A DNA stretch of 64,000 nt. It comes from Tepidisphaeraceae bacterium (lineage in GTDB: Bacteria; Planctomycetota; Phycisphaerae; Tepidisphaerales; Tepidisphaeraceae). Numbering within the stretch: the first letter of the stretch is position 1; the number at the start of each line of letters is the position of its first letter. A program made the position numbers and the translations under genes. This document shows, one piece after another, positions 1 through 64,000 of the stretch. The notes below the pieces were generated by a model, which was given only the letters and a program-made list of their open reading frames with translations, was not told where the DNA came from and made no database searches. The stretch lies in NCBI GenBank assembly GCA_035998445.1, contig DASYHQ010000061.1, forward strand, positions 186,001-250,000, read 5' to 3'.

Positions 1-423
1 ACGACGATGACCGACGCCGAGATTCGCTCGGCCGGGAGCATCCGATCGGTCTCGGTGCGCTCGGGCACGCTCCGCAGCGCGATCTTCGCCGGCGTCGCCG
101 GTGGCGACGCCTCGGTCGAGGGTGCCGCCGACTTCGCCAACCCCAATGCTCAGATCGTCTCGGCCCGCTTCGGCGCGCCGCGCGGTCAGGTGGGCTTCAG
201 CGAAAGCGCGATCATCGCGCCGACGCTGGGCAGCATCAACATTGGCACGATCGCCGACACGGCCTCCAGCATCCCGTTCCAGGGTGTGGCCGCCGACAGC
301 CTGCGCCTGCTGACCTTCACGATCGACGGCCAGCGCGTCCGCCTGACGGACGCGACCCCGATCGACACGCAGCTGCAGGACCAGGGTGTGACGCTCAACA
401 ACTTTGAGGTCGTCGTGTTCTAA
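1..423 (+). CDS. C-terminal part of a large repetitive surface-type protein (5' end outside window)
   Basis: The reading frame is open from the first base of the window and stops at 421-423, so this is the 3' end of a longer gene; the ATG at 7 is only an internal methionine. The 140 visible residues are rich in short alternating Ser/Val/Gly strands (for example AGSIRSVSVRSG near the start) and end in VTLNNFEVVVF, without a transmembrane anchor or LPXTG-type signal. This looks like the last strands of a beta-helix or beta-strand-repeat exported protein of the kind common in planctomycetes. No catalytic motif is visible and the function is unknown. A strong terminator follows immediately. Confidence 0.6.
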   Translation, partial: TTMTDAEIRSAGSIRSVSVRSGTLRSAIFAGVAGGDASVEGAADFANPNAQIVSARFGAPRGQVGFSESAIIAPTLGSINIGTIADTASSIPFQGVAADSLRLLTFTIDGQRVRLTDATPIDTQLQDQGVTLNNFEVVVF

Positions 424-454
424 GTCGTCTGCCGAAGTTTGATTCACAAACCCA

Positions 455-487
455 ATCGCCCGTGGCAACCGCCACGGGCGATTTTTC
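455..487 (+). terminator. Rho-independent terminator after the surface-protein gene
   Basis: A perfect 12-bp stem (455-466 with 471-482, atcgcccgtggc) closes a 4-base loop (aacc) and runs into a T-rich tail. It lies about 32 bp after the stop codon of the partial gene ending at 423. This is the clearest intrinsic terminator in the window. Confidence 0.85.
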
Positions 488-558
488 GTTTCGGTTGGTT
501 CAGGTGGCTCGCCACCGATCGACGTCGGTCCTCATCCTGTGCGGGTGCTTGTCGGGTT

Positions 559-596
559 CCGGTCCCTCTCCCACGTACTTATGGGAGAGGGACCGG
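559..596. repeat. Family-2 half element: ccggtccctctccca hairpin
   Basis: A perfect 15-bp inverted repeat (559-573 with 582-596) with an 8-base loop. It is the same hairpin as at 57484-57521 and matches the ends of the full ~120-bp family-2 elements (for example 34016-34138). There is no T-tract, so it is not a classical terminator. Confidence 0.75.
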
Positions 597-670
597 AGTG
601 ACGTCCTCCGAACTGAAGCGCGCACCTTCTCAGAGGGTGTCAAAGAACACGGTGCTGTTCGGTTTTCACC

Positions 671-808
671 GTAGCATGGGCGTCTCGCCCATGGCCGTCT
701 TGAGGCCGAGTAGGCATGTTTTCTTGGAGCCATTTCAGTCGAAGCGGGTTGCCTCAAATCCCATCGGTTGTCCTGCTGACGGACATGGGCGAGACGCCCA
801 TGCTACGG
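671..808. repeat. Family-1 palindromic element, copy 1 (138 bp)
   Basis: The left end is gtagcatgggcgtctcgcc and the right end is its inverted copy, with gaga in place of tctc in the small loop. The ends are palindromes themselves, so the element can fold as a cruciform of nested hairpins. In this copy the inverted similarity continues outward: agggtgtcaaagaac near 633 pairs with gttctttaacaccct near 829, giving a composite unit of about 210 bp. Confidence 0.8.
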
Positions 809-935
809 TCGGAGCGGACGCGGCGTCGTTCTTTAACACCCTCGCAGGATGACGCAGCTTGGAGCGGAACCATTTCTTCGGTCCTCTTTGAGCACCGTCC
901 ATTGTCGGCCACCGCGACAGCGGCGTCCGTTCCGG

Positions 936-1076
936 CCGTGGCATGGGCGTCTCGCCCATGCATGCGGGAGGCCAGCAGATTCAATTTGCATCTGTTGCGC
1001 GGTCGAAGCCGCCCGCCACCAATCGTGATTCCATTTCAATCCACAAGCATGGGCTCTGGCATCCATGCCACGGTTT
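936..1076. repeat. Family-1 palindromic element, copy 2 (141 bp, degenerate right end)
   Basis: It begins ccgtggcatgggcgtctcgc and ends with a decayed inverted copy (gcatgggctctggcatccatgccacgg region, 1048-1076). Its interior shares short blocks with other copies, such as caatttgcatctgttgcgcg compared with gcagtttgttggctgttgcg at 10796-10934. The decayed end suggests this copy is older. Confidence 0.7.
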
Positions 1077-1180
1077 AAGGCGACCCACGTCAGTGCCACC
1101 CACGCAAGGGCGTGCCTACACTTTCCCCGTATCGCGTTTCGATGTTGCGCGGTCGAATGCCCCCGGGAGTGTCAGCCACA

Positions 1181-2332
1181 ATGCGCGTCTTTCACTGCGA
1201 TCACTGCAACCACGCCATCTTCTTTGAGAACACGCTCTGCCAAAAGTGCGGCCACAAACTCGCGTACCTGCCCGACCTGAAGGTCATCGCCTCGCTCGAC
1301 CTCGCCGGTAAAGCCAGGGACGGCAGCGACGAACTGTGGACCTCGCCGATCAAGCGGGCCGAGGGCAGGAAGTACCGCCTGTGCAAGAACTACGACCACA
1401 CCGACGTCTGCAACTGGGCGGTGCCGGCCGATGACGACAACCCGCTGTGCCCGTCTTGCCGGTTGACGCGGACCATTCCGGACCTGAACGTCCCCGGCAA
1501 CCTCGCTGCCTGGGCCAAACTGGAGACGGCGAAGCGGCGGCTCGTGTACAGCCTGATGGAGTTCGGCCTGCCGGTGAAGAACCGCATTGATGACCCGGGG
1601 GCCGGCTTAGCATTCGAGTTCCTGACCGACCCGCCGAACGGCCCGCGCGTGCTGACCGGGCACGACAACGGCGTTATTACGCTGAACGTGATCGAGGCCG
1701 ACGACGTCGAGCGCGAGCGGGCGCGCGTCTCGATGCACGAGCCGTACCGCACGCTGCTGGGCCATTTTCGCCACGAGGTGGGGCACTACTACTGGGACCG
1801 GCTGATCCAGCACCGCCCGCGGTTGGAAGCGTTCCGCAAGCTGTTCGGCGACGAGCAGGTGAGCTACGCCGACGCGCTGCAATCGCACTACGCCAACGGC
1901 CCATCGCCCGATTGGCAGCAACACTTCGTGAGCGCGTACGCCAGCGTGCACCCATGGGAAGACTGGGCCGAGACGTGGGCGCACTACTTCCACATGACCG
2001 ACACGCTCGAGACGGCCGCGGCGAGCGGGCTATCGCTGAAGCCCGACCGGGCAAACGAGCCGGTGATGGAGAAGCAGCCGCGCCTGCGCGCCAACGATCA
2101 GTCGTTCGACGACATCATCGGCAACTGGTTTCCGCTGACCTACGTGCTGAACGCCCTGAACCGTGGCATGGGCTTGCCCGACGCCTACCCCTTCGTGCTG
2201 CCGCCACCGACGATCGAGAAGCTGCGCTTCATCCACGACACGGTCTGCGAGGCGGACTGCACGAAACCGATGGACGAGACGGGGAACGCGCCACCGCCGG
2301 TCGCTTCATCGGATTTGGGGGCGCGACAGTAG
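1181..2332 (+). CDS. Zinc-ribbon metallopeptidase-like protein (COG4307 type)
   Basis: A 383-residue protein resembling the putative zinc-binding metallopeptidases of COG4307. It opens with a zinc ribbon (CDHC at 6-9, CQKC at 20-23), has a second Cys cluster (C78, CPSC at 90-93), and carries the metalloprotease motif HEVGH at 198-202 followed by YYWDRL. The substrate is unknown, and no signal peptide is present, so it is probably cytoplasmic. The frame is open further upstream to 1112, but family similarity starts at MRVFHCDHC; the ATG at 1181 has GGAG 12 bases before it. The gene stands alone between repeat regions. The family call is good; proteolytic activity is inferred from the motif. 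Confidence 0.8.
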   Translation: MRVFHCDHCNHAIFFENTLCQKCGHKLAYLPDLKVIASLDLAGKARDGSDELWTSPIKRAEGRKYRLCKNYDHTDVCNWAVPADDDNPLCPSCRLTRTIPDLNVPGNLAAWAKLETAKRRLVYSLMEFGLPVKNRIDDPGAGLAFEFLTDPPNGPRVLTGHDNGVITLNVIEADDVERERARVSMHEPYRTLLGHFRHEVGHYYWDRLIQHRPRLEAFRKLFGDEQVSYADALQSHYANGPSPDWQQHFVSAYASVHPWEDWAETWAHYFHMTDTLETAAASGLSLKPDRANEPVMEKQPRLRANDQSFDDIIGNWFPLTYVLNALNRGMGLPDAYPFVLPPPTIEKLRFIHDTVCEADCTKPMDETGNAPPPVASSDLGARQ

Positions 2333-2347
2333 CCGCACTTTAAGGCC

Positions 2348-2477
2348 AGCGGACAAGACCCCATGTCATCCCGATGGGAGCGGTAGCTGCCTGAGGGATC
2401 TCGATTGACTGACGGTGCGGGCCGTGGGAGATGGGTCGGGATGACAGGTAGCGCATTGGGCTGAGGTTTTGTCCGCT
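2348..2477. repeat. Nested palindrome (family 4)
   Basis: Outer arms agcggacaagacc (2348-2360) and ggttttgtccgct (2465-2477) enclose inner arms tgtcatcccga (2364-2374) and tcgggatgaca (2436-2446). The interior, with gggagcggtagc and tgagggatctcgattgac, is related to the palindrome at 63321-63460 on the opposite strand, so this is a dispersed family. It lies between convergent genes and has no T-tract. Confidence 0.65.
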
Positions 2478-2488
2478 AACCTTTGACC

Positions 2489-2537
2489 TCGGGCTTGCCC
2501 GGGGATGGTTTGCACGTCGATCGCGGGCAAGCCCGCG
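2489..2537. repeat. Pair of cgggcttgcccg hairpins
   Basis: Two short perfect palindromes, cgggcttgcccg (2490-2501) and cgggcaagcccg (2524-2535), lie 22 bp apart just downstream of the minus-strand PEGA lipoprotein gene. They could help terminate or stabilise the convergent transcripts. They lack a T-tract, so I call them only a repeat. Confidence 0.5.
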
Positions 2538-2567
2538 GCTAGACGAGAGAGGTTTGGAGAGCCTCTC

Positions 2568-2981
2568 TTACGGACGCGCAGGCCGGGTCGCGGGCAGTCC
2601 CTGCTCAAGTTTCTCGGCCCGTTCGAGCAGCGCCTGCGCATCGGCAGGCTGCGTGGTGAGAGGCTTCAGGTCGTAATGCAGGCGTTGCCGGTCGTGCAGC
2701 GTGAACGGCATTGCGGTCGCGATCAGATCGAGCGGCACCCAGTTCCACCACGGCGCGATGACCACGCTTTTCGTCACCAGGGCCTGATGGCCCTCCCGGC
2801 GCACGTGAACGTCGTACGTGCCGTAAAACGTGAACTCGCGCGTGACCGGCGTACGACCAAACTCCACGTCGTTCAGGTAAACCAGCGCCCCCGGCGGGTC
2901 CGACGTGATCGTGATGGTCTGCTCGACGCACCCGCTTAAGGTGCCGACCAACAACAGCATAGTAACGAGCAAACGACCCAT
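2568..2981 (-). CDS. PEGA-domain lipoprotein
   Basis: A 137-residue protein. The first 20 residues form a lipoprotein signal peptide (MGRLLVTMLLLVGTLSGC) with lipobox LSGC, so the mature protein should be anchored to a membrane through its Cys. A PEGA domain follows (TITSDPPGALVYLNDVEFG, then TPVTREF), a small beta domain of envelope proteins with no known catalytic role. The rest contains a short hydrophobic patch (APWWNWVPLDLIA) and a Pro/Ala-rich tail. The open frame begins at 3095, but the signal peptide fixes the start at 2981. The domain call is secure; the function is unknown. Confidence 0.8.
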   Translation of the reverse strand: MGRLLVTMLLLVGTLSGCVEQTITITSDPPGALVYLNDVEFGRTPVTREFTFYGTYDVHVRREGHQALVTKSVVIAPWWNWVPLDLIATAMPFTLHDRQRLHYDLKPLTTQPADAQALLERAEKLEQGLPATRPARP

Positions 2982-3119
2982 AAGGCCCGAGTATACGCCC
3001 GATCGGCCCGCGGATGTAGGGCACGACACGCAGCGCAATTCATGGAGATTTCGTTGTCCACCAGCGGCAGGCCACCACGAGCCTACAATCGGCACACGGT
3101 CGCAAGCTTGCGCTCCGAC

Positions 3120-3145
3120 TGTAGCATGGGCGTCTCGCCCATGCC
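3120..3145. repeat. Solo family-1 end
   Basis: A single copy of catgggcgtctcgcccatg preceded by gtag, as in the complete elements. No inverted partner is visible within 200 bp. It may be a remnant or a half-size unit. Confidence 0.7.
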
Positions 3146-3246
3146 GTCATCAGTAAAGGTGACTGATTTTAACCGGGATGACGCTCGCGGCCGGTGCAAC
3201 TAATCTCCGTCCCGATACTGCTGACATGCGTGGGCCGTAAACTCCT

Positions 3247-4464
3247 ATGAGCACTTTCCTCCTGATCATCTTCACCCTGTTTGCCTCGAACTTCATCTGG
3301 TGGGCCTGGGCCGACGCCTGGCTGCGCAAGACCCATCGGGCCGTCGGCTGGCGCTTGGCCGTGGGGCTGTATGCGCTATCGCAGGCGGGGCTATTCGTCT
3401 TCATGATCTACGCCCGCATGGTCGACCTAGGCAGCGCCATGCCGCAGCCGTTGTTAATCGCGGTCTACGTGTGGCACCTGGTGATCCTGCCGGTGGTCAT
3501 GCTCGCCTTGATCGGCCGCGGGTTGTTCAAGGGCGTCGCGGGCGTGGTGCGGGCGATTGCGGGGAAGAAGACGACCGCCGAACCCGAGACGTTGAGCAGC
3601 GACCCCGTGTTGGCCAACGGTCCCACGCGCCGGCAGATTTTGGCCGCCACGCTCGTCGCCGCGGCGCCACCGGTGGCGGAGCTGGCCGCCGTCACGACGG
3701 CCGTCACCACGCTGGGGTCGTTCCGCATCAACAAGATGGACATCGCCTTCCGCAACCTGCCGTCGCAGTTGGACGGCGTGACGATCGCGCACCTGTCCGA
3801 CACCCACATCGGCCGCTTCACCCACCGCGGCGATATTCGCCAGATCGCCGAGGCGACCAATCGCCTGGACGCCGACGTCGTCGCCTTCACCGGCGATTTG
3901 ATCGATTTCGACCTGGACGAACTTCCCAACGGCCTGGAGCTGCTGAAGGGGCTTCAGCCGCGCCACGGCGTGGTGGTGTGCGAGGGCAACCATGACTTGT
4001 TTCAGGACCGCAGCACGTTCGAACAGGGCGTGATGAACGCCGGCTTCCCGTTGCTGCTGAACGAGTCGCACACGATCGACATCAACGGCTATCCAATGCA
4101 GTTCCTCGGTTTGCAATGGGGCGAGGCCGCGCTGCGGCGCGATCCGATGCTGCAGCAATGGGCGGCGGTGGCGCTGGAGAAGCGACGCCCGGACGCGTTT
4201 GGCGTGATGCTGGCGCATCACCCGCACGCCTTCGACTACGCCGCCAAAGCCGGCGTGCAACTGACGCTCGCCGGCCACACGCATGGCGGGCAGCTGATGC
4301 TGTCCAAAAACGTCGGCCCTGGCCCGGTGATGTACCGCTACTGGTCGGGCCTTTATCGCCAGGGCAACGCGGCGTGCGTCGTCTCCAACGGCATCGGTAA
4401 CTGGTTCCCACTGCGCATCAACGCGCCTGCCGAGATCGTCCATATCCGGCTGAGCAAGGCGTGA
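3247..4464 (+). CDS. Membrane-anchored calcineurin-like metallophosphoesterase (YkuE/YaeI type)
   Basis: A 405-residue protein with three to four hydrophobic segments in the first ~110 residues, a linker with a basic RRQILAATLVAAAP stretch near 130, and a calcineurin-like phosphoesterase domain from about 175 onward. The metal-binding motifs are all present: LSDTHIG, FTGDLID, CEGNHD, and GHTHGGQ near the C-terminus. Relatives hydrolyse phosphodiester or phosphomonoester bonds with two metal ions, some acting on lipid A precursors; the substrate here is not known. The gene converges on the broken transporter gene at 4509-5428. The enzyme class is secure; the role is open. Confidence 0.85.
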   Translation: MSTFLLIIFTLFASNFIWWAWADAWLRKTHRAVGWRLAVGLYALSQAGLFVFMIYARMVDLGSAMPQPLLIAVYVWHLVILPVVMLALIGRGLFKGVAGVVRAIAGKKTTAEPETLSSDPVLANGPTRRQILAATLVAAAPPVAELAAVTTAVTTLGSFRINKMDIAFRNLPSQLDGVTIAHLSDTHIGRFTHRGDIRQIAEATNRLDADVVAFTGDLIDFDLDELPNGLELLKGLQPRHGVVVCEGNHDLFQDRSTFEQGVMNAGFPLLLNESHTIDINGYPMQFLGLQWGEAALRRDPMLQQWAAVALEKRRPDAFGVMLAHHPHAFDYAAKAGVQLTLAGHTHGGQLMLSKNVGPGPVMYRYWSGLYRQGNAACVVSNGIGNWFPLRINAPAEIVHIRLSKA

Positions 4465-4508
4465 TGCCAAAAGGCGTGCGAGGGCAAGCTGTCGGTGGCA
4501 GCTCTCGC

Positions 4509-5428
4509 TCAATCCCCCGCATTCGCGGCCGGCGGGGGAACGGCCCGCATGGCGACCTTGGGGGCCGTCGAGCCTTTCGATCGGTTAACGATGACCACGC
4601 CGAGGATCGCGATCGCGCCACCGATCATTGCCGGCGTGGTCGGCGCCTCGTGCAGCGTGACCCACGTCAGCAGGATCGTCATCGGTGGCATCAGGTAGAC
4701 CAGCACCGCAAGCCGTGATGCCGGCACGTGGATGAGCGCGTACGCCCACAGCGTGTTGGCGATGGCCGCGGGGAAGATGCCGAGGTAGACGATGCCCAGC
4801 GTCGCGTGCAGCGGTGCCGCACGCACTTGTCCGATCAGGCTGCCGATCCACGGCGTCAGCAGCAGCGTGCCAAAGCAGATCGCGTAGGTGGTAACCCTGG
4901 TCGCGCCCACCCGCTGCGTCACCGGCCGCTGCACCACCGCCCAGATCGCCGCGAAGAACGCCGCCAGCAGGACGAAGAGCGCGCCGGTCGACAGCTGCAG
5001 GTGCCCGTCCTTGCCGACCGCGATCAGCATCGCGCCGGCGCAACTGACGGCAATGCCGATCCAGCCGACCGGTTGCAGGCGCTCGCGCAGGAACGCCACC
5101 GCAGTGCCGCGGTGAAGACCGGCGACGTGGCGATGATCATGGCGACCGTGCCGGCATCAACCGTCATCGCACCGTAGTTCAGCGACGAATGATAGAACCC
5201 CACGCCCACCACGCCGATCGTGGCCACGATCGGCCATTCGCGTTTCGGCAGGCTCAGCGAGCGCTTCGCGCCCGACATCAGCAGCATCGTCACCGACGCC
5301 GCGATGAACCGCCCGAGCGTCAACTCGAACGGGCCGTACCCGTTGGCCAGCGCATGGCGGATCATCGGGAACGCCGACGCCCAGAGAACCAACGTGATTG
5401 CCGCCGCCAGAGCCACCGACCCATTCAT
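4509..5428 (-). pseudogene. EamA/DMT-family transporter, frameshifted
   Basis: Two overlapping frames together encode one drug/metabolite transporter of about 306 residues with two EamA repeats (10 predicted helices). The N-terminal half starts at MNGSVALAA (ATG at 5428) and runs to SPVFTAAL; the C-terminal half continues in another frame from VAFLRERLQPVGWIGI to the stop at 4509. The join is at about 5095-5105, where one base appears to be missing after the codons for TAAL. Both halves read as intact and well conserved, so this is either a recent mutation or a sequencing error. If intact, the protein would export or import a small metabolite across the inner membrane. Confidence 0.75.
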
Positions 5429-5492
5429 GTGCCGAATCGTATCGATGGCGACGCCGAAAGCACGCGATACGGAAAGGCTTGTCTGGCTTTCC

Positions 5493-5629
5493 GTGGCATG
5501 GGCGTCTCGCCCATGCATGTCATGAGGCCAGATGATTTGATTTGTTGATGCGGAACGGTCGGCGTGGTTTGCCACAAATAAAATCTGTCATTCCAGACTA
5601 CACGCATGGGCGTCTCGCCCATGCCACGG
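5493..5629. repeat. Family-1 palindromic element, copy 3 (137 bp)
   Basis: Bounded by tggcatgggcgtctcgccc (5494-5512) and a second tctc-type end (5602-5629). Both ends are in the same orientation here, unlike the inverted ends of most copies. The interior read on the minus strand (tctggcctcatgaca region) matches 40200-40290, so this copy lies in the opposite direction. It separates the start of the EamA gene from the end of the VWA gene. Confidence 0.75.
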
Positions 5630-5637
5630 CCGGAGCA

Positions 5638-7908
5638 TCACGATCCTCGTCGCCAGGCAATTAGCGCCGTTGCGACGAAAAACCCGCCCAACATTGCCAG
5701 CGGTGGCGTGAGGCTGACGCGGTTCGCGTCGCGCGGGAGGTCGAGCGGTGTGACGACCGCGGGGTTCACCACCGCGCCGCCGGTGCGCTCGGCGAGGGCG
5801 CGCATGGCGGCGTAATCGTTGCCGATGGCCGCGAATTCCGGCGCATAGCGGGCCGGCAACGCGCGGCGGGCGATGACTTGGCCATCGTGCAGCACCGTCG
5901 CCAACGCGGCGCTCGGTGACGGATCGATCGTCAACTCATATCGTCCCGGCGCGACCTGCGGGACGGGCCGTGACTCCCCGGTGATGTCCAACACAACCGC
6001 GGCGCCGTTCAGCGGTCGACCTCGTTCGACGGCGTCAATGAGCATCCGCGTGCCGTTCTTCGACTCATCCCAACGCACCGCAAACCGCTCATCCCGCGGC
6101 GGGCGAGCCAGCCGCTCGGTTGCCAGCGCCACGGTCGCGGTGGGGGGCGTGTAGGCGAAGGCAATCACCCGACCCGTGCCGGCGTTCCACCAGGCCGCCA
6201 GCGGTTCGCCACCGGCAGTGTTCGTCGCGACGACCGTGGCGCCCGCGCGCGGCCAGAGCGGGTTCCACGGCGCCGCTTCGACATCGCCGGCCGTCGCAAG
6301 TTCGCCACTGAACCCGCCGCGAGCCGGAGACGTGCGAAGCTCGCCTGCAATGGCGGCGCGCAACAGCTGAGCCGCAGCGCGCGACCAGCGGGCGGGGTCG
6401 GCTTCCGTCACCACCGTGCCACCGGTCGCAACGGCGATCTGGGCAAGCGAGTCGCTCGCGGGGCCGTTGCCGATCGACAGAACGTTGAGCCTAGATGCCG
6501 CGTTGCGCAGTTGCTCGACGCGTGGCGCAACGTTTACCGGATCGGCGCCGCCATCGGTGATCAGAAGGATCTGGCGGGCCTTGGAACTTGGCGCCGCGAC
6601 GATCGCGTCCAGCGCGGCCGCGAGGTTCGTCGGACCATTGGGCGCGATGGGTGGGGCGGTGGCGATCGCGGGCAGCGTGTCGGTGACGCTGCGGCCGGTG
6701 CTCCACCAGCGCACGTCGCGCGCGAACGAGCCGACCGACACGGTGTCGTTCGGTGGCAGCGCCGCCACCGCGGTGCGCGCAGCGGTGACGGCGGCATCGA
6801 AGCGCGTGCCGCCACCGCCTGCAGGGGCGGCCATCGAACCGCTGGCGTCGGTCAGGATCGTCCATTCGACCGTCGGTTGCGGCGGGGAACTAGCCAGCGG
6901 TGACAACGCGTCGAGCGCACTTCCCGCGTACCCACCAGCGGTGAACGCCGCGTCACCCCCGAGCAGGATCAGCGTGCCACCCAGCCGCCGGACGTAGCGG
7001 TCGAGCAATAGCTGCCGTTGCAGCGGCAACTCGTCGATCGACACGTTTTGCAGCACGATCACCGAGACGCCGAGCAACGCAGTGGCGTCGGTCGGCAGGT
7101 CGGCCGGCGCGAAGCGTCGCCACGGCGCGCCAGGATCGTCACGGCCAACCCACCAGCGTTCGAGATCGGTTGGTGGCGGTCGGACCGTCGCCATCGCGTC
7201 GTTCTCGGGCCAGTTGTCGCCGGTCGATAGACGCACGGCCGCACGATCGGCGTTTGGCGAGAGGTCGGCCTGTAGCGTGTAGTCGCCGGCGATGCGATCC
7301 GGAGCGGAATCGCTGACGCCGGTCCAAACGATTTCGCGCGGCGGACCATTGTTCGCGAACGCAGCTCGAAGCTGATTCATTTGCACGTCGACCGATGACA
7401 TGCGCGCATCGACCGGGCGGTCCAACGCCGGGTCAATCACGATGTACGTCGGCGGGGCGGTCGCGGGAAGCTCGAAGCGCCCATCGCTGAAGACGATCGC
7501 GACGCCGCTGGCGGGTGGCGTGAAGATCGTGCGGTCGGCGGGCAGGTCGGGCAGGGGGTCGCCGGGTGGGGGCGTCGTGGTGGTTGTGCCGGCGAAGTAT
7601 TGCAGTTGATACGGGCGGTCGCCCAGCAGTTGGCCCAGCCGGCGCTGGAGGGCTTGCGGGCCGCGGTACGTTGCGCCGCGCGTGCTTGCCGAGAGGTCGA
7701 CCAGCACGGTGATGTCCTCGGCCGATGCGCTGCCGTCGTACGTCGGCTGGCCGGCGGCGATGGCGAGGCAGGCGGCGGCGATGATGGCAAGGATCTTTGT
7801 CGCGCGGGGAAGTGTTCGCCGCCACAGCAGCAGGGTGAAGATGCCCACCATCAGCAACGCGATCGCCAGCAGCGTCGGCGAGCGAAGTTGGATGAGGGGG
7901 AGAGACAC
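5638..7908 (-). CDS. VWA-domain membrane protein (BatA/B-like large form)
   Basis: A 756-residue protein. Two N-terminal transmembrane helices (about residues 10-30 and 37-55) are followed by a large extracytoplasmic part and one C-terminal helix (MLGGFFVATALIAWRR). A von Willebrand A domain near the middle has a complete metal-ion-dependent adhesion site: TDASGSM, a downstream NDTVSV, and ITDGGAD. A first, degenerate VWA-like segment (VLVDLSAS) follows the second helix. This layout resembles the Bat/aerotolerance and chloride-channel-associated VWA proteins of planctomycetes, but no MoxR ATPase is next to it. The start is a GTG at 7908. Function unknown; probably a metal-dependent protein-protein contact at the membrane. 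Confidence 0.75.
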   Translation of the reverse strand: MSLPLIQLRSPTLLAIALLMVGIFTLLLWRRTLPRATKILAIIAAACLAIAAGQPTYDGSASAEDITVLVDLSASTRGATYRGPQALQRRLGQLLGDRPYQLQYFAGTTTTTPPPGDPLPDLPADRTIFTPPASGVAIVFSDGRFELPATAPPTYIVIDPALDRPVDARMSSVDVQMNQLRAAFANNGPPREIVWTGVSDSAPDRIAGDYTLQADLSPNADRAAVRLSTGDNWPENDAMATVRPPPTDLERWWVGRDDPGAPWRRFAPADLPTDATALLGVSVIVLQNVSIDELPLQRQLLLDRYVRRLGGTLILLGGDAAFTAGGYAGSALDALSPLASSPPQPTVEWTILTDASGSMAAPAGGGGTRFDAAVTAARTAVAALPPNDTVSVGSFARDVRWWSTGRSVTDTLPAIATAPPIAPNGPTNLAAALDAIVAAPSSKARQILLITDGGADPVNVAPRVEQLRNAASRLNVLSIGNGPASDSLAQIAVATGGTVVTEADPARWSRAAAQLLRAAIAGELRTSPARGGFSGELATAGDVEAAPWNPLWPRAGATVVATNTAGGEPLAAWWNAGTGRVIAFAYTPPTATVALATERLARPPRDERFAVRWDESKNGTRMLIDAVERGRPLNGAAVVLDITGESRPVPQVAPGRYELTIDPSPSAALATVLHDGQVIARRALPARYAPEFAAIGNDYAAMRALAERTGGAVVNPAVVTPLDLPRDANRVSLTPPLAMLGGFFVATALIAWRRGS

Positions 7909-7950
7909 GGCAATTGTAGAAAGGTCGCCACTTGCTTAGGAGATGCGCTC

Positions 7951-8073
7951 CGGTCCCTCTCCCGGTACGCCGGGAGAGGTTAGGTGAGGGTGATTTATTC
8001 GTATGTCCCAGAGTCGTCAGCAGTCCGAATCACCCCCACCCAGCCTCCCCCGGAGTACCAGGAGATGGGCAGG
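7951..8073. repeat. Family-2 palindromic element, copy 1
   Basis: About 123 bp. The left half is ggtccctctcccggtacgcc followed by gggagaggttaggtgagggtg; the right half is its imperfect inverted copy (gaatcacccccacccagcct, then cccccggagtaccaggag). It lies between the stop of the beta-galactosidase gene and the start of the VWA gene. Confidence 0.75.
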
Positions 8074-8094
8074 AATGGCGTTCGTTGCTGCTGG

Positions 8095-10083
8095 CTATGC
8101 CTCTTCCACCAGCGCGACGCCATAGCCCGGCAGGCGCAGTTCGCCGGTCTTGGCGAGGGTGCCATTACCACTGATGATCTTCGCGCCGAGCAAGCCATGA
8201 ACGCGCTGGCCACCGGCGGCGTGGTTCAGCAAGGCGAGGTAGCGACGTTTGCCGTTCGATCGGGCGATCATCTCCACCGACTGGCTCGCCTGGGCCATCG
8301 GCTCTAGTGAAAGTTCCGCGGTCAAGTGCGTCAGCAGCGCGGCGACGGCGGCGGGCGTGGCGTATCCGCCAACGTAGTAGACGCGGCCCTTGCCGACCCT
8401 GTTGACGGTGACGGCCGGCGATTCGCCCAGCAGCGCGTCGCTGCCGGTCCACCAGGCCAGTGGCGTGGCGGCTAACGGGCGCAGGCGCTCGACGAACGCG
8501 TTGAACGGCAACGTGGCGCCGCTGGCCAGGCGGGCGTCGCGCGTCTCGTTGTCCGACAACGTCGTCCAGTCTTCAACCTCTACACCGGCCAGCTTGCGCA
8601 GCAGGCCGGGCAGCGGCATTTCCACGATGTGCAATCGATCGTCGTGCAGGCCCGACTGCGCCCCCAGCACCAGCGTGCCGCCGGCGGTGACGTAGTCGGT
8701 CATCTTCTTGGCGATCGCCTTGGTGACGATCTTCATGTGCGGCGCGACGAGCAACCGGTAGCCCGCCCAATCCGTCGCCGGCCACACCTGGTCGACGCTG
8801 AGGTGCCGCCGGCCCGCCTCGTGCAGCCATCGGGCCGATTCCCACGCGCCTTCTTTTACGTACGTGTTAATGCGACCCTCGTTGGTCTCGTTATCGAAGT
8901 CGCGCAACACCGCGATCGCCTTCACCGGCTTGGCTGCTAGAAATTCCTTCGGCAGCGCGAGGAATTCCTTGCCCGCCTGCACGGCTTCGCTCAGCCGACG
9001 GTTATCGCGGTCGTCCTGATCGAGAATGCCGTGCCAGTGCTGTTCGGAACCATACGGGCACGTGCGCCAGCGGAAGTACAGGACGCCGTTAGCCCCGTGC
9101 ACGACCGATTGCCACGCGTACAAACGCATCTGCCCCGGGCGCGGGGTGCGCAGCAGGTAGTGCATTTGCCCGCCGGGGCCGGATTGTTGTTCCAGCACGG
9201 CGTACGGGAACGACAGGCTGCGCGCCTGCTGCAAGGGGAACGCGTACGACCACCAGTCGCCGTCGTTGTTGAAGTGTGGATATTGATCGTGGCTGAAAAA
9301 GTCCAGCTCGGCCGCCAGCTTCGGGCCGTCGATGTTCTTGAAGAGGCCGTTGTGGGTGATCTTCCACTTGCGGTCGTGGGCGCGCAGGATGTCGGCCTGC
9401 CGTTTGGCGAACGCCACGACGGTGTCGCTGATGAAGCGCACCTCGTCGAGCTGCGCGTGTGGGTTCTGGTACGTGGCGGTGGGGTGGGGCAAATCGATCT
9501 GGTCCCACGCGTCGTAGGTCTGGCTCCAGAACCGCGTGCCCCAGGCGTCGTTCAGCTTCTCCAGGGTCTTGTACTTGCCCTTGCACCAGGCGCGGAACGC
9601 CAGCGTGTCGCTGGGGGCGTAGCTGACATCCATGTGGCAGTTGAACTCGTTGTCCAGCTGCCAGGCGAGGATCTGGTCGTCCCCCTCGTAGTGCTCGGCC
9701 AGCGCGGTCACCAGGCGGTCGGACAGGTCCAGGTACTTCTGCGACGTGTAGTTGTAGTTTCGGCGGCTGCCGTGCGCCATGGGCTGGCGGTTGAAGTTCC
9801 AGCGGAGCACTTCCGGGTAGTTCTTCGCCACCCAAGCCGGGCCGGCGTAGGTGGGGGTGCCCATGATCACCTTCACCTTGTGCTTGCGGCACAAATCGAT
9901 CACGCGGTCGAACATCTCGAACTGGTAACGGCCCTCCTGCGGTTCCCAGTAGCTCCAGGCCCCTTCGCCTAGTCGCACGACGTTGAACCCCGCTGCCGCG
10001 ATGCGGGCGATGTCGGACGCATGGCGGGACGCGTCCCAGTGCTCCGGGTAGTAGCAGACGCCGTAGTGAAAGCGGTCGAGCAT
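8095..10083 (-). CDS. Beta-galactosidase, glycoside hydrolase family 42
   Basis: A 662-residue GH42 enzyme that releases terminal beta-linked galactose. The N-terminal (beta/alpha)8 barrel begins FHYGVCYYPEHW. The acid/base Glu is E146 in WQLDNEFNCH and the likely nucleophile is E298 in AVLEQQSGPGG, both at expected spacing. A trimerisation domain (about 390-600) and a small C-terminal beta domain follow. The four zinc-site Cys of some GH42 members are not evident. The frame is open up to 10206, but the upstream part is translated palindrome, so I use ATG 10083. No signal peptide is seen, implying action on imported oligosaccharides. A large palindrome directly precedes the gene. Confidence 0.9.
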   Translation of the reverse strand: MLDRFHYGVCYYPEHWDASRHASDIARIAAAGFNVVRLGEGAWSYWEPQEGRYQFEMFDRVIDLCRKHKVKVIMGTPTYAGPAWVAKNYPEVLRWNFNRQPMAHGSRRNYNYTSQKYLDLSDRLVTALAEHYEGDDQILAWQLDNEFNCHMDVSYAPSDTLAFRAWCKGKYKTLEKLNDAWGTRFWSQTYDAWDQIDLPHPTATYQNPHAQLDEVRFISDTVVAFAKRQADILRAHDRKWKITHNGLFKNIDGPKLAAELDFFSHDQYPHFNNDGDWWSYAFPLQQARSLSFPYAVLEQQSGPGGQMHYLLRTPRPGQMRLYAWQSVVHGANGVLYFRWRTCPYGSEQHWHGILDQDDRDNRRLSEAVQAGKEFLALPKEFLAAKPVKAIAVLRDFDNETNEGRINTYVKEGAWESARWLHEAGRRHLSVDQVWPATDWAGYRLLVAPHMKIVTKAIAKKMTDYVTAGGTLVLGAQSGLHDDRLHIVEMPLPGLLRKLAGVEVEDWTTLSDNETRDARLASGATLPFNAFVERLRPLAATPLAWWTGSDALLGESPAVTVNRVGKGRVYYVGGYATPAAVAALLTHLTAELSLEPMAQASQSVEMIARSNGKRRYLALLNHAAGGQRVHGLLGAKIISGNGTLAKTGELRLPGYGVALVEEA

Positions 10084-10100
10084 AATGCGAGGGGCTCCGG

Positions 10101-10250
10101 GTCTAGAGCAGGGGACATTCTCGCGTAGCGAGTGCCCGCTGGGTGCCACGGTTTGGTACGCCAAGCCGTGCCTGCCGCACGCCCGAGACACGGCTTGGCG
10201 TACCAAACCGTGGCACCCGAACGCTACGGCAAGGTGCGCCCTGCTCTAGA
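10101..10250. repeat. Perfect 30-bp-arm palindrome within a 150-bp nested hairpin
   Basis: Arms 10141-10170 (gggtgccacggtttggtacg...) and 10189-10218 are perfect complements over 30 bp, with an 18-base loop. Outside them, tctagagcagggg (10102-10114) pairs with ccctgctctaga (10239-10250) and cgtagcg with cgctacg. The whole structure covers the 5' side of the GH42 gene, starting about 18 bp before its start codon. Confidence 0.8.
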
Positions 10251-10353
10251 GGTCGCAGCAGGGTAACCCAGCGGAGCGGAAGCGAGAAGCGGTCGGCGGC
10301 TGGCGTGAGGACGCGCGGTCCGGCAAATCGAGCGTTGACAGCCCGAGCTTGCA

Positions 10354-10581
10354 ATGGGAAAACCGCTCAAAATGGACATCACCCCCGCCGCGCCGCTTCC
10401 TCCGGAACTACCGCAAATGCCACCCACCGCACCCTGGAAGCGCCGGCTGCGCCTGGCAGGCATTATCGCAATCAACGGCGTGCTGGTCGCGATGATCATC
10501 GGCCTGCTCCTGGCTACCTGGATGCCGGCGTACATCTTCAAGAACCCGCAGATTGAAATCGGCGAGACGCGGAGCAAGTGA
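10354..10581 (+). CDS. Small single-pass membrane protein
   Basis: A 75-residue open frame starting with ATG at 10354 (a second ATG, MDITPAAP, lies at 10372). A Pro-rich N-terminus (PAAPLPPELPQMPPTAP) leads to WKRRLRLAG and one hydrophobic helix (IIAINGVLVAMIIGLLLATW), followed by a short polar tail. The positive charges before the helix predict a cytoplasmic N-terminus. I recognise no family. The clean helix and charge pattern favour a real gene, but there is no neighbour with which it clearly forms an operon. Confidence 0.45.
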   Translation: MGKPLKMDITPAAPLPPELPQMPPTAPWKRRLRLAGIIAINGVLVAMIIGLLLATWMPAYIFKNPQIEIGETRSK

Positions 10582-10720
10582 AGCACGACGTGGAAGAAAT
10601 GCGCGGCGCGTTGCGCTAGCGTTGCATCGATCGCGCAGCGCGCCCGTAGAGATGGATAGTGTGCTCTTTGACAACTGAATAGCCGACGCGCGTGGCATGG
10701 TGAACGTTGTCGTCATCACC

Positions 10721-10750
10721 CGATGGTGCAAAATGGTGCATAATGGTGCA
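10721..10750. repeat. Three tandem 10-bp repeats (NNatggtgca)
   Basis: Reads cgatggtgca, aaatggtgca, taatggtgca, in phase with one helical turn. A fourth partial copy (catggtga) occurs at 10696-10703. It could bind a protein cooperatively, but it lies downstream of both flanking genes, so a regulatory role is doubtful. Confidence 0.5.
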
Positions 10751-10795
10751 TGAATCCATGTTTTGCCTTACCCAGACCGCCGCGGCCGCGATGAT

Positions 10796-10934
10796 CGTGG
10801 CATGGGCGTCTCGCCCATGCGTGTGGAGTGGGATAAGAGGTGCAGTTTGTTGGCTGTTGCGCCGAACGAGATGCTGAAGCGAATTTTATCTTATGGCCTC
10901 ATCACTAGCATGGGCGAGACGCCCATGCCACGGT
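10796..10934. repeat. Family-1 palindromic element, copy 4 (139 bp)
   Basis: Left end cgtggcatgggcgtctcgcc, right end catgggcgagacgcccatg followed by ccacgg. The interior (gcagtttgttggctgttgcg, then gaattttatcttatggcctc) aligns with copy 5 at 40173-40311. It lies 37 bp from the stop codon of the MacB-type gene. Confidence 0.8.
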
Positions 10935-10971
10935 TGAGTGAATGTACACCACCTCAACCAGCAACTGCCGT

Positions 10972-12282
10972 TCACTCGTGCCGCAGGGCTTCGATGGGGT
11001 TCATCCGAGCGGCCATCATCGCGGGGTAGAGGCCGAAGCCGATGCCGATCAGGGCGCTGACGACGAAGCTGCCGATGACGCTCCAGGGGGTGATGTTCGT
11101 CGGGTAGCTCTGCTCGCTGACGTACGCGACCATAATCGGCAGCAGCTTGGCGAACCCCATGCCGAGGCTGATGCCGATCAGGCCGCCACCGATGCTGATC
11201 GTGGTGGTCTCGATCAAAAACTGCAGCGTGATGTGCCGCCGTTTGGCGCCAAGGGCCCGGCGGATGCCGATCTCCTTCGTGCGCTCGGTGACGGTCGCGA
11301 GCATGATGTTCATGATGCCGATGCCGCCGACCACCAGGCTGAAGCTGGCGATGCCCACCATGATGAAGTTGAACATGCGGTTGAGCCGCTCGGCGTTGCG
11401 CAGGATCTGGATCGGCGCCTTTACCGTGAAGTCGACGTTGCGCTTGTGACCGATCTCCAGGATGTTCTGCGCGACGCTGGCGATCTTCTCGACGTCCTCG
11501 ATTCGGTTGGCCTGCAGCCAGACCTCGCTGAGCTCGATCACCTTCCGTTCGACGCTGCCCGACTGGCGCTTCACGTTGGTGTCGCCGAACCGATCGGCCG
11601 CCAGCGACAGGGGGAAGTAGACGTCCTGGTCGAGGTCGCGATCGATGACGGCGGCGCCGTCGGAACCGGCGCGCAGGCCGGTGGGTTCGAGGACGCCGAT
11701 GATCGTCAGCGTCACGTTGGCCGACGCGCTGGTGCCGACCTTCAGGGTCGAGCCGATCGGGTCCTGATAGGGGAACAGCTGCCGGGCGACGGTCGAGCCG
11801 ATCACGCAGACCGCCTCGCTGCGGTCGTACTGCAGGCCGGTGAAGAGGTTGCCGCGTGACAGCTTGAGGTTGACGACCTCGAAGACGTTGGGCGTGGTGC
11901 CGATCGCGTTGGCGCCGAAGGCGCGGGTGTCGCCACGGCTGACGTTCTGCTCGGTGTCGCGAAGGGGGACGACGGCGGCCAGGCCGGGCAGCTCGCGCAG
12001 GCGGGCGAGGTCGATGCGCTTGATGCCGTACTGCAGCACCCGCTGCGCGCGACCGGACGACTCGTTCTCGGCCGGTCGGACCGACCGGATGACGATGTTC
12101 TTGGCGCCCAGCTTGTCCATCTGTTCGCGGGCCGACTGTTTGGCCCCCTCACCGATCGACACCATGATGATGACCGCCGCCACCCCGAAAATGATGCCCA
12201 TCGCGGTCAGCAGGCTGCGCAGCTTGTGCAACCGCAGGTTGCGCAGCGCGAGGATCAGGGTTTCTTTGAGGAAGGAGAACAT
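10972..12282 (-). CDS. MacB/FtsX-type ABC transporter permease
   Basis: A 436-residue permease of the MacB (type VII ABC) family. The N-terminal MacB core starts with LALRNLRLHKLRSLLTAMG and one helix, followed by an extracytoplasmic domain (about 55-300), then three C-terminal helices forming the FtsX domain with the usual ATVTERTKEIGIRRALGA motif. Such proteins work mechanically, coupling cytoplasmic ATP hydrolysis to periplasmic events or to efflux and lipoprotein transport. The usual MacB-type ATPase and HlyD-like partner are not adjacent; the divergent HIT gene lies immediately upstream. The partner must be encoded elsewhere, or the gene has been separated from its operon. Confidence 0.85.
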   Translation of the reverse strand: MFSFLKETLILALRNLRLHKLRSLLTAMGIIFGVAAVIIMVSIGEGAKQSAREQMDKLGAKNIVIRSVRPAENESSGRAQRVLQYGIKRIDLARLRELPGLAAVVPLRDTEQNVSRGDTRAFGANAIGTTPNVFEVVNLKLSRGNLFTGLQYDRSEAVCVIGSTVARQLFPYQDPIGSTLKVGTSASANVTLTIIGVLEPTGLRAGSDGAAVIDRDLDQDVYFPLSLAADRFGDTNVKRQSGSVERKVIELSEVWLQANRIEDVEKIASVAQNILEIGHKRNVDFTVKAPIQILRNAERLNRMFNFIMVGIASFSLVVGGIGIMNIMLATVTERTKEIGIRRALGAKRRHITLQFLIETTTISIGGGLIGISLGMGFAKLLPIMVAYVSEQSYPTNITPWSVIGSFVVSALIGIGFGLYPAMMAARMNPIEALRHE

Positions 12283-12404
12283 AGCGTCCGAGGTCAGTGG
12301 TTCGTGGTCAGTTGTGATGGGCGGCCAGATCGTGCATAGTCAGCAGCGCGGTGTGGAACACGTTCCCGCACGACGGATTACGGACCACTGACCACGGACA
12401 TCCC

Positions 12405-12737
12405 ATGACCATCTTCCAGAAAATCATCGACCGGCAGATCCCGGCCAAGATCGCGTACGAGGACGACAAGTATATCGTGATTCACGACGTCAGTCCGCAG
12501 GCGCCGGTACATTTGCTGGCGATCCCGAAAAAGCCGATCGCGACGCTGAACGACCTGCAGGCGGGCGACGCCGAGCTGGTGGGCGGGCTGTTCCTGGTGG
12601 GCAAGAAGGTGATGAACGAGCTCGGCCACACCGATTACCGCACGGTGTTCAATTGCGGCGCCGGCGCGCAGCAGTCGGTCTTCCAACTGCACTTGCACCT
12701 GCTGGCCGGCCGCGCGTTCACCTGGCCACCGGGCTGA
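12405..12737 (+). CDS. HIT-family nucleotide hydrolase (HinT-like) with altered triad
   Basis: A 110-residue HinT-like protein. Relatives hydrolyse purine nucleoside phosphoramidates and aminoacyl-adenylates in the cytoplasm. It starts MTIFQKIIDRQIPAKIAYED, as typical for the family, at ATG 12405; the upstream extension from 12351 has no family support. The histidine triad reads SVFQLHLHLLAG: H96 and H98 are present but the first position is Gln94 instead of His. The central nucleophilic His is H96 or H98 depending on alignment, so activity cannot be excluded. It is divergent from the MacB-type gene, with 122 bp between the starts. Confidence 0.85.
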   Translation: MTIFQKIIDRQIPAKIAYEDDKYIVIHDVSPQAPVHLLAIPKKPIATLNDLQAGDAELVGGLFLVGKKVMNELGHTDYRTVFNCGAGAQQSVFQLHLHLLAGRAFTWPPG

Positions 12738-12829
12738 CGTCGACCGAGCCATCGCCGGACTGGCCGCTACAGTAGCCAGTGCCTCCCGCATCCCTGGCAA
12801 CCCGCGAGCCCGCGCCGGTAGCGGCCTGC

Positions 12830-14488
12830 TTACCGTGTGAAGTCGCTCACGCTCACGTCGGCCTGCCAGGTCGATGCCGGCATCTCGAACGGCGTCACCT
12901 GCCCCCGCAGGCGGTCGCTCGACCAGTGGGCCGCAGCGGCCATGTCGCCGGACATCTGCACGGCCGCGGCCGACAGGATTCCCTTGGTCTTCTCGTGCTT
13001 CCGGTTGCCGACCGCTTTGATCGCCTCCATCTGAACGTCGGAGCTTTCCTCGAGGTCGCCGACGATGCCACCGAAGCGACCGAAGATCGCATCGACGTTG
13101 GGCGCGCCCAGCACGCCCACCGACCAGATGGCGGCGGCTCGGGTGCTCGAGGAGTAAGACTTCTGCGGAATCAGCTTGGAAACGGCGGCGCTGGTCGGTT
13201 CGTGACCCAGCAAAGTGCCGGCGACGATCGCGTTCGTCGCGGCGGCGTGCGCCGTCGGCTTCTGCTCGGTTGCGATCTGATCCGCCGTCGCCCGTTGGAT
13301 GGCTGTCACCAGTGCCGGACCGGCCGCTGCGTCACCGATTTGACCGAGCGACCTGGCGACCTGCGCCACCAGCACCCAATCCGCGTCCTCCAGCAGCTTC
13401 ACGTGCCGCTCGAACCCCTCGTGGCTCGCGAGCTGGCCCAGCACGTACGACCCGTCCTCGCGGCGGCGCGGGTTGGCGTGGTCCAACAGCGCCATGGCAG
13501 CGGCGGACGCGGGTTGACCGATCGCCACCAGCGCCTCACGCGCCGCTGTGTGCAACGGGGTGTACGGGTCGTCCAGCTGCTTTACCAACGGCTCGATCGC
13601 CGCCGGCCCCGGCACCTTTGCCAGCGCGATCGCTGCGGCGGTGCGGACGGATTCATCCGGGTCGCTCAGCATCGCGATGCCGCGCGTCCGCGCGGCGTCG
13701 GCGCTCAGCAGGTTCGGCAATGCCGCCACGGCATAGCGGCGAACGGTCGGGTGGTCGTGCTTCAACAGATCGACGACCCCTTGTGCATGCGGGGTCGCCT
13801 TCAGCGTGCCCAATGCCTCGATCGCGGACGACTGAACCAGCACGCTGTCGTCGGCCAACAGTCGCGCGATTGCGTCGGCCTGCGCGGTAACGCCCGCCCG
13901 TGCCAGCGCCGTGGCGGCCGCGGCGCGCAACATGGGATCCTCCGACGAAAGCTGCCCAGCGATGCCGGCGGCTTGATCGGCGCTGGCGACGGCAAGGGCG
14001 GCGGCGGCGACCGTGCGGTCGGCGTCATTCAAACCGGCGGTGACGAGATCGCCACTGCCCACCGCGGCTGCAGATCGGACGGCATTATCGCGCACGGTCG
14101 GGTCCGCATCGGTCGCGAGCCGCACGAGCGCGGCTGCGCTCTCGGGCGACTTGAACGTCCCCAGCGCCGCCGCGGCCGCCGCCCGCACGATGGCGTCGGG
14201 GTCGCTTGCCGCCTCGATGATCGCCGGCAGCGCAGCGGGCAGTTCCGTGGCGCCCAGGTCGCTAACCAGCTCGGCCCGCCGCTCGCGCGTCTGGCCCGGG
14301 CGCTTCAGCTCGGCCGCTAACAGCTGGGCGGTGCGCGGCACGGTCGTGTTGACGCGATCGGGCTGCGGTAGCCCCAGCGCGTCGGTGCCGAAGGGTAACG
14401 GCTTGTCGATCGGGGGCAGATCGACCGTCTTGGCTAGCGCCGGGCCCGCGAGCAGCAGCATTGCGATCAGGGTGCGATGGATGGGCAT
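12830..14488 (-). CDS. Exported HEAT-repeat protein
   Basis: A 552-residue protein with a signal peptide (MPIHRTLIAMLLLAGPALA) and about ten HEAT or PBS-lyase-type helical repeats from residue 60 to 500, visible as recurring 30-33-residue units such as DPDAIVRAAAAAALGTF and DADPTVRDNAVRSAAAVG. HEAT solenoids bind partner proteins; no catalytic residues are seen. The gene is last in a minus-strand block with an ABC permease (49 bp upstream), an ABC ATPase and a large exported protein, so it may be a periplasmic partner of that transporter. The start is supported by a purine-rich gaaagaga sequence before the ATG. Confidence 0.8.
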   Translation of the reverse strand: MPIHRTLIAMLLLAGPALAKTVDLPPIDKPLPFGTDALGLPQPDRVNTTVPRTAQLLAAELKRPGQTRERRAELVSDLGATELPAALPAIIEAASDPDAIVRAAAAAALGTFKSPESAAALVRLATDADPTVRDNAVRSAAAVGSGDLVTAGLNDADRTVAAAALAVASADQAAGIAGQLSSEDPMLRAAAATALARAGVTAQADAIARLLADDSVLVQSSAIEALGTLKATPHAQGVVDLLKHDHPTVRRYAVAALPNLLSADAARTRGIAMLSDPDESVRTAAAIALAKVPGPAAIEPLVKQLDDPYTPLHTAAREALVAIGQPASAAAMALLDHANPRRREDGSYVLGQLASHEGFERHVKLLEDADWVLVAQVARSLGQIGDAAAGPALVTAIQRATADQIATEQKPTAHAAATNAIVAGTLLGHEPTSAAVSKLIPQKSYSSSTRAAAIWSVGVLGAPNVDAIFGRFGGIVGDLEESSDVQMEAIKAVGNRKHEKTKGILSAAAVQMSGDMAAAAHWSSDRLRGQVTPFEMPASTWQADVSVSDFTR

Positions 14489-14537
14489 AACGTCTCTTTC
14501 GATGGACTTCCGAACCCCTTCGACTCTCCGGACCTCA

Positions 14538-16202
14538 CTAACCCTGCTTCAGCAGCTGCCCCAGGCGCACGCGGGCGGCCAACAGCATCACCAGGCAAAG
14601 GCACGCGATGACGATCAGGTGCGTCTGCCACAGTTCCTGCACGGCCCGCGAGCCGGTGGGCATCAGGCTCAGGCCCATCACGAGCGGGCTGACCATCGAC
14701 ATCCACGCCGCGATGTTCTCACCGAGCTGCGTGCCCGCAGCGAAGTAGGGGAGCAGCGGCAGAATGAAGATCGCGGCGCAGATGAGGTACGCCGTCACCG
14801 TCGCGCGGGCGGTGTTGTCGAAGAAGCTGCTGGCGGCCAGGCCGACCGTGCAGCAGAGCAGCGCCGCCAGCGCGACGACCGGCAGCAGCAGCAGGAACCG
14901 CTGCGGATAGCTCGGATCGACAAAGCAGACCGCCCCGTATGCCGGCAAGAGCGCCAGCACGGGCAGCAGCGCCGCCGGTAGCGAGGGCAGCAGTTTGCCC
15001 CAGAAGATCTTGCCACCGCCTAAAGGCGTCAGGCGCAGCGTCTCGAACGTGCCGCTCTCGATCTCGCTGCTGATGCCGGGGCTGGTCAGGCTGGGGTCGA
15101 TCAGCGCAATCAGGCCGAGCTGCAGCGCGACGAGCACGGTGGCAACGTGTGCTAACAGGTTGGTCTGCTCGACGCCGCCGTACAGGCTCATGACGGCCAG
15201 GCCGAGCGAGAGGACGAGCGACGCGTAGAACGAGCGGATCATCCAACGGCCGCTGCGCAGGGCGTTGGTGCGGTTCTCTTTGCCCATGATGGGGTTGAAG
15301 GAGCCGAGCGGCTTGCGCTGCTTCTTGTCGTCGATCAGGAACATGACCTTACGGCCGATCGAGCGGTTCTCCACCGCGATCGCGCCACCGGGCATGCGAT
15401 CGCTTTCGGCCGGTGGCTTGCGCAGCTTGGCGACGATGGCAGCAAAGCAGACGGCGGTGACGATCAGCGCCAGCGGCACGAACGCCTGCCAGATCGGCAC
15501 GAGGCCTTCGTCGGGCCGGCCACCGAACTGGGCGCCACCGGCATCCGGCCGCAGCACGCTGAGCGCAGCTGCGACGGGGGAGAGTGCGCGGGCGTAATGC
15601 AGCAGCGAAGCAAATGGGCCGCTCGTCTCGCGCAACACCAGCGCCGCCGGCACCAGCACGCCACCGCATAGCACGAGCACCGCGACGTACGAGATCACCA
15701 GCGCGTTGGACGTTTGCCGGCTGAAGGCTGAGACGGTAAGCGACACCATCGCCAAGAAGATCGCGGCGACGATCAGGATGATGTAGCTGTAGAGCAGGTT
15801 CTCGACGTTCACATCCCCGCGCCACACCAGCAGCGCCACGAAGGGCAGGCCCGCGATGATCAGCAGCACCGGAAAGCTGATGGCCGACAGGATCTTGCCG
15901 ATCACGATCTGCCCGGCCGACAGCCGCGACGCGTAGAGCATCTCGAACGTGTTGCCGTCGCGCTCCCCCGAGATCGCGGTGGCCGCGATGCCGGGGACGA
16001 ACAGCGTGAGAAGCACGAGCTGCCCGATCACGATGCCCAGCAGCAGGTCATCCCGCCCCTGCGCCGCCACCGCCAGCACGCCACCCTGCGGCCAACTGGT
16101 GAGCACCATGAACGCCAGCACCGCAACAAATGCGATCTGAATCGCCGCGACGCGCGGGAGGCGGAGGAGGTTGAGGAGGTCTTTTCTTAGTACTGGATTC
16201 AT
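14538..16202 (-). CDS. ABC-2 type transporter permease (double-length)
   Basis: A permease of about 554 residues starting MNPVLRKDLLNLLRLPR. It contains at least eleven hydrophobic helices and reads as two ABC-2 units in tandem: the first ends near residue 265, and a second begins after a soluble linker (DDKKQRKPLGSFNPIMGKE), with its own ESGTFETLRLTPLGG coupling-helix-like motif. The first unit has the matching DGNTFEMLYASRLS. A single ATPase is encoded 28 bp upstream, so one fused permease probably replaces the usual permease dimer. The substrate is unknown. An in-frame GTG at 16211 is possible, but ATG 16202 has the better spacing to an AAGAAG sequence. Confidence 0.85.
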   Translation of the reverse strand: MNPVLRKDLLNLLRLPRVAAIQIAFVAVLAFMVLTSWPQGGVLAVAAQGRDDLLLGIVIGQLVLLTLFVPGIAATAISGERDGNTFEMLYASRLSAGQIVIGKILSAISFPVLLIIAGLPFVALLVWRGDVNVENLLYSYIILIVAAIFLAMVSLTVSAFSRQTSNALVISYVAVLVLCGGVLVPAALVLRETSGPFASLLHYARALSPVAAALSVLRPDAGGAQFGGRPDEGLVPIWQAFVPLALIVTAVCFAAIVAKLRKPPAESDRMPGGAIAVENRSIGRKVMFLIDDKKQRKPLGSFNPIMGKENRTNALRSGRWMIRSFYASLVLSLGLAVMSLYGGVEQTNLLAHVATVLVALQLGLIALIDPSLTSPGISSEIESGTFETLRLTPLGGGKIFWGKLLPSLPAALLPVLALLPAYGAVCFVDPSYPQRFLLLLPVVALAALLCCTVGLAASSFFDNTARATVTAYLICAAIFILPLLPYFAAGTQLGENIAAWMSMVSPLVMGLSLMPTGSRAVQELWQTHLIVIACLCLVMLLAARVRLGQLLKQG

Positions 16203-16230
16203 CGTTATCACTTCTTGAAGAACCGCGTCT

Positions 16231-17172
16231 CTACTTCGTCAGCGACATAAACACGTCTTCCAGATCCGCCGGCACTTCGGCGAAGTTCGAGACGGGGATG
16301 CCTTTCTTCAGCAGGGCAAGCAGCGCCATCGCCAGGTGCTGTTCGTCGGCCTGCACCTCGTAGCGAAGCACATTGGGCTCGTTCGACTCGATCGGTTCCC
16401 AGCCCTCCATGCCGGCCAGGACTTCCTTGGCGGCGTTCACGTGCTTGACGACCTGCACCTGCATCAGGCGCTTTTGACGCACCGTGCGCATGATGTCTTG
16501 AACCGCGCCGTTGGCAACCAGCTTGCCCTGCTGAAGGATGCCCACCGTGTCGCAGACGTCGGCCAACTCGGGCAGGATGTGGGACGAGACCAGCACGGCC
16601 TTACCCAGGTCGGCCAGCTCGCGCAGCAGGCGGCGCATCTCGATGCGGGCGCGCGGGTCGATCGTGGCGGCCGGCTCGTCGAGGATCAGCACCTGCGGGT
16701 CGTGCAGCAGCGTCTTGGCGATGCCGACGCGCTGCTTCATGCCGCGGCTGAGCGCGCCCACCAGCTTGTCGCGGAACTCGAACGAGTTGGCGATCTTCAG
16801 GCAGTAGTCGATGCGCTCCGGCCGGGCCTTACGCGGGATCTTGTAGGCGGCGGCGAAGAAGTCCAGGTACTCCCAGACGCGCAGCGTTGGGTAGACGCCA
16901 AAGTTGTCGGGCAAAAAGCCGACGAGCTGTTTAATGCGATCCTTGTCGTTCGTCACGTCCTCACCGGCGATGCTCGCCTTGCCCTCGGTGGGGTCCAGCA
17001 GGCCGCAGAGGATGCGGAACGTGGTCGTCTTGCCGGCACCGTTGGGCCCGATGTAGCCGAAGACCTCGCCCTTGTGGATGTTCAGCGTGAGGTTGTCCAG
17101 CGCCAGGTGTTGGCCGTAGCGCTTGGTCAGGTTCTCGGTCTGCAGGATGACTTGGTCGCGTTGAATGGGCAT
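16231..17172 (-). CDS. ABC transporter ATP-binding protein
   Basis: A 313-residue ATPase of the ABC-2 exporter group (CcmA/NatA-like). The Walker A motif GPNGAGKTT is at 42-50, the signature LSRGMKQRVG at 141-150 and Walker B VLILDEPAA at 161-169; the H-loop SSHILPE follows. At the Q-loop position it has GFLPDNFG, with Asp where Gln is usual, a variation shared with related exporters. A C-terminal extension (about 230-313) is typical of the group. It should energise the permease encoded 28 bp downstream and act with the exported protein encoded 92 bp upstream. Confidence 0.9.
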   Translation of the reverse strand: MPIQRDQVILQTENLTKRYGQHLALDNLTLNIHKGEVFGYIGPNGAGKTTTFRILCGLLDPTEGKASIAGEDVTNDKDRIKQLVGFLPDNFGVYPTLRVWEYLDFFAAAYKIPRKARPERIDYCLKIANSFEFRDKLVGALSRGMKQRVGIAKTLLHDPQVLILDEPAATIDPRARIEMRRLLRELADLGKAVLVSSHILPELADVCDTVGILQQGKLVANGAVQDIMRTVRQKRLMQVQVVKHVNAAKEVLAGMEGWEPIESNEPNVLRYEVQADEQHLAMALLALLKKGIPVSNFAEVPADLEDVFMSLTK

Positions 17173-17264
17173 GTTCGAGGTTCCGGAGGTTGATGTGGGT
17201 CGTTTGATGCTGAATCGGTCGAGCAGACGTATGAGTACTGCGATCGGTCAAGATGCCAGGCGTC

Positions 17265-19757
17265 TCAGTCGCCGGACGGGGCGGCCGCGTTGACGCGCCC
17301 CTCGATGTCCAGGCCAAGGTCGTTGATGTTCCACAGCGGCACCACGCCGGCCGAAAGGGGGGGCGCCTCGATCTCCAGCGACAGCCAGACGGTGCCCGTC
17401 TCGTCGAAGTCGGCGGGCGTCAGGTCGAACGTCACCGGCTCGCGCTGGCCGAACGTGCGGTCCCACCGTGCGACGACCTCGCCGGTCGACATCGCGCTTT
17501 CGACCAGTTCGCCGTCGCGCACCTGGCCGCGGCGGACGATCATCGACTGCACGGGCAGCGAGACGTTGGCCCGCAGCGTGGCGCGCGTTGGCGTCAACTG
17601 GCCGATCTCGCGCGGCGGGCGGAAGCCGATCTGCCACAGCCCTGGCTGGCTCGAGGGCAGCCACGTGCCCGTCGTCACGTCCAGCACCGCAATCGCGGTC
17701 TTGCCCGTCACCGGCGTGTTGAAACCCGCATCCACCTTCACGGTGGTACCAGGTTCCGACGGTCGAAGGTTCACCGGAAACAGCGCCAGCCGCAGCGAAC
17801 GGTCCAACTGCGGCGTTACGGACGGGTCGATGATCGACGGCAGCTCGCCGCCCTCAACCCAGCCACCAATCTGCAGGCGAGTGCCTCCGCTTGGTGGGGC
17901 GGCGCCGAGCGACTGGGCCGGCGTCAGGACCGACGACAGCACCAGCGCCCGCAGCTTGTCGGTATCGGTCAGGATCGGCCCGGCGTTCAGGTACTTCTGT
18001 GCCCGCGCCGCCACCTGGTCGGGTGACGACTGGGCCGACGAGCCGGACGAGTCGCTGGCGACGGCGCCACCGGTGTTACGTGCATCGGGCGCAACGGGCG
18101 TTTCCGATTTGCCCTGTTCCAGTGGCGACAAGCGGTAGACGCTGCCGCCGCTGGTTAATACGGGGGCCTGGAGTGCTGCACCCAGTTCGTTGTCGACCGA
18201 CAGCCGCAGGCCCTCCTCACCGAACTGCCCCGTGGCGGTGGCGCCGATGCCGGGGGGCGTGCTGGCGCTGGCCTGCCAGACGCGGTCGATCCGGCGAGCG
18301 GCGGCGCCGGCGCCGGGCACGGTGAACGTGTCGGCGAGCAGGGTGGGGGCGTCGCTACCGTCGTAGGCGAACGGCTGCAGCGTAGCGCCGGGCAGGCGCG
18401 TGGTGAGCGTCAGGTCGGCCACGTCACCCGTGAAGGCGGCCATCTCCTGAATCAACCCGCCACGATCGGCCAAGTTCATGACCGACACGCGGCCGGCCGT
18501 CAGCGGCACTTGCTTTTGCGAGAGCAGCCCCATTCCCACTAGCGCCGCCGCCACGCCCAGCGCTACCACCGAGGTCGCAGCGAAGGCCCACGGCCGGCGC
18601 GCGCCGCGCCAAACCAACTGCAGTGCGACCACCACCACCGCAAACCCCGCAGCCAGCGCGACCGCGATCGTGCGCGGCGGGGCGGGCGTGCCGATCATCT
18701 CACCCAGGATGTCAGGCGATTGCGCGGGCAGGCGGCTCGCATCCCATGAGATCTGCGGACGCGACAGGCCCAGCAGCTCGGTCCAGAAGTCACGCATCCG
18801 CTCTTCGTCCCACTTGGGCGCGTTGACCGGGAAGCTGGTGAAGACGATGCGTCCCAGGCCCAACTGCCGGTAGGCGGCGTGCACGTAATGTTTGTCGGCC
18901 AGCAGAACCGTTGCCCCGTCGGCGGCGACCGCCTCGGTAATCTCGACCGGCTCGCGCAGTTCCACGGGGCCGGCCGTCGTCTGGATGCGGCCGGCCAATC
19001 GGTGGCCGATCGTGCGCACGGGCATCAGCGGCTCGAGCCACGTGCCGCGCACGTCGCTCTGGCCCAAGGGAGCGTAGATCCCCAGCGTGCCACCGGAGCG
19101 CACATATGAAAGCAGGGCCGCCTGCTCGGCGGGAGTCGCCTCGGCGACCGCAACATCCAGGAGATGGATGGCCCGGTACCCGTCGTAGGCGACCGGGTGG
19201 GGCGACAGGTTATCGGTGGAAATGCTCACGAGCGCCACCGGCACGCCCAGCGTTTCCGAAGCAGGCTTGCGCAGCGCGAAGGCGTCGTACGGGTCGCGGT
19301 CGTCACCCTCGCCGCCCTGTATGCCCAGCATTGTCGCGGCGCCGCCTTCGCCACCTTCACCGTCGGCCGCCGATTTCAGCAGCAGGTCGGTCTGAGCGAG
19401 CTTGCCGCCTCCCTCGAGCCACTCGAATATCGCCAGGGGTTTGCCACCCTGCCCGGCGCGCGGGCGATCCGGGTTTTCACCCAGCGGGGCGTACATGACG
19501 GTGTAGATGCGCGCGTTGGCCGGCACGGGAATGGCGGCGCTGAGCAGCAACGGCCCGTCGACGCCGGGCACGCGCGCCTCCACGCGGCCGTCGATGGCGC
19601 GGTTCGTGTCGTTCGTCAGCGTCACGCGCAGCGGCACCCACGCGCCCGGCACGTACTCCGGTGACCCGAAACGGTTCACCACCGATATGCTCGGTTCCGC
19701 CCATGCGTTGGGTGACGCCGTCACCAGCAACACCAGCGCAATCCAGAACGAACTCAT
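17265..19757 (-). CDS. Large exported membrane protein linked to an ABC-2 exporter
   Basis: An 830-residue protein with a signal peptide (MSSFWIALVLLVTASPNAWA, start ATG 19757; the frame is open to 19886 but the extra residues lack similarity to a leader). A beta-rich N-terminal domain (SPEYVPGAWVPLRVTLTN) is followed by a Rossmann-like, glutamine-amidotransferase-like segment around 170-310 (LLSYVRSGGTLGIYAPLG), two helices near 365-420 (TIAVALAAGFAVVVVALQLV) and another large beta-rich domain. It heads the block with the ABC ATPase, the permease and the HEAT protein. I infer a periplasmic accessory subunit; no enzyme activity is evident. Confidence 0.7.
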   Translation of the reverse strand: MSSFWIALVLLVTASPNAWAEPSISVVNRFGSPEYVPGAWVPLRVTLTNDTNRAIDGRVEARVPGVDGPLLLSAAIPVPANARIYTVMYAPLGENPDRPRAGQGGKPLAIFEWLEGGGKLAQTDLLLKSAADGEGGEGGAATMLGIQGGEGDDRDPYDAFALRKPASETLGVPVALVSISTDNLSPHPVAYDGYRAIHLLDVAVAEATPAEQAALLSYVRSGGTLGIYAPLGQSDVRGTWLEPLMPVRTIGHRLAGRIQTTAGPVELREPVEITEAVAADGATVLLADKHYVHAAYRQLGLGRIVFTSFPVNAPKWDEERMRDFWTELLGLSRPQISWDASRLPAQSPDILGEMIGTPAPPRTIAVALAAGFAVVVVALQLVWRGARRPWAFAATSVVALGVAAALVGMGLLSQKQVPLTAGRVSVMNLADRGGLIQEMAAFTGDVADLTLTTRLPGATLQPFAYDGSDAPTLLADTFTVPGAGAAARRIDRVWQASASTPPGIGATATGQFGEEGLRLSVDNELGAALQAPVLTSGGSVYRLSPLEQGKSETPVAPDARNTGGAVASDSSGSSAQSSPDQVAARAQKYLNAGPILTDTDKLRALVLSSVLTPAQSLGAAPPSGGTRLQIGGWVEGGELPSIIDPSVTPQLDRSLRLALFPVNLRPSEPGTTVKVDAGFNTPVTGKTAIAVLDVTTGTWLPSSQPGLWQIGFRPPREIGQLTPTRATLRANVSLPVQSMIVRRGQVRDGELVESAMSTGEVVARWDRTFGQREPVTFDLTPADFDETGTVWLSLEIEAPPLSAGVVPLWNINDLGLDIEGRVNAAAPSGD

Positions 19758-20408
19758 CCAAAAACGCAAGCTCTGCGGCAGACGTCGCGATCGAATGGCA
19801 ACCTCCGGCCAAAGGGGGAACGAGCCACGCGAGCCCGACCCGGGGAATTGAGTTCGGGAATCTATCAAAGCGGACGCTAACTGCAAAGATGGGAATCGCG
19901 AAGTGACGGATTTGGATTGAAAGGAAGTCGGTCACGGCAGTCACGCAAATCGTCCGAGCGCGCTTCGCACCTGACGGTCCGGCGACCGAAGCGGACGACA
20001 TTGTTGTCGCGGCAGACTTCGGTGATGGAGGTTGCAGCCGATCTCGGTGCTCGTCCTGCTGATAGGCCAAGGGCGGGACGCCCACGCTACGTGAAGAGTG
20101 GACGCGACCAACTGCCCAACACCGCCGAAGGATGACGATTCGCGGCGGTTTCCCCGTTATGCGTAAACAAAAAAAGAAGACACCGGTGTTTCCACACGGT
20201 GTCTTCCGGAGGGGAGAAAATGCGCCATTGCGCAAGCGTTCTAGGTTGCCTATCTTAGCATAGCTAGGCTAGGTGGCTTGGGTCAATCTTTATTTTCAAA
20301 GCCAACAGGCCTTCCTAAAATCGATCGGCGAACGAGGTGCGAGTTCTCCAGCAAAAAGCGTTTGAATCGGTCCCACTTGAGGAACTTTATCCTGTTTACC
20401 GGGCCAAA
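19758..20408. other. Intergenic region upstream of the ABC block
   Basis: About 650 bp without a supported gene. It contains a degenerate family-1 end (aagggcgggacgcccacgct near 20068-20087), a minus-strand terminator (20165-20206) and an A/T-richer stretch (20230-20400) with tcttagcatagctaggctagg. A weak minus-strand promoter-like pair (ttgcag, 16 bp, tagatt) lies at about 19865-19895 and would serve the 19757 gene. I give that pair little weight. Confidence 0.4.
20165..20206 (-). terminator. Rho-independent terminator, minus strand
   Basis: Read on the minus strand, a perfect 10-bp stem (gaagacaccg with cggtgtcttc, 11-base loop) is followed by tttttttgttt. It lies about 200 bp after the stop of the acyltransferase gene at 20409 and is the only good intrinsic terminator on this strand nearby. 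Confidence 0.8.
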
Positions 20409-21113
20409 TTACGATTGTGGGGGTGACAGGCGCCGCCGGCGCGTGCCACTGGCCCGGCTGCGTTCCATGTCCTGTTTCAGGGTCTCGACGCCGTCGCGGA
20501 TGCGGTCGGTCGCGGTTTCGAGCGACAGCCGCTCACCGTTGTCGGTCGAGAGCTTCACCGGGTCGCCGAAGCGCACGTGCGAACGCCCGGCGGTGCGGAA
20601 TGCGGTCAGCATCTCCATGCCGCGCGGTGAGCCATCGAGGTACGCCGGGTACAACGGCACGCCGGTCTTCATCGCCATCATCGCGACACCGGTCTGAAAT
20701 GGCATGAGGTTGCGGTCCGTCTCGATTTTGCCTTCCGGGAAAATGCCCAGCACCTTGCCGGCGTCCAGCGCCCGCAGCGCCGCGCGGGTGGCCGACGAGT
20801 CGCGCCCGTTGCGCGAGACGGGGATCGCCTCGATCATCCGGAAGAACCAGCCGATCGACTGGATCTCGTAGTACTCCTTGGCCATCATCCAGACGATGAC
20901 CCGGTTCGACATCGCCTGCAATAGCAACGGGTCGAGCCCGCTCATGTGATTGCAGACCAGAATTGCCGGCCCGGTGCGCGGCAGCCGACAAGGCGTTTGC
21001 ACCTGCAGTTGCTGGAACGTGCTGCAGTACAGCCGGTTGACCGCGCGGAAGAACCGCACCTTCGGGCGCGTTTCCAGCGGACGGGGATCGACGCGTTCAC
21101 CTGTTGCTTCCAC
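20409..21113 (-). CDS. 1-acyl-sn-glycerol-3-phosphate acyltransferase (PlsC family)
   Basis: A protein of about 234 residues of the lysophospholipid acyltransferase family, which transfers an acyl chain to lysophosphatidic acid in membrane phospholipid synthesis. The catalytic NHMSGLD (HX4D) is at about 55-61 and the substrate-binding FPEGK at about 123-127. The hydrophobic segment around AILVCNHM is typical. The frame is open up to 21260, but that part would overlap the divergent gene at 21248 and lacks similarity, and no ATG occurs before NHM; a GTG at 21113 (VEATGERVDP) is my best start. The C-terminal tail is strongly basic (RSRASGTRRRRL). Confidence 0.8.
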   Translation of the reverse strand: MEATGERVDPRPLETRPKVRFFRAVNRLYCSTFQQLQVQTPCRLPRTGPAILVCNHMSGLDPLLLQAMSNRVIVWMMAKEYYEIQSIGWFFRMIEAIPVSRNGRDSSATRAALRALDAGKVLGIFPEGKIETDRNLMPFQTGVAMMAMKTGVPLYPAYLDGSPRGMEMLTAFRTAGRSHVRFGDPVKLSTDNGERLSLETATDRIRDGVETLKQDMERSRASGTRRRRLSPPQS

Positions 21114-21247
21114 GCGCGAAGTTGTACCGCGGATGGACCGATCGCGGGAGGGCGCGGTGTGATTGTGAGATGCAGGCCGGGACTTCTCGGTACAATCACT
21201 ACTGGGACCATTAAAGACACCGGTCGACGAGGGGCGGAAAGCCAGCC

Positions 21248-21613
21248 ATGTCCTACTCACGCTTCAACACGCCCGGCCCTGCGGAAGACCCCGCGGTCAA
21301 ACGCCGGAGGGAGCTGATCGGCCGCGGCACGCTGCTGGTGGTGGGGCTGTTGCTCATGTTTGCCGCGTGGAAGCTCTGGGGCGCCGCCGTCGAGTATGCC
21401 GAGCAGGACGCCAAGCTATACGAACATCTGAACAGCCGCAGCGTCGGCTTCCGCGGTCGCCGGCTGTCGACCAGCCCGTACCTGTATCCGCTGGCAGCGT
21501 TCCTGGGATTGGCAGGGCTGGCGGCGTCGATGATGGCGGTGATGTCGATCTCGCAGATGCACCGCGTCTTCCACCGACGCCCGCCGCGCACGCACGAGTT
21601 GGATGATTACTAA
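21248..21613 (+). CDS. Small two-helix membrane protein
   Basis: A 121-residue protein with two hydrophobic helices (about 29-49 LLVVGLLLMFAAWKLWG, and 79-101 AAFLGLAGLAASMMAVMS) joined by a polar loop of about 30 residues, and a basic-then-acidic tail (HRRPPRTHELDDY). Charge distribution predicts both ends in the cytoplasm. I recognise no family. It is divergent from the acyltransferase gene. The start at 21248 is ATG with gcggaaag sequence before it. Likely real by composition, function unknown. Confidence 0.6.
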   Translation: MSYSRFNTPGPAEDPAVKRRRELIGRGTLLVVGLLLMFAAWKLWGAAVEYAEQDAKLYEHLNSRSVGFRGRRLSTSPYLYPLAAFLGLAGLAASMMAVMSISQMHRVFHRRPPRTHELDDY

Positions 21614-21671
21614 TCGCTGATTCACACGCCTCCACTACAGCCGAATTGGGCCAACGTCCGATAAACCTGTT

Positions 21672-22040
21672 GTGAGCCTCTTCACCTGTTGCGAGCGATC
21701 GTTCAGCGCCTTATCCCGGGCCGCCGCCAAGAGCGCGGGATCGCGGATGCGTTCGATGGGGCTGTTGCCGACGCGGGTGAACTGGGCGGCCAGGGCGAGC
21801 CTGTGCGAGCAGTGCCCGCTGCGCCGCGTGCATCGCGGCGTCTCCTACTGTGGCCAACCGTTCTTCGAGAATGTGAACCGGGACCCCGTCACCGATGGCT
21901 GCGGTTGCCCCACGCGCGCCAAGGCCAAAGACCCGGCCGAGCACTGCCCCCTCAGCGCCCGCTACACCGCCGCCACGACCACGCCCGATGGCCATTGCAA
22001 CTGCAAATGGTGTGCTTCAACCGCGTCCACGCTTTCGTAG
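21672..22040 (+). CDS. Small Cys-rich protein, possible zinc or Fe-S binder
   Basis: A 122-residue frame with nine cysteines in its central and C-terminal part: LCEQCPL (45, 48), C60, CGC at 77-79, HCPL (92) and the CNCKWC cluster (109, 111, 114). Ordered spacing and the phrase DPVTDGCGCPTRAKAKDPAEHCP suggest a conserved small metal-binding domain; I recall similar unnamed planctomycete proteins but cannot confirm this. The start is a GTG at 21672, and a later ATG at 21747 is equally possible, because the first 25 residues look unstructured. It follows the two-helix protein on the same strand by 58 bp. Confidence 0.5.
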   Translation: MSLFTCCERSFSALSRAAAKSAGSRMRSMGLLPTRVNWAARASLCEQCPLRRVHRGVSYCGQPFFENVNRDPVTDGCGCPTRAKAKDPAEHCPLSARYTAATTTPDGHCNCKWCASTASTLS

Positions 22041-22099
22041 GACGCCACGCTCGGAATCCGCCTACCATCTGTCCTGCATTTCGGCAGGGCTCGCCAGCC

Positions 22100-22672
22100 T
22101 TAAGGCGTCGGCAGCACCAGATTCCGGCTCACGTCATCGGGCGAGAAATTCTCCCGTGGCAGCGGCACGATGCGCGCCAAATACCACCCGTTCCCATCCG
22201 TCTGCCATTCGAAGCGCCAGTTTGACGGGTACGGGTAGGGCGCGATCTCCTGTTCACTCAACAGGCTGAGGTCCACCGTGATCAGCGATTGCGTCGGGCG
22301 GGCCTCGAGGTCCAGTATGCGCACCGATTGCAGGCCAATGCGATCGATCGTCTGCTCGGCCCCTTTCGAAAGCTGTTCCTTGCCGCGATAGACCAAAAGC
22401 GACGTCTTGCTGTCCAGCAGCGACGCGAAGGTCGTCCAATCACGATCCTCGACCGACGTGATCAGCAGCCGCGTTCTCCGAACGGCCGTCTCGGTGGGGG
22501 TGTCGACGAAATAGCCGATTGCCATCAGAACGACCGCCAGCAGCACCACGCCCAAGCCGACGTTGCGCAGCGTCGTGTCCTGCTTGCGATTGGCCGACCA
22601 GAACAGGTACGCGCCGACGGCAATGATGCCCAAGGGCAGCCACCACGGGGGATCGAACAGCATGTCGGACAT
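22100..22672 (-). CDS. Membrane protein with NTF2/SnoaL-like domain
   Basis: A 190-residue protein. Two N-terminal helices (about 11-26, LPLGIIAVGAYLFW, and 37-55, VGLGVVLLAVVLMAIGYF) precede a soluble domain that resembles NTF2/SnoaL-like folds: an alpha-helix pair (TAVRRTRLLITSVEDRDWTTFASLLD), then a curved sheet ending WRFEWQTDGNGWYLARIVP. No catalytic residues are obvious. The start at 22672 is an ATG with AAGG upstream. It is divergent from the nonulosonic operon, with 84 bp between the starts. Function unknown. Confidence 0.65.
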   Translation of the reverse strand: MSDMLFDPPWWLPLGIIAVGAYLFWSANRKQDTTLRNVGLGVVLLAVVLMAIGYFVDTPTETAVRRTRLLITSVEDRDWTTFASLLDSKTSLLVYRGKEQLSKGAEQTIDRIGLQSVRILDLEARPTQSLITVDLSLLSEQEIAPYPYPSNWRFEWQTDGNGWYLARIVPLPRENFSPDDVSRNLVLPTP

Positions 22673-22756
22673 GATGAATTGAACCTTTCCAAGGCAAACG
22701 TCCGATAAGCACGAAGTGCCCGGGCCCCGTTTCGCCGTGGCCGTTCTACTCGACGC

Positions 22757-24694
22757 GTGCCGATGACCGCAATTGCCGATCCCTCATTCGCCCACGTGCT
22801 ACCGGCCGACGCGCCGTACCTGGCGAATCTCGCTGCGCTCTGGGCGACCGATCCCAAGCTCGCCGCTTCCATTGAAGCTGCGGGCGATATCGGTGTGCGC
22901 GTCGACCTCGCGAAGTCGGGCGAACCGACGCTGGCCGTTGAATCTACCACCGGCCAGCGAATCTATCTGCACAGCCGCTACCAACCCCTCGCCGAGGCCA
23001 AACGGCTGGCCGAAGCCGTCGACGTGAACGAACGGCTCGTCTTCTACTGCTACGGTTTCGGGCTTGGCTATCATATCGAGCACCTGTTCGACCGGGCGGG
23101 TGACGACGCGATCCTCTGCATCTTCGAGCCGCGCCTTGCGGTGCTGCGGGCGGCGTTCGAGCAACGCGATTTATCGAAATTGCTGATCAGCCGGCGCTTG
23201 ATGTTCTTCACCACCGGCGACAAGGCCGATTTGTTCACCCGGCTGAACGACCGCATGGCGCTGGTGAACGTGGGCACCGCGGTGCTGGAACACTCGCCGA
23301 GCGTGCAGTCGTCGCCGGATTTCTTCGCAAGCTATCAGCAGTGGGTCGACGAGTTCGCGTCGCTCTGCCGCACAAGCATCACCACGCTGCTGCTAAACGG
23401 CCGGCGGACCGCGGAGAACATCGCGCGCAACCTCGGCTGGTACGCAGCCGTGCCAGGCGTGAACGCGTTGAAGGACCGCTACAAGTGCAAGCCGGCGATC
23501 ATCGTCTCGGCCGGGCCTAGCCTGCGGAAGAACAAGCACCTGCTGCCGCAGGCCGCCGGGCAGGCGGTGCTGATCGCGGCGCAGACGACGCTGAAGCCGC
23601 TGCTGGAGATCGGCGTCGAGCCGAACTTCGTCACGTCGCTCGATTACTCCGATATCTGCACGCGCTTCTTCGAGGGCCTGCCGGACAAGTTGACGACCGA
23701 GCTGGTGGCCGAGCCGAAGGCGACGAACAAGATCTTCCAGATGCATCCCGGCCCAGTATCGCTGCTGGGCAACGACTTCGCCGACAAGCTGCTGCGCGAG
23801 ATGACGCTGGACCGCGCCCGCCTGCCCGCCGGCGCGACCGTGGCGCACCTGGCGTTCTATCTCGCTGAGCATTTGGGGTGCGATCCGATCATCTTCGTCG
23901 GCCAGGACCTGGGCTTCTCCGACGGCCTGTCTTACGTGCCCGGCACCGGTCACGACGACGCCGCCCGCCCCGAATATGGCCGGTTCTACACGCCCGAGAT
24001 GAAGCAGTGGGAACAGATCGTGCGCGACCGCCATATCCTGCGGCGAATCCCCGACGTGCATGGGCGACCGATGTACACCGAGGAACGCCTGTACGCCTAC
24101 CTGCAACAGTTCGAGCGCGACTTCGGTGCCAGCCGATCGCGCGTGATCGATGCGAGCGAAGGCGGCGCGCTGAAGCGCGGCGCGACGGTGATGCCGCTGG
24201 CCGAGGCGCTGCGGGAGTTCTGCACAACGCCGCTCGATGCGATCGCACGCGAGCCCGCGCCACCACAGTGGGACCGGTTGCAGCAGTGCATCGATAGCCT
24301 GAACAACCGCCGCGACGAGGCGAGGCAGATTCAGGAGATCTCGCGCGACACGCTGCCGTTGTTGCGCGAGGTGAAGGACCACTTGGACGACCAGCCGCGC
24401 GTGAACCGCGCGATCGCCGCGATCGACGTGCTGCGGGCGAAGATGAACGGCTTGGGTCACTGCTACGACCTGATCATGCAGATGACGCAGCTGACTGAGA
24501 TGCAGCGATTCCAGGCCGACCTGCGCATCAGTGCGTCGAAGCTGTCCGGCACCGAACGCCAACGGCGGCAGGTCGAGCGCGACATCGACAACTGCTGCGC
24601 CGTGCGCGATGCCGCCGGCGCGTTTCAAGCGATGATGGAGACGATCGTCACCGAACTGACGGCCCAAGGGGCTCACCGAAGCGAGGCCGCATGA
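22757..24694 (+). CDS. Maf/DUF115-family motility-associated glycosyltransferase
   Basis: A 645-residue protein with the DUF115 (6-hydroxymethylpterin pyrophosphokinase MptE-like) core near residues 243-430: KPAIIVSAGPSLRKN, then GVEPNFVTSLDYSD and CDPIIFVGQDLGFSDG. Maf proteins are linked in Campylobacter, Aeromonas and others to transfer of pseudaminic or legionaminic acid onto flagellin. The gene opens a five-gene operon with NeuA-, NeuB- and NeuC-type genes, which supports a role as nonulosonic acid transferase; the acceptor is not encoded here. The start is GTG 22757, or ATG 22763. Its stop overlaps the next start by 4 bp. Confidence 0.85.
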   Translation: MPMTAIADPSFAHVLPADAPYLANLAALWATDPKLAASIEAAGDIGVRVDLAKSGEPTLAVESTTGQRIYLHSRYQPLAEAKRLAEAVDVNERLVFYCYGFGLGYHIEHLFDRAGDDAILCIFEPRLAVLRAAFEQRDLSKLLISRRLMFFTTGDKADLFTRLNDRMALVNVGTAVLEHSPSVQSSPDFFASYQQWVDEFASLCRTSITTLLLNGRRTAENIARNLGWYAAVPGVNALKDRYKCKPAIIVSAGPSLRKNKHLLPQAAGQAVLIAAQTTLKPLLEIGVEPNFVTSLDYSDICTRFFEGLPDKLTTELVAEPKATNKIFQMHPGPVSLLGNDFADKLLREMTLDRARLPAGATVAHLAFYLAEHLGCDPIIFVGQDLGFSDGLSYVPGTGHDDAARPEYGRFYTPEMKQWEQIVRDRHILRRIPDVHGRPMYTEERLYAYLQQFERDFGASRSRVIDASEGGALKRGATVMPLAEALREFCTTPLDAIAREPAPPQWDRLQQCIDSLNNRRDEARQIQEISRDTLPLLREVKDHLDDQPRVNRAIAAIDVLRAKMNGLGHCYDLIMQMTQLTEMQRFQADLRISASKLSGTERQRRQVERDIDNCCAVRDAAGAFQAMMETIVTELTAQGAHRSEAA

Positions 24695-26193
24695 TGCGCG
24701 TCGCCGCCATCCTATCCATGCTGCACGAGCCGGCCGACGCCAACAGCGCCACCCGGCTGTTGCGCAACGCGCCGGTGTTGCAGTGGACGATCGACCGCCT
24801 GCGCAAGGCGAACGGTGTCGCGGGCATCGGCATCCTCTGCTGGGATGATCAACTGGCAGCCACCCGAATGTTCGCCGACCCCGGCACCGTCACCGTGCTT
24901 CCCAAGGGCGTTCGGCGGGCGATCCCGGAACTGGACCGCATCACCGTCGCCCGCACGTGGTCCGACGGTTGGCGCGGTGGGCTGCACAGCACGTGCGCGT
25001 TCGACGCCGGCTTCTACGCTCCATGGATCGTTGAATTGGCTGACTTGCTGAAAGCGGACGCCGTGCTGCTGGCGCCACCGAGCGCCGCTATGGTCGATCC
25101 ACAGATTGCCGGTGCGCTGATCGAGCGTGCAACGTGCAACACGTCACTTGGCATCACGTTCTCCGCGGCGGCCCCGGGGCTGGGTGGGGCGGTGGTGACG
25201 CGGGCGCTGTTGAACACGCTGGTAACGCACGGGTCGCATCCTGGCCGGTTGCTGCACTACATGCCCGAACAGCCAATGCTGGACCCCGTGGGCGGCGAGG
25301 GGTGCGTGAGCGTGCCCGCAAGCGTCTCACGGACGCGCGAGAGCTTTTTAATCGACAGCGATCGCCGCGCCCGCCGCTTCACAGCGGCGGCCCATCCGCT
25401 GAATGGGCAGTTGATGACGACCGGGGCCGAAGAGCTCGCGCGACGGTTGTCTGCAGAACCGGCCGACGACGCGCCACCACGCGATGTGACGATCGAACTG
25501 AACACGACCCGATCGACGACGCCGATCTACCTGCCCGTGCGTGACGCGAGCGACGCCGGCGCAACGCTCGACCTGCGCGCGGTCTTCGGCCTGTTGAACG
25601 ACCTGAAGCACACCGACGACATCCGCCTGACGATCGGCGGGCGTGGCGATCCGCTCGATAGCCCGATCCTGTTCGACGTGGTCGCAGCGGCGCGGGCGGC
25701 GAAGGTGGCGTCGATCCATGTCGAGACGGATCTGGCTACGTTCGACGCGAAGCAGATCGTGCAACTGGCCAGCAGCGAGGTCGACATCGTCAGCCTGTTC
25801 CTGCCCGCGCTGTCGCCCGACACGTACGCCACGGTGATGGGCACCGATGCGATGAAGCGTGTGCTGGACAACCTGAAGACGTTCGTCACCGTTCGCGCCG
25901 CGCGCGGCCGTGGCACGCCGCTGGTGGTGCCGACGTTCGTGAAGCTGGCAGCGAACCTGGCCGAGATGGACGCGTGGTACGACCAGTGGCTATCCGCTCT
26001 CGGCGTCGCCGTCATTGTGGGGCCGCGGGCGCTCGGCGCGGCACGACTGGAACTGGCCGACATGTCGCCCGCCATGGGTCGCAATGCCGCCGATCGGCCA
26101 CTGCGCTTGTACCTGCGCTGCGACGGTAGCACGACGACGTGCGACGCGGATGTGATCGCACTTTCACCTCCTCTGGAGACGCAACTCGTATGA
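24691..26193 (+). CDS. SpsF-like nucleotidyltransferase fused to a degenerate radical-SAM/SPASM-like domain
   Basis: A 500-residue protein. The N-terminal ~230 residues resemble the GT-A-like fold of SpsF-type cytidylyltransferases but lack a clear nucleotide-binding signature. The rest aligns by pattern with radical SAM proteins: a strand-turn (VTIELNTTRSTTPIYLPV, 266-283) where CX3CX2C should be, IRLTIGGRGDPLDSP, FVKLAANLAEMDAWYDQW, and a SPASM-like LRCDGSTTTCDAD end (C477, C484). The three cluster cysteines are missing, so it should not make a radical. ATGA overlaps join it to both neighbours, implying tight co-expression with the sugar pathway. Function unknown, perhaps a binding or scaffolding protein. 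Confidence 0.65.
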   Translation: MMRVAAILSMLHEPADANSATRLLRNAPVLQWTIDRLRKANGVAGIGILCWDDQLAATRMFADPGTVTVLPKGVRRAIPELDRITVARTWSDGWRGGLHSTCAFDAGFYAPWIVELADLLKADAVLLAPPSAAMVDPQIAGALIERATCNTSLGITFSAAAPGLGGAVVTRALLNTLVTHGSHPGRLLHYMPEQPMLDPVGGEGCVSVPASVSRTRESFLIDSDRRARRFTAAAHPLNGQLMTTGAEELARRLSAEPADDAPPRDVTIELNTTRSTTPIYLPVRDASDAGATLDLRAVFGLLNDLKHTDDIRLTIGGRGDPLDSPILFDVVAAARAAKVASIHVETDLATFDAKQIVQLASSEVDIVSLFLPALSPDTYATVMGTDAMKRVLDNLKTFVTVRAARGRGTPLVVPTFVKLAANLAEMDAWYDQWLSALGVAVIVGPRALGAARLELADMSPAMGRNAADRPLRLYLRCDGSTTTCDADVIALSPPLETQLV

Positions 26194-26915
26194 ACACGCT
26201 CGGCGTCATCCTCGCGCGGGCCGGCAGTGTCGGCCTGCCGAGCAAGCACCTGCTGCCGCTGCTCGGCCGGCCGGTGATCTCGTACACGTTCGCCCACGCC
26301 CAGGCGGCGTTGTGGCTCACGCACGTCGTGCTCTCGACCGATTGCGCGCAGTTGCGCGGCATGGCCCAGGCCGTCGGCATTGATACCGTCGTCCGGCCGG
26401 CTCACCTGGCGACGTCGGACGCGTCGGTGCAGGACGCGATGCTGCACGCGATGGACGAGATCGAGTCGACCAGCGACTTCCACGCCGACGCGCTCGTCGT
26501 CCTGTACGGCAACGTGCCCGTGCGCACCGAAGGCGTGATTGACCGCGCGATCGAGATGCTGGAGCGCACCGGCTGCGATTCCGTCCGCACGTTCTGCCCG
26601 GTGGGCAAGTGGCATCCCGCGTGGATGTCGAAATTGTCCGACGATGGCATCGTCGAGGCATTGCACCCCGGCAGCATCCACCGCCGCCAAGACCTGCAAC
26701 CGCTGCTGCTGCACGATGGTGGCGCGGTGGTGGTATCGCGCGAGTCGATGTTGCGCGGCCGTGCGATGCCGAACGATCCGCACGCCTTCTTCGGCGTCGA
26801 CCGCCGGGGCGTTCGCACCGAGCAGGGCGACGTGATCGAGGTCGACCACCAGCGCGACCTATACTGGGCCGAGGCGGTACTGCGCGACCAGCAGGCGATG
26901 CGGAAGGCGTCGTAG
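26190..26915 (+). CDS. CMP-nonulosonate (sialic/legionaminic-type) cytidylyltransferase
   Basis: A 241-residue NeuA/PseF/LegF-like enzyme, which activates a nonulosonic acid with CTP to give the CMP-sugar. The nucleotide-binding start MNTLGVILARAGSVGLPSKH matches the family pattern (usually ARxGSKGxxxKN), followed by PLLGRPVISYTF and the core VVLYGNVPVRTEGVIDRAI. Ser-Val replaces the usual Ser-Lys in the signature, which may affect CTP binding. The open frame begins at 26139, but the ATG at 26190 overlaps the previous stop and has ctggag upstream, which fixes the start. It lies 59 bp before the NeuB-type gene. Confidence 0.8.
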   Translation: MNTLGVILARAGSVGLPSKHLLPLLGRPVISYTFAHAQAALWLTHVVLSTDCAQLRGMAQAVGIDTVVRPAHLATSDASVQDAMLHAMDEIESTSDFHADALVVLYGNVPVRTEGVIDRAIEMLERTGCDSVRTFCPVGKWHPAWMSKLSDDGIVEALHPGSIHRRQDLQPLLLHDGGAVVVSRESMLRGRAMPNDPHAFFGVDRRGVRTEQGDVIEVDHQRDLYWAEAVLRDQQAMRKAS

Positions 26916-26974
26916 CGGTCGGCGAGTTTCGCTTGGGTCTGGCTTGACGAACGAATCGAAGTTTCGGAACAACC

Positions 26975-28015
26975 ATGCAAATCGCAGATCGACAAATCGG
27001 GATCGAGCACCGCACCTTCGTCATCGCCGAGATTGGTGTGAACCATAACGGGTCGGTCCGCCGGGCACTGGAACTGGTGGACCTGGCCGCGGCGGCGGGG
27101 GCGGATGCGGTGAAGCTGCAGCTGTTCTCGGCCGACCGGTTGATGAACGACGCCGCCCAGTTCGCGTCGTATCAAAAGTCGCGCGTCGACGCGGCGTCAC
27201 CAGCGGCCATGCTGCGGCAGTACGAGCTGACGACGCTCGACACGCTGCGCGTCGTCGACGCGATCCGCAACCGTGGGCTGGTGCCGATCGCCACGCCGTT
27301 CTCGTTGGACGACGTGGACGCGGTCGTCTCGTTGAACCTGCCGGCGATCAAGATCGCTTCGCCCGACCTCGTGAACCGCCCGCTGCTGTCGCGCGCCGCT
27401 GAGACGGGCCTGCCGATGCTGGTCTCCACCGGCGCCGCGACCATGGGCGAGGTGTCGATCGCGACGGAATGGCTGACCGACCTGCAGGCGACGTTCGCGC
27501 TGCTGCACTGCGTCAGCAGTTACCCCACGACGCTGGCCGACGCGAATTTGCGATGGATCGGCGAGCTGGCGCGGTTCGGCTGCACGGTGGGGTATTCGGA
27601 TCACACGACTGAACCGCTCGCCGGCGCGCTGGCGGTGGCGAGCGGGGCGAGCATTGTGGAAAAGCACCTCACCTACGACCGCGGCGCCGCGGGGCCCGAT
27701 CACGCGGCCAGCGCCGACCCGGTCGGCTTCGCGCAGTACGTGAACGCCATTCGTTTGGCAGACACGGTGCGCGGCGCCGCGGGCAAGCGCGTGCTGGACT
27801 GCGAGCAGGACGTGCGAAAGGTCAGCCGGCAAAGCCTGGTGATCGCCCGCGCACTGCGCGCCGGTGAACGCGTGGGCGCAACCGATTTGATCGTGCAACG
27901 GCCCGGCGTGGGCATCCCCGCGGCGCAGTGGCCGATCGCGATCGGCAAGACCGTCCGCCGCGACGTGCCCGCGGGCACGATGCTGTCGTGGGAGATGCTC
28001 AGCGACGCGGCGTGA
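26975..28015 (+). CDS. neuB: N-acetylneuraminate/legionaminate synthase (NeuB family)
   Basis: A 346-residue NeuB-family synthase that condenses phosphoenolpyruvate with an N-acetylmannosamine-type sugar to form a nine-carbon nonulosonic acid. The barrel begins FVIAEIGVNHNGS with the conserved NHNG motif, then DAVKLQLF (usually KFQxF), IKIASPDL and CVSSYPT; EKHLTYDR is also present. A C-terminal SAF (antifreeze-like) domain covers about 285-346 with RPGVGIPA. Whether the product is sialic, legionaminic or a related acid cannot be told from sequence. The start ATG 26975 follows gaacaacc. It is fourth in the operon. Confidence 0.88.
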   Translation: MQIADRQIGIEHRTFVIAEIGVNHNGSVRRALELVDLAAAAGADAVKLQLFSADRLMNDAAQFASYQKSRVDAASPAAMLRQYELTTLDTLRVVDAIRNRGLVPIATPFSLDDVDAVVSLNLPAIKIASPDLVNRPLLSRAAETGLPMLVSTGAATMGEVSIATEWLTDLQATFALLHCVSSYPTTLADANLRWIGELARFGCTVGYSDHTTEPLAGALAVASGASIVEKHLTYDRGAAGPDHAASADPVGFAQYVNAIRLADTVRGAAGKRVLDCEQDVRKVSRQSLVIARALRAGERVGATDLIVQRPGVGIPAAQWPIAIGKTVRRDVPAGTMLSWEMLSDAA

Positions 28016-28049
28016 TCTAAAGTGCGAAGTCGGAAAGTGAAAGGCGGAA

Positions 28050-29204
28050 GTGAAAGCGACGGCTCGCAAGCGCATCTGTTTCGTCACCGGCACGCGGGCC
28101 GAGTACGGATTGATGCGCTCCACGCTCGCGGTCATCGCGCAGCATCCAAGTCTAGAACTGCAGCTCGTCGCTACCGGCATGCACCTGCATCGGCGGTACG
28201 GACGAACGATCGATGAGATCCGGCGCGACGGGTGGACGGTCGACGCGACCGTGCCGTGGCCATTGGATGCTGACACGCCCGCGGCCGTCGCGGCCCGCAC
28301 GGGCGCCGCGATGGCGAAGCTGGCGGCGACGTACGAGCGGTTGCAGACCGACGTCGTCCTCGTTGTCGGTGATCGCGTCGAGGCCTTCGCGGCGGCGGCG
28401 GCAGGGCAGGTGTCGCAGCGGGTGGTCGCCCATGTCCATGGTGGCGATCGGGCCGCGGGGCAGATCGACGACGCACTCCGCCATGCCATCACCAAACTCG
28501 CCCACGTCCACTTCCCCGCTACGCCTGCCAGTGCGGCACGCATCGTGAAGCTGGGTGAAGATCCTCGGCGGATCCATCGCGTCGGCGCGCCGGGCATCGA
28601 TGGCATTGCGACCGCTGCGGCGCCGATGGCGGTGTTGCGCGAGCGCTTCCCCGGTTTGCGCGAGGGGCAGTTCGCGCTAATCGTGCTGCACCCGACCGAC
28701 GCCACGGGCGAGACCGAGTCATCGCGCGCAAGTACGGTGTTGCGCGCCTCGCGGGCCGCCGGCATCGAGCAGGTCGTGGTGATCTACCCCAACAGCGACC
28801 CCGGTTCGCAGCCGATCATCCGTTGCTGGGAAGCGCGGCAGGCCGAGATCGACTTCCTGCTGCCCGACGCCCCGCGGGACGTGTTTCTCGGACTGATGCG
28901 CCGCTGCGCCGTGATGGTCGGCAACAGCAGCGCCGGCATCATCGAGGCCGGCGCCCTCGGGACACCCGTCGTCAACGTCGGCGACCGTCAGGCCGGTCGC
29001 GAGCGCGGGGCGAACGTGGCGGACGTCGGGTTCCGTGCCAGCGAGATCACGCTGGCGGTGCGAAGTGCGCTATCCATCGACCGAACAGGCAGGCCCGATA
29101 AAACGCATCCGTATGGTGGCGGGCGGGCGGGGGTTCGCATCGCGGCAGCGCTGGATCGCTTGATGATCAACAACCGGTTGCTGCGGAAGCTGATCGCGTA
29201 CTAG
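28050..29204 (+). CDS. neuC: UDP-GlcNAc 2-epimerase, hydrolysing (NeuC/LegG type)
   Basis: A 384-residue member of the UDP-N-acetylglucosamine 2-epimerase family. The N-terminus ICFVTGTRAEYGLMRSTL is the NeuC-type signature (GTRAEYG), followed by VVGDRVEAFAAA, HVHGGDRAAGQIDDALRHAI and the C-terminal substrate loop MVGNSSAGIIEAG. The family splits UDP from a GlcNAc-type sugar with inversion at C2, supplying the mannosamine substrate for NeuB, so the order NeuA-NeuB-NeuC gives a consistent pathway. LegB/LegC/LegH-type genes for legionaminic acid are absent from the window. The start is a GTG at 28050, weakly supported. Confidence 0.82.
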   Translation: MKATARKRICFVTGTRAEYGLMRSTLAVIAQHPSLELQLVATGMHLHRRYGRTIDEIRRDGWTVDATVPWPLDADTPAAVAARTGAAMAKLAATYERLQTDVVLVVGDRVEAFAAAAAGQVSQRVVAHVHGGDRAAGQIDDALRHAITKLAHVHFPATPASAARIVKLGEDPRRIHRVGAPGIDGIATAAAPMAVLRERFPGLREGQFALIVLHPTDATGETESSRASTVLRASRAAGIEQVVVIYPNSDPGSQPIIRCWEARQAEIDFLLPDAPRDVFLGLMRRCAVMVGNSSAGIIEAGALGTPVVNVGDRQAGRERGANVADVGFRASEITLAVRSALSIDRTGRPDKTHPYGGGRAGVRIAAALDRLMINNRLLRKLIAY

Positions 29205-29341
29205 CGGCCACCGTGACCGAGCGAAAGCATCTTCCCGCAAAAGCGGGGCGGGTCAGAATTAGGTTCAATCCGATGATTAAGCTCTGCGGGTTTCTGCTCG
29301 ATACTGCAGGTAGCCGCTTAGTTTGTTCGAAGGATCGCTGA

Positions 29342-30214
29342 ATGGGAACCACACCGCTGCCTGAATCGCAAAGCATTGTGTCCGACGCCGTGCGCAAGGT
29401 GACGATGCTCGCGACGTTGCCCGAGGTGACCTCGCGCATCATCCGCACCGTGGAGGACCCCAAGAGCACCGCCAGCGCGCTGCACAAGATCGTGTCGCAC
29501 GACCCGGCGCTGGTCACCCGCATCCTGAAGGTCGTCAACAGTTCGTTCTACGGGTTGCCCGGGCAGATCGGCAGCATCGAGCGCGCGATCGTGCTGCTGG
29601 GGCTGAACGCGGTGAAGAATATCGCCGTCGCCGCCAGCCTCGGACAGATGTTCCGCGGCGCGACACTCTGCGAGGGATACACGGCCAAGGACCTGTGGAC
29701 GCACTGCGTCGCGGTCGCCGTCACGTCGCGCGAGTTGGCCAAGCAGATGAAGGTCTCCCTGGCCGACGAGGCGTTCCTGGCCGGCATGATTCACGACGTG
29801 GGCCTGCTGGTGTCGCTTCAACTGTGGCCCGAGAAGCTGCGCAACATCTGCGACGCGTCGCGCACCGGCCAGCAGCCGTTCTGCGAGATCGAGCGCGCGA
29901 TGGTCGGCGTCGACCACCAGCAGCTGGGCATGGGCCTGGCCGAGCAGTGGAAGTTCCCGCGGTCGTGCCAGCTGGTGGCGGGCTTCCACCATCAACCGCA
30001 GGTGCTGTCGGACGACAGCCGGACGCTGGTGACGATCGTCCACGTCGCCGACACGATCTGCTGCGGCACGGCGCACGGCTTCCCGCTGACGGCCGCCCAT
30101 CAAACGCTCGACGCGCGCCTGCTGGCCGATGCGCACATCACGCCCGCAATCGTGGAAAGCGTGAAGGCCAGGCACGAGGAAATCCTTCAGGCCGCCGAGG
30201 CTTCGCTGGGGTGA
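29342..30214 (+). CDS. HDOD-domain signalling protein
   Basis: A 290-residue protein, essentially a single HDOD domain (about 25-225), an HD-related output or scaffold domain common in bacterial signalling and motility control. The pattern LPEVTSRIIRTVEDPKST, then HDPALVTRILKVVNSSFYGLP and FLAGMIHDVGLL, is diagnostic; the HD pair is kept as IHD, but the distal metal ligands of true HD-GYP proteins are not obvious. No GGDEF or receiver domain is attached. It stands 137 bp after the nonulosonic operon, preceded by gaaggatc, and ends just before the giant palindrome at 30223. Confidence 0.85.
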   Translation: MGTTPLPESQSIVSDAVRKVTMLATLPEVTSRIIRTVEDPKSTASALHKIVSHDPALVTRILKVVNSSFYGLPGQIGSIERAIVLLGLNAVKNIAVAASLGQMFRGATLCEGYTAKDLWTHCVAVAVTSRELAKQMKVSLADEAFLAGMIHDVGLLVSLQLWPEKLRNICDASRTGQQPFCEIERAMVGVDHQQLGMGLAEQWKFPRSCQLVAGFHHQPQVLSDDSRTLVTIVHVADTICCGTAHGFPLTAAHQTLDARLLADAHITPAIVESVKARHEEILQAAEASLG

Positions 30215-30222
30215 TCGTCGTT

Positions 30223-30620
30223 CTTCTGTAGGACAGGCATTCCTGCCTGTCTCTCCCCCCGTATTATCTCTTCTATCTTCTGTGGCACAGGCATTCTTGC
30301 CTGTGTCTCTTCCTTTCTTTTATCTTCCTGGTGGGACGACGGACATTCTTGTCCGGACCCATGCACTTGACGAAGGGCCTCGCAGTTCGTCATCCTGAGG
30401 TACTTCGAAGGATCTCCCCCCATATTCGCTTCGTGAAGGAAGAGATCCTTCGGAGTGCCTCAGGATGAGGAGGTTTCGTCAAGTGCATAGATACGGACAA
30501 GAATGTCCGTCCCACCAAGAGAATAGAGAGAAGAGACACAGGCCAGAATGCCTGTGCCACAGAAGAAAGAGGAGAAGACTACGGGGGGAGAGACCGGCAG
30601 GAATGCCTGTCCAACAGAAG
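30223..30620. repeat. ~400-bp nested palindrome with internal hairpin modules
   Basis: The left arm 30223-30419 and the right arm 30442-30620 are inverted copies with only scattered mismatches and short gaps. Within each arm are smaller palindromes: acaggcattcctgcctgt (30234-30251), cacaggcattcttgcctgtg (30286-30305), ggacattcttgtcc, and tcatcctgaggtacttcgaa with its partner ccttcggagtgcctcagg. The centre is near 30431. The structure occupies nearly the whole gap between the convergent HDOD and histidine kinase genes. Confidence 0.88.
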
Positions 30621-30673
30621 AGGGGGGATTCTTCGCGGCCGTGGGTTTCCGTTGCCTTGGATCGACGAGCGCA

Positions 30674-32350
30674 TTAAACCATCGTCGGTTGTCGGCGGAC
30701 GTCCTTGGCGCCGCTGTCGATGCGCAGGGGAAGTTTGATCCAGAAGGTCGCGCCTTTGCCGGGTTCGCTTTCGACGCCGAGCGCGCCGCCGAGCAGGGTG
30801 GCCAGTTCTTTGGAGATCGCCAGGCCCAGGCCCGTGCCACTGTGTTGGCGGGTGACGCTGCCGTCGATCTGGCGGAACTTCTCGAAGATCATCTGCTGTT
30901 TTTCCGGTTCGATGCCGATGCCACGGTCGGCGACCGCGACGCGTACGCCGTCACCGTCGAGCCGCGCGGTGAGGTCGATGCGCTCGCCAGCGGGGGAAAA
31001 TTTGATCGCGTTCGACAGCAGGTTGTAGAGGATCTGCTGCAGCTTGGCCGGGTCGTTCTGCAGGATCGGGATGCCGGCGGGCACGTCGATGTCGATCGAG
31101 AGTTTCTTCGGCTCGCACAGCGGCTTGAGGATGTTCGCCAGGCCCTCGAACAAATCGCTCAGGCTCAGCGGTTCCGATCGCACCTCCATCCGGCCGGCCT
31201 CAATCTTGGCCAGGTCCAGCAGGTCGTTAATCAGGTCCAGCAGGTTGCGGCCGCTCTGGGCGATGTTCTGCACGTAGCGCGTGCTCTTGGCGTCGGTGGG
31301 GGTCGTGTCCTTCAGCAGTTCGGCGAAGCCCAAGATGCTGTTGAGCGGCGTGCGCAGCTCGTGGCTGACGTTGGCGAGGAACTCGCTCTTCAACCGGTTC
31401 GACTCGTACAACGCCACGTTGCTCTCGGCCATCTGGCCCAATTTCAGGTCGAGGCTCTTGTTGATCGCGCGCAGCTGGTCGGCATTGCCCTTCAGGTTCG
31501 ACAGCATCGTGTTGAACGTCTCCGACAGCTGTTGAAATTCGTCGCCGGTGCTGATGTCGGATCGAATGTTCAGGTCGCCACTGCTGACCTTCTCGGCCGT
31601 CTCCTGCAGCACGCGCACGGGCTGCAGGATAAGGCGCGTGATGATCAGGTAGAGCACGATGATCGCCAGCGTGCCCGCAAACAGGCCGGCCGCCAGCAGC
31701 AGCACGCGGTTCAGCAGCATCTGGTTGTCGTTCAACTGCGATTCGATGTCGACGCTGACGATGCCCAGCAGCGTGCCGCGCGTCGTCGGCTTCACCGCGG
31801 CGCTCGCGAGAACCCGCTGGCCGGCGGACAGGGTGCTGGGTGGCACCGCTGCGGTCGTCGGATTTGCGTTGCCGACACGTGCCGCTGGCGCGGTAGTTGC
31901 AAGACTGCTGACGGTCGCGTGGCAGCGCAGGCACTCGACCGTCGCGCGCAGCTCACGCGCGTAGCGGTATCCGATGCCGTCGGCACGGTCGTAACGCTGG
32001 TAAACGAAGTCCTGCTTATCCAACCGGCGCAACCGCGACGGCGCACGGCTCTCGAATCGCGTGAGCGACTCGGGATCGACGTCGCTGCCGATCAAACGGA
32101 CGCCGTTGCGGGGCACTGTGGAACTGTCGTCGGGCCAGTCCAAGCGCGCGGTGGGATGGGCGATGTGATCGCGGATCGCCTGGTCGGCCAGCACGCTGGC
32201 GGCGCGGCGGTCAACGTCCTTCATCAACCCTTCGATCCGTTGGCCCGGCACCAGCAACGCTGCTGAAATGATCAGCACCACCGCGCCCCCGAACAGGAGC
32301 TGGCACTTGGCCGCAAGCGAGATGTGCGCTTCCCGGATCCGCTTGAACAT
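30674..32350 (-). CDS. Membrane sensor histidine kinase with periplasmic c-type heme motif
   Basis: A 558-residue histidine kinase. Helix 1 is at about 15-35, a sensor domain at 36-212, helix 2 at 214-240, a HAMP domain at 240-290, HisKA with H330 in ANVSHELRTP, and an HATPase domain with NLLSNAIKF, DRGIGI and GTGLGLAI. The sensor carries CLRCH at 140-144, the CXXCH site for covalent heme c, in the setting seen in DUF3365 (Tll0287-like) sensors, so redox or gas sensing is likely. It is divergent from the NtrC-type regulator (241 bp between starts), its likely partner. It converges on the HDOD gene across the giant palindrome. Confidence 0.88.
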   Translation of the reverse strand: MFKRIREAHISLAAKCQLLFGGAVVLIISAALLVPGQRIEGLMKDVDRRAASVLADQAIRDHIAHPTARLDWPDDSSTVPRNGVRLIGSDVDPESLTRFESRAPSRLRRLDKQDFVYQRYDRADGIGYRYARELRATVECLRCHATVSSLATTAPAARVGNANPTTAAVPPSTLSAGQRVLASAAVKPTTRGTLLGIVSVDIESQLNDNQMLLNRVLLLAAGLFAGTLAIIVLYLIITRLILQPVRVLQETAEKVSSGDLNIRSDISTGDEFQQLSETFNTMLSNLKGNADQLRAINKSLDLKLGQMAESNVALYESNRLKSEFLANVSHELRTPLNSILGFAELLKDTTPTDAKSTRYVQNIAQSGRNLLDLINDLLDLAKIEAGRMEVRSEPLSLSDLFEGLANILKPLCEPKKLSIDIDVPAGIPILQNDPAKLQQILYNLLSNAIKFSPAGERIDLTARLDGDGVRVAVADRGIGIEPEKQQMIFEKFRQIDGSVTRQHSGTGLGLAISKELATLLGGALGVESEPGKGATFWIKLPLRIDSGAKDVRRQPTMV

Positions 32351-32591
32351 GAGACCGCGATTCTACCGAAGGGGGCGGGGCATACCATTGATGTGCAGCT
32401 CAGCGAGTTTCGGGGAGCGTCTGAACCAGTACCGCTACCGTCCGCCGGCACTCATCAACCACCCCCCGTAGCTCCTGTGAAAGTAGTCAGATTTATCCAA
32501 TCGCGAAGATTTGGCGTTGTCCGCCGTGTTCGGCATATGCTATGACGATTAGTCAGAGTCGTGCCATTTTACGCTTGAAAACGAGGACCCT

Positions 32592-33989
32592 ATGGTCAGC
32601 CAAGGTCGTGTACTGGTTGTTGAAGATAACGAAACGGAACGGCGAGCGATTAGCCAACTGCTGAAGGCGGAAGGTTACACGGTGTTCGGCTCCGAAAGCG
32701 CCGATAAGGCCCTCAGCTATCTGGAAGAGAACATCGACGTCGTCCTTAGCGACCTCTACATGGGGGACGTCAGCGGTATCGATTTGTTGCAGCTCTGGAA
32801 AAAGCAGCGGCCCGAAACGCAGTTCATCCTCGTCACCGGTCACAGCAGTGTGAACTCGGCGGTCGAGGCGATGAAGGCGGGGGCGTTCGACTACGTCACC
32901 AAGCCGATCAACCTCGACGAGCTCGTCCTGTCCATTAAGCGGGCGATCGACGGGCTGCAGAAGGACAAGGAACTGGCCAATCTGCGCGAGCGGGTCGACC
33001 AGAAGTTCGGCTTCGACAACATCGTCGGCCAATCGAAGCAGATGAACGACGTGTTCGCCAAGGTCCGCAGGGCGGCGCCGGTGGATAGCACGGTGCTGAT
33101 TCTGGGTGAGAGCGGCACCGGTAAGGAGCTGATCGCCCAGGCGTTGCACCACAACAGCCCGCGCAAGAAGGGCCCGTTCGTCGCGGTGAACTGCGCCGCG
33201 GTGCCGGCCACGCTGGTGGAAAGCGAACTGTTCGGCCACGTGAAGGGGGCGTTCACCGGCGCCACCGATCGCCGGGTTGGCCGGTTTGAACAGGCCGACG
33301 GTGGCACGCTGTTCATCGACGAAATTGGCGACTTCGAGATCGGCCTGCAGGCCAAGCTGCTGCGCGTGCTCGAGACGCTGCTGGTGACACCGGTGGGCGG
33401 GCACGAGGACCGCAAGGTGAACGTGCGCGTGGTGGCCGCCACGAGTCGCGACATTCGCAAGATGGTGGAAGATGGCACGTTCCGCGAGGACTTGTTCTAC
33501 CGCTTGAACGTCGTGCAGATCTTGCTGCCCCCGCTGCGCACGCGTAACGACGACATCCCGATCCTGGTCGATCACTTCCTGAAGGAGATCAGCCAGAACA
33601 AGCACACCGCCCCCCGGCGGGTGTCCCCAGAGGTCATGCGCCGCCTGGCGAACTACCGCTGGCCCGGCAACGTCCGCGAGCTGCGCAACGCGCTGGAAAG
33701 CATGATGGTACTGGCCGACGGCGAGCTGCTGACCGAGAACGACCTGCCCGAGCGCATCATGCAGAGCGCCGTCGAAACGACCACTCCCAAGGAAGTGCCG
33801 ACTGGCCTGACGATGGAAGAGCTGGAAAAGCTCGCGATCACCAAGGCCTTGGACCACTGCAACGGCAACCGTACGCACGCCGCTGGAAAGCTGGGGATCT
33901 CGGTCCGCACGCTTCAGCGGAAGCTGAGCCAGTATGCGTTGGAACAACGGGCTAAACCGTTCGTGAAGGACATGCTGACTGAAGTGTAG
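32592..33989 (+). CDS. NtrC-family sigma-54-dependent response regulator
   Basis: A 465-residue regulator with a receiver domain (1-120, phosphoacceptor D54 in LSDLYMGD, K104), an AAA+ domain (about 145-375) with Walker A GESGTGKE at 172-179, the sigma-54 contact loop GAFTGA at 219-224 and Walker B FIDEIGD, and a C-terminal Fis-type helix-turn-helix (HCNGNRTHAAGKLGISVRTL). It activates promoters used by RNA polymerase with sigma-54. The start follows gaggaccct. The neighbouring divergent heme kinase is the natural partner. No clear -24/-12 promoter was found nearby, so target genes cannot be named from this window. Confidence 0.92.
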   Translation: MVSQGRVLVVEDNETERRAISQLLKAEGYTVFGSESADKALSYLEENIDVVLSDLYMGDVSGIDLLQLWKKQRPETQFILVTGHSSVNSAVEAMKAGAFDYVTKPINLDELVLSIKRAIDGLQKDKELANLRERVDQKFGFDNIVGQSKQMNDVFAKVRRAAPVDSTVLILGESGTGKELIAQALHHNSPRKKGPFVAVNCAAVPATLVESELFGHVKGAFTGATDRRVGRFEQADGGTLFIDEIGDFEIGLQAKLLRVLETLLVTPVGGHEDRKVNVRVVAATSRDIRKMVEDGTFREDLFYRLNVVQILLPPLRTRNDDIPILVDHFLKEISQNKHTAPRRVSPEVMRRLANYRWPGNVRELRNALESMMVLADGELLTENDLPERIMQSAVETTTPKEVPTGLTMEELEKLAITKALDHCNGNRTHAAGKLGISVRTLQRKLSQYALEQRAKPFVKDMLTEV

Positions 33990-34015
33990 GGGGTGGTGAA
34001 TCGGGGGAGTTCGCT

Positions 34016-34138
34016 CCGGTCCCTCTCCTGGTACTCCGGGAGAGGTCAGGTGAGGGTGCTTTCGAACTGCTGGCGCTTTCCGTCGATCGAAATCACCCTC
34101 ACCCCTAACCCCCTCCCGGAGTACCGGGAGAGGGGACC
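34016..34138. repeat. Family-2 palindromic element, copy 2
   Basis: About 123 bp. ccggtccctctcctggtact with gggagaggtcaggtgagggt on the left; aaatcaccctcacccctaac with cccggagtaccgggagaggg on the right. This copy has the best conserved pair of inverted halves. It begins 27 bp after the NtrC-type stop codon and could act as a transcript end for that gene, although it has no T-tract. Confidence 0.8.
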
Positions 34139-34577
34139 AAACCGAATAATCACGCTCTCAGGATGACGGGGCTTCGTCAGGCGCATCGGGCCAGTTCTGA
34201 CTGTCGCTTACGTTTTGCAGACGAATGCGTCTAGTTTTGCCAACGGCAAGCGATCAGGTTGCTTACGCTCGACTCCTCTAATTTCAACTAATCTGCGCCG
34301 CTCCGCAATTGGGTACGCAGCTCCGCGCCCTATATTTTACCTGCTTTACCACGACAAACTGAACGAACCACGACACGCTGCCGCGTCTGCGGCATCCTGT
34401 CGGGGTTCATAATGCGCCAATCTGTCAAAGACGGCTCAGAAACGCGTTTCTTGGGGGGCGGACTCAGGGAGTTCGGCCGTTCGGCGCGTCTGGTACAGCC
34501 TTTGATCTATGTCTCTCAGCTAACGGCTGGCGACGACAGATTAACGGATTGTAAAGCTTCAGTTGAAGGAGACTTAT
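34139..34577. other. Intergenic region before the zinc-ribbon gene
   Basis: About 440 bp, richer in A/T than the flanks. Two short open frames (34215-34412 and 34412-34597) have alternative starts and unlikely composition, and I do not accept them. The final 60 bp contain gttgaaggagac, the ribosome binding site of the next gene. A structured or small RNA is possible but not supported by any motif I can name. Confidence 0.4.
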
Positions 34578-34805
34578 ATGTCGATCGGGATGGATAAATT
34601 CGCGGCGCAAGGGCAGTTCCCGACGTACGAAGCGGTTCCCCGCATCAGTGCGAACGTGATGGTTTTCACGATTCAGTGCCGTTCCTGCGGGTACGAGCCG
34701 GATGACTCAGTTGTCGCACCGCGTCTTTGCCCCAAGTGCCACGGCAATGCCTGGGAACGCTATGCTCGTCCCGGCAGCATTCTCGAGAACGCCGATCGCT
34801 ACTAA
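34578..34805 (+). CDS. Small zinc-ribbon protein
   Basis: A 75-residue protein with one zinc ribbon at its centre: CRSCGYEPDD followed by CPKCHG (CXXC, 18 residues, CXXC). The N-terminal part (MSIGMDKFAAQGQFPTYEAV) is polar. Such single-ribbon proteins often bind nucleic acid or a partner protein; no specific family is recognised. The ATG at 34578 is chosen over an in-frame TTG at 34563 because a strong ribosome binding site (aaggag) lies 8 bases before it, one of the best in the window. It is monocistronic, ending before a convergent phosphodiesterase-like gene. Confidence 0.75.
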   Translation: MSIGMDKFAAQGQFPTYEAVPRISANVMVFTIQCRSCGYEPDDSVVAPRLCPKCHGNAWERYARPGSILENADRY

Positions 34806-34975
34806 GCGATTCTTTATATCGGATTCCTGACACTCGCGGTCGGGCAGACAGTTCACTGCGATGCCTCGTGTTTCACGAGGTGTCGCAACGGACAGTTTGC
34901 CCGGCCGTTTACGTTGGTGGTGGGGCGGATTTTTGCCGGTTGAACTCGCGGCATTATCCGGCATTTCGGCCTAAT

Positions 34976-36439
34976 TTAGTCTATTAAGTGGCGCATTAAG
35001 ACGTTGCAGACGTCGGTCGCCGGCAGCATCTCCGACACGCCGATTTTTCGCGCGTTCGTCATTAACATGGGTCCTTCCCCAGCGCGCCGCGGCGCAACAC
35101 CGTGCGATCCTTTGACCAAGGTCGCGTCGGTCGGGATGACTTCCATCAACGTCCGCATCCCCAGCTTTTTCTTTGCCAGCGTCAGCCCGATCTTCAGCTT
35201 CGGGTTGCGGATGGCCGGGTCCAGGAACAGTTCGACCGGGTCGTAGCCCGGCTTGCGGTGGATGTCGACCGTGTTGGCATAGTCGGGCCGGTCGGCATCG
35301 TACAGCCAATAGTAGTAGGTGAACCACGCATCGTGGTCCGCCACCGCGACCAGTTCGCCGCTGCGGTCGTGGTTTAGATGGACGGCCTGCTGGGCGTCGC
35401 GGTCTAACACCTGCGCCACGCCGGGCGTCGATTCGAGCAGCGCCCGCACGTCGTTCAGGATCGACCCATCATTCACATAAACATGCGCCAGCTGATGATC
35501 GACGGCTGCGAATGCCCGACTTGCGCCGGCGTCGAACACGTCCCGGCCCATCTCACGCCGAACGGCGATCCACCCGCGCTCGCGGAACAGCCGGTTGATG
35601 TGGATCGGCCGACTTACCGGGTAAATGCCGTACTCGGACAGGATGACGATCCGCGCGTTCTTGCCTTGGTAGTGGTCGATCAGCCCGCCACAGACGCGGT
35701 CGATGTCGGCCAGGTCCGTCGCGACCTTCGCCAGGTCCGGCCCGTGCCGCTGCAGGCCGTAATCCAGGTGGGGCAGGTAGATCAGCGTCAGCGTGGGGTC
35801 GTACTTGCGATCGGTGTGGATCGCGGCGTCAGCGATCCACTGCGACACCTTGATGTCGGTCGCGGGGCCCCAGAACTGGAACAGCGGGAACGTACCGAAG
35901 GTCGCCTGAAGTTCGTCGCGCAGTTCGGTCGGGTGCGTGTACACGTCCGGCACCTTCCGGCCGTCGGCGGGGTACATCGGGCGGGGGGTGACGGAGTAGT
36001 CGACCGACGAGTACATGTTGTACCACCAGAAGTGGTTCGCACACGTGAACGTCGGGTCGATCGCCTTGGCCATCTCCCACAGCTTGGGCGACTGCACCAG
36101 CTTGTTCGATTGCCGCCAGAACTTCACTTCGCACTCGTCGCGGAAGTACCACCCGTTGCCCACGATACCGTGCTCCGCCGGCCATTTGCCGGTCAGGTAG
36201 GTCGACTGCACGCTGCACGTCACCGCCGGCAACACATGCCCGATGCCGATTGGTGGATTCGCCTTCGCGAACGCCGCCAGGCGCGGGGTGTGGGGGCCGA
36301 TGAGATCGGGGGTCAAGCCAACGACGTTCAGGACGACGGTCTTATGCACGGTACCGGGCAAGGTAACCGGTTCGGCCGTGCTCGGGTAGTTGAACCGTAG
36401 GGGCAGCCAGGGTCGACCGGTCGGGTGGGGTGTTGTCAT
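34976..36439 (-). CDS. Alkaline-phosphatase-superfamily nucleotide pyrophosphatase/phosphodiesterase-like protein
   Basis: A 487-residue protein of the AP superfamily, similar to a conserved group annotated as nucleotide pyrophosphatase or alkaline phosphatase family. A probable nucleophile T74 lies in LPAVTCSVQSTYLTG. LPHLDYGLQRHGPD supplies an Asp and a His. Two canonical metal-site residues differ: the first Asp is absent (VVLNVVGLTPD), and the SDHG motif is LSEYGI. VKGSHGVAP near the C-terminus keeps the last His. I think the changes are normal in this group, so it may have a distinct activity. No signal peptide. The gene is divergent from tRNA-Phe, and its start overlaps the -35 box of the tRNA promoter. 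Confidence 0.75.
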   Translation of the reverse strand: MTTPHPTGRPWLPLRFNYPSTAEPVTLPGTVHKTVVLNVVGLTPDLIGPHTPRLAAFAKANPPIGIGHVLPAVTCSVQSTYLTGKWPAEHGIVGNGWYFRDECEVKFWRQSNKLVQSPKLWEMAKAIDPTFTCANHFWWYNMYSSVDYSVTPRPMYPADGRKVPDVYTHPTELRDELQATFGTFPLFQFWGPATDIKVSQWIADAAIHTDRKYDPTLTLIYLPHLDYGLQRHGPDLAKVATDLADIDRVCGGLIDHYQGKNARIVILSEYGIYPVSRPIHINRLFRERGWIAVRREMGRDVFDAGASRAFAAVDHQLAHVYVNDGSILNDVRALLESTPGVAQVLDRDAQQAVHLNHDRSGELVAVADHDAWFTYYYWLYDADRPDYANTVDIHRKPGYDPVELFLDPAIRNPKLKIGLTLAKKKLGMRTLMEVIPTDATLVKGSHGVAPRRAGEGPMLMTNARKIGVSEMLPATDVCNVLMRHLID

Positions 36440-36461
36440 CGGTCGGCCAATCCGCTACATT
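36433..36461 (+). promoter_or_regulatory. Sigma-70-type promoter for tRNA-Phe
   Basis: TTGTCA (36433-36438), a 17-bp spacer and TACATT (36456-36461), 40 bp before the tRNA, so the transcript would begin near 36468. The -35 box overlaps the first codon of the divergent phosphodiesterase-like gene. Confidence 0.65.
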
Positions 36462-36501
36462 ACCCGGTGTTCGGCGACTGGTTTTCCAGGTGTCGATCTG
36501 C

Positions 36502-36574
36502 GGGTCAGTAGCTCAGTTGGTAGAGCATGCGATTGAAAATCGCAGTGTCGCCGGTTCGACTCCGGCCTGGCCCA
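36502..36574 (+). tRNA. tRNA-Phe (anticodon GAA)
   Basis: A 73-base cloverleaf. The acceptor stem gggtcag pairs with ctggccc (one G-U); D arm gctcagttggtagagc; anticodon stem tgcga/tcgca closes loop ttgaaaa with anticodon GAA; T arm gccggttcgactccggc; discriminator A at 36574. The CCA end is not encoded (attc follows), so it must be added after transcription. Confidence 0.95.
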
Positions 36575-36758
36575 TTCTTCCCTCCTCGCTTTTCACCCGT
36601 TTTGTCCCGGTAGATCCTCCTGCGAATCGGCGTTGTCCGACGCGCGGCCTATGATTACCGTGGTCGTCCCTCGTCCGGTTCCACCGCGGCGGCGGCGCAA
36701 CGTGGGTTTGGTGCAATGACGGCCAATGGGTCGCGCACCGAAATAGGCTAGCCTGAAC

Positions 36759-39700
36759 ATGACGTCACCCGATTCCGAACCCCAAGCCGCGCCACCCACC
36801 GTGGCCGCCGGTGGCGACACCGCCATCGCGCCAACCGACTTGTTGCTGCGCCAAAGCGAGGGGCGCTTCCGCGCCGCGTTCGAGCAGGCGCCGCTGGGCA
36901 TGGTGCTGGTGGACCTGAAGGGGCGGGTGCTGCGAACCAACGAGGCGTTCTGCAAGATCGTCGGTTACCCCGCCGACTACCTGATCGGCAACGACAGCTC
37001 GCGTTACACCCACCCCGACGACCGCCAGCGCAACATCGACCAACTGCAGCGCCTCGAGATGGCCGCCGTCGGCAGCGCGGTGTACGAAAAGCGATACGTT
37101 CGGCCGGACGGTCAGGTCGTCTGGGCGCAGGCGAGCCTCTCGCCCGTACGCGACGACGCCGGCGAGGTGATCGGCCTCATCGCGCTCGTGGAGGACATCA
37201 CCGAGCGCAAGGCATCGCAGGACGCGCTTGCGCGCAGCGAGGGGCAGCTGCGCCTCATCCTGGAAAGCGTGACGGACCACGCGATCTTCACGACCGACCT
37301 CGATGGCCGCGTGACCAGTTGGAACAGTGGCGCCGAGCGGACGTTCGGCTACGCCGAGGCCGAGATCGTCGGACGAAGTGAGACCGTCCTCTGGACCGAG
37401 GCCGACCGCCAGGCCGGCAGCGACCAGCGCGAGCGCGACAGGGCCCGGCAACAGGGCAGTGCCGACGACCGCCGGTGGCACTTGCGGAAGGACGGCGCGC
37501 GCTTCTTCGCCGGCGGCGTGCTGCACGCGCTGCGCGACGCGGGCGGCCGGGTCGTGGGCTTCGTGAAGCTCTGCCGCGACGAGACGCTGCAGCAGGTCGC
37601 CGAGGAGCGCTTGCGCGTGTCGGCCGAGCAGCGCCGGCTCGCGCTCGACGCGGCACAGCTGGGCTGGTGGCAGATGGACGCCAACCGCAACGTCGACTGG
37701 GACGCCCGCGTGCGCGCGATCTACATGGAGCCGGACGAGGAGATGACCTACCAGGGCGTGATGGCCCGCATCCATCCGGAGGACCGCCCGCGCGTGGATG
37801 CGGCCGTGAAGGCCGCGATCGACCCGGTCGACCCGCAGCCGTACCGCGCGGAATATCGCGTGCGTCGCACGGACGGCAGCATCCGCTGGATCGCGTCATC
37901 GGGCAAGGCCTACTTCGACGGTGACGGCCCGAACCGCCGGCTGCTGAACTTCGTCGGCACCGCCGCCGACATCACCGATCGCAAGGTCGCCGAGCAGGCG
38001 CTGCGCGCCAGCGAGGCGCGCTTCCGCTTCCTTAGCGAGCTCAGCGAGGCCACGCGCGACCTGACCGACCCCGAGTCGGTCATGGCGGTGATCGCGCGCG
38101 ACCTTGGTCAGCACTTGGCCGTCAGCCGATGCGCTTACGCGGAAGTGGCGCCGGACCAGGAACACTTCACGATTCGCCACGATTACGTGGACGGCTGCGC
38201 AAGCACCACCGGCGATTACGTGCTGTCGCTCTTCGGCCCGCGCGCCGCCAGCGACCAGCGCGAGGGGCGCACGCTGATCGTGCACGACGTGGACGGGGAG
38301 CTGCCTTCCGGCGAGGGGGCCGAGATGTTCAACGCGATCGGCATCAAGGCGATCGTCTGCTGCCCGCTGATCCGCGGTGGACGATTGGCGGCGATGATGG
38401 CGGTGCACCAGACCACGCCGCGCCGCTGGCAGCAGGAGGAGATCTCGCTGATCGAAGCGGTCGTCGAGCGATCGTGGGCGTACATCGAGCGCGCCCGCAC
38501 GGCCCGCGCGCTGCTGCAGAGCGAGGCGAACTTCCGCCTGCTGGCCGACGCCATGCCGCAGATCGTGTGGGCCGCGCAGCCCGACGGCACGCTGGACTAC
38601 TACAACAGCCGCTGGTTTGCCTACATCGGCCTGCCCGCGCACGCGATCGCCCATGCCACGTGGGACCGCTACGTCCACCCGGACGACCTGCCCGGCACCT
38701 ACCATTCGTGGAAGCGCAGCCTGACGACCGGCGACGACTACACCGTTGAGTTCCGCGTGCGCGGCGCGAGCGGTGAGTACCGCTGGTTCCTGGCCCGCGC
38801 GTTGCCGATTCGCGACGCGGACGGAACGGTCGTGCGCTGGTTCGGCACCTGCACCGACGTGCACGACCAGAAGCTGCTTCAGGAACAGAACGAGCGCCTG
38901 CTGGCCAGCGAGCGCGCGACCCGCGCTGAACTGGAACGCCAGGGGCAAATGAAGGACGACTTCCTCGCCACGCTGTCGCACGAGCTGCGCACGCCGTTGA
39001 ACGCGATCGTCGGTTGGTCGCAGATCCTGCGCAGCGGCACGTCCGACCCGAGCGATTTAGCCGAGGGCCTGGCGACGATCGACCGCAACGCGCGGGCGCA
39101 GTCGCAGATCATCGACGACCTGCTCGACATGAGCCGCATCATCAGTGGCAAGGTGCGGCTGGACGTGCAGCGCGTGAACCTGGCGAACGTCGTGAACAGC
39201 GCCGTCGAGACGGTGCGGCCAGCCGCCAACGCCAAGGGCGTGCGCCTGGTGGTGGTGATCGACCCGGCGGCCGGGCCGGTCAGCGGCGACCCCAACCGGT
39301 TGCAGCAGGTGATCTGGAACCTGCTCAGCAACGCGCTGAAGTTCACGCCGCGCGGCGGGCGCGTGCAGCTGGTGCTGCAGCGCGTCGATTCGCACGTCGA
39401 ACTGAGCGTGGTCGACACCGGCATCGGCATCGAACCCGACTTCCTGCCCTACGTCTTCGACCGCTTCCGCCAGGCCGACTCGTCCACCACGCGCCAGTTC
39501 GGTGGCCTGGGGCTGGGCCTGAGCATCGTCAAGCAACTCGTCGAACTGCACGGCGGCACCGTGCGCGTGAACAGCGCCGGTCGCGACAGCGGCACGACCT
39601 TCGCGGTCTCGCTGCCACTGACCGCGCTGCACCCCGAGACCGATTCGGACGCCGAACGCCGCCATCCGACCGGTGGGCCCGACTTCGATCGCATGATGGA

Positions 39701-40097
39701 GGCCTGCCAGAACCTGACCGGCGTGCGCGTGCTGGTGGTGGACGACGAGCCCGACGCGCGAGCGCTGGTGAAACGCCTGCTGGACGAGTGCGGCGCCCAG
39801 GTGAGCATCGCATCGTCGGTCGACGCTGCGATGGCCGAATTTGCGCGCGCCGTGCCCGACGTGCTCGTGAGCGACATCGGCATGCCCAACGAGGACGGCT
39901 ACTCCCTGATCCGCCAGGTGCGCGCGATGGGCCCCGCCCAAGGCGGCAACCTGCCCGCGCTGGCCCTGACCGCCTACGCCCGTGCCGAGGATCGCGTGAA
40001 GGCGATCCGCGCCGGCTACCAGATGCACGTGGTAAAACCCGTCGACCCGACCGAACTCATCACCATGGTCGCCAGCCTCGCGGGGCGCATGCGGTGA
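36759..40097 (+). CDS. Multi-PAS/GAF hybrid sensor histidine kinase with receiver domain
   Basis: A 1112-residue soluble kinase without transmembrane segments. The order is PAS/PAC about 27-150, PAS 160-280, PAS 290-410, GAF about 425-585, PAS 590-710, HisKA with H741 (LATLSHELRTP), HATPase (NLLSNALKF, DTGIGIE, GLGLGLSI) and a C-terminal receiver starting VLVVDDEPD, phosphoacceptor D1039 (VLVSDIGMP). It should integrate several intracellular signals and pass phosphate to its own receiver or onward. No output regulator is adjacent; tRNA-Phe lies upstream and a family-1 repeat downstream. The start ATG 36759 has no strong ribosome binding site. Confidence 0.9.
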   Translation: MTSPDSEPQAAPPTVAAGGDTAIAPTDLLLRQSEGRFRAAFEQAPLGMVLVDLKGRVLRTNEAFCKIVGYPADYLIGNDSSRYTHPDDRQRNIDQLQRLEMAAVGSAVYEKRYVRPDGQVVWAQASLSPVRDDAGEVIGLIALVEDITERKASQDALARSEGQLRLILESVTDHAIFTTDLDGRVTSWNSGAERTFGYAEAEIVGRSETVLWTEADRQAGSDQRERDRARQQGSADDRRWHLRKDGARFFAGGVLHALRDAGGRVVGFVKLCRDETLQQVAEERLRVSAEQRRLALDAAQLGWWQMDANRNVDWDARVRAIYMEPDEEMTYQGVMARIHPEDRPRVDAAVKAAIDPVDPQPYRAEYRVRRTDGSIRWIASSGKAYFDGDGPNRRLLNFVGTAADITDRKVAEQALRASEARFRFLSELSEATRDLTDPESVMAVIARDLGQHLAVSRCAYAEVAPDQEHFTIRHDYVDGCASTTGDYVLSLFGPRAASDQREGRTLIVHDVDGELPSGEGAEMFNAIGIKAIVCCPLIRGGRLAAMMAVHQTTPRRWQQEEISLIEAVVERSWAYIERARTARALLQSEANFRLLADAMPQIVWAAQPDGTLDYYNSRWFAYIGLPAHAIAHATWDRYVHPDDLPGTYHSWKRSLTTGDDYTVEFRVRGASGEYRWFLARALPIRDADGTVVRWFGTCTDVHDQKLLQEQNERLLASERATRAELERQGQMKDDFLATLSHELRTPLNAIVGWSQILRSGTSDPSDLAEGLATIDRNARAQSQIIDDLLDMSRIISGKVRLDVQRVNLANVVNSAVETVRPAANAKGVRLVVVIDPAAGPVSGDPNRLQQVIWNLLSNALKFTPRGGRVQLVLQRVDSHVELSVVDTGIGIEPDFLPYVFDRFRQADSSTTRQFGGLGLGLSIVKQLVELHGGTVRVNSAGRDSGTTFAVSLPLTALHPETDSDAERRHPTGGPDFDRMMEACQNLTGVRVLVVDDEPDARALVKRLLDECGAQVSIASSVDAAMAEFARAVPDVLVSDIGMPNEDGYSLIRQVRAMGPAQGGNLPALALTAYARAEDRVKAIRAGYQMHVVKPVDPTELITMVASLAGRMR

Positions 40098-40172
40098 TTG
40101 TTTCTGACGGTTGAGGCATCCCCAAACGCCCGGGTCATCCTGAGAGGCTGTCAAAGGGCGCGTTCGCCTTCA

Positions 40173-40311
40173 CCATGGCATGGGCGTCTCGCCCATGCCT
40201 GTGGCCTGGAACGGGAAATGCGATTTACTGGCTGGTGCGCTGGCCAAGCCATAGGCTCAAATCTTATTGTCTGGCCTCACGACACGCATGGGCGAGACGC
40301 CCATGCCACGG
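40173..40311. repeat. Family-1 palindromic element, copy 5 (139 bp)
   Basis: Ends ccatggcatgggcgtctcgc and catgggcgagacgcccatg in inverted order. Interior (gcgatttactggctggtgcg, then aaatcttattgtctggcctc) aligns with copies 3 and 4. Further inverted blocks extend the unit outward: gtcatcctgagaggctgtca (40136) and a decayed gctcaggatgtcg (40338). Confidence 0.8.
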
Positions 40312-40368
40312 TCGGAGCGGACACGGCCGCGCTTCGTGCTCAGGATGTCGGGTTGAATTCGTGCTTCA

Positions 40369-40977
40369 TCAACTGCTTACGCTTGGCTTCACCGCCAGCA
40401 ATGCCTTCAGCTGCGCCGCATCGTCCAAGTCAAACGATGCGTTCGGCAGCGTGACGTAAGCCGGCGACGCACGGGTTCCGTTGCGAAAGATGGCGCGAGC
40501 GCCCTGTTCGCCGCGCAGCGAAAGCAGATCCGGAAACATCGCCGCCGGCACGATCGCGGGCGGTCCCACGTAATCACCATCGGCCGAGAAGCACGCGTTC
40601 GCCGGCGTCGCCCGCCACGCGTGATGGAGCGAACGAAGGTCCGCGGACGTGATGCGGTACTGGTCGCACTGCAGCAACATCAGGGCGGCCGCGCCACCGT
40701 CGATGGCTGCTTGGGCGGCGCATCGCACCGAGGCGGCCAAACCTTCTTCCCATTGTTCGTTTCGAACAACCGCCACCGGCAAGTCGGCGATCGCGGTGGC
40801 GCACGCATCGAACTGACAGCCGAGCACAACGCCAACGGGGCCAAGGCCCGACTCGTGGGCCACGCGGCATTGCCGGTGCAGCAGCGTCTCGCCGTTCAGC
40901 GATACCAGTTGTTTCGGTTGCCCCAATCGCCGCGATGCGCCCGCGGCGAGGATGGCGATCAGCAGGTCGTCAGGCAT
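40369..40977 (-). CDS. MocA/MobA-like molybdenum cofactor nucleotidyltransferase
   Basis: A 202-residue NTP-transferase of the MocA/MobA type, which attaches CMP (or GMP) to molybdopterin to form the dinucleotide cofactor. The signature ILAAGASRRLGQPKQLV matches LAAGxSxRMGxxKxLL, and the metal-binding segment is LLQCDQYRIT. As the last gene of a xanthine-dehydrogenase-family operon it most likely makes the cytosine dinucleotide form used by these enzymes; that is inference from context. Its ATG (40977) overlaps the stop of the XdhC gene by 8 bp. Confidence 0.85.
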   Translation of the reverse strand: MPDDLLIAILAAGASRRLGQPKQLVSLNGETLLHRQCRVAHESGLGPVGVVLGCQFDACATAIADLPVAVVRNEQWEEGLAASVRCAAQAAIDGGAAALMLLQCDQYRITSADLRSLHHAWRATPANACFSADGDYVGPPAIVPAAMFPDLLSLRGEQGARAIFRNGTRASPAYVTLPNASFDLDDAAQLKALLAVKPSVSS

Positions 40978-42076
40978 TGCGCACCAGCGATGGGTGCCGG
41001 CCCGGCAGCGCTATTGGCAACGCTTGCGACAGTGGCCGGGCGTCGCAATCGTTCAACGTTGCCATGATGTCGGCCACCACCGCCACCGCGATGCCCGCGG
41101 CCGAGCGATCGCCCAGGTTCAGCCCGATCGGCCCGCGGAAGCGTGCGATGAAGTCGGCGGGCAACCCGGCGATCTCGCTCGCCTGTTCGATCAGCCACTG
41201 CCGACGATGCGGTGGGCCGAGCGACCCCACGTACGCCAGCGGCCGCGCTGCCAGCAGGGGCAGGATCGCGACGTCGTCCGGCAGGCTGTGCGTCATCAAC
41301 ACCACCGCGGTGCGCGGCGTCAGCCGAACGGCCCGCAGCACGTCTTCCCACGGGCCCGCCTGCACTTGATCGGCGGACGTGAACCGATCTGCCGTCGCCA
41401 ATCGCGCCCGGCGATCGATTACGCTCACATGCCAGCCGAGCGAACGGGCGATGTCGGCGAGCGGCCGAGCGTCGTCACCACCGCCGCAGATGACGAGCCG
41501 CGTGATCGGCGGGACGTAGTGGGCCAGCACGCTCGTGTTATCGCTGATTGGCCCGTGACTGCTTCGGGCGTCGCTCGCCGCCCGTGCAGCCAACGTGCGA
41601 ACGGCCTGATGATCGATGTCGGTACCTGCCGTCAGCCACTGGCGGAGCGCGGTGGGGTGGCCGTCGGATACGTCTAGCGTGCAGGCGAGCAGCGAAGGCG
41701 CGTCGGCATCGTGGGCCACTTGCAGCTGCCGCAGCAGGTCGAGGTGGATTGGCGTCAGGCGTTCGACGAGCACCTCGATCGACCCGCCGCAGCCCAGTAT
41801 CGGTTTGCCGTCGTCACCATCCGGGTCGGCCGCGAAGCTGAGCACCTCGGCGGGTTGATGTTGCGTAAGCGATCGGCCGTGCCGCGCGACGTATTCCTCC
41901 AGGCAGCCGCCACTCACGCCACCGGCGATCAGGCCGGGCGGGCCGCTGACCATCATCGAGCCGAGCGGCCGATACGTGGAGCCGCGCGACGCGAACAGCG
42001 TCGCGAGCGTGCCCGGCTCGCCGGCGTTCAGCAGGCGCTCGGCCAGCGCGATCATGGCGGGCAGTTCATGCCGCAT
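40970..42076 (-). CDS. XdhC/CoxI-family Moco insertion factor
   Basis: A 368-residue XdhC-family protein. The N-terminal XdhC_CoxI domain begins with LFASRGSTYRPLGSMMV and SGGCLEEYVA, whose conserved Cys contributes to cofactor handling. A C-terminal Rossmann domain (LVICGGGDDARPLADIARSL, then RPLAYVGSLGPPHRRQWLIE) follows. XdhC binds and sulfurates molybdenum cofactor and delivers it to xanthine-dehydrogenase-type enzymes. Its start overlaps the stop of the small Cys gene by 11 bp and its stop overlaps the MocA-like start, so the three are translationally coupled. Consistent with PaoD-type function in E. coli. Confidence 0.88.
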   Translation of the reverse strand: MRHELPAMIALAERLLNAGEPGTLATLFASRGSTYRPLGSMMVSGPPGLIAGGVSGGCLEEYVARHGRSLTQHQPAEVLSFAADPDGDDGKPILGCGGSIEVLVERLTPIHLDLLRQLQVAHDADAPSLLACTLDVSDGHPTALRQWLTAGTDIDHQAVRTLAARAASDARSSHGPISDNTSVLAHYVPPITRLVICGGGDDARPLADIARSLGWHVSVIDRRARLATADRFTSADQVQAGPWEDVLRAVRLTPRTAVVLMTHSLPDDVAILPLLAARPLAYVGSLGPPHRRQWLIEQASEIAGLPADFIARFRGPIGLNLGDRSAAGIAVAVVADIMATLNDCDARPLSQALPIALPGRHPSLVRNA

Positions 42077-42335
42077 CGTCGCTGCCCTCCTTCGGTTCGT
42101 CTGCTGCCGGTGGGGGCGTGAAGCAGATGCGCGGGTGGACGCAAACGTGCGGGTGGACGTACGAATCGTCCGGCCCGGTGGCGTCGGCGGTCGCTAAACA
42201 CCAAAACGTGGCGGTGGAGATGTAGCCGGCGTCGAAATCCACCGACGGCGAGTACGTCACCCCCGGCGTCCCCTTCGACCGCAGCCGGCGGCAAACGGTG
42301 GGGCGCTGCGAATCTGGTAGCGAAGGCAATTGCAT
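42066..42335 (-). CDS. Small Cys-containing protein in the molybdenum hydroxylase operon
   Basis: An 89-residue protein starting MQLPSLPDSQRPTVCRRLRS. Four cysteines (C15, C46, C65, C71) and three His suggest metal binding. The ATG at 42335 is preferred; a GTG at 42344 adds three residues. It overlaps the XdhC start by 11 bp, so it is very likely expressed. A family-1 repeat ends only 8 bp upstream of the ATG, where a ribosome binding site should be, and none is obvious. Similar small proteins probably occur beside such operons in other planctomycetes, but I cannot confirm this. Function unknown; a role in Fe-S or cofactor handling is a guess. Confidence 0.6.
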   Translation of the reverse strand: MQLPSLPDSQRPTVCRRLRSKGTPGVTYSPSVDFDAGYISTATFWCLATADATGPDDSYVHPHVCVHPRICFTPPPAADEPKEGSDDAA

Positions 42336-42343
42336 CTTCGGCA

Positions 42344-42482
42344 CGTAGCATGGGCGTCTCGCCCATGACTGTGGACGGGACGAACAATAGCATTGATGGC
42401 AGACCGCTTCGACCGGGGCGGTCAGAACAAAAACCAGCTTCCGGCGTCATCGCGGTCATGGGCGAGACGCCCATGCTACGGT
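42344..42482. repeat. Family-1 palindromic element, copy 6 (139 bp), inside an operon
   Basis: Ends gtagcatgggcgtctcgcc and catgggcgagacgcccatg followed by ctac. It fills the whole gap between the FAD-subunit stop (42487) and the small Cys gene start (42335). Transcription of the operon must cross it, so the RNA would carry its hairpins. Confidence 0.82.
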
Positions 42483-42486
42483 CCAT

Positions 42487-43476
42487 TCACGCCATCTCCG
42501 CCGCCTTCAGAATCGTCCGGCGAACGACCGTCTCCAGCAGCGCCACCTTATACCCGTTCTTAGACAACGGCGTCGCGCCCTGCACCGCCGCGGTGGCGGC
42601 CCGGCGGGCGAGGTCTTCGGTGATCGGGTGGCCGACCAGCATTTCCTCGGCGGCCGTCGCGTGCCGGGGCACGGGCGCGACCCAGCCCATCACGATCGAA
42701 CAGCTGCCAACCTTGTCGCCGTCCATCACCATCACCACCGCGACATCGCAGATGGGCCAGTCGTAACTCTCCCGCTCGGTCTGCTTGTGATACGCCGCCT
42801 TCGCACCGGCAGGCAGCGATGGTACGAGCACGCGCGTCAGCACCTCGCCCGGCTCGATCTTCGCATCCACCGGCCGTTGCATGTCGGGTGGCAGGAAGAA
42901 GTCGGTCAGCTTCACGCTGCGCGTCTTGCCGTCACCGTCCGTCAGTTCGACACCGGCATCGTACGCCACGAGCGCGGTCGCGGGCGTGCTGGCCTGCACC
43001 ATGGCGGTCTCGTTATTGTCGAAGATCGCGTGATACTGGTTCTGCCCGGCCTTCACGCGTTCCAGCGCATCGCCTTCCACGTTGTGGAAGTGGTCGTGCC
43101 GGTAGTACCAGCAGCGCGGCTTCTGCAGCAGGTTGCCACCGATCGTCGCCGCGTTGCGTACCTGCGGTGTGGCGGCATGACCGGCGGCTTCGGCGAGCGC
43201 GACGTATTGCTGGCGGATCTGCGGGTCGTTGTCGATGCGATGCAGCGTGACGAGCGCGCCGAGCGACAGGCCGTCTTTGTCGACCTTGATGTCGCGCAGG
43301 CCGTCGATCGTCTTCAGGTTGATCAACCGCGCCGGCGCGATCACGCCTTCCTTCATCAGGTCCAGCAGATCCATGCCGCCCGCCTTGGCCATCACGAGCC
43401 GGTCCGGCTTCGTCTCCGCCAGCAGGTTGGCGGCCTGCTGCACCGACTTGGCGTCGACCCATTCGAAGGTTTGCAT
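42487..43476 (-). CDS. FAD-binding subunit of a xanthine-dehydrogenase-family oxidoreductase (PaoB-like)
   Basis: A 329-residue FAD-binding (CoxM/PaoB-type) subunit passing electrons from the Fe-S clusters to an acceptor. The FAD-binding region includes KAGGMDLLDLMKEGV and TIGGNLLQKPRCWYY. In E. coli PaoB the loop after this point has extra cysteines for a [4Fe-4S] cluster; here only one Cys (in RCWYY) is seen, so that cluster should be missing. The C-terminal CO dehydrogenase flavoprotein domain (about 225-329) is complete. The gene lies 21 bp after the Mo subunit gene. A cytoplasmic-type sequence; export would need the Tat-tagged partner. Confidence 0.87.
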   Translation of the reverse strand: MQTFEWVDAKSVQQAANLLAETKPDRLVMAKAGGMDLLDLMKEGVIAPARLINLKTIDGLRDIKVDKDGLSLGALVTLHRIDNDPQIRQQYVALAEAAGHAATPQVRNAATIGGNLLQKPRCWYYRHDHFHNVEGDALERVKAGQNQYHAIFDNNETAMVQASTPATALVAYDAGVELTDGDGKTRSVKLTDFFLPPDMQRPVDAKIEPGEVLTRVLVPSLPAGAKAAYHKQTERESYDWPICDVAVVMVMDGDKVGSCSIVMGWVAPVPRHATAAEEMLVGHPITEDLARRAATAAVQGATPLSKNGYKVALLETVVRRTILKAAEMA

Positions 43477-43497
43477 GTGATATCCTTTCGGCGCTAC

Positions 43498-46017
43498 TTA
43501 AGCTTTCAATGCCGCCAGCACGTTGGCCGGGTTCATGGGCATCGTGCGGATGCGCTTGCCGGTGGCGTTGAAGAACGCGTTGCCGATCGCCGCCGTCACG
43601 GCGACGTTGCTGGCCTCGGCGATGCCGCGGGCGTCGGTGGACGATTGGGCGCCCAGTTGTTCCAGCACCACGACGTCGATCTGCGGCATCTCGCGCGAGC
43701 CGACGATCTTGTACTGGTCCACGTTGGCGTTCAGCTGATGGCCACTGCCGGGATCTAGAATGCGGTCTTCATAGATCGCGTAGCTGATGCCCTGGATCAC
43801 GCCGCCTTCAATCTGGCTTCGCACCAGCATCGGGTTGATCGGCCGGCCGCAATCGTGGACCGCAACGATGCGGTTCACCTTGATGACGCCCGTTTCGGTA
43901 TCCACGGTGATGTCGGCGAACTGCACACCGCCCAGGCCGTGCTTGCTGATCGATGTGGAGCCCTTGATCGCAAAGCCTTCGTAATCGTCGCGCCGGCCGG
44001 CCATCGTGGTGATCTCACCGAAGCGGGCCTTCTTCGCGGCCTCTTTCAGTGGCACGGCACTGGAATTGTCGCCGCGCAACATGGCCTTACCGTCGGCGAA
44101 GATGATGTCGTCGGGATTGGCGTCCTTGAACACCGGCCCCGCGAGTTTGGCGGCCAGCTCGCGGGCGGCCTTGTACGCGGCGTTGCGGGCGGCGGGGGTG
44201 ACGGAGCTGGTGACCTGGCTGCCGCCCGACGGTGGGCCGAACGGGAACCGCGTGTCGCCGATGTACACGCCGATCTCCTCGGGTTTCAGGCCGAACTCCT
44301 CGGCCACGGTTTGCGCCATCACGGTGCGCGTGCCGGTGCCGATGTCCTGCGTGCTGTTGTAGATCGCCACCGAACCGTCGTCGCTCACGCGCACCTCGAC
44401 GTTCGTGCGCGTGTTGATCAGGTACAGCCACTGCGACTGCGCGAAGCCCATGCCGCGCTTGATCGGCCCCGCGTCGCTGCCGGCCGGCTTGCGATTGGCC
44501 CAGCCGATGCGCTCGGCGCCCACCTTGCGCTCGTGGGCGCGGGCGAACATGTCATCGGTCGGGTCGGTGTCGATCTTCTCGCGGTACGCCAGCGGATCAA
44601 TCCCGATCTCGTGGGCAACCTCGTCGATCACCTGTTCCAGCGAGAAGATGCCCTGCGCCTGCCCAGGCGCGCGGAACGCCGCACAGGGACCGGCATTGGT
44701 GAAGACGTCGTACTGCTCGGTGTGCACGTTCTGGCAGGGGTAAAGCGAGCTGTAGCAAAAGCCGATGCCCGCGCCACCGGCCACGCCACCGGTGCCATGG
44801 CTGACGACGTGGATCGCCGTCAGCGTGCCGTCCTTCTTGGCGCCGATCTTCACCTTCTGGTAGCTGCTGGGTCGATTGCCGGCCGAGGTGTGTTCCTCGC
44901 GGCGGTCGAGCATCATGCGTACCGGCGCTTTGGCTTTCCGCGACAAGTGGATCGCGAGCAAGCCGAAGTTATTGATGCCGTACTTGGCGCCGAAGCCGCC
45001 CCCGATGTAGTCGCTGATGACGCGGATCTTGCTCTTGGGCAAATCGAAGTGCTCGGCCGCCTCGTCGCGCACGCTGTTGGTGTGCTGGGTGCTGGCGTAG
45101 ATCGTCAAACCGTCACTGCGCCAGTCGGCGACCAGGCCGTGGGTCTCCATCGGCACGTGCGTCTGCACCTGCGTGCGGAACTCGCCTTGCACGATCACGT
45201 CCGCCTCGTCGAAGCCCTTGGCCGTGTCGCCGCTGGGCTTGGAACCGCGCTCGCCCATGTTCGGCCCGCGCACGTTGCCGTTCTGCGGCAGGCCCTTGGG
45301 CGCTCCACCCCCACCGGCGGTCGAGGGTTGCTCGACCGGGCCGGGGAAGACGACCGGCGAACCTTCCTTCATCGCGGCGTCCAGATCGGTCACGTGCGGC
45401 AACTGCTCGTACTCGATCTTCACCAGCTTCGCTGCTTCTTCGGCGGCGCGGGCACTCGTGGCGGCGACGGCGGCGATGGGCTGGCCGGCGTAGCGCACGG
45501 TGGGGTACTTGTTGCCCGCGTCGGCCTTGGGGTCGCGCAGCTGCGCGGTCTGCAGCACGCGCTCCAGCACGTGCACCGCCTTCACGCCGGGATGCTTCTC
45601 CGCCGCCGACGTGTCGACCGACAGCACCTTCGCGTGCGGCCACGGGCTCACCACCCGCCGGGCCCACAGCATGCCGGGCAACTGGATGTCGAACGTGTAC
45701 TTGGCCTTGCCCGTCACCTTCGCGACCGCGTCCAGCCGTGGCACCGATTTGCCGATCGACTTCAGCGTCGCGTTCTCCCCCAGCGGTGGGGGCTCGTCCA
45801 TCGGCACGCGGCGCGTGACCTGCTTCATGTCGGTGCCGACGATGCCGTACGTCATCTGCTGCTCGCGCAGCGCGGCCTGTGGGTTGGCCTTTTGAGTTGT
45901 CGGTTGCGTCGCCGCCTTGCCACCGGCGGGCTGTTGGGCCTCGCCCTTGGCTTGGTCGGACGATTCCGTGTCCCCCGGCTTCTGCGTCGCGGCGCCCTTT
46001 GCGTCCTCGTCGGCCAT
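43498..46017 (-). CDS. Molybdopterin-binding subunit of a xanthine-dehydrogenase-family oxidoreductase (PaoC-like)
   Basis: An 839-residue catalytic subunit. After a low-complexity Ala/Gln/Lys/Thr N-terminal extension (about 60 residues) comes the CO_dehydrogenase-type N-terminal domain (GKSVPRLDAVAKVTGKAKYT), then the Mo-binding parts: GGGFGAKYG, FRAPGQAQG and the base-catalyst Glu in GIAEASN near the C-terminus. Substrate-defining residues do not allow naming purine or aldehyde; context resembles E. coli PaoABC aldehyde oxidase. The ATG at 46017 overlaps the stop of the Fe-S subunit gene, and a GTG one codon earlier is less likely. A Tat signal is absent, so it probably hitchhikes with the Fe-S subunit. 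Confidence 0.9.
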   Translation of the reverse strand: MADEDAKGAATQKPGDTESSDQAKGEAQQPAGGKAATQPTTQKANPQAALREQQMTYGIVGTDMKQVTRRVPMDEPPPLGENATLKSIGKSVPRLDAVAKVTGKAKYTFDIQLPGMLWARRVVSPWPHAKVLSVDTSAAEKHPGVKAVHVLERVLQTAQLRDPKADAGNKYPTVRYAGQPIAAVAATSARAAEEAAKLVKIEYEQLPHVTDLDAAMKEGSPVVFPGPVEQPSTAGGGGAPKGLPQNGNVRGPNMGERGSKPSGDTAKGFDEADVIVQGEFRTQVQTHVPMETHGLVADWRSDGLTIYASTQHTNSVRDEAAEHFDLPKSKIRVISDYIGGGFGAKYGINNFGLLAIHLSRKAKAPVRMMLDRREEHTSAGNRPSSYQKVKIGAKKDGTLTAIHVVSHGTGGVAGGAGIGFCYSSLYPCQNVHTEQYDVFTNAGPCAAFRAPGQAQGIFSLEQVIDEVAHEIGIDPLAYREKIDTDPTDDMFARAHERKVGAERIGWANRKPAGSDAGPIKRGMGFAQSQWLYLINTRTNVEVRVSDDGSVAIYNSTQDIGTGTRTVMAQTVAEEFGLKPEEIGVYIGDTRFPFGPPSGGSQVTSSVTPAARNAAYKAARELAAKLAGPVFKDANPDDIIFADGKAMLRGDNSSAVPLKEAAKKARFGEITTMAGRRDDYEGFAIKGSTSISKHGLGGVQFADITVDTETGVIKVNRIVAVHDCGRPINPMLVRSQIEGGVIQGISYAIYEDRILDPGSGHQLNANVDQYKIVGSREMPQIDVVVLEQLGAQSSTDARGIAEASNVAVTAAIGNAFFNATGKRIRTMPMNPANVLAALKA

Positions 46018-46634
46018 CACTCACCCACCTTTCGCCCGGCGACCGACAGGGTCGCGTTGAAGATGTTCTGGTACGTGCCGCACCGGCACAGGTGGCCGCT
46101 GATCGCGCCCTTCACCTGATCCAGATCCGGGTTCGGATTGCGATTGAGCAGGGCAGCGCAGCTCATGACCATGCCCGGCGTGCAGAAGCCGCACTGCAGC
46201 GCATCGTGCTCGATGAACGCCTGCTGCACGGGGTGCAATTGGTCCTCGCGCGCCAGTCCTTCAATGGTCGTCACCTCGCGGCCGCGCGCGTCCAGGGCCA
46301 GCGTCATGCAGCTGCTGGCCGGCTCGCCGTCCAACCAGACTGTGCAGGCCGAGCAGGCGCCGCGGTCGCAACCGACCTTGGTGCCCGTAAGGCCGAGCTC
46401 GTCGCGAATGACTTGGACTAAGGTGGTGGCCGGGTCGACCGTCACATTGGCCGTCTGACCGTTGATGGTGAGCTGCATCGGTACCGCGCCGGGTCCCAGC
46501 ACTTTGGCGCTGCCGGCTATGGCGCTTTCCTCGGCCGCGCGGGCCAAGCCTGAGTCGAGCAGCGCCGTGGTGATGGCCGACGCGCCGGCCCCTTTGAAAA
46601 AGGCCCGTCGCGAGACGCCGGATCGTTCGGCCAT
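46017..46634 (-). CDS. Tat-exported [2Fe-2S] subunit of a molybdenum hydroxylase (PaoA-like)
   Basis: A 205-residue electron-transfer subunit with a twin-arginine signal (SRRAFFKGAGASAITTAL, residues 9-26), then two [2Fe-2S] domains: a plant-type ferredoxin domain with GCDRGACSAC and C near 114, and a C-terminal helical domain with CGFCTPGM and CRCG. Cofactor-loaded complex is predicted to be exported to the periplasm. The ATG at 46634 is preceded by aaggag, a good ribosome binding site; the longer frame to 46652 is unnecessary. First gene of the operon that continues to 40369; its promoter should lie in 46640-46800. Confidence 0.92.
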   Translation of the reverse strand: MAERSGVSRRAFFKGAGASAITTALLDSGLARAAEESAIAGSAKVLGPGAVPMQLTINGQTANVTVDPATTLVQVIRDELGLTGTKVGCDRGACSACTVWLDGEPASSCMTLALDARGREVTTIEGLAREDQLHPVQQAFIEHDALQCGFCTPGMVMSCAALLNRNPNPDLDQVKGAISGHLCRCGTYQNIFNATLSVAGRKVGE

Positions 46635-46814
46635 GGTGACGCTCCTTCGCAAGCAGTTATGCGTTGAACGCGACTCGACGCGGTCGAGTTACAGACAAAC
46701 GTGAAATTATCCGAAGCTGCGCGCGCGACGACATGCGTGGATCGCGATCGCACCTGCTAAGCATTGGCGCGCCGTCGGCGGCAGTCAACGCTATTTCGAA
46801 ATGGATCGCTCACT

Positions 46815-46936
46815 CCGGCCCCTCTCCCGGTACTCCGGGGGAGGCTGGGTGGGGGCGATTTCGAACGGCTGACGGCTCAAAGAGAACAAAATCACCCTCA
46901 CCCAACCTCTCACATGCGTACATGGGAGAGGGGCCA
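46815..46936. repeat. Family-2 palindromic element, copy 3
   Basis: Left half ccggcccctctcccggtact with ggggaggctgggtgggggcg; right half aaatcaccctcacccaacct with cacatgcgtacatgggagag. It is the main content of the 338-bp gap between the molybdenum hydroxylase start and the AraC-type gene stop. No gene is seen in that gap. Confidence 0.75.
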
Positions 46937-46972
46937 GAACTTGATCTCGGTACGTATGGCGTGCGTCACGCT

Positions 46973-47800
46973 TCACCGTACGCCGTTCGTCGACCGGTTG
47001 CGCAACTGCGACGGCGCAACGCCAAAGCAGGCCTTGAAGTGCTTCGAGAAATAGAACGGATCGTCGTACCCCACGCGCCGGCCGATTTGGCCGACCGCCT
47101 CGTCGGTCCCGCGCAACAGCGCCGCGGCGGCGTGCAGGCGGCGGTGGATAAGGTAGGCCATGGGCGAGGCGCCGAAGTGCCGGCCGAATTCCGTACAAAG
47201 GTGGCCACGCGACAGGTTGGCCATTTCGGCCAGAGCGGCCAGCGTGATGCGCTGCTCGTAATGCGTGTCGATGTGTTGCTTCACGCGCGATAGCCCCTCG
47301 GGCGTTTGCCGTCGCGCGGGGGCGCGTTCACCCCGAACGGCCTCGCGGATGAAGTTCTCCAGCAGGTTGCGCAGCACGATGAAGTCGGGCGCGTGCGGGC
47401 CGTTGATCTCCTCGTACATCGCCAGCAGGTAGTTCTCCAGAGGCGACGGGTCGCGCAGGCGCACGATGCGCTCGCGATCGCCACCCGCACCAGCCAAATG
47501 CCGGGAAACGACGTTCCCATCGCAGTGGATCCACGAGTGCCGCCATCGCCGATCGATGTTGCCATAGTGGTGCGCCGCTGCGCTGGGCCACAACGCAACG
47601 CTGGGCCCGCCAACTCGGCGGCGAGCGTTGGCCGGGCCTAGTTCCACGTCGTCGTAGAACAGCATGAACAACCGGTCACCGGTGCCGGCGGGGCGCTCGA
47701 TGAACGACGGTGGCATTGTCTCGTTGATGCCGATGCCGCGAATCTCCAGTCCCGGCCCGCGGTACCAGGGTTGGCTTTGAAGATGGCGGATGGAGAGCAT
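46973..47800 (-). CDS. AraC-family transcriptional regulator
   Basis: A 275-residue regulator with an N-terminal cupin-like sensing domain (about 1-150) and a C-terminal AraC double helix-turn-helix (about 170-270): HYEQRITLAALAEMANLSRG, HLCTEFGRHFGASPMAYLIH and the final VGYDDPFYFSKHFKACFG, which is the AraC signature. It is divergent from the GH172-type gene, with 76 bp between the starts, and therefore probably controls it in response to a sugar ligand. The cupin part is too diverged to name the ligand. Confidence 0.88.
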   Translation of the reverse strand: MLSIRHLQSQPWYRGPGLEIRGIGINETMPPSFIERPAGTGDRLFMLFYDDVELGPANARRRVGGPSVALWPSAAAHHYGNIDRRWRHSWIHCDGNVVSRHLAGAGGDRERIVRLRDPSPLENYLLAMYEEINGPHAPDFIVLRNLLENFIREAVRGERAPARRQTPEGLSRVKQHIDTHYEQRITLAALAEMANLSRGHLCTEFGRHFGASPMAYLIHRRLHAAAALLRGTDEAVGQIGRRVGYDDPFYFSKHFKACFGVAPSQLRNRSTNGVR

Positions 47801-47876
47801 GTCGCCGGAAGATCGTACAAAGAATCGTCAATCGGCTCCATTCTGGTGCGTGGGGCAGTTCGATAAGCTGACCGGC

Positions 47877-48956
47877 ATGAAATTCAACGGTCTTGGCATG
47901 AACCTCGGGAACCTGTCGCAACTGTCTGACGCGAAGACGCGCTCGATCAGCCCGGAGAACTTTACCGGCGAGAAGGGCAAGGGTGGCATGGCCACCGAGG
48001 GCACCGGCGCCAACTGCGCCCGCGACCTTGGCCAGGGGTGGAAGATCTCGCCGTCGATCACGATCAAGGCTGGCGAGGAGCGTGTGCTGGCCGACATTTC
48101 GGGCAGCGGGGCGATCCAGCAAATATGGATGACCCCGACGGGCAACTGGCGCATGAGCATCCTGCGCATTTACTGGGACGACCAGGAACAGCCGTCGGTG
48201 GAATGCCCGGTCGGCGACTTCTTCGCGTGCGGCTGGGGGCAGTATGCGCCGCTCAGCTCGCTGGCGGTCTGCGTGAATCCGGGTAGCGCGTTTAACTGCT
48301 ATTGGGAGATGCCGTTCCGCAAGCGCTGCCGCATCACGATGACCAACATCGCCGCCGACGACATGCGGCTGTATTACCAGATCAACTACACGCTGACCGA
48401 CGTCCCCGAAACGTGCGCCTACTTCCACGCGCAGTTCCGCCGGGTGAACCCGCTGCCGTACAAGGAGGTTTATACGATCCTGGACGGCGTGCAGGGCAAG
48501 GGGCAGTACGTGGGCACCTACATGGCGTGGGGCGTGAACAACAACGGCTGGTGGGGCGAGGGGGAAATTAAGTTCTTCATGGACGGCGACAAGGACTACC
48601 CCACCATCTGCGGCACCGGCACCGAAGACTACTTCTGCGGCAGCTACAACTTCGAGAACCAGGTGACCAAGCAGTACCAGGAGTTCACCACTGCCTACGC
48701 CGGCCTTTCGCAGGTTATTCGACCGGACGGCGTCTACAAGAGCCAGACGCGCTTCGGCATGTATCGCTGGCACATCACCGACCCCGTTCGCTTCGAGACG
48801 GACCTGAAGGTGACCATGCAAGCCCTTGGCTGGCGATCGGGTGGCCGTTATCTGCCGCTGCAGGATGACATCGCGTCGGTCGCCTACTGGTACCAGACGC
48901 TGCCGGCGGCGCCGTTCCCGAAGCTGCCGGATAAGGATTCCCTCGAGATCCTGTAG
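47877..48956 (+). CDS. DUF2961 protein (glycoside hydrolase family 172)
   Basis: A 359-residue DUF2961 protein. This family includes GH172 enzymes such as difructose-anhydride and alpha-D-fructofuranosidase or arabinofuranosidase enzymes. Recognisable stretches are ISGSGAIQQIWMTPTGNWRM, FACGWGQYAPL, FNCYWEMPFRKRCRI and the active-site-like CGTGTEDYFCGS. The Glu in GTEDYF is a probable catalytic residue. No signal peptide is seen. The open frame begins at 47790, but MKFNGLGMNLGNLSQ at 47877 matches the usual start. It is paired with the divergent AraC-type regulator and followed by an aldo/keto reductase, suggesting sugar catabolism. Substrate unknown. Confidence 0.85.
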   Translation: MKFNGLGMNLGNLSQLSDAKTRSISPENFTGEKGKGGMATEGTGANCARDLGQGWKISPSITIKAGEERVLADISGSGAIQQIWMTPTGNWRMSILRIYWDDQEQPSVECPVGDFFACGWGQYAPLSSLAVCVNPGSAFNCYWEMPFRKRCRITMTNIAADDMRLYYQINYTLTDVPETCAYFHAQFRRVNPLPYKEVYTILDGVQGKGQYVGTYMAWGVNNNGWWGEGEIKFFMDGDKDYPTICGTGTEDYFCGSYNFENQVTKQYQEFTTAYAGLSQVIRPDGVYKSQTRFGMYRWHITDPVRFETDLKVTMQALGWRSGGRYLPLQDDIASVAYWYQTLPAAPFPKLPDKDSLEIL

Positions 48957-49043
48957 CGCCGGTAGTGCAGGCAGAGCCGCATCTGATGACACGAACCGCT
49001 CTATGCCTAAGATGCTCCGCGGCACGCCGTTACAGGAGCATCG

Positions 49044-50033
49044 ATGATGGATTACGTTCGTGTTGGTAAGACCGGCCTCAAAGTCTCCCGTCTCTGTCTG
49101 GGTTGCATGAGCTTTGGCGTGCCCGAGCGCGGGGCGCACCCGTGGACGATGAACGAGGAGCAGAGCCGGCCGTTCATCAAGGCGGCGCTAGAGGCGGGCA
49201 TCAACTTCTTCGACACGGCCAACGTCTACTCGGACGGCACGAGCGAGGAAATCACCGGCCGGGCGCTGCGCGACTTCGCCAAGCGCGAGGAATACGTGTT
49301 GGCGACAAAGGTGCACGGGCGAATGGGTCCTGGCCCCAACGGCGCGGGGTTGTCGCGCAAGGCCATCATGAGCCAGATCGATGCCAGCCTGACCCGGCTG
49401 GGGACGGATTACGTCGACCTGTATCAGATCCACCGCTGGGACTACGACACGCCGATCGAGGAGACGCTGCTGGCGCTGCACGACGTGGTGCGGGCAGGCA
49501 AGGCGCGGTACATCGGCGCGTCGTCGATGCACGCGTGGCAGTTTGCCAAGTCGATATACCTGGCCGACCGGAACGGGTGGACGCGGTTCGCGTCGATGCA
49601 GAACCACTACAACCTGCTGTATCGCGAGGAAGAGCGCGAGATGATGGGCCTGTGCGCCGCCGAGGGCATCGGCGTGCTGCCGTGGAGCCCGCTGGCGCGC
49701 GGGAAGCTATCGCGCCCGTGGGACCAGCGCGCCGCCACCGACCGCGCCAGTGGCGACGAATTTGGCAAGACGCTTTACAACGAGCCCGGCGGCGCGACCG
49801 AGACCATCGTGGGCCGCGTGGGGGAGATCGCCAAGGCCCGCGGGGTGTCGCAGTCGCAGGTGGCGCTGGCGTGGATGCTGACCAAGTCGTACGTCACGTC
49901 GCCGATCATTGGGACGACCAAGCCGCATCATCTGGACGATGCGCTGGGGGCATTGTCGCTCGCGCTGACGCCGGATGAGGTGAAGCGGCTGGAAGAGCCG
50001 TACCAGCCGCAACGGGTGCTGGGGTTCGCGTAA
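49044..50033 (+). CDS. Aldo/keto reductase
   Basis: A 329-residue (or 328, if the second ATG at 49047 is used) NADPH-dependent aldo/keto reductase. The catalytic tetrad is visible: Asp in FFDTANVYSDG, Tyr in the same motif, Lys in LATKVHG and His in YQIHRWDY. The barrel ends with the cofactor segment SPIIGTTKPHHLDDALGAL. It resembles the YghZ/Gcy subgroup that reduces sugar aldehydes and methylglyoxal. A strong ribosome binding site (caggag) lies 7-12 bases upstream. It follows the GH172-type gene by 88 bp on the same strand, possibly in the same transcript. Substrate unknown. Confidence 0.9.
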   Translation: MMDYVRVGKTGLKVSRLCLGCMSFGVPERGAHPWTMNEEQSRPFIKAALEAGINFFDTANVYSDGTSEEITGRALRDFAKREEYVLATKVHGRMGPGPNGAGLSRKAIMSQIDASLTRLGTDYVDLYQIHRWDYDTPIEETLLALHDVVRAGKARYIGASSMHAWQFAKSIYLADRNGWTRFASMQNHYNLLYREEEREMMGLCAAEGIGVLPWSPLARGKLSRPWDQRAATDRASGDEFGKTLYNEPGGATETIVGRVGEIAKARGVSQSQVALAWMLTKSYVTSPIIGTTKPHHLDDALGALSLALTPDEVKRLEEPYQPQRVLGFA

Positions 50034-50036
50034 GCC

Positions 50037-50090
50037 GCTCCGGCCCCTCTCCCGGTACGCCGGAAGCGGCTGGGTGAGGGTGATTTCGTA
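50037..50090. repeat. Family-2 half element
   Basis: ccggcccctctcccggtacg with ggctgggtgagggtgatttc, matching the left half of the complete elements. The right half is missing. It follows the stop codon of the aldo/keto reductase gene by four bases. Confidence 0.65.
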
Positions 50091-50127
50091 TTGGCCTACG
50101 CAATATATCGAAGGATACTGCTGCTAC

Positions 50128-50211
50128 TCGTCATCCTGAGGTACTCCGAAGGATCTCCCCCCGTATTCGCCTCGGGAAGAAGAGATCCTTCGGAGTACCT
50201 CAGGATGACGA
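50128..50211. repeat. Perfect 29-bp inverted repeat (family 3) carrying a stop codon
   Basis: Arms 50128-50156 and 50183-50211 are perfect complements beginning tcgtcatcctgaggtactcc. The same module, less perfect, forms the core of the giant palindrome at 30223-30620. The TGA of the minus-strand phosphatase gene (50200-50202) lies inside the right arm. Confidence 0.85.
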
Positions 50212-52119
50212 AGTGGCGGCGTGCGATCGAGTTCGTGCCGGTCTACCGACGCTGAAGAACGCCGCGAGCGCCGCGGTCATCGCGATCAGCAGCGTCTCCA
50301 CGATTACGACGGAAACCAGCGCCACCGCCATTGCGGCTTGGCGCGTGTCGTGGAAACGAATCGCCAGCAACAGGCTGCCAATGATCGCCTGTGCGATGAG
50401 CGCCGTCATCAACCCTGCCGCGAACGTACCCGATTGCCGTTTTGGCGCGTTGGTGAGACCCGTGGCGACGGGCATCACGACCGCCGCGATTGGCAGCACC
50501 TGCACCGCCATCACTACGCCAAGCGCGGCGATCGGCCCGGCCCAAGAATCGAGCATTGCGAACGCCACGCGGACGTTGATCGTGGACAAACTCAGTCCCT
50601 GCCCACCCAGCGCCGTCAACAGCGGTACCGCGATCAGGATGACGACCCATTGCGCGGTGGCCGAGCGTCGCAGTGCAAGCCGAGCCGCCCACCCAGTTGC
50701 CACGCCCACAGCGCACGCCGCGGCGAGCGGGGGGCCGGAGACCAGGTAGGCCAGCCCCGGTGTCGCCAGTGGCAGCAGATCAGCCATTTGCAGCCGACCG
50801 ATGTTGGATAAGCCAGACGGCCAGCCAAACCGCAGTAGGCCGATCATCAGCAATCCACCAAACAGCACCGCCACGCTCGCTCCGAGTGGCCACGAACGCA
50901 GCGGCGAACCGTCGAGCGACGCCAACCCGATCCACCATCGCAGCAGTCCAACCATCGCGCCAAACGCCAGCACGCCGGCGATGACAAGATCAATCCGATA
51001 CAGGCGGTTGCGACGCGCGAATAGAAGTAGCGCCACCAGCGCACACGTCGCTGCCAGGCCGAACAACGCGAACCCCAGCAGCACGAGCGCCGGCCACAGC
51101 AGGTTGTTCAACAGCGTGTAACCCCGATGCCGCGACCGATGCGGAATGCCGGACAGGATGGCGCAACTTGCGAGAATGCCGACGAACGCCAGCAGCCATG
51201 TCGGCGATATCCTCGTGCCAACCTGCGGCGGCGGCTGCCACGCGACGCCCGCCGCTTCCGTGATCAATCGCGGCACGATCGCCTGGCTCACGTCACCCAT
51301 CTGGCCGCGCGGCAACCCCGGCCCCCAGGCGACCAGCGGTGTGTTTCGCACGGCGTCTTCTGGTCCGGCATGACCGCCGAAGTCCGTAACCCCGTGGTCG
51401 GATGCAACCACCACCGCCATGTCCGGTGGTGCGATGGCCGCGATGCGCGCGACGGAGGCATCGGCGCGGGCGACGAACGCCGCGTAGTTCGCCGACGTGG
51501 CCCCGAACAGGTGCGCCACCTCGTCACCCTGCGACAGATGGATGATCACGAGGTCGTTCCGCGCATCTGCAATCGCGGCCAGGCCGGCGCTAAGAATGCC
51601 GTCGTCGTCGCCAATCCGATTCGTAAGATGCGACCGGCTGATCCACGGCCGATACCGATCGTGCCACAGCCGCGGCCCGGCCACGAACGTATCTCGGCCG
51701 GAGTCACGGAAGGCCTGCAGAACGCCACCGTCGGCCGCGACGGGCGCGCCGAAGTCCAACAGGAAACTCGTCGGCCCCGGGACGCGGCCGGTGATGAACG
51801 TCGTGATGCCCGCAATGGTCGACGGCACCGCCGCCTCCACCCGGGCGATGCCCCACGCGTGCCGCTCGGCCAGCGCGTGCAGGTTGGGCATGCGCGCGGG
51901 ATCGCGGGCGGCGTCGAGCCGCAGGGCGTCGATCACCACCAGCGCCACCCGCGTTGCCCGCTCACTCTCAACCTGCGGCACGCTCGTGGGCAGCCGCGGC
52001 GATCCATCCTGAATCAACAACGGCCCCAGCGCCGCCAGCAGCACCACGATGCACAACATCGCGACGTTGCCGGCCCCGGCAATCTGATGGAGAAAGGTGG
52101 GAAGCTTGGGGCGGCGCAA
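50200..52119 (-). CDS. Membrane-bound alkaline-phosphatase-superfamily transferase-like protein
   Basis: A protein of 639 residues with an N-terminal helix (about 18-38), an AP-superfamily catalytic domain (about 55-300) and about nine further hydrophobic helices. Metal-site motifs are VVIDALRLD, SQGDEVAHLF and VASDHGVTDFGGH; the probable nucleophile Thr is in STIAGITTFITG. This order recalls GPI-ethanolamine-phosphate transferases and related lipid phosphotransferases, so it may modify a lipid head group; this is inference. The start is TTG 52119, with ATG at residue 21 as alternative. The C-terminal residues HAATSSS are encoded by repeat DNA. It lies 162 bp after the carotenoid glycosyltransferase gene. 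Confidence 0.75.
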   Translation of the reverse strand: MRRPKLPTFLHQIAGAGNVAMLCIVVLLAALGPLLIQDGSPRLPTSVPQVESERATRVALVVIDALRLDAARDPARMPNLHALAERHAWGIARVEAAVPSTIAGITTFITGRVPGPTSFLLDFGAPVAADGGVLQAFRDSGRDTFVAGPRLWHDRYRPWISRSHLTNRIGDDDGILSAGLAAIADARNDLVIIHLSQGDEVAHLFGATSANYAAFVARADASVARIAAIAPPDMAVVVASDHGVTDFGGHAGPEDAVRNTPLVAWGPGLPRGQMGDVSQAIVPRLITEAAGVAWQPPPQVGTRISPTWLLAFVGILASCAILSGIPHRSRHRGYTLLNNLLWPALVLLGFALFGLAATCALVALLLFARRNRLYRIDLVIAGVLAFGAMVGLLRWWIGLASLDGSPLRSWPLGASVAVLFGGLLMIGLLRFGWPSGLSNIGRLQMADLLPLATPGLAYLVSGPPLAAACAVGVATGWAARLALRRSATAQWVVILIAVPLLTALGGQGLSLSTINVRVAFAMLDSWAGPIAALGVVMAVQVLPIAAVVMPVATGLTNAPKRQSGTFAAGLMTALIAQAIIGSLLLAIRFHDTRQAAMAVALVSVVIVETLLIAMTAALAAFFSVGRPARTRSHAATSSS

Positions 52120-52281
52120 GGGTCACGCGGTCCACGTGGAGAGAATCGGAATGAAGTGCACTGCCTGCATCTCCATCTTTCACCATATTGCCCCCGGCTT
52201 GCCGGGGTAAGACCACCGGAAAGTCGGAGGCCAAGTAAGGAGCAGAAACCTGATCACCCAAGAAACAGACGGCCTACCCAA

Positions 52282-53457
52282 CTACTTCACCCCCGCGACG
52301 GCCGCGCCGTACGAGCGGCCACGCCAGGTGGACGACCGGCCCATCACGCGGCGAGACAGCGCGTACCACTGGATCGCCAGCAGCACGACGATCGACACCG
52401 GGTGCAGCATAGCCCCAAGCCGCGACTGCCGAAACCGCGCCGCTCCGGCCAGTCGTACCGCGTAGCTCAAGAGCACCGCGATGCCGGCGCAGATGAGTAC
52501 CACCATCCGGTAAGGTATCGCCGGCGCGAGCGCGGCGTACGCGAACCAAATCATTGGCAGCACCTGTCCAAGCGTCAGCATGATCGTCCACGGCACGATC
52601 GCCGCGGGCGCGGCCATGCCTTCGGTCGCGTTCTTCGCCAAGCCGTGCCATGTCTCGCCGTTCGACTGGTACATGCGGCAAGTGGCCGTGTCGGTCGCGT
52701 CGAACAAATCGGTGCGATCTCCAGCGTTGCGGAACGCGCGCGGCAGCGTCACGCCGTCGTGCAGCGACGCGCGGATCGCGGCGTGGCCACCGGCGCGGTC
52801 GTAGGCGTCTCGCCGCGCGATGAAGAACTGTCCGCAGCCCGCGCCGTACGCGGGTGAAGTGGACATGCGCATTCGCCGGATCGGCAAAAAGCCCAGCAGC
52901 ACGAAGTGGATGAGCGGGATCAGCATGCGCTCCAGCATCGTGCCGGTCTGTTGCCGTGGAAAGCCACTCACGAGCGGCGCGTCGGCCGCGACGGCGAACG
53001 CGATGGCCCGGCGGACCGCGTCGGGCGACAGGCGCACGTCGGCATCGATGAAGGCCAACCACTGGCCACGGGCCCGCATCGAAAGCACGTGACACGCGTG
53101 CTGCTTGCCGCACCAGCCGACCGGCAGCGGTGGGGCGGCCTCAAGGCGCAGCCGTGCGTCGCCCGCGGCGATGTCGCGCACGATGTCCGCGGTGCGATCG
53201 GTCGAACCGTCGTCCAGCACGATCACCTCCAGCTCACGGCCGTCGCCCGCATCATTGGCAAGCACGGCCCGCACGCAGTCGCCGATGCTCGCCTCTTCAT
53301 TCCTTGCAGGGATGAGGACGGACACCACGCCTTCGCTGCCTACCCCAGCAGCGGCGTTGGGTTGTGGCGCGGTGCGGAACTGCCGCAGATTGTCGAAGAA
53401 CAGCCCGGCCGACAGGATCGACAGCAGCAGACCGACGATGGCCAACACCAATAGCAT
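52282..53457 (-). CDS. Membrane glycosyltransferase family 2 (CrtQ-like)
   Basis: A 391-residue GT2 enzyme starting MLLVLAIVGLLLSILSAGLF, one N-terminal helix. The catalytic domain has VSVLIPARNEEASIG, DDGST and DADVRL (the DXD metal site); GGHAAIRASLHDG and QSNGETWHG are typical of the CrtQ/HpnB-like group. Three or four C-terminal helices follow. In S. aureus CrtQ glucosylates diaponeurosporenoate. Here it is the eighth gene of the carotenoid block, joined to the acyltransferase gene by an ATGA overlap, which fixes the ATG at 53457 (the frame is open to 53529). The sugar donor is not predictable. Confidence 0.82.
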   Translation of the reverse strand: MLLVLAIVGLLLSILSAGLFFDNLRQFRTAPQPNAAAGVGSEGVVSVLIPARNEEASIGDCVRAVLANDAGDGRELEVIVLDDGSTDRTADIVRDIAAGDARLRLEAAPPLPVGWCGKQHACHVLSMRARGQWLAFIDADVRLSPDAVRRAIAFAVAADAPLVSGFPRQQTGTMLERMLIPLIHFVLLGFLPIRRMRMSTSPAYGAGCGQFFIARRDAYDRAGGHAAIRASLHDGVTLPRAFRNAGDRTDLFDATDTATCRMYQSNGETWHGLAKNATEGMAAPAAIVPWTIMLTLGQVLPMIWFAYAALAPAIPYRMVVLICAGIAVLLSYAVRLAGAARFRQSRLGAMLHPVSIVVLLAIQWYALSRRVMGRSSTWRGRSYGAAVAGVK

Positions 53458-54272
53458 CACGCGTGTACGTCCTCCATGTGGGCGGCCGAGAAGCGCCGAC
53501 CGGTCGCTTTGGCCTTCATCCATCGCCACGCGTCGTACGTCGCGCTGCTGCCGGCCGAGCCGCGCAGGATGACGTCGAACCGGCCAGCATCCTTCGCGAT
53601 CGCGTCGGCTGCCAGCCCGTCCATCGTGGTCGCCAGCGCGTCGTCAATCGCGAGGTCGCCGGCATGCAGATCGCATGGCGGACCGAATCGCACGAGCGCC
53701 TCGGGCTCCCGTTCCGTCCAGAACGGATACTCGATCGCCAGCGGCAGCACGACCGCTTGCTCACATCGCTCGGCGAGCCTTGCCAGACCGGCGGCCAGTT
53801 CGACGGGTCGCTGGCGCGGGTCGGCGAAACGGCCCTGCGCGGTGATCCACAGGCACGTGTTCGGGGACGCCGCGACGCGCGAGGCGGTCTTGAAGAACGC
53901 AGCGCCACCGGCCCGCGACGCGCGGTCGATCCCGAAGAAACCGAGCTTGCGGAAGAAGCGATACTTCTCCAGCATCGCCGCGTCGATCGGCGCGTAATGT
54001 CGACGGCCCGGCCACAGGTGTTGCGACAGCACCAGCGCCATCAGCGGGTCCCACCAGCCCGGGTGATTCATACAGAGGATGATCGGTGTGGCCGCATCGA
54101 TCGTCGGCGGGTAGCCATCGCGCGCGATGCGAACCGTATGAAAGTGCTTACGCGCAAACCGCCGCGTGTACCAGTGGAACAGCCGAAACAATGGGCGGTT
54201 GATCGTCGGCAGCGCGTGCTCGCGGTCGCGCGTGGTCGCGATAGGTGGCGAAGATATGAGCTGATCTGGCAT
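53457..54272 (-). CDS. Lysophospholipid-type acyltransferase of the carotenoid cluster
   Basis: A 271-residue member of the PlsC-like superfamily. The HX4D motif is NHPGWWD (H70 to D75), ITAQGRFADPR replaces the usual FPEG region, and LPLAIEYPFWTER lies downstream. It differs in sequence from S. aureus CrtO, which is a membrane protein, but could take the same step, fatty acylation of the glycosyl carotenoid; that is inference from position. Similar acyltransferases accompany bacterial carotenoid glycoside genes. It overlaps the glycosyltransferase gene by one base frame (ATGA). A family-2 repeat separates it from the desaturase gene upstream. Confidence 0.75.
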   Translation of the reverse strand: MPDQLISSPPIATTRDREHALPTINRPLFRLFHWYTRRFARKHFHTVRIARDGYPPTIDAATPIILCMNHPGWWDPLMALVLSQHLWPGRRHYAPIDAAMLEKYRFFRKLGFFGIDRASRAGGAAFFKTASRVAASPNTCLWITAQGRFADPRQRPVELAAGLARLAERCEQAVVLPLAIEYPFWTEREPEALVRFGPPCDLHAGDLAIDDALATTMDGLAADAIAKDAGRFDVILRGSAGSSATYDAWRWMKAKATGRRFSAAHMEDVHA

Positions 54273-54288
54273 GGACGGAAGGGCGCTC

Positions 54289-54410
54289 TGGTCCCTCTCC
54301 CGGTAATCCGGGAGAGGTTAGGTGAGGGTGATTTCGAACTGCTGACGAATCTCGAAAGAACGAATCACCCCCACCCAGCCTCCCCCGGAGCATGCGGGAG
54401 AGGGGCAGGA
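54289..54410. repeat. Family-2 palindromic element, copy 4, inside the carotenoid block
   Basis: ggtccctctcccggtaatcc with gggagaggttaggtgagggt; right half gaatcacccccacccagcct with cccccggagcatgcgggaga. It lies between the desaturase stop (54421) and the acyltransferase start (54272). An mRNA crossing it would form a long hairpin. Confidence 0.78.
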
Positions 54411-54420
54411 AAGGATCGAC

Positions 54421-55992
54421 TTACACCGGTGCCAGCGCCGCCTCGCGCGTGTCAGGCGAGGCCGTACTGCCACGCCGATCCTGATCCAGCGAATCGCCCG
54501 CGATCCAGCCGCTCATCAGCACCATCGGCATGCCGGGTCCGGGGTGCGCCGCGCCACCGGCGACGTACAGCCCCGCGATGTCCTTACGACGATTGGCGGG
54601 TTTAAACGCGCCCAGGAACTTGCCGTGAGACGCAAGGCCGTAGATAGCGCCGTTCAGCACGCGGTAGCGGTCGTGGATGTCCTGCGGCGTCAGCGTGCGC
54701 TCGACGACGATGCGGTCCTCAATGTCCGTCAGGCCGGCGGTGCGCTTCAGCTTGTCCAGGATGACGCGGCGATAGTCGGGCAGCATCTTCCTCCAATCCT
54801 GGCCCGGCCGCAGGTAGGGCGTATGGACGAGCACGTACAGCGCCTCGCCACCGGCGGGCGCCACGCCCGGTTCCGTGCCGGCCGGTGCGGCCAGGTAGCA
54901 CGTGGGATCAGGCGCCGGTTCGCCGCGTCGATAGATGTAGTCGAACTCCTCGTGCGGGTCGCGCGAGAAGACGAAGTCGTGGTGCAGCAAATGGTCGTAA
55001 CGCTGCTTCAGGCCGAGGTAGAGCACCACGCCACTGCAGGCGGGCTCGAACGAGCCGCGCGACTTCTCGAACTTCTGCGCGTCGCGACCGCCGATCAACT
55101 CGCGGTAGGTGCGCACGGCGTCCATGTTCGACACGACCGCGCTCGCCGGCAGCCGGCGGCCATCCTTCAGCGTCACGCCGGCCACGCCGTTGCCGTCGTG
55201 TTCGATGCGGGCCGCTTCAGCACTGGTGATCACGTTTACGCCGAGTTCACGCGCCAGCTTCGCCAGCGCCGCCGGCACGGCGCCGGTGCCGCCCATGGGG
55301 TACCACACACCGTCGTTCGTCTGCATGTGCGCGATGCCGCACAGCACCGCCGGCGAGGCCTCGGGGCTGCTGCCGACGTACTGCGTGAAGTGGTCCAGCA
55401 TCTGCGACACGCGGCCGTCACCGATGTACGAGCGAATGGTGCCCGCGACGCTGCGGCCCATGCCCATCGCCATCACGTCCGACAGCGTGCCCAGGTTAAA
55501 GCTGGCCTTGGGGTCCATCATGTCACGAATGCCACCGATGGATTTCCAGAAGTAGAAGCGTTCGCTGATGTCGTGCAGGCGGTGCGAGTGGTTGATGAAC
55601 TTCTCGTAGCGCTCGACGTCGCGCGGGTCGGTCGAGAACGCCGCCAGCGTCTGCTTCATCTTGGCAACGTCGGCGCAAAGGTCGAGCGTCGAGCCGTCGT
55701 CGAAGAAGCAGCGCCACTGCGGGTCGAGCGCCACCAGATCGAGGTAGTCCTCCATGCGCCGGCCGGCCTCGGCGAAGATGCGCTTCAGCACGCGCGGCAC
55801 GGTGAGGATGGTGGGACCCATGTCGAAGCGGTAACCGTCCTGCTCCCACACCGCCGCCTTGCCGCCCAGCCAGTCGTTGGCCTCCAGAATGGTGACGGCA
55901 TGCCCGCGGGCCGCCAGCGTGCATGCGGCAGCCAAGCCACCCAGGCCGGCGCCGATAACGATGACAGTGTTGTCGCTAGTGGTGCTATTCAT
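54421..55992 (-). CDS. Phytoene desaturase-like FAD oxidoreductase (CrtN/CrtP/CrtI family), second copy
   Basis: A 523-residue CrtI-type flavoenzyme. The ADP-binding motif is VIGAGLGGLAAACTLAARG at about 12-30, followed by LEANDWLGGKAAVWEQDGY and FDMGPTILTVP; a C-terminal AGGAAHPGPGMPMVLMSGW is diagnostic. The family desaturates or oxidises linear carotenoids; with the other copy at 57541 one enzyme may desaturate dehydrosqualene/squalene (CrtN role) and the other oxidise the product terminus (CrtP role). The division cannot be settled by reading. The ATG at 55992 overlaps the stop of the aldehyde dehydrogenase gene (ATGA), so translation is coupled. Confidence 0.85.
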   Translation of the reverse strand: MNSTTSDNTVIVIGAGLGGLAAACTLAARGHAVTILEANDWLGGKAAVWEQDGYRFDMGPTILTVPRVLKRIFAEAGRRMEDYLDLVALDPQWRCFFDDGSTLDLCADVAKMKQTLAAFSTDPRDVERYEKFINHSHRLHDISERFYFWKSIGGIRDMMDPKASFNLGTLSDVMAMGMGRSVAGTIRSYIGDGRVSQMLDHFTQYVGSSPEASPAVLCGIAHMQTNDGVWYPMGGTGAVPAALAKLARELGVNVITSAEAARIEHDGNGVAGVTLKDGRRLPASAVVSNMDAVRTYRELIGGRDAQKFEKSRGSFEPACSGVVLYLGLKQRYDHLLHHDFVFSRDPHEEFDYIYRRGEPAPDPTCYLAAPAGTEPGVAPAGGEALYVLVHTPYLRPGQDWRKMLPDYRRVILDKLKRTAGLTDIEDRIVVERTLTPQDIHDRYRVLNGAIYGLASHGKFLGAFKPANRRKDIAGLYVAGGAAHPGPGMPMVLMSGWIAGDSLDQDRRGSTASPDTREAALAPV

Positions 55993-57473
55993 GTGGGTGA
56001 ACCTTTTCCTCGTGTCGCAAGCGTCTTCATCAATTGTAGCGCCGCCCGCACGCGCCCGCCGACCGATCGGCCATGGGCGGCGTGCAAGTAGGCCGCGAAC
56101 ATCGTCGCGTCGCTCTCGTGCGGCTTATCGTAGTGCGGGCGAAACGTGCCACTGCGGCTGGCGACGGCCTTGGGGCGCGTCATGGCGAGCAGGCCGTCGG
56201 CGCCGCGCGTCACGCCGAACCCACTGTGCCCGCGGCCACCGAACGGCAGGCGCGGGTCGGCGGTGGGGGCGATGCAATCGTTGATCACAACGCAGCCCGC
56301 GTTCACGCGCTGCGCCAGCGCGGTCGCAGCGTCGGCTGGGCCGAAGATCGTCGCGCCCAATGCGAACTTGCATTGGGCCGCCAGCGACAGCGCCTCATCG
56401 ACCGATGCCACCGGCACGACCGCCAGCAGCGGCGCAAAGGCTTCGTCACGCAGCACGCGCGCGCCATGAGGCACGTCGGTCAGCAAGATCGGCGATAGCG
56501 TGCTCGCGTCTTCCGTAGGCACATTGCCAGCCAGCAGGCGACCGCCGAGTTCGATCGCGTTCGATGCGAGTGAACGTGCCCGCCGTATGCTCGGTGGCGA
56601 TGCGCGGAACGTCGGCAAATCGCGCAACGCATCACTTAGCGATGCATTCAGCGCCGACAGCATGTCGGCGGGCACGAACACGCGCCGCGGCGCGATGCAG
56701 GTCGCGCTGTTGTTGAACGTCAGCCCGAACCGCAGCGCCCGGCTCGCCAACTCCAGGTTGGCGCCGGGCAAGATGAAGACGGCGTCGTGTCCCGACAGTT
56801 CCAGCGTGGCCGGCACCACATGTTCGGCCGCCTCGGCAAGCACGGCGTGACCGGCGGTGAACGAGCCGGTGAAGACGACGTGATCGACCTGGCCGATCGC
56901 GTCGCGCGCGGCCTGAACATCTGAAGCTAGAACGGTGAGTAAGCCTGCCGGCAGCCCCGCGGTCGTCGCGATCTGTGCAAGCAGATCGACCGCCTGCTCG
57001 CAGCCCGGAGCCGGCTTTACCAGCACCGCGTTGCCCGCAGCGATCGCCTGCAGCGCGTGCGCGACTGGCAGGAACAGCGGATAGTTTGACGGGCCGATCA
57101 CCAGTACCACGCCAAGCGGTTCGCGGTAAATCGTTAGGTCAGATCCCGGCAACCACGCCGGCCGGCCTGCGCGCCCGAGGCGCTGCGGGCGCAACAGGCG
57201 AGTTAGGTTGCGCTCGAGAAAGCGAATGCCGTCCAGCACGGGCAGCACCTCGGCCGCCAGCGAATCGGCAACGCGCCGTTGCGTGATCGTCGATAATGCT
57301 GCCGCGATCTCGTCGGCACGATCTACGACCGCGTGGCGAAGCTGTCGGAAGATCACGACGCGGCGTTTCAGCGGCACGCGTGCCCACGCCGCGCCGGCTG
57401 CTCTGGCGCGCGCGATCGTCCCAACGTCACTGGTGACGTCAGCGTCGCGAGGTTGTTCGGCAAGCATCGTCAT
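55989..57473 (-). CDS. Aldehyde dehydrogenase (carotenoid aldehyde to acid)
   Basis: A 494-residue NAD(P)-dependent aldehyde dehydrogenase. The catalytic Cys is in NNSATCIAPRRVFV and the general-base Glu in TLELSGHDAVF; the cofactor loop VFTGSFTAGHAV resembles FTGS(T/P)xxG. In staphyloxanthin and related C30 pathways an AldH/CrtNc enzyme oxidises the terminal aldehyde to carboxylate, and its position between two desaturase genes supports that role. It is shorter than many ALDHs at the N-terminus. The start is ATG 57473 (57467 also possible); the frame to 57527 would include the hairpin. The hairpin 57484-57521 lies directly before it. Confidence 0.87.
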   Translation of the reverse strand: MTMLAEQPRDADVTSDVGTIARARAAGAAWARVPLKRRVVIFRQLRHAVVDRADEIAAALSTITQRRVADSLAAEVLPVLDGIRFLERNLTRLLRPQRLGRAGRPAWLPGSDLTIYREPLGVVLVIGPSNYPLFLPVAHALQAIAAGNAVLVKPAPGCEQAVDLLAQIATTAGLPAGLLTVLASDVQAARDAIGQVDHVVFTGSFTAGHAVLAEAAEHVVPATLELSGHDAVFILPGANLELASRALRFGLTFNNSATCIAPRRVFVPADMLSALNASLSDALRDLPTFRASPPSIRRARSLASNAIELGGRLLAGNVPTEDASTLSPILLTDVPHGARVLRDEAFAPLLAVVPVASVDEALSLAAQCKFALGATIFGPADAATALAQRVNAGCVVINDCIAPTADPRLPFGGRGHSGFGVTRGADGLLAMTRPKAVASRSGTFRPHYDKPHESDATMFAAYLHAAHGRSVGGRVRAALQLMKTLATRGKGSPT

Positions 57474-57483
57474 CGGTCGCGAT

Positions 57484-57521
57484 CCGGTCCCTCTCCCATG
57501 AGTACATGGGAGAGGGACCGG
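57484..57521. repeat. Perfect 17-bp hairpin within the carotenoid block
   Basis: Arms 57484-57500 (ccggtccctctcccatg) and 57505-57521 are exact complements with loop agta. Lies between the desaturase stop (57541) and the aldehyde dehydrogenase start (57473). Related to the half copy at 559-596. It has no T-tract and sits just upstream of a start codon. Confidence 0.85.
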
Positions 57522-57540
57522 AAACACCTTCTATAAAAAC

Positions 57541-59106
57541 TTACTGTGAACCTGTCGCGGTCGCTTTCCCACGGGTCGCGTACTTCGCTGCCTGGCCGGT
57601 CTGGCCCGGCCAGTGGTACGGGATCTTCTGATCGTCCAGCAACAGCCCGCTGCTGATTCGGGCCGATTCGAAGATCACCGGCAGCCCGCTACCCGGATGC
57701 GTACCACCGCCCACGAGGTAGACGTTAGCCAGATCTTCAAATCGATTGTGCGGCCGGCGGTGCAGCATCTGGCCGAGGTTGTGCGCCAGGTTGAACGTGG
57801 CGCCGCGGTACAGCTGGTAGTCGTTCACCCAGTCTGCGGGCGTCAGCACCTTCTCGTACCGAATGCGGTCGCGCACGTTATGGATGCCGATGCGCTCCAT
57901 CTGTGTGAACGCCAGTTCGCGGAACGCGGGCGTCTCCTTGTGCCAGTCGATCGTGCCGACGTCGTTCGACACCGGCAGCAGGCAGTAGAGCGCGCTGTGG
58001 CCCGCCGGCGCTAGCGATGGGTCGGTCCGGCAGGCATTCTGCACGTAGAACGAGGGGTTGCACGACAGGCAGTGGCGTTCCTCGATGTCGCGCAGATTCT
58101 CCTCGTAATCCTTCGCCAGCCAGATCGTGTGATGTTCGAGATCGGGAAAGGTGCCTTCGACCCCGAGGTACATCATGAACGTGCTGCACGAGAACCGCTT
58201 GCCGCCGATGGCCTTGTCCTTCCAACGCTTGCGGATGCCGTCGGGCACGAGCTTGGTCATCGTGTTGGCAAAGTCGGCATTGATGACGGCGGCGTCGCAG
58301 TCGTAGGTTGCGCTGGACGTGGTGACGCTGCGAACGCGGCGCTGTTCGTCGAACGATAAGGACGTCACGGCCTCGTTCAGGCGGATGTCGACGCCCATCG
58401 ATTCCGCGACGCGCGCCATGGCCGCGGTGACGGCGTTGCAGCCACCGATCGGGTGCCACACGCCGTACTCGTACTCCAGGAACGACAGAATCGTGAACAG
58501 GCTGGGGCACTGGAAGGGGCTCATGCCCAGGTATTTGCTTTGGAAACTGAACGCGAGGCGCGTGCGCGCATCGTGGAAGTACTTGCACAGATCGGTGTGT
58601 ACGCTGTCCAGCGGGCGCAGGTGCAACGCCGACTTCATCACCGATGGCCGCAGCAAATCCAGTGGGCTGGCGAAAGGCGATTCCAGAATGGCGCGGAACG
58701 CGGATAGCTTCTTGCGGTTGTCGGCGAGGAACTTGGGAAAGGCGGCGGCGTCGCGCGGGTCGATCGCCTTCAACATCTCGCGCATCTGCGCGACATTGTG
58801 GGACGCCTTCAGTTCACCACCGGCCTCGAAGACCAGGTGATACTGCGGGTCGAGGCGCACCAGCTGCACCTCATCGTGCAAATTGCGGCCGCAGGCGGTG
58901 AAGACCTCTTCGAGGACGCGCGGATAGAGGAAGAACGTCGGCCCGACGTCGAACGTGTAGCCGGCCTCGGTGATGCTGCTGGTGCGGCCCCCGACGCGGT
59001 CGCGGCGTTCCAGCACCGTGACGTCGCACCCACTGGCCGCCAGCAGCATCGCCGAGGCGAGCCCGCCGGGTCCGGCGCCGATAATGATCACGCGACGACG
59101 ACTCAT
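57541..59106 (-). CDS. Phytoene desaturase-like FAD oxidoreductase (CrtN/CrtP/CrtI family), first copy
   Basis: A 521-residue CrtI-type flavoenzyme starting MSRRRVIIIGAGPGGLASAM (GXGXXG). Further family marks are LERRDRVGGRTSSITEAGY, FDVGPTFFLYP, and the C-terminal VGGGTHPGSGLPVIFESAR. It is the first gene after hpnE, so it most simply acts on squalene or hydroxysqualene-derived C30 backbone, like a CrtN, but it could be CrtP-like. The ATG at 59106 overlaps the hpnE stop (ATGA); the frame open to 59178 is not needed. Its C-terminus (GQAAKYATRGKATATGSQ) is basic. Confidence 0.86.
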   Translation of the reverse strand: MSRRRVIIIGAGPGGLASAMLLAASGCDVTVLERRDRVGGRTSSITEAGYTFDVGPTFFLYPRVLEEVFTACGRNLHDEVQLVRLDPQYHLVFEAGGELKASHNVAQMREMLKAIDPRDAAAFPKFLADNRKKLSAFRAILESPFASPLDLLRPSVMKSALHLRPLDSVHTDLCKYFHDARTRLAFSFQSKYLGMSPFQCPSLFTILSFLEYEYGVWHPIGGCNAVTAAMARVAESMGVDIRLNEAVTSLSFDEQRRVRSVTTSSATYDCDAAVINADFANTMTKLVPDGIRKRWKDKAIGGKRFSCSTFMMYLGVEGTFPDLEHHTIWLAKDYEENLRDIEERHCLSCNPSFYVQNACRTDPSLAPAGHSALYCLLPVSNDVGTIDWHKETPAFRELAFTQMERIGIHNVRDRIRYEKVLTPADWVNDYQLYRGATFNLAHNLGQMLHRRPHNRFEDLANVYLVGGGTHPGSGLPVIFESARISSGLLLDDQKIPYHWPGQTGQAAKYATRGKATATGSQ

Positions 59107-60593
59107 GCGGTTAGCATCTCCGGTGTAAACGTTGCGGCGCGATAACGATTGGCGCACGGCAGATCGGCGACCCCGCACTTCTGCCCGGTGATGGCGGCCG
59201 CGGCCAAGTAGCCGCTTCGCACGGCGCCTTCCATTGTCGCGGGCCAGCCGGTCTGGCAGTAGTCACCGGCTAAGAACAGGTTCCGCACGCCGTTGCCTAC
59301 GACGCAGGCGCTCGGGCGGATGTGGTCGACGCCGGGAGAAGGGTTGAACGTCGCGCGACGTTCCTTGATCACTTTCGCGTCAAGCAGATGAGCTTCCTTC
59401 GCCGCCGGCAGGTACGTGGCGATCTCATCCTGCGCAAGGCGAATGATCTCGTCGCCCGGCAGCTCGACCCACGCGTCGGCGGCGGAACTGACGGCTCGCA
59501 GCTGTTGGGGGGCATCGGTGGTCGCTGCGCCGTTGGCCGCGTCGAACAGCCACTGCACGGGGGAACCAATGAACGCAATGTGCGGGTGGGGCAGGATCCG
59601 GCGGTCGTAATGCAGGTGAATGCCGATCGTCGGGCTGTACGTGAACTCGCTCAGGCGCGCCAACCGATCGTCGTTCAAGCCGGGCGACGCGACCGCGATC
59701 GCAGCGAGGCGGTCGGCGGGCACGGCACTCACGTAGACGTCGGCCGACAACGAGCTGCCATCACTGGTCTGCACGGCTTCGATCGTATTGGTTTGCGAAC
59801 CGACGACGATGGACCGCACCGCCGACCCCAGCCTCACTTCACCACCGTTGCGCGCCAGGATCGCCTGCAGCGCATCGTACAACGCCACCAACGGCACGCG
59901 CGGCACGCCCACGCGGTACGCGTCGCGATGGCCCATGAACCCCTGCAAAATCACCTGCAACGCGTACGCTGCCGACACCGCAGACGCCGGGGCGTTCAGC
60001 GCGCTGATCGTCACCGTCTCCCACACGCGCTCGATGGCTGCGGGCGACTGCTTGTGGTCGCGCAGCCAATCGGCGAACGAGATGTCGCGCCATCGTGCGC
60101 GGCCGCTGGGCGACGTCGCGAGGGCGGCCAGCAGCGCACGGCCGGCGGAGGACTTCTCGCGCAACGTTAGACCGCGGAACGACGCCGCGGCGCGGGCCAA
60201 GTGCAGCGGGGCGGGCAACCGGTCGGCCTTCAACACGCTGTCACGCCCCTCGCGGTCGCGGAAATGCAGCGTGTCGTGCCATTCGATGGAGTTCGTAGCA
60301 CCGAGCCGATCGTAGAGATCGATCAGGTTCGTGCAGCAACCCATCAGCACGTGCTGGCAGTTGTCGATCGGCTCGCCAGAGGCGGGGTCCACATGGCTCG
60401 TCGCCCGGCCACCGAGGCGCTTGCGGGTCTCCAGCAGCGTCACGCGGTAGCCCCCCTCCGCCAGTCGCATCGCCGCCGCCATGCCGGCCAGGCCACCGCC
60501 CATCACGAGCGCAGTCTTACCGTCGCCGCAAGCCGTCGTGCGAGCGGCGGGGGGCGCAGTGATGGGCGCGTCGATGGGGACGGAGAGGGTCAC
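59103..60593 (-). CDS. hpnE: Hydroxysqualene dehydroxylase HpnE
   Basis: A 496-residue amine-oxidase-fold flavoprotein of the HpnE family, which reduces hydroxysqualene to squalene. The nucleotide-binding segment ALVMGGGLAGMAAAMRLAE lies about residues 28-46, followed by LLETRKRLGGRATSH and the HpnE-typical DNCQHVLMGCCTNLIDLYDRLG; a C-terminal LAGDYCQTGWPATMEGAVRS closes the FAD site. The frame is open far upstream, to 61007, but that part is a shadow of hpnD. A GTG at 60593 forms a GTGA overlap with the hpnD stop and gives a short 27-residue lead, so I use it. Confidence 0.9.
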   Translation of the reverse strand: MTLSVPIDAPITAPPAARTTACGDGKTALVMGGGLAGMAAAMRLAEGGYRVTLLETRKRLGGRATSHVDPASGEPIDNCQHVLMGCCTNLIDLYDRLGATNSIEWHDTLHFRDREGRDSVLKADRLPAPLHLARAAASFRGLTLREKSSAGRALLAALATSPSGRARWRDISFADWLRDHKQSPAAIERVWETVTISALNAPASAVSAAYALQVILQGFMGHRDAYRVGVPRVPLVALYDALQAILARNGGEVRLGSAVRSIVVGSQTNTIEAVQTSDGSSLSADVYVSAVPADRLAAIAVASPGLNDDRLARLSEFTYSPTIGIHLHYDRRILPHPHIAFIGSPVQWLFDAANGAATTDAPQQLRAVSSAADAWVELPGDEIIRLAQDEIATYLPAAKEAHLLDAKVIKERRATFNPSPGVDHIRPSACVVGNGVRNLFLAGDYCQTGWPATMEGAVRSGYLAAAAITGQKCGVADLPCANRYRAATFTPEMLTA

Positions 60594-61504
60594 CGTAGCA
60601 TCGCTTTCACGAGAATTCCGAACTTCTCGATCGAGTTGAGCCGTACGCGCTGTGGCGCGAGGACCGCGGACGGGTCGGCGGCGATCTTGCGCAGCAGGCC
60701 GCCGTAGCGTTCGGTCATCGCCCACAGGCACCGCCGGGCATGGGGTGAGACGAGCGCGTCGAGCGGTGCCGACTCGGCGTAGAACCGCTGCGCCTGTTCC
60801 AGCGTGCAATCGATGCCGCGCAACACGTTCGGCCGACCGGCCAGCACGTCGGCGGGCGTGACCCCTCCCTCGGTGAAGCAGGTGGGCAAATACACCCGAC
60901 CGACCAGCGCGTCCTCGCGCACGTCGCGCACGATGTTGGTCAGTTGAAACGCCAGGCCGCGCTTGATCGCCAACTCGCGCGTCGCTTCCCCGCCGTCGTA
61001 GCCCCACAGTTCAATGCAGAGCAAACCGACGGTCGACGCGACGTTGTAGCAGTACTCGCGCAGCGACTCGAACGACGCGTACGACGACGTGTTCAAATCT
61101 GCGAACTGTCCGCGAATCGAAGCCTGCAACGGCGCCAGTGGCAGCGTGTGCCGCTGAACCAGATCGGTGAACGCCGCCCACAGTGGCTGCGTGTGCAGCA
61201 TGCTCGGCGCGTCGACCGTTGGCACGTGCCCCTCGTACGCCCGGCAGGTGTACTCAGAGAACCAGCAGAGCTGCCGGCCCTTCTCGGCGAGGTCGGTCGT
61301 GGTGTTGTCGGCCAAATCATCGGCATGGCGCAGCCACGAGTAGAGGATGAACGTATCGGTGCGCAACGGCTCGGCGATCAGCCGCATGCCCTGGTAGAAG
61401 CTGGACCCGCTGATGCGCACCAGCTCGCGACAGTGCGCAACGCTGGAGCGCAGGTCCGTCGGCGCCACCCGCTGCCCGACCGACGTGGAGGTGAACACCG
61501 TCAT
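60590..61504 (-). CDS. hpnD: Presqualene diphosphate synthase HpnD
   Basis: A 304-residue trans-isoprenyl diphosphate synthase (head-to-head type) that joins two farnesyl diphosphates to presqualene diphosphate. The two Asp-rich motifs are RHADDLADN and IVRDVREDA; FYQGMRLIAEPLRTDTFILY is the family opening. It lies between hpnC and hpnE with overlaps on both sides (ATGA with hpnC stop; GTGA with hpnE start), fixing the start at ATG 61504. With its neighbours it makes squalene without a eukaryotic-type squalene synthase. Confidence 0.92.
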   Translation of the reverse strand: MTVFTSTSVGQRVAPTDLRSSVAHCRELVRISGSSFYQGMRLIAEPLRTDTFILYSWLRHADDLADNTTTDLAEKGRQLCWFSEYTCRAYEGHVPTVDAPSMLHTQPLWAAFTDLVQRHTLPLAPLQASIRGQFADLNTSSYASFESLREYCYNVASTVGLLCIELWGYDGGEATRELAIKRGLAFQLTNIVRDVREDALVGRVYLPTCFTEGGVTPADVLAGRPNVLRGIDCTLEQAQRFYAESAPLDALVSPHARRCLWAMTERYGGLLRKIAADPSAVLAPQRVRLNSIEKFGILVKAMLR

Positions 61505-62475
61505 TTTCCTCCCAGTCGATAGGTGATCCACGCCTTGCACAACAGCGATGCCTTGCCGATCTTGCCGACGCGCGGGCGACGGAGATCGGTTCGGTAGTCG
61601 ATGGCGGCAATGCGGCGCAGCACCGCTTCACCACCAAGCGTGAAGAGCGCGATGACCGGCCGCACGTCGCGCGACACGCGCGGCAGCAATTGCCGGCCGT
61701 CTGTGAACAGCGATCGCGTGCGGTCACACAGGTCGATCAGCGTCGCGCGATACGCGGCCGCAAATGGATCGCCGTTGGCGTCGCGCAAGTCGCGCGTTGC
61801 GCCGCTGTGGGTGATGCGCTGATGCAGTTCCTGCAGGTCCAAGCCATGCGCGTTGGCGATATCGGTGGGGATGTAGATGCGATCGACATCCAGAATGTCC
61901 CGGCGAACGTCCTGCCAGAAGTTCACCAGTTGCAGCGCGGTACAGGTGGCGTCCGAATGGCGCAGCGCATCGTGGTCATCCTCGCGATGACCGCTCAAGC
62001 GCAGCACGAGCCGGCCAACCGGATTGGCGCTGCGGGTGCAGTAGTCGAGCACGTCGGTCCAGCGCTCGTAGCGCGACACGTGCTGGTCTTGCCGAAACGC
62101 CGACAGCAGGTCCAGGAACGGCTCGATCGGCAGGGCGTGCCGGTCGATCGTCAGCTTTAGCCCGACAAAAAGGGGCTGGTCGGGCGACCCGGCGTAGCAG
62201 GCGCGCAGCTGTTGCTCGCAATCGTCCAGTCGACGCAGCGCCACGGCGCGGCTCGGGGCGGTGTCGGCCAGGTCGTCGGCGTGCCGGCAGAAGGCGTAGA
62301 CGTTCGCGAAGTCGACCCGCAAATGCTTAGGCAACAGGCAGCTTAAAACGTGGAAGTTCTCGCCCGTCGAACGGGCAGTTAACGCGCTAACCGATGTCGC
62401 GTGTTCGTTCGGAGATGCCGAGGCAGGGTCGCCAGCACCGATGCTGGTGGGAAGTTCATCGACGGCGAATGGCAT
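61501..62475 (-). CDS. hpnC: Hydroxysqualene synthase HpnC
   Basis: A 324-residue head-to-head prenyl synthase-like enzyme that converts presqualene diphosphate to hydroxysqualene. Motifs are FCRHADDLADTAP and the second Asp-rich NFWQDVRRD. NPVGRLVLRLSG is typical. It starts MPFAVDELPTSIGAG at ATG 62475; an in-frame TTG at 62514 is unlikely. It is the first gene of the carotenoid block, so a promoter should lie in 62476-62600, shared divergently with the lipoprotein gene at 62602. None is clearly readable. Confidence 0.92.
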   Translation of the reverse strand: MPFAVDELPTSIGAGDPASASPNEHATSVSALTARSTGENFHVLSCLLPKHLRVDFANVYAFCRHADDLADTAPSRAVALRRLDDCEQQLRACYAGSPDQPLFVGLKLTIDRHALPIEPFLDLLSAFRQDQHVSRYERWTDVLDYCTRSANPVGRLVLRLSGHREDDHDALRHSDATCTALQLVNFWQDVRRDILDVDRIYIPTDIANAHGLDLQELHQRITHSGATRDLRDANGDPFAAAYRATLIDLCDRTRSLFTDGRQLLPRVSRDVRPVIALFTLGGEAVLRRIAAIDYRTDLRRPRVGKIGKASLLCKAWITYRLGGK

Positions 62476-62601
62476 CTTGCTGCCATCGTAGGCAGTTAGC
62501 AGCGGGGCGGCCAACTAGAAATTCAGCGTGCTGATCGGAATTGAAAATCCTGCGTCAATCGATGGCAATGCGCGCCGCCATCCACAAAATGGCGCGGACC
62601 G

Positions 62602-63291
62602 ATGCAGATGCAGCCCTACCTCATCACGGCGACCCTTCTCCTGGCCCTTTTCGGTTGCGCCGATCGGGAGGCCAACAGGCCCGTCGCGGCGCCAGCCGCG
62701 ACGGTGGATCGAACTGCGTCAACCACGCAGTCGGCAACGACGAACCCGTCACACGCCTGGGCCGAGGGCAAGCAGCTGTTCTACGAGTTGATCTCCGGCC
62801 AGTCGAAATCGACGGACGCATCGCAGCGCTACTGGCAGCGCGCCGCCGACGCCCAGCCGGACGCCGTCGTGCCGCAGGCGTACCTCGGGGCGACGAACAT
62901 GATGGCGTCGGCGCACTCCCGGTGGCTGCCCACGAAGGGACAGCTGGCGCGCACCGGCCTGAAGCAGTTGGACGCCGCGGTTGCCGCCGATCCGGAGAAC
63001 GTGGAAGTGCGGTTCTTGCGCGGCATGACGAGCTATAACCTCCCCGGCTTCTTCGAGCGTGGCGCGATCGCAGCGGAAGATTTGGCGTTCGTCGCCGGGC
63101 GGGCGAAGGAGGCGGTCGCAAGCCAGCAATTGCTGCCGGGCCAGGGGGCGGCAGCGCTGTATCACCATGGCCTGTTGCGCGAAGTCGCCAAGGACCGCGC
63201 AACCGCCCGGCAAGCATGGCAGGACGCGATTGCGATTGCGCCAGACAGCGCCCCCGCCAAAGCGGCGCGCGAGCGCCTGAATGAAAACTGA
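62602..63291 (+). CDS. Lipoprotein with TPR-like helical repeats
   Basis: A 229-residue protein with a lipoprotein signal (MQMQPYLITATLLLALFGC, lipobox LFGC), then a Thr/Ala/Ser-rich linker (about 20-50) and a helical domain with weak TPR-like repeats (QPDAVVPQAYLGATNMMASA, DPENVEVRFLRGMTSYNL, the terminal TARQAWQDAIAIAPDSAPA). It resembles uncharacterised TPR lipoproteins that help assemble envelope complexes. Divergent from hpnC, with 126 bp between the starts. No specific role can be given. Confidence 0.72.
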   Translation: MQMQPYLITATLLLALFGCADREANRPVAAPAATVDRTASTTQSATTNPSHAWAEGKQLFYELISGQSKSTDASQRYWQRAADAQPDAVVPQAYLGATNMMASAHSRWLPTKGQLARTGLKQLDAAVAADPENVEVRFLRGMTSYNLPGFFERGAIAAEDLAFVAGRAKEAVASQQLLPGQGAAALYHHGLLREVAKDRATARQAWQDAIAIAPDSAPAKAARERLNEN

Positions 63292-63320
63292 ACGCGACGG
63301 TCTCAGTACGATCTAGCGAT

Positions 63321-63430
63321 CGCTTGCGGCTTCGGGGAACGGAAGCGGTCGGGACTGCGAAGCCGCAAGCGACCCGAGGGATCTCGAACGCCGAGCGATT
63401 GACGCCAGTGGGAGATCCCTCGGGTCGCTA
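63321..63430. repeat. Two overlapping hairpins (family 4)
   Basis: cgcttgcggcttcg (63321-63334) pairs with cgaagccgcaagcg (63358-63371); gcgacccgagggatctc (63369-63385) pairs with gagatccctcgggtcgc (63412-63428). The next bases to 63453 (gctaccgctcccctcgggat, then gacagg) match in reverse the repeat at 2348-2477. Lies between convergent genes. Confidence 0.75.
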
Positions 63431-63483
63431 CCGCTCCCCTCGGGATGACAGGCTTCGCGGAAACTCGATCCGTCAGACCGTGG

Positions 63484-63708
63484 CTAGAACGGCGTCTTCA
63501 TGCCCATGCCGCGGACGACGCAGTAGCCGGCCTTGGCTTGCCAGAGGCAAAGCGCCGCCGCCGCGACGAAGCTGCCACCGACGATCGCGACGGGCACGTT
63601 CTGCCAGAAGTACGCAGCCAGCAGCAAAGCGATCGCGACGATGAGGCAGACGATGCCGATCGTCCTGCGGACGCGCCGGCCGTGGGTGTCGATGTTGCAT
63701 TGCATCAT
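63484..63708 (-). CDS. Small two-helix inner-membrane protein (DUF2892-like)
   Basis: A 74-residue protein starting MMQCNIDTHGRRVRRTIGIV with two helices (about 16-33, TIGIVCLIVAIALLLAAYFW, and 38-55, VAIVGGSFVAAAALCLWQ) and ending YCVVRGMGMKTPF. The opening MQCNID and the tail MGMKTPF resemble DUF2892/YgaP-type small inner membrane proteins that neighbour sulfur or redox genes in other bacteria. The ATG at 63708 is used (63705 is also in frame); the longer frame to 63759 adds nothing recognisable. Function unknown. Confidence 0.65.
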   Translation of the reverse strand: MMQCNIDTHGRRVRRTIGIVCLIVAIALLLAAYFWQNVPVAIVGGSFVAAAALCLWQAKAGYCVVRGMGMKTPF

Positions 63709-63816
63709 AAATGGGTCGCCTTGATGTTGCGCGTTGTGGCTCACGGGCGCGCAGCGCATTGTGATACGATCGTCTCAAGAACCATCCCGCAGCCGCTACC
63801 GTTGCCAGTAAATCTT

Positions 63817-64000
63817 ATGCGATACACTACCTTACCCGATTGGTTCACGGCCACCGAAGTGGGGCCGGGCGTCGTGCGGATCAACGAGCCTTACTATAGG
63901 CAGGACTACCGCTGTAACATTCTGCTGATCAAGGGGCACGACCGCGACCTGCTGATCGACACGGGCCTGGGGCTCGGCAATTTACGCCAATTTCTACGGC
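63817..64000 (+). CDS. Metallo-beta-lactamase-fold hydrolase, N-terminal fragment
   Basis: The frame opens with ATG at 63817 (MRYTTLPDWFTATEVGPGVV) and runs off the window end after 61 codons. NILLIKGHDRDLLIDTGLGL is the typical first-strand pattern of MBL-fold enzymes before the HXHXDH motif, which is outside the window. No good ribosome binding site is visible. Probably a glyoxalase II-like or other MBL hydrolase; the substrate cannot be told from this fragment. Confidence 0.7.
   Translation, partial: MRYTTLPDWFTATEVGPGVVRINEPYYRQDYRCNILLIKGHDRDLLIDTGLGLGNLRQFLR

Follow-up and report, generated by a model that had tools for sequence, protein, structure and literature searches.

Most of what is known of flagellin glycosylation comes from Proteobacteria and Firmicutes, and the known Maf systems mostly have pseudaminic (Pse) or legionaminic (Leg) acid as their sugar. 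Among the titles listed in searches of freely accessible literature, none was on flagellin glycosylation in planctomycetes. Maf1 of Aeromonas is reported to bind flagellin and to act, still in the cytoplasm, before the chaperone does (PMC4065374), and the Maf protein of Clostridium botulinum to accept CMP-Neu5Ac (PMC11339370). FlmG of Caulobacter is described as a modular cytoplasmic flagellin nonulosonic acid (NulO) transferase that owes flagellin binding and specificity to a separate N-terminal part (PMC7591256). What is new in the planctomycete locus analysed here is its second gene (gene 2), which encodes an undescribed partner of a known kind of flagellar transferase. We favour, with moderate confidence, a reading of the operon as a module for O-glycosylation of flagellin, in which Maf has the gene 2 product as its obligate, non-radical partner.

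The window, i.e. the whole stretch of 64,000 nucleotides that was analysed, belongs to a Phycisphaerae genome of 5.84 Mb, probably one of the Tepidisphaeraceae. On its plus strand, the evidence supports a one-direction NulO operon headed by a gene for a Maf-type protein glycosyltransferase (22757..24694, 645 aa, GTG start at 22757). This is followed by gene 2 (24691..26193, 500 aa, ATG start at 24691) and by genes for a NeuA-type CMP-NulO synthetase (26190..26915, 241 aa), a NeuB-type NulO synthase with a SAF domain (26975..28015, 346 aa, ATG start) and a NeuC-type hydrolysing UDP-sugar 2-epimerase (28050..29204, 384 aa, GTG start). Both the ORF list and the sequence display ATGA overlaps at the Maf/gene 2 (24691-24694) and gene 2/NeuA (26190-26193) junctions, and the two remaining gaps are of 59 bp (NeuA-NeuB) and 34 bp (NeuB-NeuC). 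The NeuA start was set at the best ATG, 26190; the mechanical ORF opens earlier, at 26139. The preliminary description had reported five same-direction genes in this order, the first three joined by 4-bp overlaps; ORFs, sequence and Pfam/NCBIfam families all bear this out, and the operon order is found again in relatives, far above chance. Directly downstream, on the plus strand, lies a gene for an HDOD-domain protein (29342..30214; PF08668, 194 bits); of the 23 named loci with Neu genes, 15 have a homologue of it on the same strand, versus none of the 44 without. The upstream neighbour, on the minus strand (22100..22672), encodes a small divergent protein; 11 of the 67 named loci have homologues on the opposite strand, and 17 further loci contain related ORFs.

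The window Maf matches PF01973 (MptE-like) with 126.2 bits (cut-off 34.6), and a search of the genome gave no other match to this family at E ≤ 0.001; its match to the Maf N-terminal domain, PF20157, is weak (17.1 bits, E = 0.004; cut-off 23.5). A single-sequence search against solved structures returned for it only chance-level matches to I-CreI and a weak one to 5mu5, the solved structure of Magnetospirillum Maf. A model was obtained for a relative in which Maf and gene 2 are fused (L165; pLDDT 89.9, pTM 0.86); the Maf module of that relative, not of the window protein (model residues 30-675), aligned with 5mu5 over 531 residues (Z = 24.6, rmsd 6.9).

The preliminary description had noted that no flagellar genes are nearby, and indeed a Pfam scan of 23 further window proteins, which represent part of the window ORFs, recognised no flagellar family. 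Its hint at a non-flagellar system did not hold, however: flagellin, for which a check of the genome had been suggested, is encoded by three genes away from the operon, where FlgL is encoded as well, and Maf tracks flagellin throughout the class. Among 298 Phycisphaerae genomes, flagellin was found in 154 of the 156 Maf carriers versus 73 of the 142 non-carriers (contingency P ~ 1e-24, a value that overstates independence because the genomes are related). The two flagellin-less carriers (G102 and G155, family f21) are also devoid of NeuB and match Maf only weakly; therefore, they look like remnants. Strong NeuB matches (E ≤ 1e-50) were similarly distributed (151/156 carriers versus 26/142 non-carriers). 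It could be argued that the acceptor is another surface protein or the envelope, and that the link with flagellin reflects shared ancestry only. The absence of flagellar families among the scanned window proteins would agree with this, as would the fact that most of the 73 flagellated genomes without Maf sit in families separate from those that have it. Within families, however, Maf still goes with flagellation: it is present in 20 of 23 flagellated members of the window's own family and in 3 of 4 in a second one (f5, 28 members listed), but in none of the listed non-flagellated members (0/3 and 0/24, respectively). Maf also tracks flagellin length, since a flagellin ORF of at least 470 aa was detected in 57 of 61 carriers versus 2 of 59 non-carriers (best-scoring 120 of 227 genomes). 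A non-flagellin acceptor is, in our opinion, very unlikely. Because flagellins and FlgL are encoded in the genome and Maf goes with flagellin in the class as a whole, flagellin is most likely the acceptor, a specific candidate where the preliminary description had none to offer.

The association of gene 2 with Maf was analysed in the same genomes. Gene 2 and Maf occur together in 149 of the 298 and are both absent from 135, gene 2 alone being found in 7 and Maf alone in another 7. At the level of the 67 named loci, gene 2 lies directly behind Maf in 57 and is fused to it in 5. Outside the class, the 19 genomes that match gene 2 best all have a strong Maf, versus 4 of 61 others, the latter being comparison genomes picked by hand. 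Several of the 7 + 7 unpaired genomes correspond to weak or fragmentary matches. One genome without flagellin and without Maf (G121, locus L111) still possesses an open gene 2.

Gene 2 had been described as a fusion protein. This is now corrected: its parts are a nucleotidyltransferase-like domain and a radical-SAM-like domain, both lacking their catalytic signatures, in a constant partner of Maf. In the predicted model (pLDDT 90.3), residues ~1-240 adopt a cytidylyltransferase fold and residues 260-490 form a radical-SAM barrel. The closest solved fold for residues 1-267, among the matches listed, is 6oew, a cytidylyltransferase of Leptospira borgpetersenii (Z = 19.7, rmsd 2.9 over 216 residues), which is also a weak profile match (E = 8e-4); the C-terminal barrel resembles the radical-SAM protein SuiB (5v1s, Z = 18.1). 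The nucleotidyltransferase motif is of the form GS-x-R/G-L-P-x-K; none of the 46 gene-2 rows carries a signature of this type, whereas the identical pattern is present in 22 of 24 NeuA rows. CxxxCxxC, the motif by which radical-SAM enzymes bind their catalytic 4Fe-4S cluster, is likewise absent from the whole of gene 2 in all 46 aligned rows, 36 of which have no cysteine at all within residues 258-300. All four SPASM cysteines are kept in 43 of the 46 rows; the window protein has one left and no match to PF13186. Other residues are conserved, namely WRGG (94-97), D105, PGL (162-164) and GxGDPL (317-322). On the basis of the predicted folds and missing motifs, we propose that gene 2 encodes a non-radical pseudoenzyme built from two enzyme folds. 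In NCBIfam, gene 2 and 5 of the 6 relatives scanned match best the spiro-SPASM family, TIGR04321, which occurs in spirochaetes; since all scores (53.8 bits for the window protein, at most 149.8 for relatives) are under the cut-off of 250 bits, gene 2 is not counted as a member. A scan of genome contigs for a spirochaete counterpart led to records titled as planctomycete or unclassified and one titled Alphaproteobacteria (L150), and a plasmid search to 15 records with partial radical-SAM matches only. No mention of 'spiro-SPASM' was found in the freely accessible papers searched, and among the matches listed flagellin glycosylation and radical SAM never appeared together.

Conserved motifs in both domains also invite another explanation: gene 2 may be catalytically active in the sugar pathway, modifying NulO or CMP-NulO by means of its own conserved residues, with Maf acting partner-free. 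A pure scaffold would have no need for SPASM cysteines, yet most rows retain them, and gene 2 adjoins NeuA, both here and in many of the relatives. On the other hand, 44 of the 67 named loci have no Neu genes nearby, and 41 of these pair Maf with gene 2 (the other 3 are also without Maf); the fusions in the named loci are to Maf and none is to a Neu gene; both catalytic signatures are gone, as are most SPASM cysteines of the window protein. We therefore regard an active enzyme as unlikely and retain the Maf partner. More tentatively, and with rather less than even confidence, Maf in Planctomycetota at large may be a two-component transferase, composed of a catalytic Maf and a pseudoenzyme subunit (dead cytidylyltransferase plus dead radical-SAM/SPASM barrel) that receives CMP-NulO or flagellin. 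Against an obligate partner, CbMaf of C. botulinum is reported to function in E. coli without a gene-2 partner (PMC11339370); therefore, such a partner is not generally required.

The three Neu proteins were compared with families of known function. NeuA matches PF02348 (54 bits, E = 2e-14), its closest solved relatives being the CMP-Neu5Ac synthetases 6ifd and 1eyr. NeuB matches PF03102 (226 bits) and, in its SAF domain, PF08666 (48 bits), and scores 307.5 bits with the Neu5Ac synthase equivalog TIGR03569, under the cut-off of 399.65. NeuC is above the cut-off of TIGR03568 (352 versus 235.9 bits), and its best solved relatives are labelled UDP-N,N'-diacetylbacillosamine 2-epimerases. The NeuB and NeuC sequences do not name the sugar directly, since Neu5Ac and Leg enzymes are not told apart by these scores. 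Variants at the usual positions of NeuA and NeuC are common to relatives (NeuA rows of the window's family mostly have EVD or EID, others DID, and NeuC rows mostly HGGD) and were therefore not taken as decay.

On paper, the operon carries a full Neu5Ac gene set, which would suffice for CMP-Neu5Ac. The preliminary description had predicted a sialic/legionaminic-type sugar and suggested looking for LegB/LegC and PseB/PseC; the NulO gene set is confirmed, whereas none of these enzymes was found above its family cut-off among the genome proteins tested, albeit with sub-threshold DegT and Polysacc_synt_2 relatives. For LegB (TIGR04180), 0 of 23 genome matches exceeded the cut-off. Of the DegT matches, seven in all, the top two scored 260 and 187 bits with LegC (TIGR04181; cut-off 420) and 333 and 228.5 bits with PseC (TIGR03588; cut-off 423.5), and the strongest Polysacc_synt_2 protein 173.5 bits with PseB (TIGR03589; cut-off 407.75). 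Since the Neu5Ac set is complete and the Leg/Pse upstream enzymes are not above their cut-offs, the balance leans towards a Neu5Ac-type sugar over Leg. The donor could still be Leg or Pse if genes outside the operon supply the upstream enzymes, a reading compatible with everything else proposed here. It draws on the two strong DegT aminotransferases (one has both the 333 bits for PseC and the 260 for LegC), the Polysacc_synt_2 dehydratase, the labels of the NeuC relatives and the prevalence of Pse or Leg in known Maf systems; in view of the sub-threshold scores, and because none of the candidate enzymes is inside the operon, we consider it possible but somewhat doubtful.

From the directly supported features (gene order, families, predicted folds, catalytic motif loss, Maf/gene-2 pairing and fusion, flagellin and NeuB association) we infer the reactions, sugar, acceptor, complex and gene 2 role as follows. 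NeuC would convert a UDP-HexNAc, in the simplest case UDP-GlcNAc to ManNAc; NeuB would condense this product with PEP to give a nonulosonic acid, in the simplest case Neu5Ac; and NeuA would form the CMP-activated donor. Maf would then transfer the sugar in the cytoplasm onto Ser/Thr of flagellins encoded elsewhere in the genome, ahead of their export, both domains of gene 2 most likely providing a docking part that binds Maf and, in addition, the CMP-NulO donor or flagellin.

Conserved across Phycisphaerae, such a module would extend flagellin glycosylation to a little-studied phylum. Gene 2, nearly always adjoining or fused to Maf, suggests in concrete terms how Maf may be guided to its acceptor or donor. 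It also gives radical-SAM-like proteins that no longer have their cluster a role that can be tested. If the two-component reading is true, related spiro-SPASM proteins would hint that further flagellated phyla have a partner of this kind.

In comparison with known systems, the window Maf shares the MptE-like central domain with the Maf proteins of Aeromonas caviae (Maf1), C. botulinum (CbMaf) and Magnetospirillum (5mu5), the fold match being that of the relative L165, and as in those systems NulO synthesis genes lie beside Maf and flagellin is associated with it. FlmG, likewise a cytoplasmic flagellin transferase and one with a separate binding part, is described as belonging to a class distinct from Maf. 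Among families, spiro-SPASM comes closest to gene 2, albeit under the cut-off; 6oew has the cytidylyltransferase fold of its N-terminal domain but differs in being a single chain of 250 aa with 12% identity. Unlike the known Maf systems, that of the window has a constant second protein, gene 2, which is fused to Maf in some lineages.

The five genes at 22757–29204 lie on the forward strand of a 5.84-Mb genome (G000; 64 contigs, 95.5% complete; the window is 186001–250000 of contig 61). The ORF listing and a sequence check bore out the coordinates and strand given in the preliminary description: Maf (22757–24694), gene 2 (24691–26193; 500 amino acids), NeuA (26190–26915), NeuB (26975–28015) and NeuC (28050–29204). 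The first three genes are indeed linked by 4-bp overlaps (ATGA at 24691–24694 and at 26190–26193), and gaps of 59 and 34 bp precede NeuB and NeuC, respectively. Maf was assigned by PF01973 in a family scan, and a genome search at E ≤ 0.001 returned Maf alone for this domain; family scans also support NeuA, NeuB (with SAF) and NeuC, the latter above the NCBIfam cut-off.

Among 37 loci from relatives (L043–L079), this gene order is repeated in the window's family. Five of these (L073–L077) have a single ORF of 1182–1269 amino acids containing both Maf and gene 2; L078 and L079 have comparable ORFs (1179 and 1188 amino acids) in which the gene-2 match to the window protein is weak or absent. In a second set of 67 loci, some cut by contig ends so that counts of absence are upper bounds, Maf precedes gene 2 in 57 and is fused to it in 5; the other 5 lack Maf, three of them (L109, L122 and L123) starting inside gene 2 at a contig edge; Neu genes occur at 23 loci (NeuABC 17, NeuAB 5, NeuA 1) and are lacking at 44, 41 of which have Maf; and an HDOD protein (29342–30214 in the window) accompanies 15 of the 23 Neu-bearing loci versus none of the 44 others. 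A Phycisphaeraceae locus (L151:8439–10184) has NeuA and NeuB in one 582-amino acid ORF. In a bin titled Alphaproteobacteria, one contig (L150) carries a Maf/gene-2 pair and is possibly mis-binned planctomycete DNA.

The AlphaFold model of gene 2 (alignment of 46 rows; pLDDT 90.3, pTM 0.90; poor at 448–452, 456–467 and 486–500) has two domains. In structure comparison, residues 1–267 aligned over 216 positions with the cytidylyltransferase 6oew from Leptospira (Z 19.7, rmsd 2.9) and also matched IspD proteins, and residues ∼260–490 matched radical-SAM enzymes including SuiB, viperin and MoaA (Z about 16–18). In a profile search, the SPASM part yielded matches to BtrN and to an anaerobic sulfatase-maturating enzyme, the BtrN cysteine region being aligned to a stretch of the profile without cysteines. 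The radical-SAM motif was found in none of the 46 rows, and the nucleotidyltransferase signature in none of them versus 22 of 24 NeuA rows. All four SPASM cysteines are present in 43 of the 46 rows, the three that have lost them being L105, L111 and the window's own protein; conserved residues are W90, W94-R-G-G, D105, D136, PGL at 162–164 and GxGDPL at 317–322. An enzyme using unusual residues is the less favoured reading of gene 2. We favour a docking subunit of Maf, because both catalytic signatures are lost, because gene 2 is a companion of Maf more than of the Neu genes and because its fusions are with Maf. For a fused relative (L165; 1094 amino acids) the model reached pLDDT 89.9 and pTM 0.86, and its Maf part matched the Magnetospirillum Maf 5mu5 (Z 24.6); from the high pTM we read a predicted defined mutual arrangement of Maf and gene 2.

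Gene 2, Flagellin_N, PF01973 and NeuB were scored in one sample of 298 genomes of the class. Gene 2 and PF01973 were each found in 156, Flagellin_N in 227 and NeuB, counting weak matches, in 261. Gene 2 and Maf occur together in 149 genomes, one alone in 7 + 7 and neither in 135; some of the singletons are weak matches or incomplete genomes, and in G119 gene 2 was missed by the single-sequence search and matched by the profile. Maf and flagellin occur together in 154, Maf only in 2, flagellin only in 73 and neither in 69. Strong NeuB (E ≤ 1e-50) is present in 151/156 Maf carriers versus 26/142 others, and a flagellin ORF of at least 470 amino acids in 57/61 carriers versus 2/59 non-carriers (120 genomes with a best flagellin match listed), contrasts that are inflated by kinship and were therefore also read within families. 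In the window's family Maf is present in 20 of 23 flagellated and none of 3 non-flagellated genomes; in another (f5; 28 members in the NeuB listing) the figures are 3 of 4 and none of 24. Counter-cases are G102 and G155 (weak Maf matches, flagellin absent) and G121 (gene 2 retained without flagellin or Maf). When the gene-2 profile was run on 392 genomes of the phylum, most returned generic radical-SAM/SPASM matches. Outside the class, E ≤ 1e-53 was reached by 19 genomes, every one of which has a strong Maf, and gene 2 and Maf share a contig in 10 of these 19; in 61 hand-picked non-class genomes used for comparison, Maf was strong in 4 and weak in 4.

The preliminary description had noted no flagellar genes nearby, and none was found among 23 further window proteins put through Pfam. 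It had also proposed checking for flagellin in the genome, which encodes four Flagellin_N proteins away from the window: three flagellins of about 467–476 amino acids (two on contig 22, one on contig 45) and a FlgL-like protein (636 amino acids), adjoined by a 567-amino acid ORF read from its sequence as a putative FlgK. We conclude that the conserved nonulosonic acid glycosylation module is real and that its target is most likely flagellin.

On paper, NeuC, NeuB and NeuA suffice to convert UDP-GlcNAc to CMP-Neu5Ac, and the sugar is somewhat more probably Neu5Ac or a near relative than anything else; the window NeuB falls under the Neu5Ac-synthase equivalog cut-off. Legionaminic or pseudaminic acid is a tentative alternative, against which stand the LegB, LegC, PseB and PseC candidates tested in the genome, all below family cut-offs: none of 23 LegB matches is above it, the two strong DegT aminotransferases score under both the PseC and LegC cut-offs, and the only strong Polysacc_synt_2 dehydratase scores under that of PseB.

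The same genome has a second nonulosonic acid cluster on contig 16 (L042:8200–15056), with a Glyco_trans_1_2 protein, a methyltransferase, a 392-amino acid fusion of NeuA with a KdsC-like phosphatase, and a 553-amino acid NeuB whose MptE-like tail resembles PF01973 (E 3e-6, under the family cut-off); this cluster may use a sugar-phosphate route and its own transferase. In Sedimentisphaerales relatives, a B12-binding radical-SAM-type gene lies between NeuA and NeuB (L113:8111–9637, L117:4384–5838) or is fused to NeuB (L112:5821–8367, L124:10238–12826; 849 and 863 amino acids), as called by domain scan for L112 (radical SAM 78 bits, B12-binding 65 bits, NeuB 278 bits) and L117 and by similar starts for L113 and L124. 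Such gene content suggests that a nonulosonic acid may be modified by cobalamin-radical chemistry in these relatives. Elsewhere in the window (52285–59178), Pfam domains point to genes, all in one direction, for a GT2, an acyltransferase, an aldehyde dehydrogenase and two desaturase-like proteins of the amine-oxidase type; together they resemble a C30 carotenoid glycosyl-ester cluster.

In PMC4065374, Aeromonas Maf1 is described as binding flagellin and modifying it in the cytoplasm ahead of the chaperone, and PMC11339370 describes CMP-Neu5Ac as usable by Clostridium botulinum Maf (CbMaf) in E. coli. The module would act according to this Aeromonas/CbMaf scheme with one added partner, gene 2, which would serve as the docking subunit of Maf; it is because of gene 2 that the module represents a novelty within the Maf system.

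Follow-up and report, generated by a model that had tools for sequence, protein, structure and literature searches.

The imperfect palindrome of 400 nt that separates two convergent genes of a Tepidisphaeraceae bacterium is very probably one copy of a nested composite of REPINs, an S1-to-S1 unit with inner REPINs and hairpins that persists at the 3' ends of genes. The best reading is of a selfish composite that is tolerated at 3' ends and may in addition serve as a bidirectional 3'-end hairpin. There are good grounds for describing it as one of a set of RAYT-linked mobile hairpins and as a possible 3'-end element. The copying of REPINs is attributed to RAYT (TnpA_REP), a single-strand transposase.

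The palindrome and its layers

Within the window (the whole stretch of 64,000 nt that was analysed), local alignment of the left flank with the reverse complement of the right places the palindrome at 30222-30621, within one base of the 30223-30620 given in an earlier note on this DNA. The left arm (30222-30416) and the right arm (30442-30621) lie on either side of a 25 nt centre and are complementary at 163 of 179 ungapped aligned positions (91%), with 16 mismatches and 17 gap columns. The predicted RNA fold of the + strand reaches -302.6 kcal/mol, where 100 dinucleotide-shuffled sequences gave -131.4 +/- 6.7 (z = -25, far beyond chance), and that of the - strand reaches -302.9 kcal/mol. Rfam covariance models matched the window at one tRNA only and the palindrome not at all, and no tandem array was found at the palindrome site.

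The element takes up most of the 459 bp gap between an HDOD-domain gene (29378-30214, + strand, first ATG of the frame at 29342), whose stop is 7 bp away, and a gene for a HAMP/HisKA/HATPase histidine kinase (30674-32350, - strand), whose stop is 52 bp away. Both genes converge on the element, as the earlier note had described. The nearest named orthologues of the HDOD protein are from Phycisphaerae, Planctomycetota (60-69% identity), which assigns the genome to that group. Orthologues of both genes are also convergent at locus L126, with a gap of 16 bp and no palindrome, and no comparable inverted repeat lies beside the HDOD gene in the stretches examined of the relatives' loci; for these stretches a palindrome conserved at the orthologous locus was rejected.

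From the outside inward the layers of the window copy are S1, S2, S3, J (a 54-nt hairpin) and B (a REP dimer). S1 is composed of GTAG followed by GACAGGC-ATTCCT-GCCTGTC; as in GTAG REPs, a tetranucleotide of GTAG type stands immediately 5' of a short stem-loop. The tag of S2 and S3 is GTGG. The left S1, TCTTCTGTAGGACAGGCATTCCTGCCTGTC (30222-30251, +), probably the outer end of the mobile unit, has 0 mismatches to the S1 consensus and is, letter for letter, the smaller palindrome quoted in the earlier note. The right S1 (30592-30621, -) has 2 mismatches, one in the stem and one that changes the tag from GTAG to GTTG. On the inner side of each S1 is a spacer motif, TCTCCCCCCGTA, common to S1 and the loop of B (30252-30263, +; 30580-30591, -). 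S2, a hairpin followed by a pyrimidine tract, is at 30282-30307 (+, 0 mismatches) and 30535-30560 (-, 1 mismatch), and a scan marked each copy as terminator-like (30284-30307 on the + strand, 30558-30535 on the - strand). The left S3, GGTGGGACGACGGACATTCTTGTC (30330-30353, +), is the outer part of the hairpin up to the insertion point of J, as delimited by empty S3 sites and by the filled sites L149 and L150; the right S3 is at 30496-30515 (-, 0 mismatches). The arms of J are at 30354-30374 (CGGACCYATGCACTTGACGAA, +, 1 mismatch) and 30475-30495 (-, 2 mismatches). Innermost is B, with a CGTC-tagged left REP, CGTCATCCTGAGGTACTTCGAAGGATCTC (30388-30416, +, 1 mismatch), and a right REP in which the tag has degenerated to CCTC (30442-30470, -, 2 mismatches); the centre (30417-30441, assigned to neither strand) is the spacer of this dimer. 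S1, S2 and S3 are each present as an inverted REP pair forming one joint hairpin, as in REPINs. Cleavage guided by GTAG has been described for a RAYT system, and with a GTTG tag cleavage was abolished in one such system (PMC8266576); given its right-hand GTTG, the window copy may by analogy be immobile.

The alternative offered in the earlier note, that the second arm is a misassembled duplicate, carries almost no probability. The assembly is in multiple contigs and palindromes are prone to assembly error, but the arms are imperfect, differing at the mismatches and gap columns given above, the element is interior to a 366-kb contig, and many equivalent elements stand at independent loci with unique flanks, which refutes it.

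The repeat family and its insertion history

The modules, which the earlier note had proposed looking for elsewhere, recur throughout the genome as about 300 outer-core matches and 24 complete inverted elements. The outer hairpin core, ACAGGCATTCYTGCCTGT, gave 154 + 145 matches at <=2 mismatches and the inner module B, TCATCCTGAGG...GAAGGATCT, gave 129; both reversed-pattern controls gave 0. Matches often form pairs, a plus copy and then a minus copy some hundreds of bases on, which amounts to nested inverted pairs, and many copies of B form an inverted dimer, ~80-86 bp long, between unrelated flanks. The S1...S1 elements examined (n = 24; in one of them the start is a second S1-like copy that belongs to the C5:94443 element) are 222-766 nt long, also with unrelated flanks. 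Where present, the shells run inward from S1 through S2 to S3, and what they enclose is in most cases a D repeat with a K core of ~190 bp; an H core replaces K in three elements, a RAYT gene in one, and J + B in the window copy. The C5:94443 element has an additional S3-like copy between S1 and S2. S1 pairs without inner shells occur and B pairs also stand alone.

The layers differ in how well they are kept. Exact copies make up 70 of the 109 collected for S1, where 22 of the non-exact S1-like copies (those with 4 mismatches) are probably S2 caught by the S1 pattern, 19 of 73 for S2 and 7 of 48 for S3. In the S1 profile (109 sequences) conservation begins abruptly at TCTTCT, outside of which the sequence is unrelated. 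Because the S1 ends are near-invariant while the inner shells drift, S1 is probably the functional end of a mobile unit and the inner layers its cargo. At the S1 ends no target site duplication was found (mean longest shared flank word 3.46 vs 3.50 shuffled) and no palindromic target, as expected of IS200/IS605-like transposition. A classical MITE of DDE type was rejected: target duplication at the element ends is missing from S1, and J alone shows one, of 8 bp.

Some related structures were seen apart from the S1-bounded elements. At least 31 matches to the K core were counted genome-wide, and the K-core element of L070 has no Rfam match. At 10645-10772 of the window a solitary K core adjoins a GTGGCATGGGCGTCTCGCCCATG REP in a convergent gap, and the tandem repeat at 10723 belongs to this core; at 50131-50208 a B (CGTC) dimer stands alone in another convergent gap. 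Arrays of short palindromes spaced ~20-30 bp apart, unlike REPINs, are found at L090 7000-7410 (G000:C5:147000), L046 15050-15290 (G000:C18:155050) and L089 16980-17240 (G000:C5:136980), and their cores differ (GATGCATC-like, GGTCGACC-like and AATTTCAAATT-like).

S-type REPs are present in 4 of 25 other genomes of the same order, in few copies and simple arrangements, and the K core has one marginal match in other genomes of the order. By sequence comparison the nested expansion appears specific to the window's lineage among the genomes compared.

SbcD is a subunit of a nuclease that helps to cut long palindromes in other bacteria. The remark in the earlier note that survival of such a palindrome is unusual is overstated: dozens of such palindromes are in this genome, the arms are 9% mismatched, and a search of the whole genome for SbcD (TIGR00619) gave no match. 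Most relatives are likewise without a match, so loss of SbcCD is at most permissive and was set aside as the reason for persistence.

The order of entry can be followed for the inner layers. S3 exists empty, as GTGGGACGGACATTCTTGTCTGTC; at L149 it is filled with the 54-nt hairpin J, CGGACCTATGCACTTGACGAA...TTCGTCAAGTGCATAGGTCCG, flanked by an 8-bp target duplication (TTCTTGTC/GACAAGAA, two TTCTTGTC copies) and lacking B; at L150 and L098 J is present in S3 and B is inside J, beside its TTCGTC. J is not a RAYT-type element, since it carries a target duplication. Another element, E, with ends GGCATCAACATACTTGATGC, is in the S1 or S2 loop at two sites, at one of which AGGAATG is duplicated. REP hairpins serve repeatedly as insertion sites, for J and for E. 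The modular build by successive insertions suggested in the earlier note is thus upheld for the two inner layers, J and B, by empty and filled versions and target duplications; for the outer three it is plausible, and for S2 and S3, which gave no clean empty-site pair, layered entry is our inference. The outer shells may have spread as an already assembled unit, as their invariant order suggests. At about 900-1130 of L161 a B half is joined to S1 at the common CCCCCCGTATTC motif, as if recombination between layers had deleted the middle.

Since the window copy reads S3-J-B-B-J-S3 and both of its J flanks equal the outer S3 junction, a single insertion does not suffice, and recombination or conversion of an arm must have come later. 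The simplest reading would have J[B] inserted in both S3 copies, followed either by recombination between the two J[B] copies with loss of the D-K-D core or by conversion of one arm.

Arms belonging to one copy resemble each other more than they resemble those of other copies (permutation p 1e-4), and the window arm's own partner ranks 2nd of 24 in similarity. Insertion alone does not require such likeness, and it speaks for an origin by fold-back duplication, in which template switching made one arm a local inverted copy of the other and the modules are incidental. Such an origin is very unlikely, however: the identical inverted arrangement of shells recurs at >20 loci with unrelated flanks, S1 pairs and B pairs exist independently as noted above, and J and B are explained by insertion fossils with target duplications.

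Under the nested REPIN reading, an outer S1 REPIN with its GTAG tags facing outward encloses the S2 and then the S3 REPINs, both of which may have entered by the same route as the other layers; J has entered the S3 hairpin, making the 8-bp duplication, and B, a CGTC-type REP dimer, has entered J. The mirrored position invoked in the earlier note needs correction accordingly: a layer is itself either a hairpin or, as a REPIN, an inverted pair, and newcomers land in older hairpins, because of which the whole forms one long palindrome. The stretch from S1 to S1 is probably mobile as a unit, its interior (in other copies a K core, RAYT gene or H core) being cargo.

RAYT genes and known repeat systems

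Eight matches to PF01797 were found in the genome, and one of these, at L034, is enclosed by two copies of S1, the only such enclosure seen. At L034 1369-3027 (- strand) the frame of a ThiD2-ThiE gene continues across a REP into the RAYT, upstream of MurJ; the RAYT matches the NCBIfam model for REP-associated tyrosine transposase with E 2e-21 and 76.3 bits, just below the curated cut-off of 80. The ThiDE-RAYT fusion frame is also present in three other genera (L203, L204, L205). Genomes G308 and G297 have the ThiDE-RAYT-MurJ arrangement and G314 has ThiDE-RAYT, surrounded by S-type REPs. Because S-type REPs surround the orthologous ThiDE-RAYT in these three other genera, they are tied to the L034-type RAYT, their predicted transposase, and S1 units may be moved by a RAYT of this type. 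None of the other seven PF01797 matches is flanked by S-type REPs in the loci examined, and several of them sit in different inverted repeats.

At L037 195-1083 a RAYT is enclosed by two nested pairs of another GTAG REP (GTAGGGTGGGG...), and nesting is hence not confined to the S family. At L035 31-2592 (G000:C58:639-3200) a DinG/YoaA-like helicase carries an in-frame RAYT (HUH transposase) domain, with the SATL motif on one side and FxYIKxRLG on the other. In five other genera of the family no stop interrupts this fused frame anywhere along the match (60-65% identity over ~845 aa), while L207 is among the genera with an uninterrupted helicase; besides L035, the loci of the fusion are L206, L208, L209 and L210. 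The fusion looks like an old domestication.

The BIMEs of Escherichia coli are mosaics of inverted REPs at 3' ends, arranged side by side or in tandem; the window element has inverted REPs at 3' ends as well and differs by its concentric shells. A search of the literature on nested REP/MITE palindromes in bacteria found nothing specific. REPINs were defined as REP doublets forming a hairpin, and REPINs inserted into REPINs are known (PMC3116915, Bertels and Rainey 2011). As there, the REP pairs described here are inverted, dispersed, extragenic and RAYT-linked; in contrast, the elements here are concentric nests of at least three REP layers, a hairpin and a CGTC dimer that reach 770 bp, keep a fixed order and number in the dozens, one unit enclosing a RAYT gene. 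Several IS elements are known to insert at the axis of a REP palindrome (PMC1525189), where the REP hairpin is the target as it is for J and E, but the newcomers here are gene-free palindromes.

The sections of Di Nocera 2013 drawn on here (PMC3733652) describe the GTAG and CGTC super-families of REPs, their head-head dimers and 3'-end location, with head-head the privileged dimer type in most families. The GTAG super-family is there reported in Planctomycetes, with some dimers within longer palindromes. S1, S2 and S3 share with it, as so described, the GTAG/GTGG tag beside a 6-9 bp stem, the head-head dimers and the occurrence in convergent and unidirectional gaps; the comparison with this super-family of 24 published families covered tag, stem length, dimer type and gene context, and those sections do not describe the multi-shell order of the window element. 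By the same sections, B resembles the CGTC super-family in its CGTC start, 9-position stem beginning AT, 4-nt loop and head-head dimer, and a degenerate CCTC tag is reported for that super-family too; B differs in a tandem G-A mismatch in the stem and in a tail of CTC, not CCA. The concentric, multi-family architecture of fixed order, in dozens of copies, exceeds the published descriptions of REPs and REPINs, in the sections cited.

Position at gene 3' ends and a possible host role

The location of the elements was determined in a 1.12 Mb sample of long stretches, with genes called by a codon-usage predictor. S1-type outer ends, a few of which are S2 copies caught by the pattern, adjoin the 3' end of a gene in 34 of 37 cases, at a median distance of 35 bp (50% expected; binomial p 1e-7). 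Of the convergent gaps, 19 of 139 contain S1; for co-directional gaps the figure is 5 of 500 and for divergent gaps 2 of 139 (19/139 vs 7/639 for all other gaps, Fisher p 4e-10). No S1/B cluster in this sample is inside a predicted gene, the elements being extragenic like other high-copy GTAG REPs. Between co-directional genes it is usually the arm beside the upstream gene's stop that is intact, and the other arm is often shortened.

Copies persist almost solely at gene 3' ends, and best between converging genes; transcripts of both genes may end or gain stability in the palindrome. A stronger claim, itself compatible with the nested REPIN reading, is that the element is a bidirectional terminator and stabiliser of mRNA 3' ends selected by the host, mobility being only its origin. 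Each transcript would meet S1, S2 and S3 hairpins and pyrimidine tracts, the two genes would be insulated from each other and both 3' ends protected. The strong bias to 3' ends and convergent gaps, the single terminator-like S2 hairpin on each strand and the usually intact arm beside the upstream stop are all in line with this claim. However, the terminator-like scan of a 1-kb region gave a weak count (3 sites vs 0.9 expected) with poor T-runs, 120 of the 139 convergent gaps do without an element, and selection against insertion into promoters predicts the 3'-end bias equally well; the bias is expected from either promoter avoidance or a useful role at 3' ends. Host selection of this kind is a possibility of some substance, though on balance somewhat doubtful. 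Unlikely, if conceivable, is the fuller proposal of a self-nesting transposon family in which S1 RAYT ends take a stack of older REPINs and hairpins along as cargo and disperse whole multi-shell palindromes, up to 770 bp long, each as one unit, and in which these serve the host between convergent genes as 3'-end hairpins in both directions.

The usual description of a REPIN is a simple pair of REPs, and the concentric stacks of this genome are more elaborate. The genome permits direct tests of whether a RAYT moves large structured cargo and of whether hairpins set mRNA 3' ends between convergent genes. Its surviving intermediates, together with the version that carries a gene, provide a readable history of very long palindromes in bacterial chromosomes.
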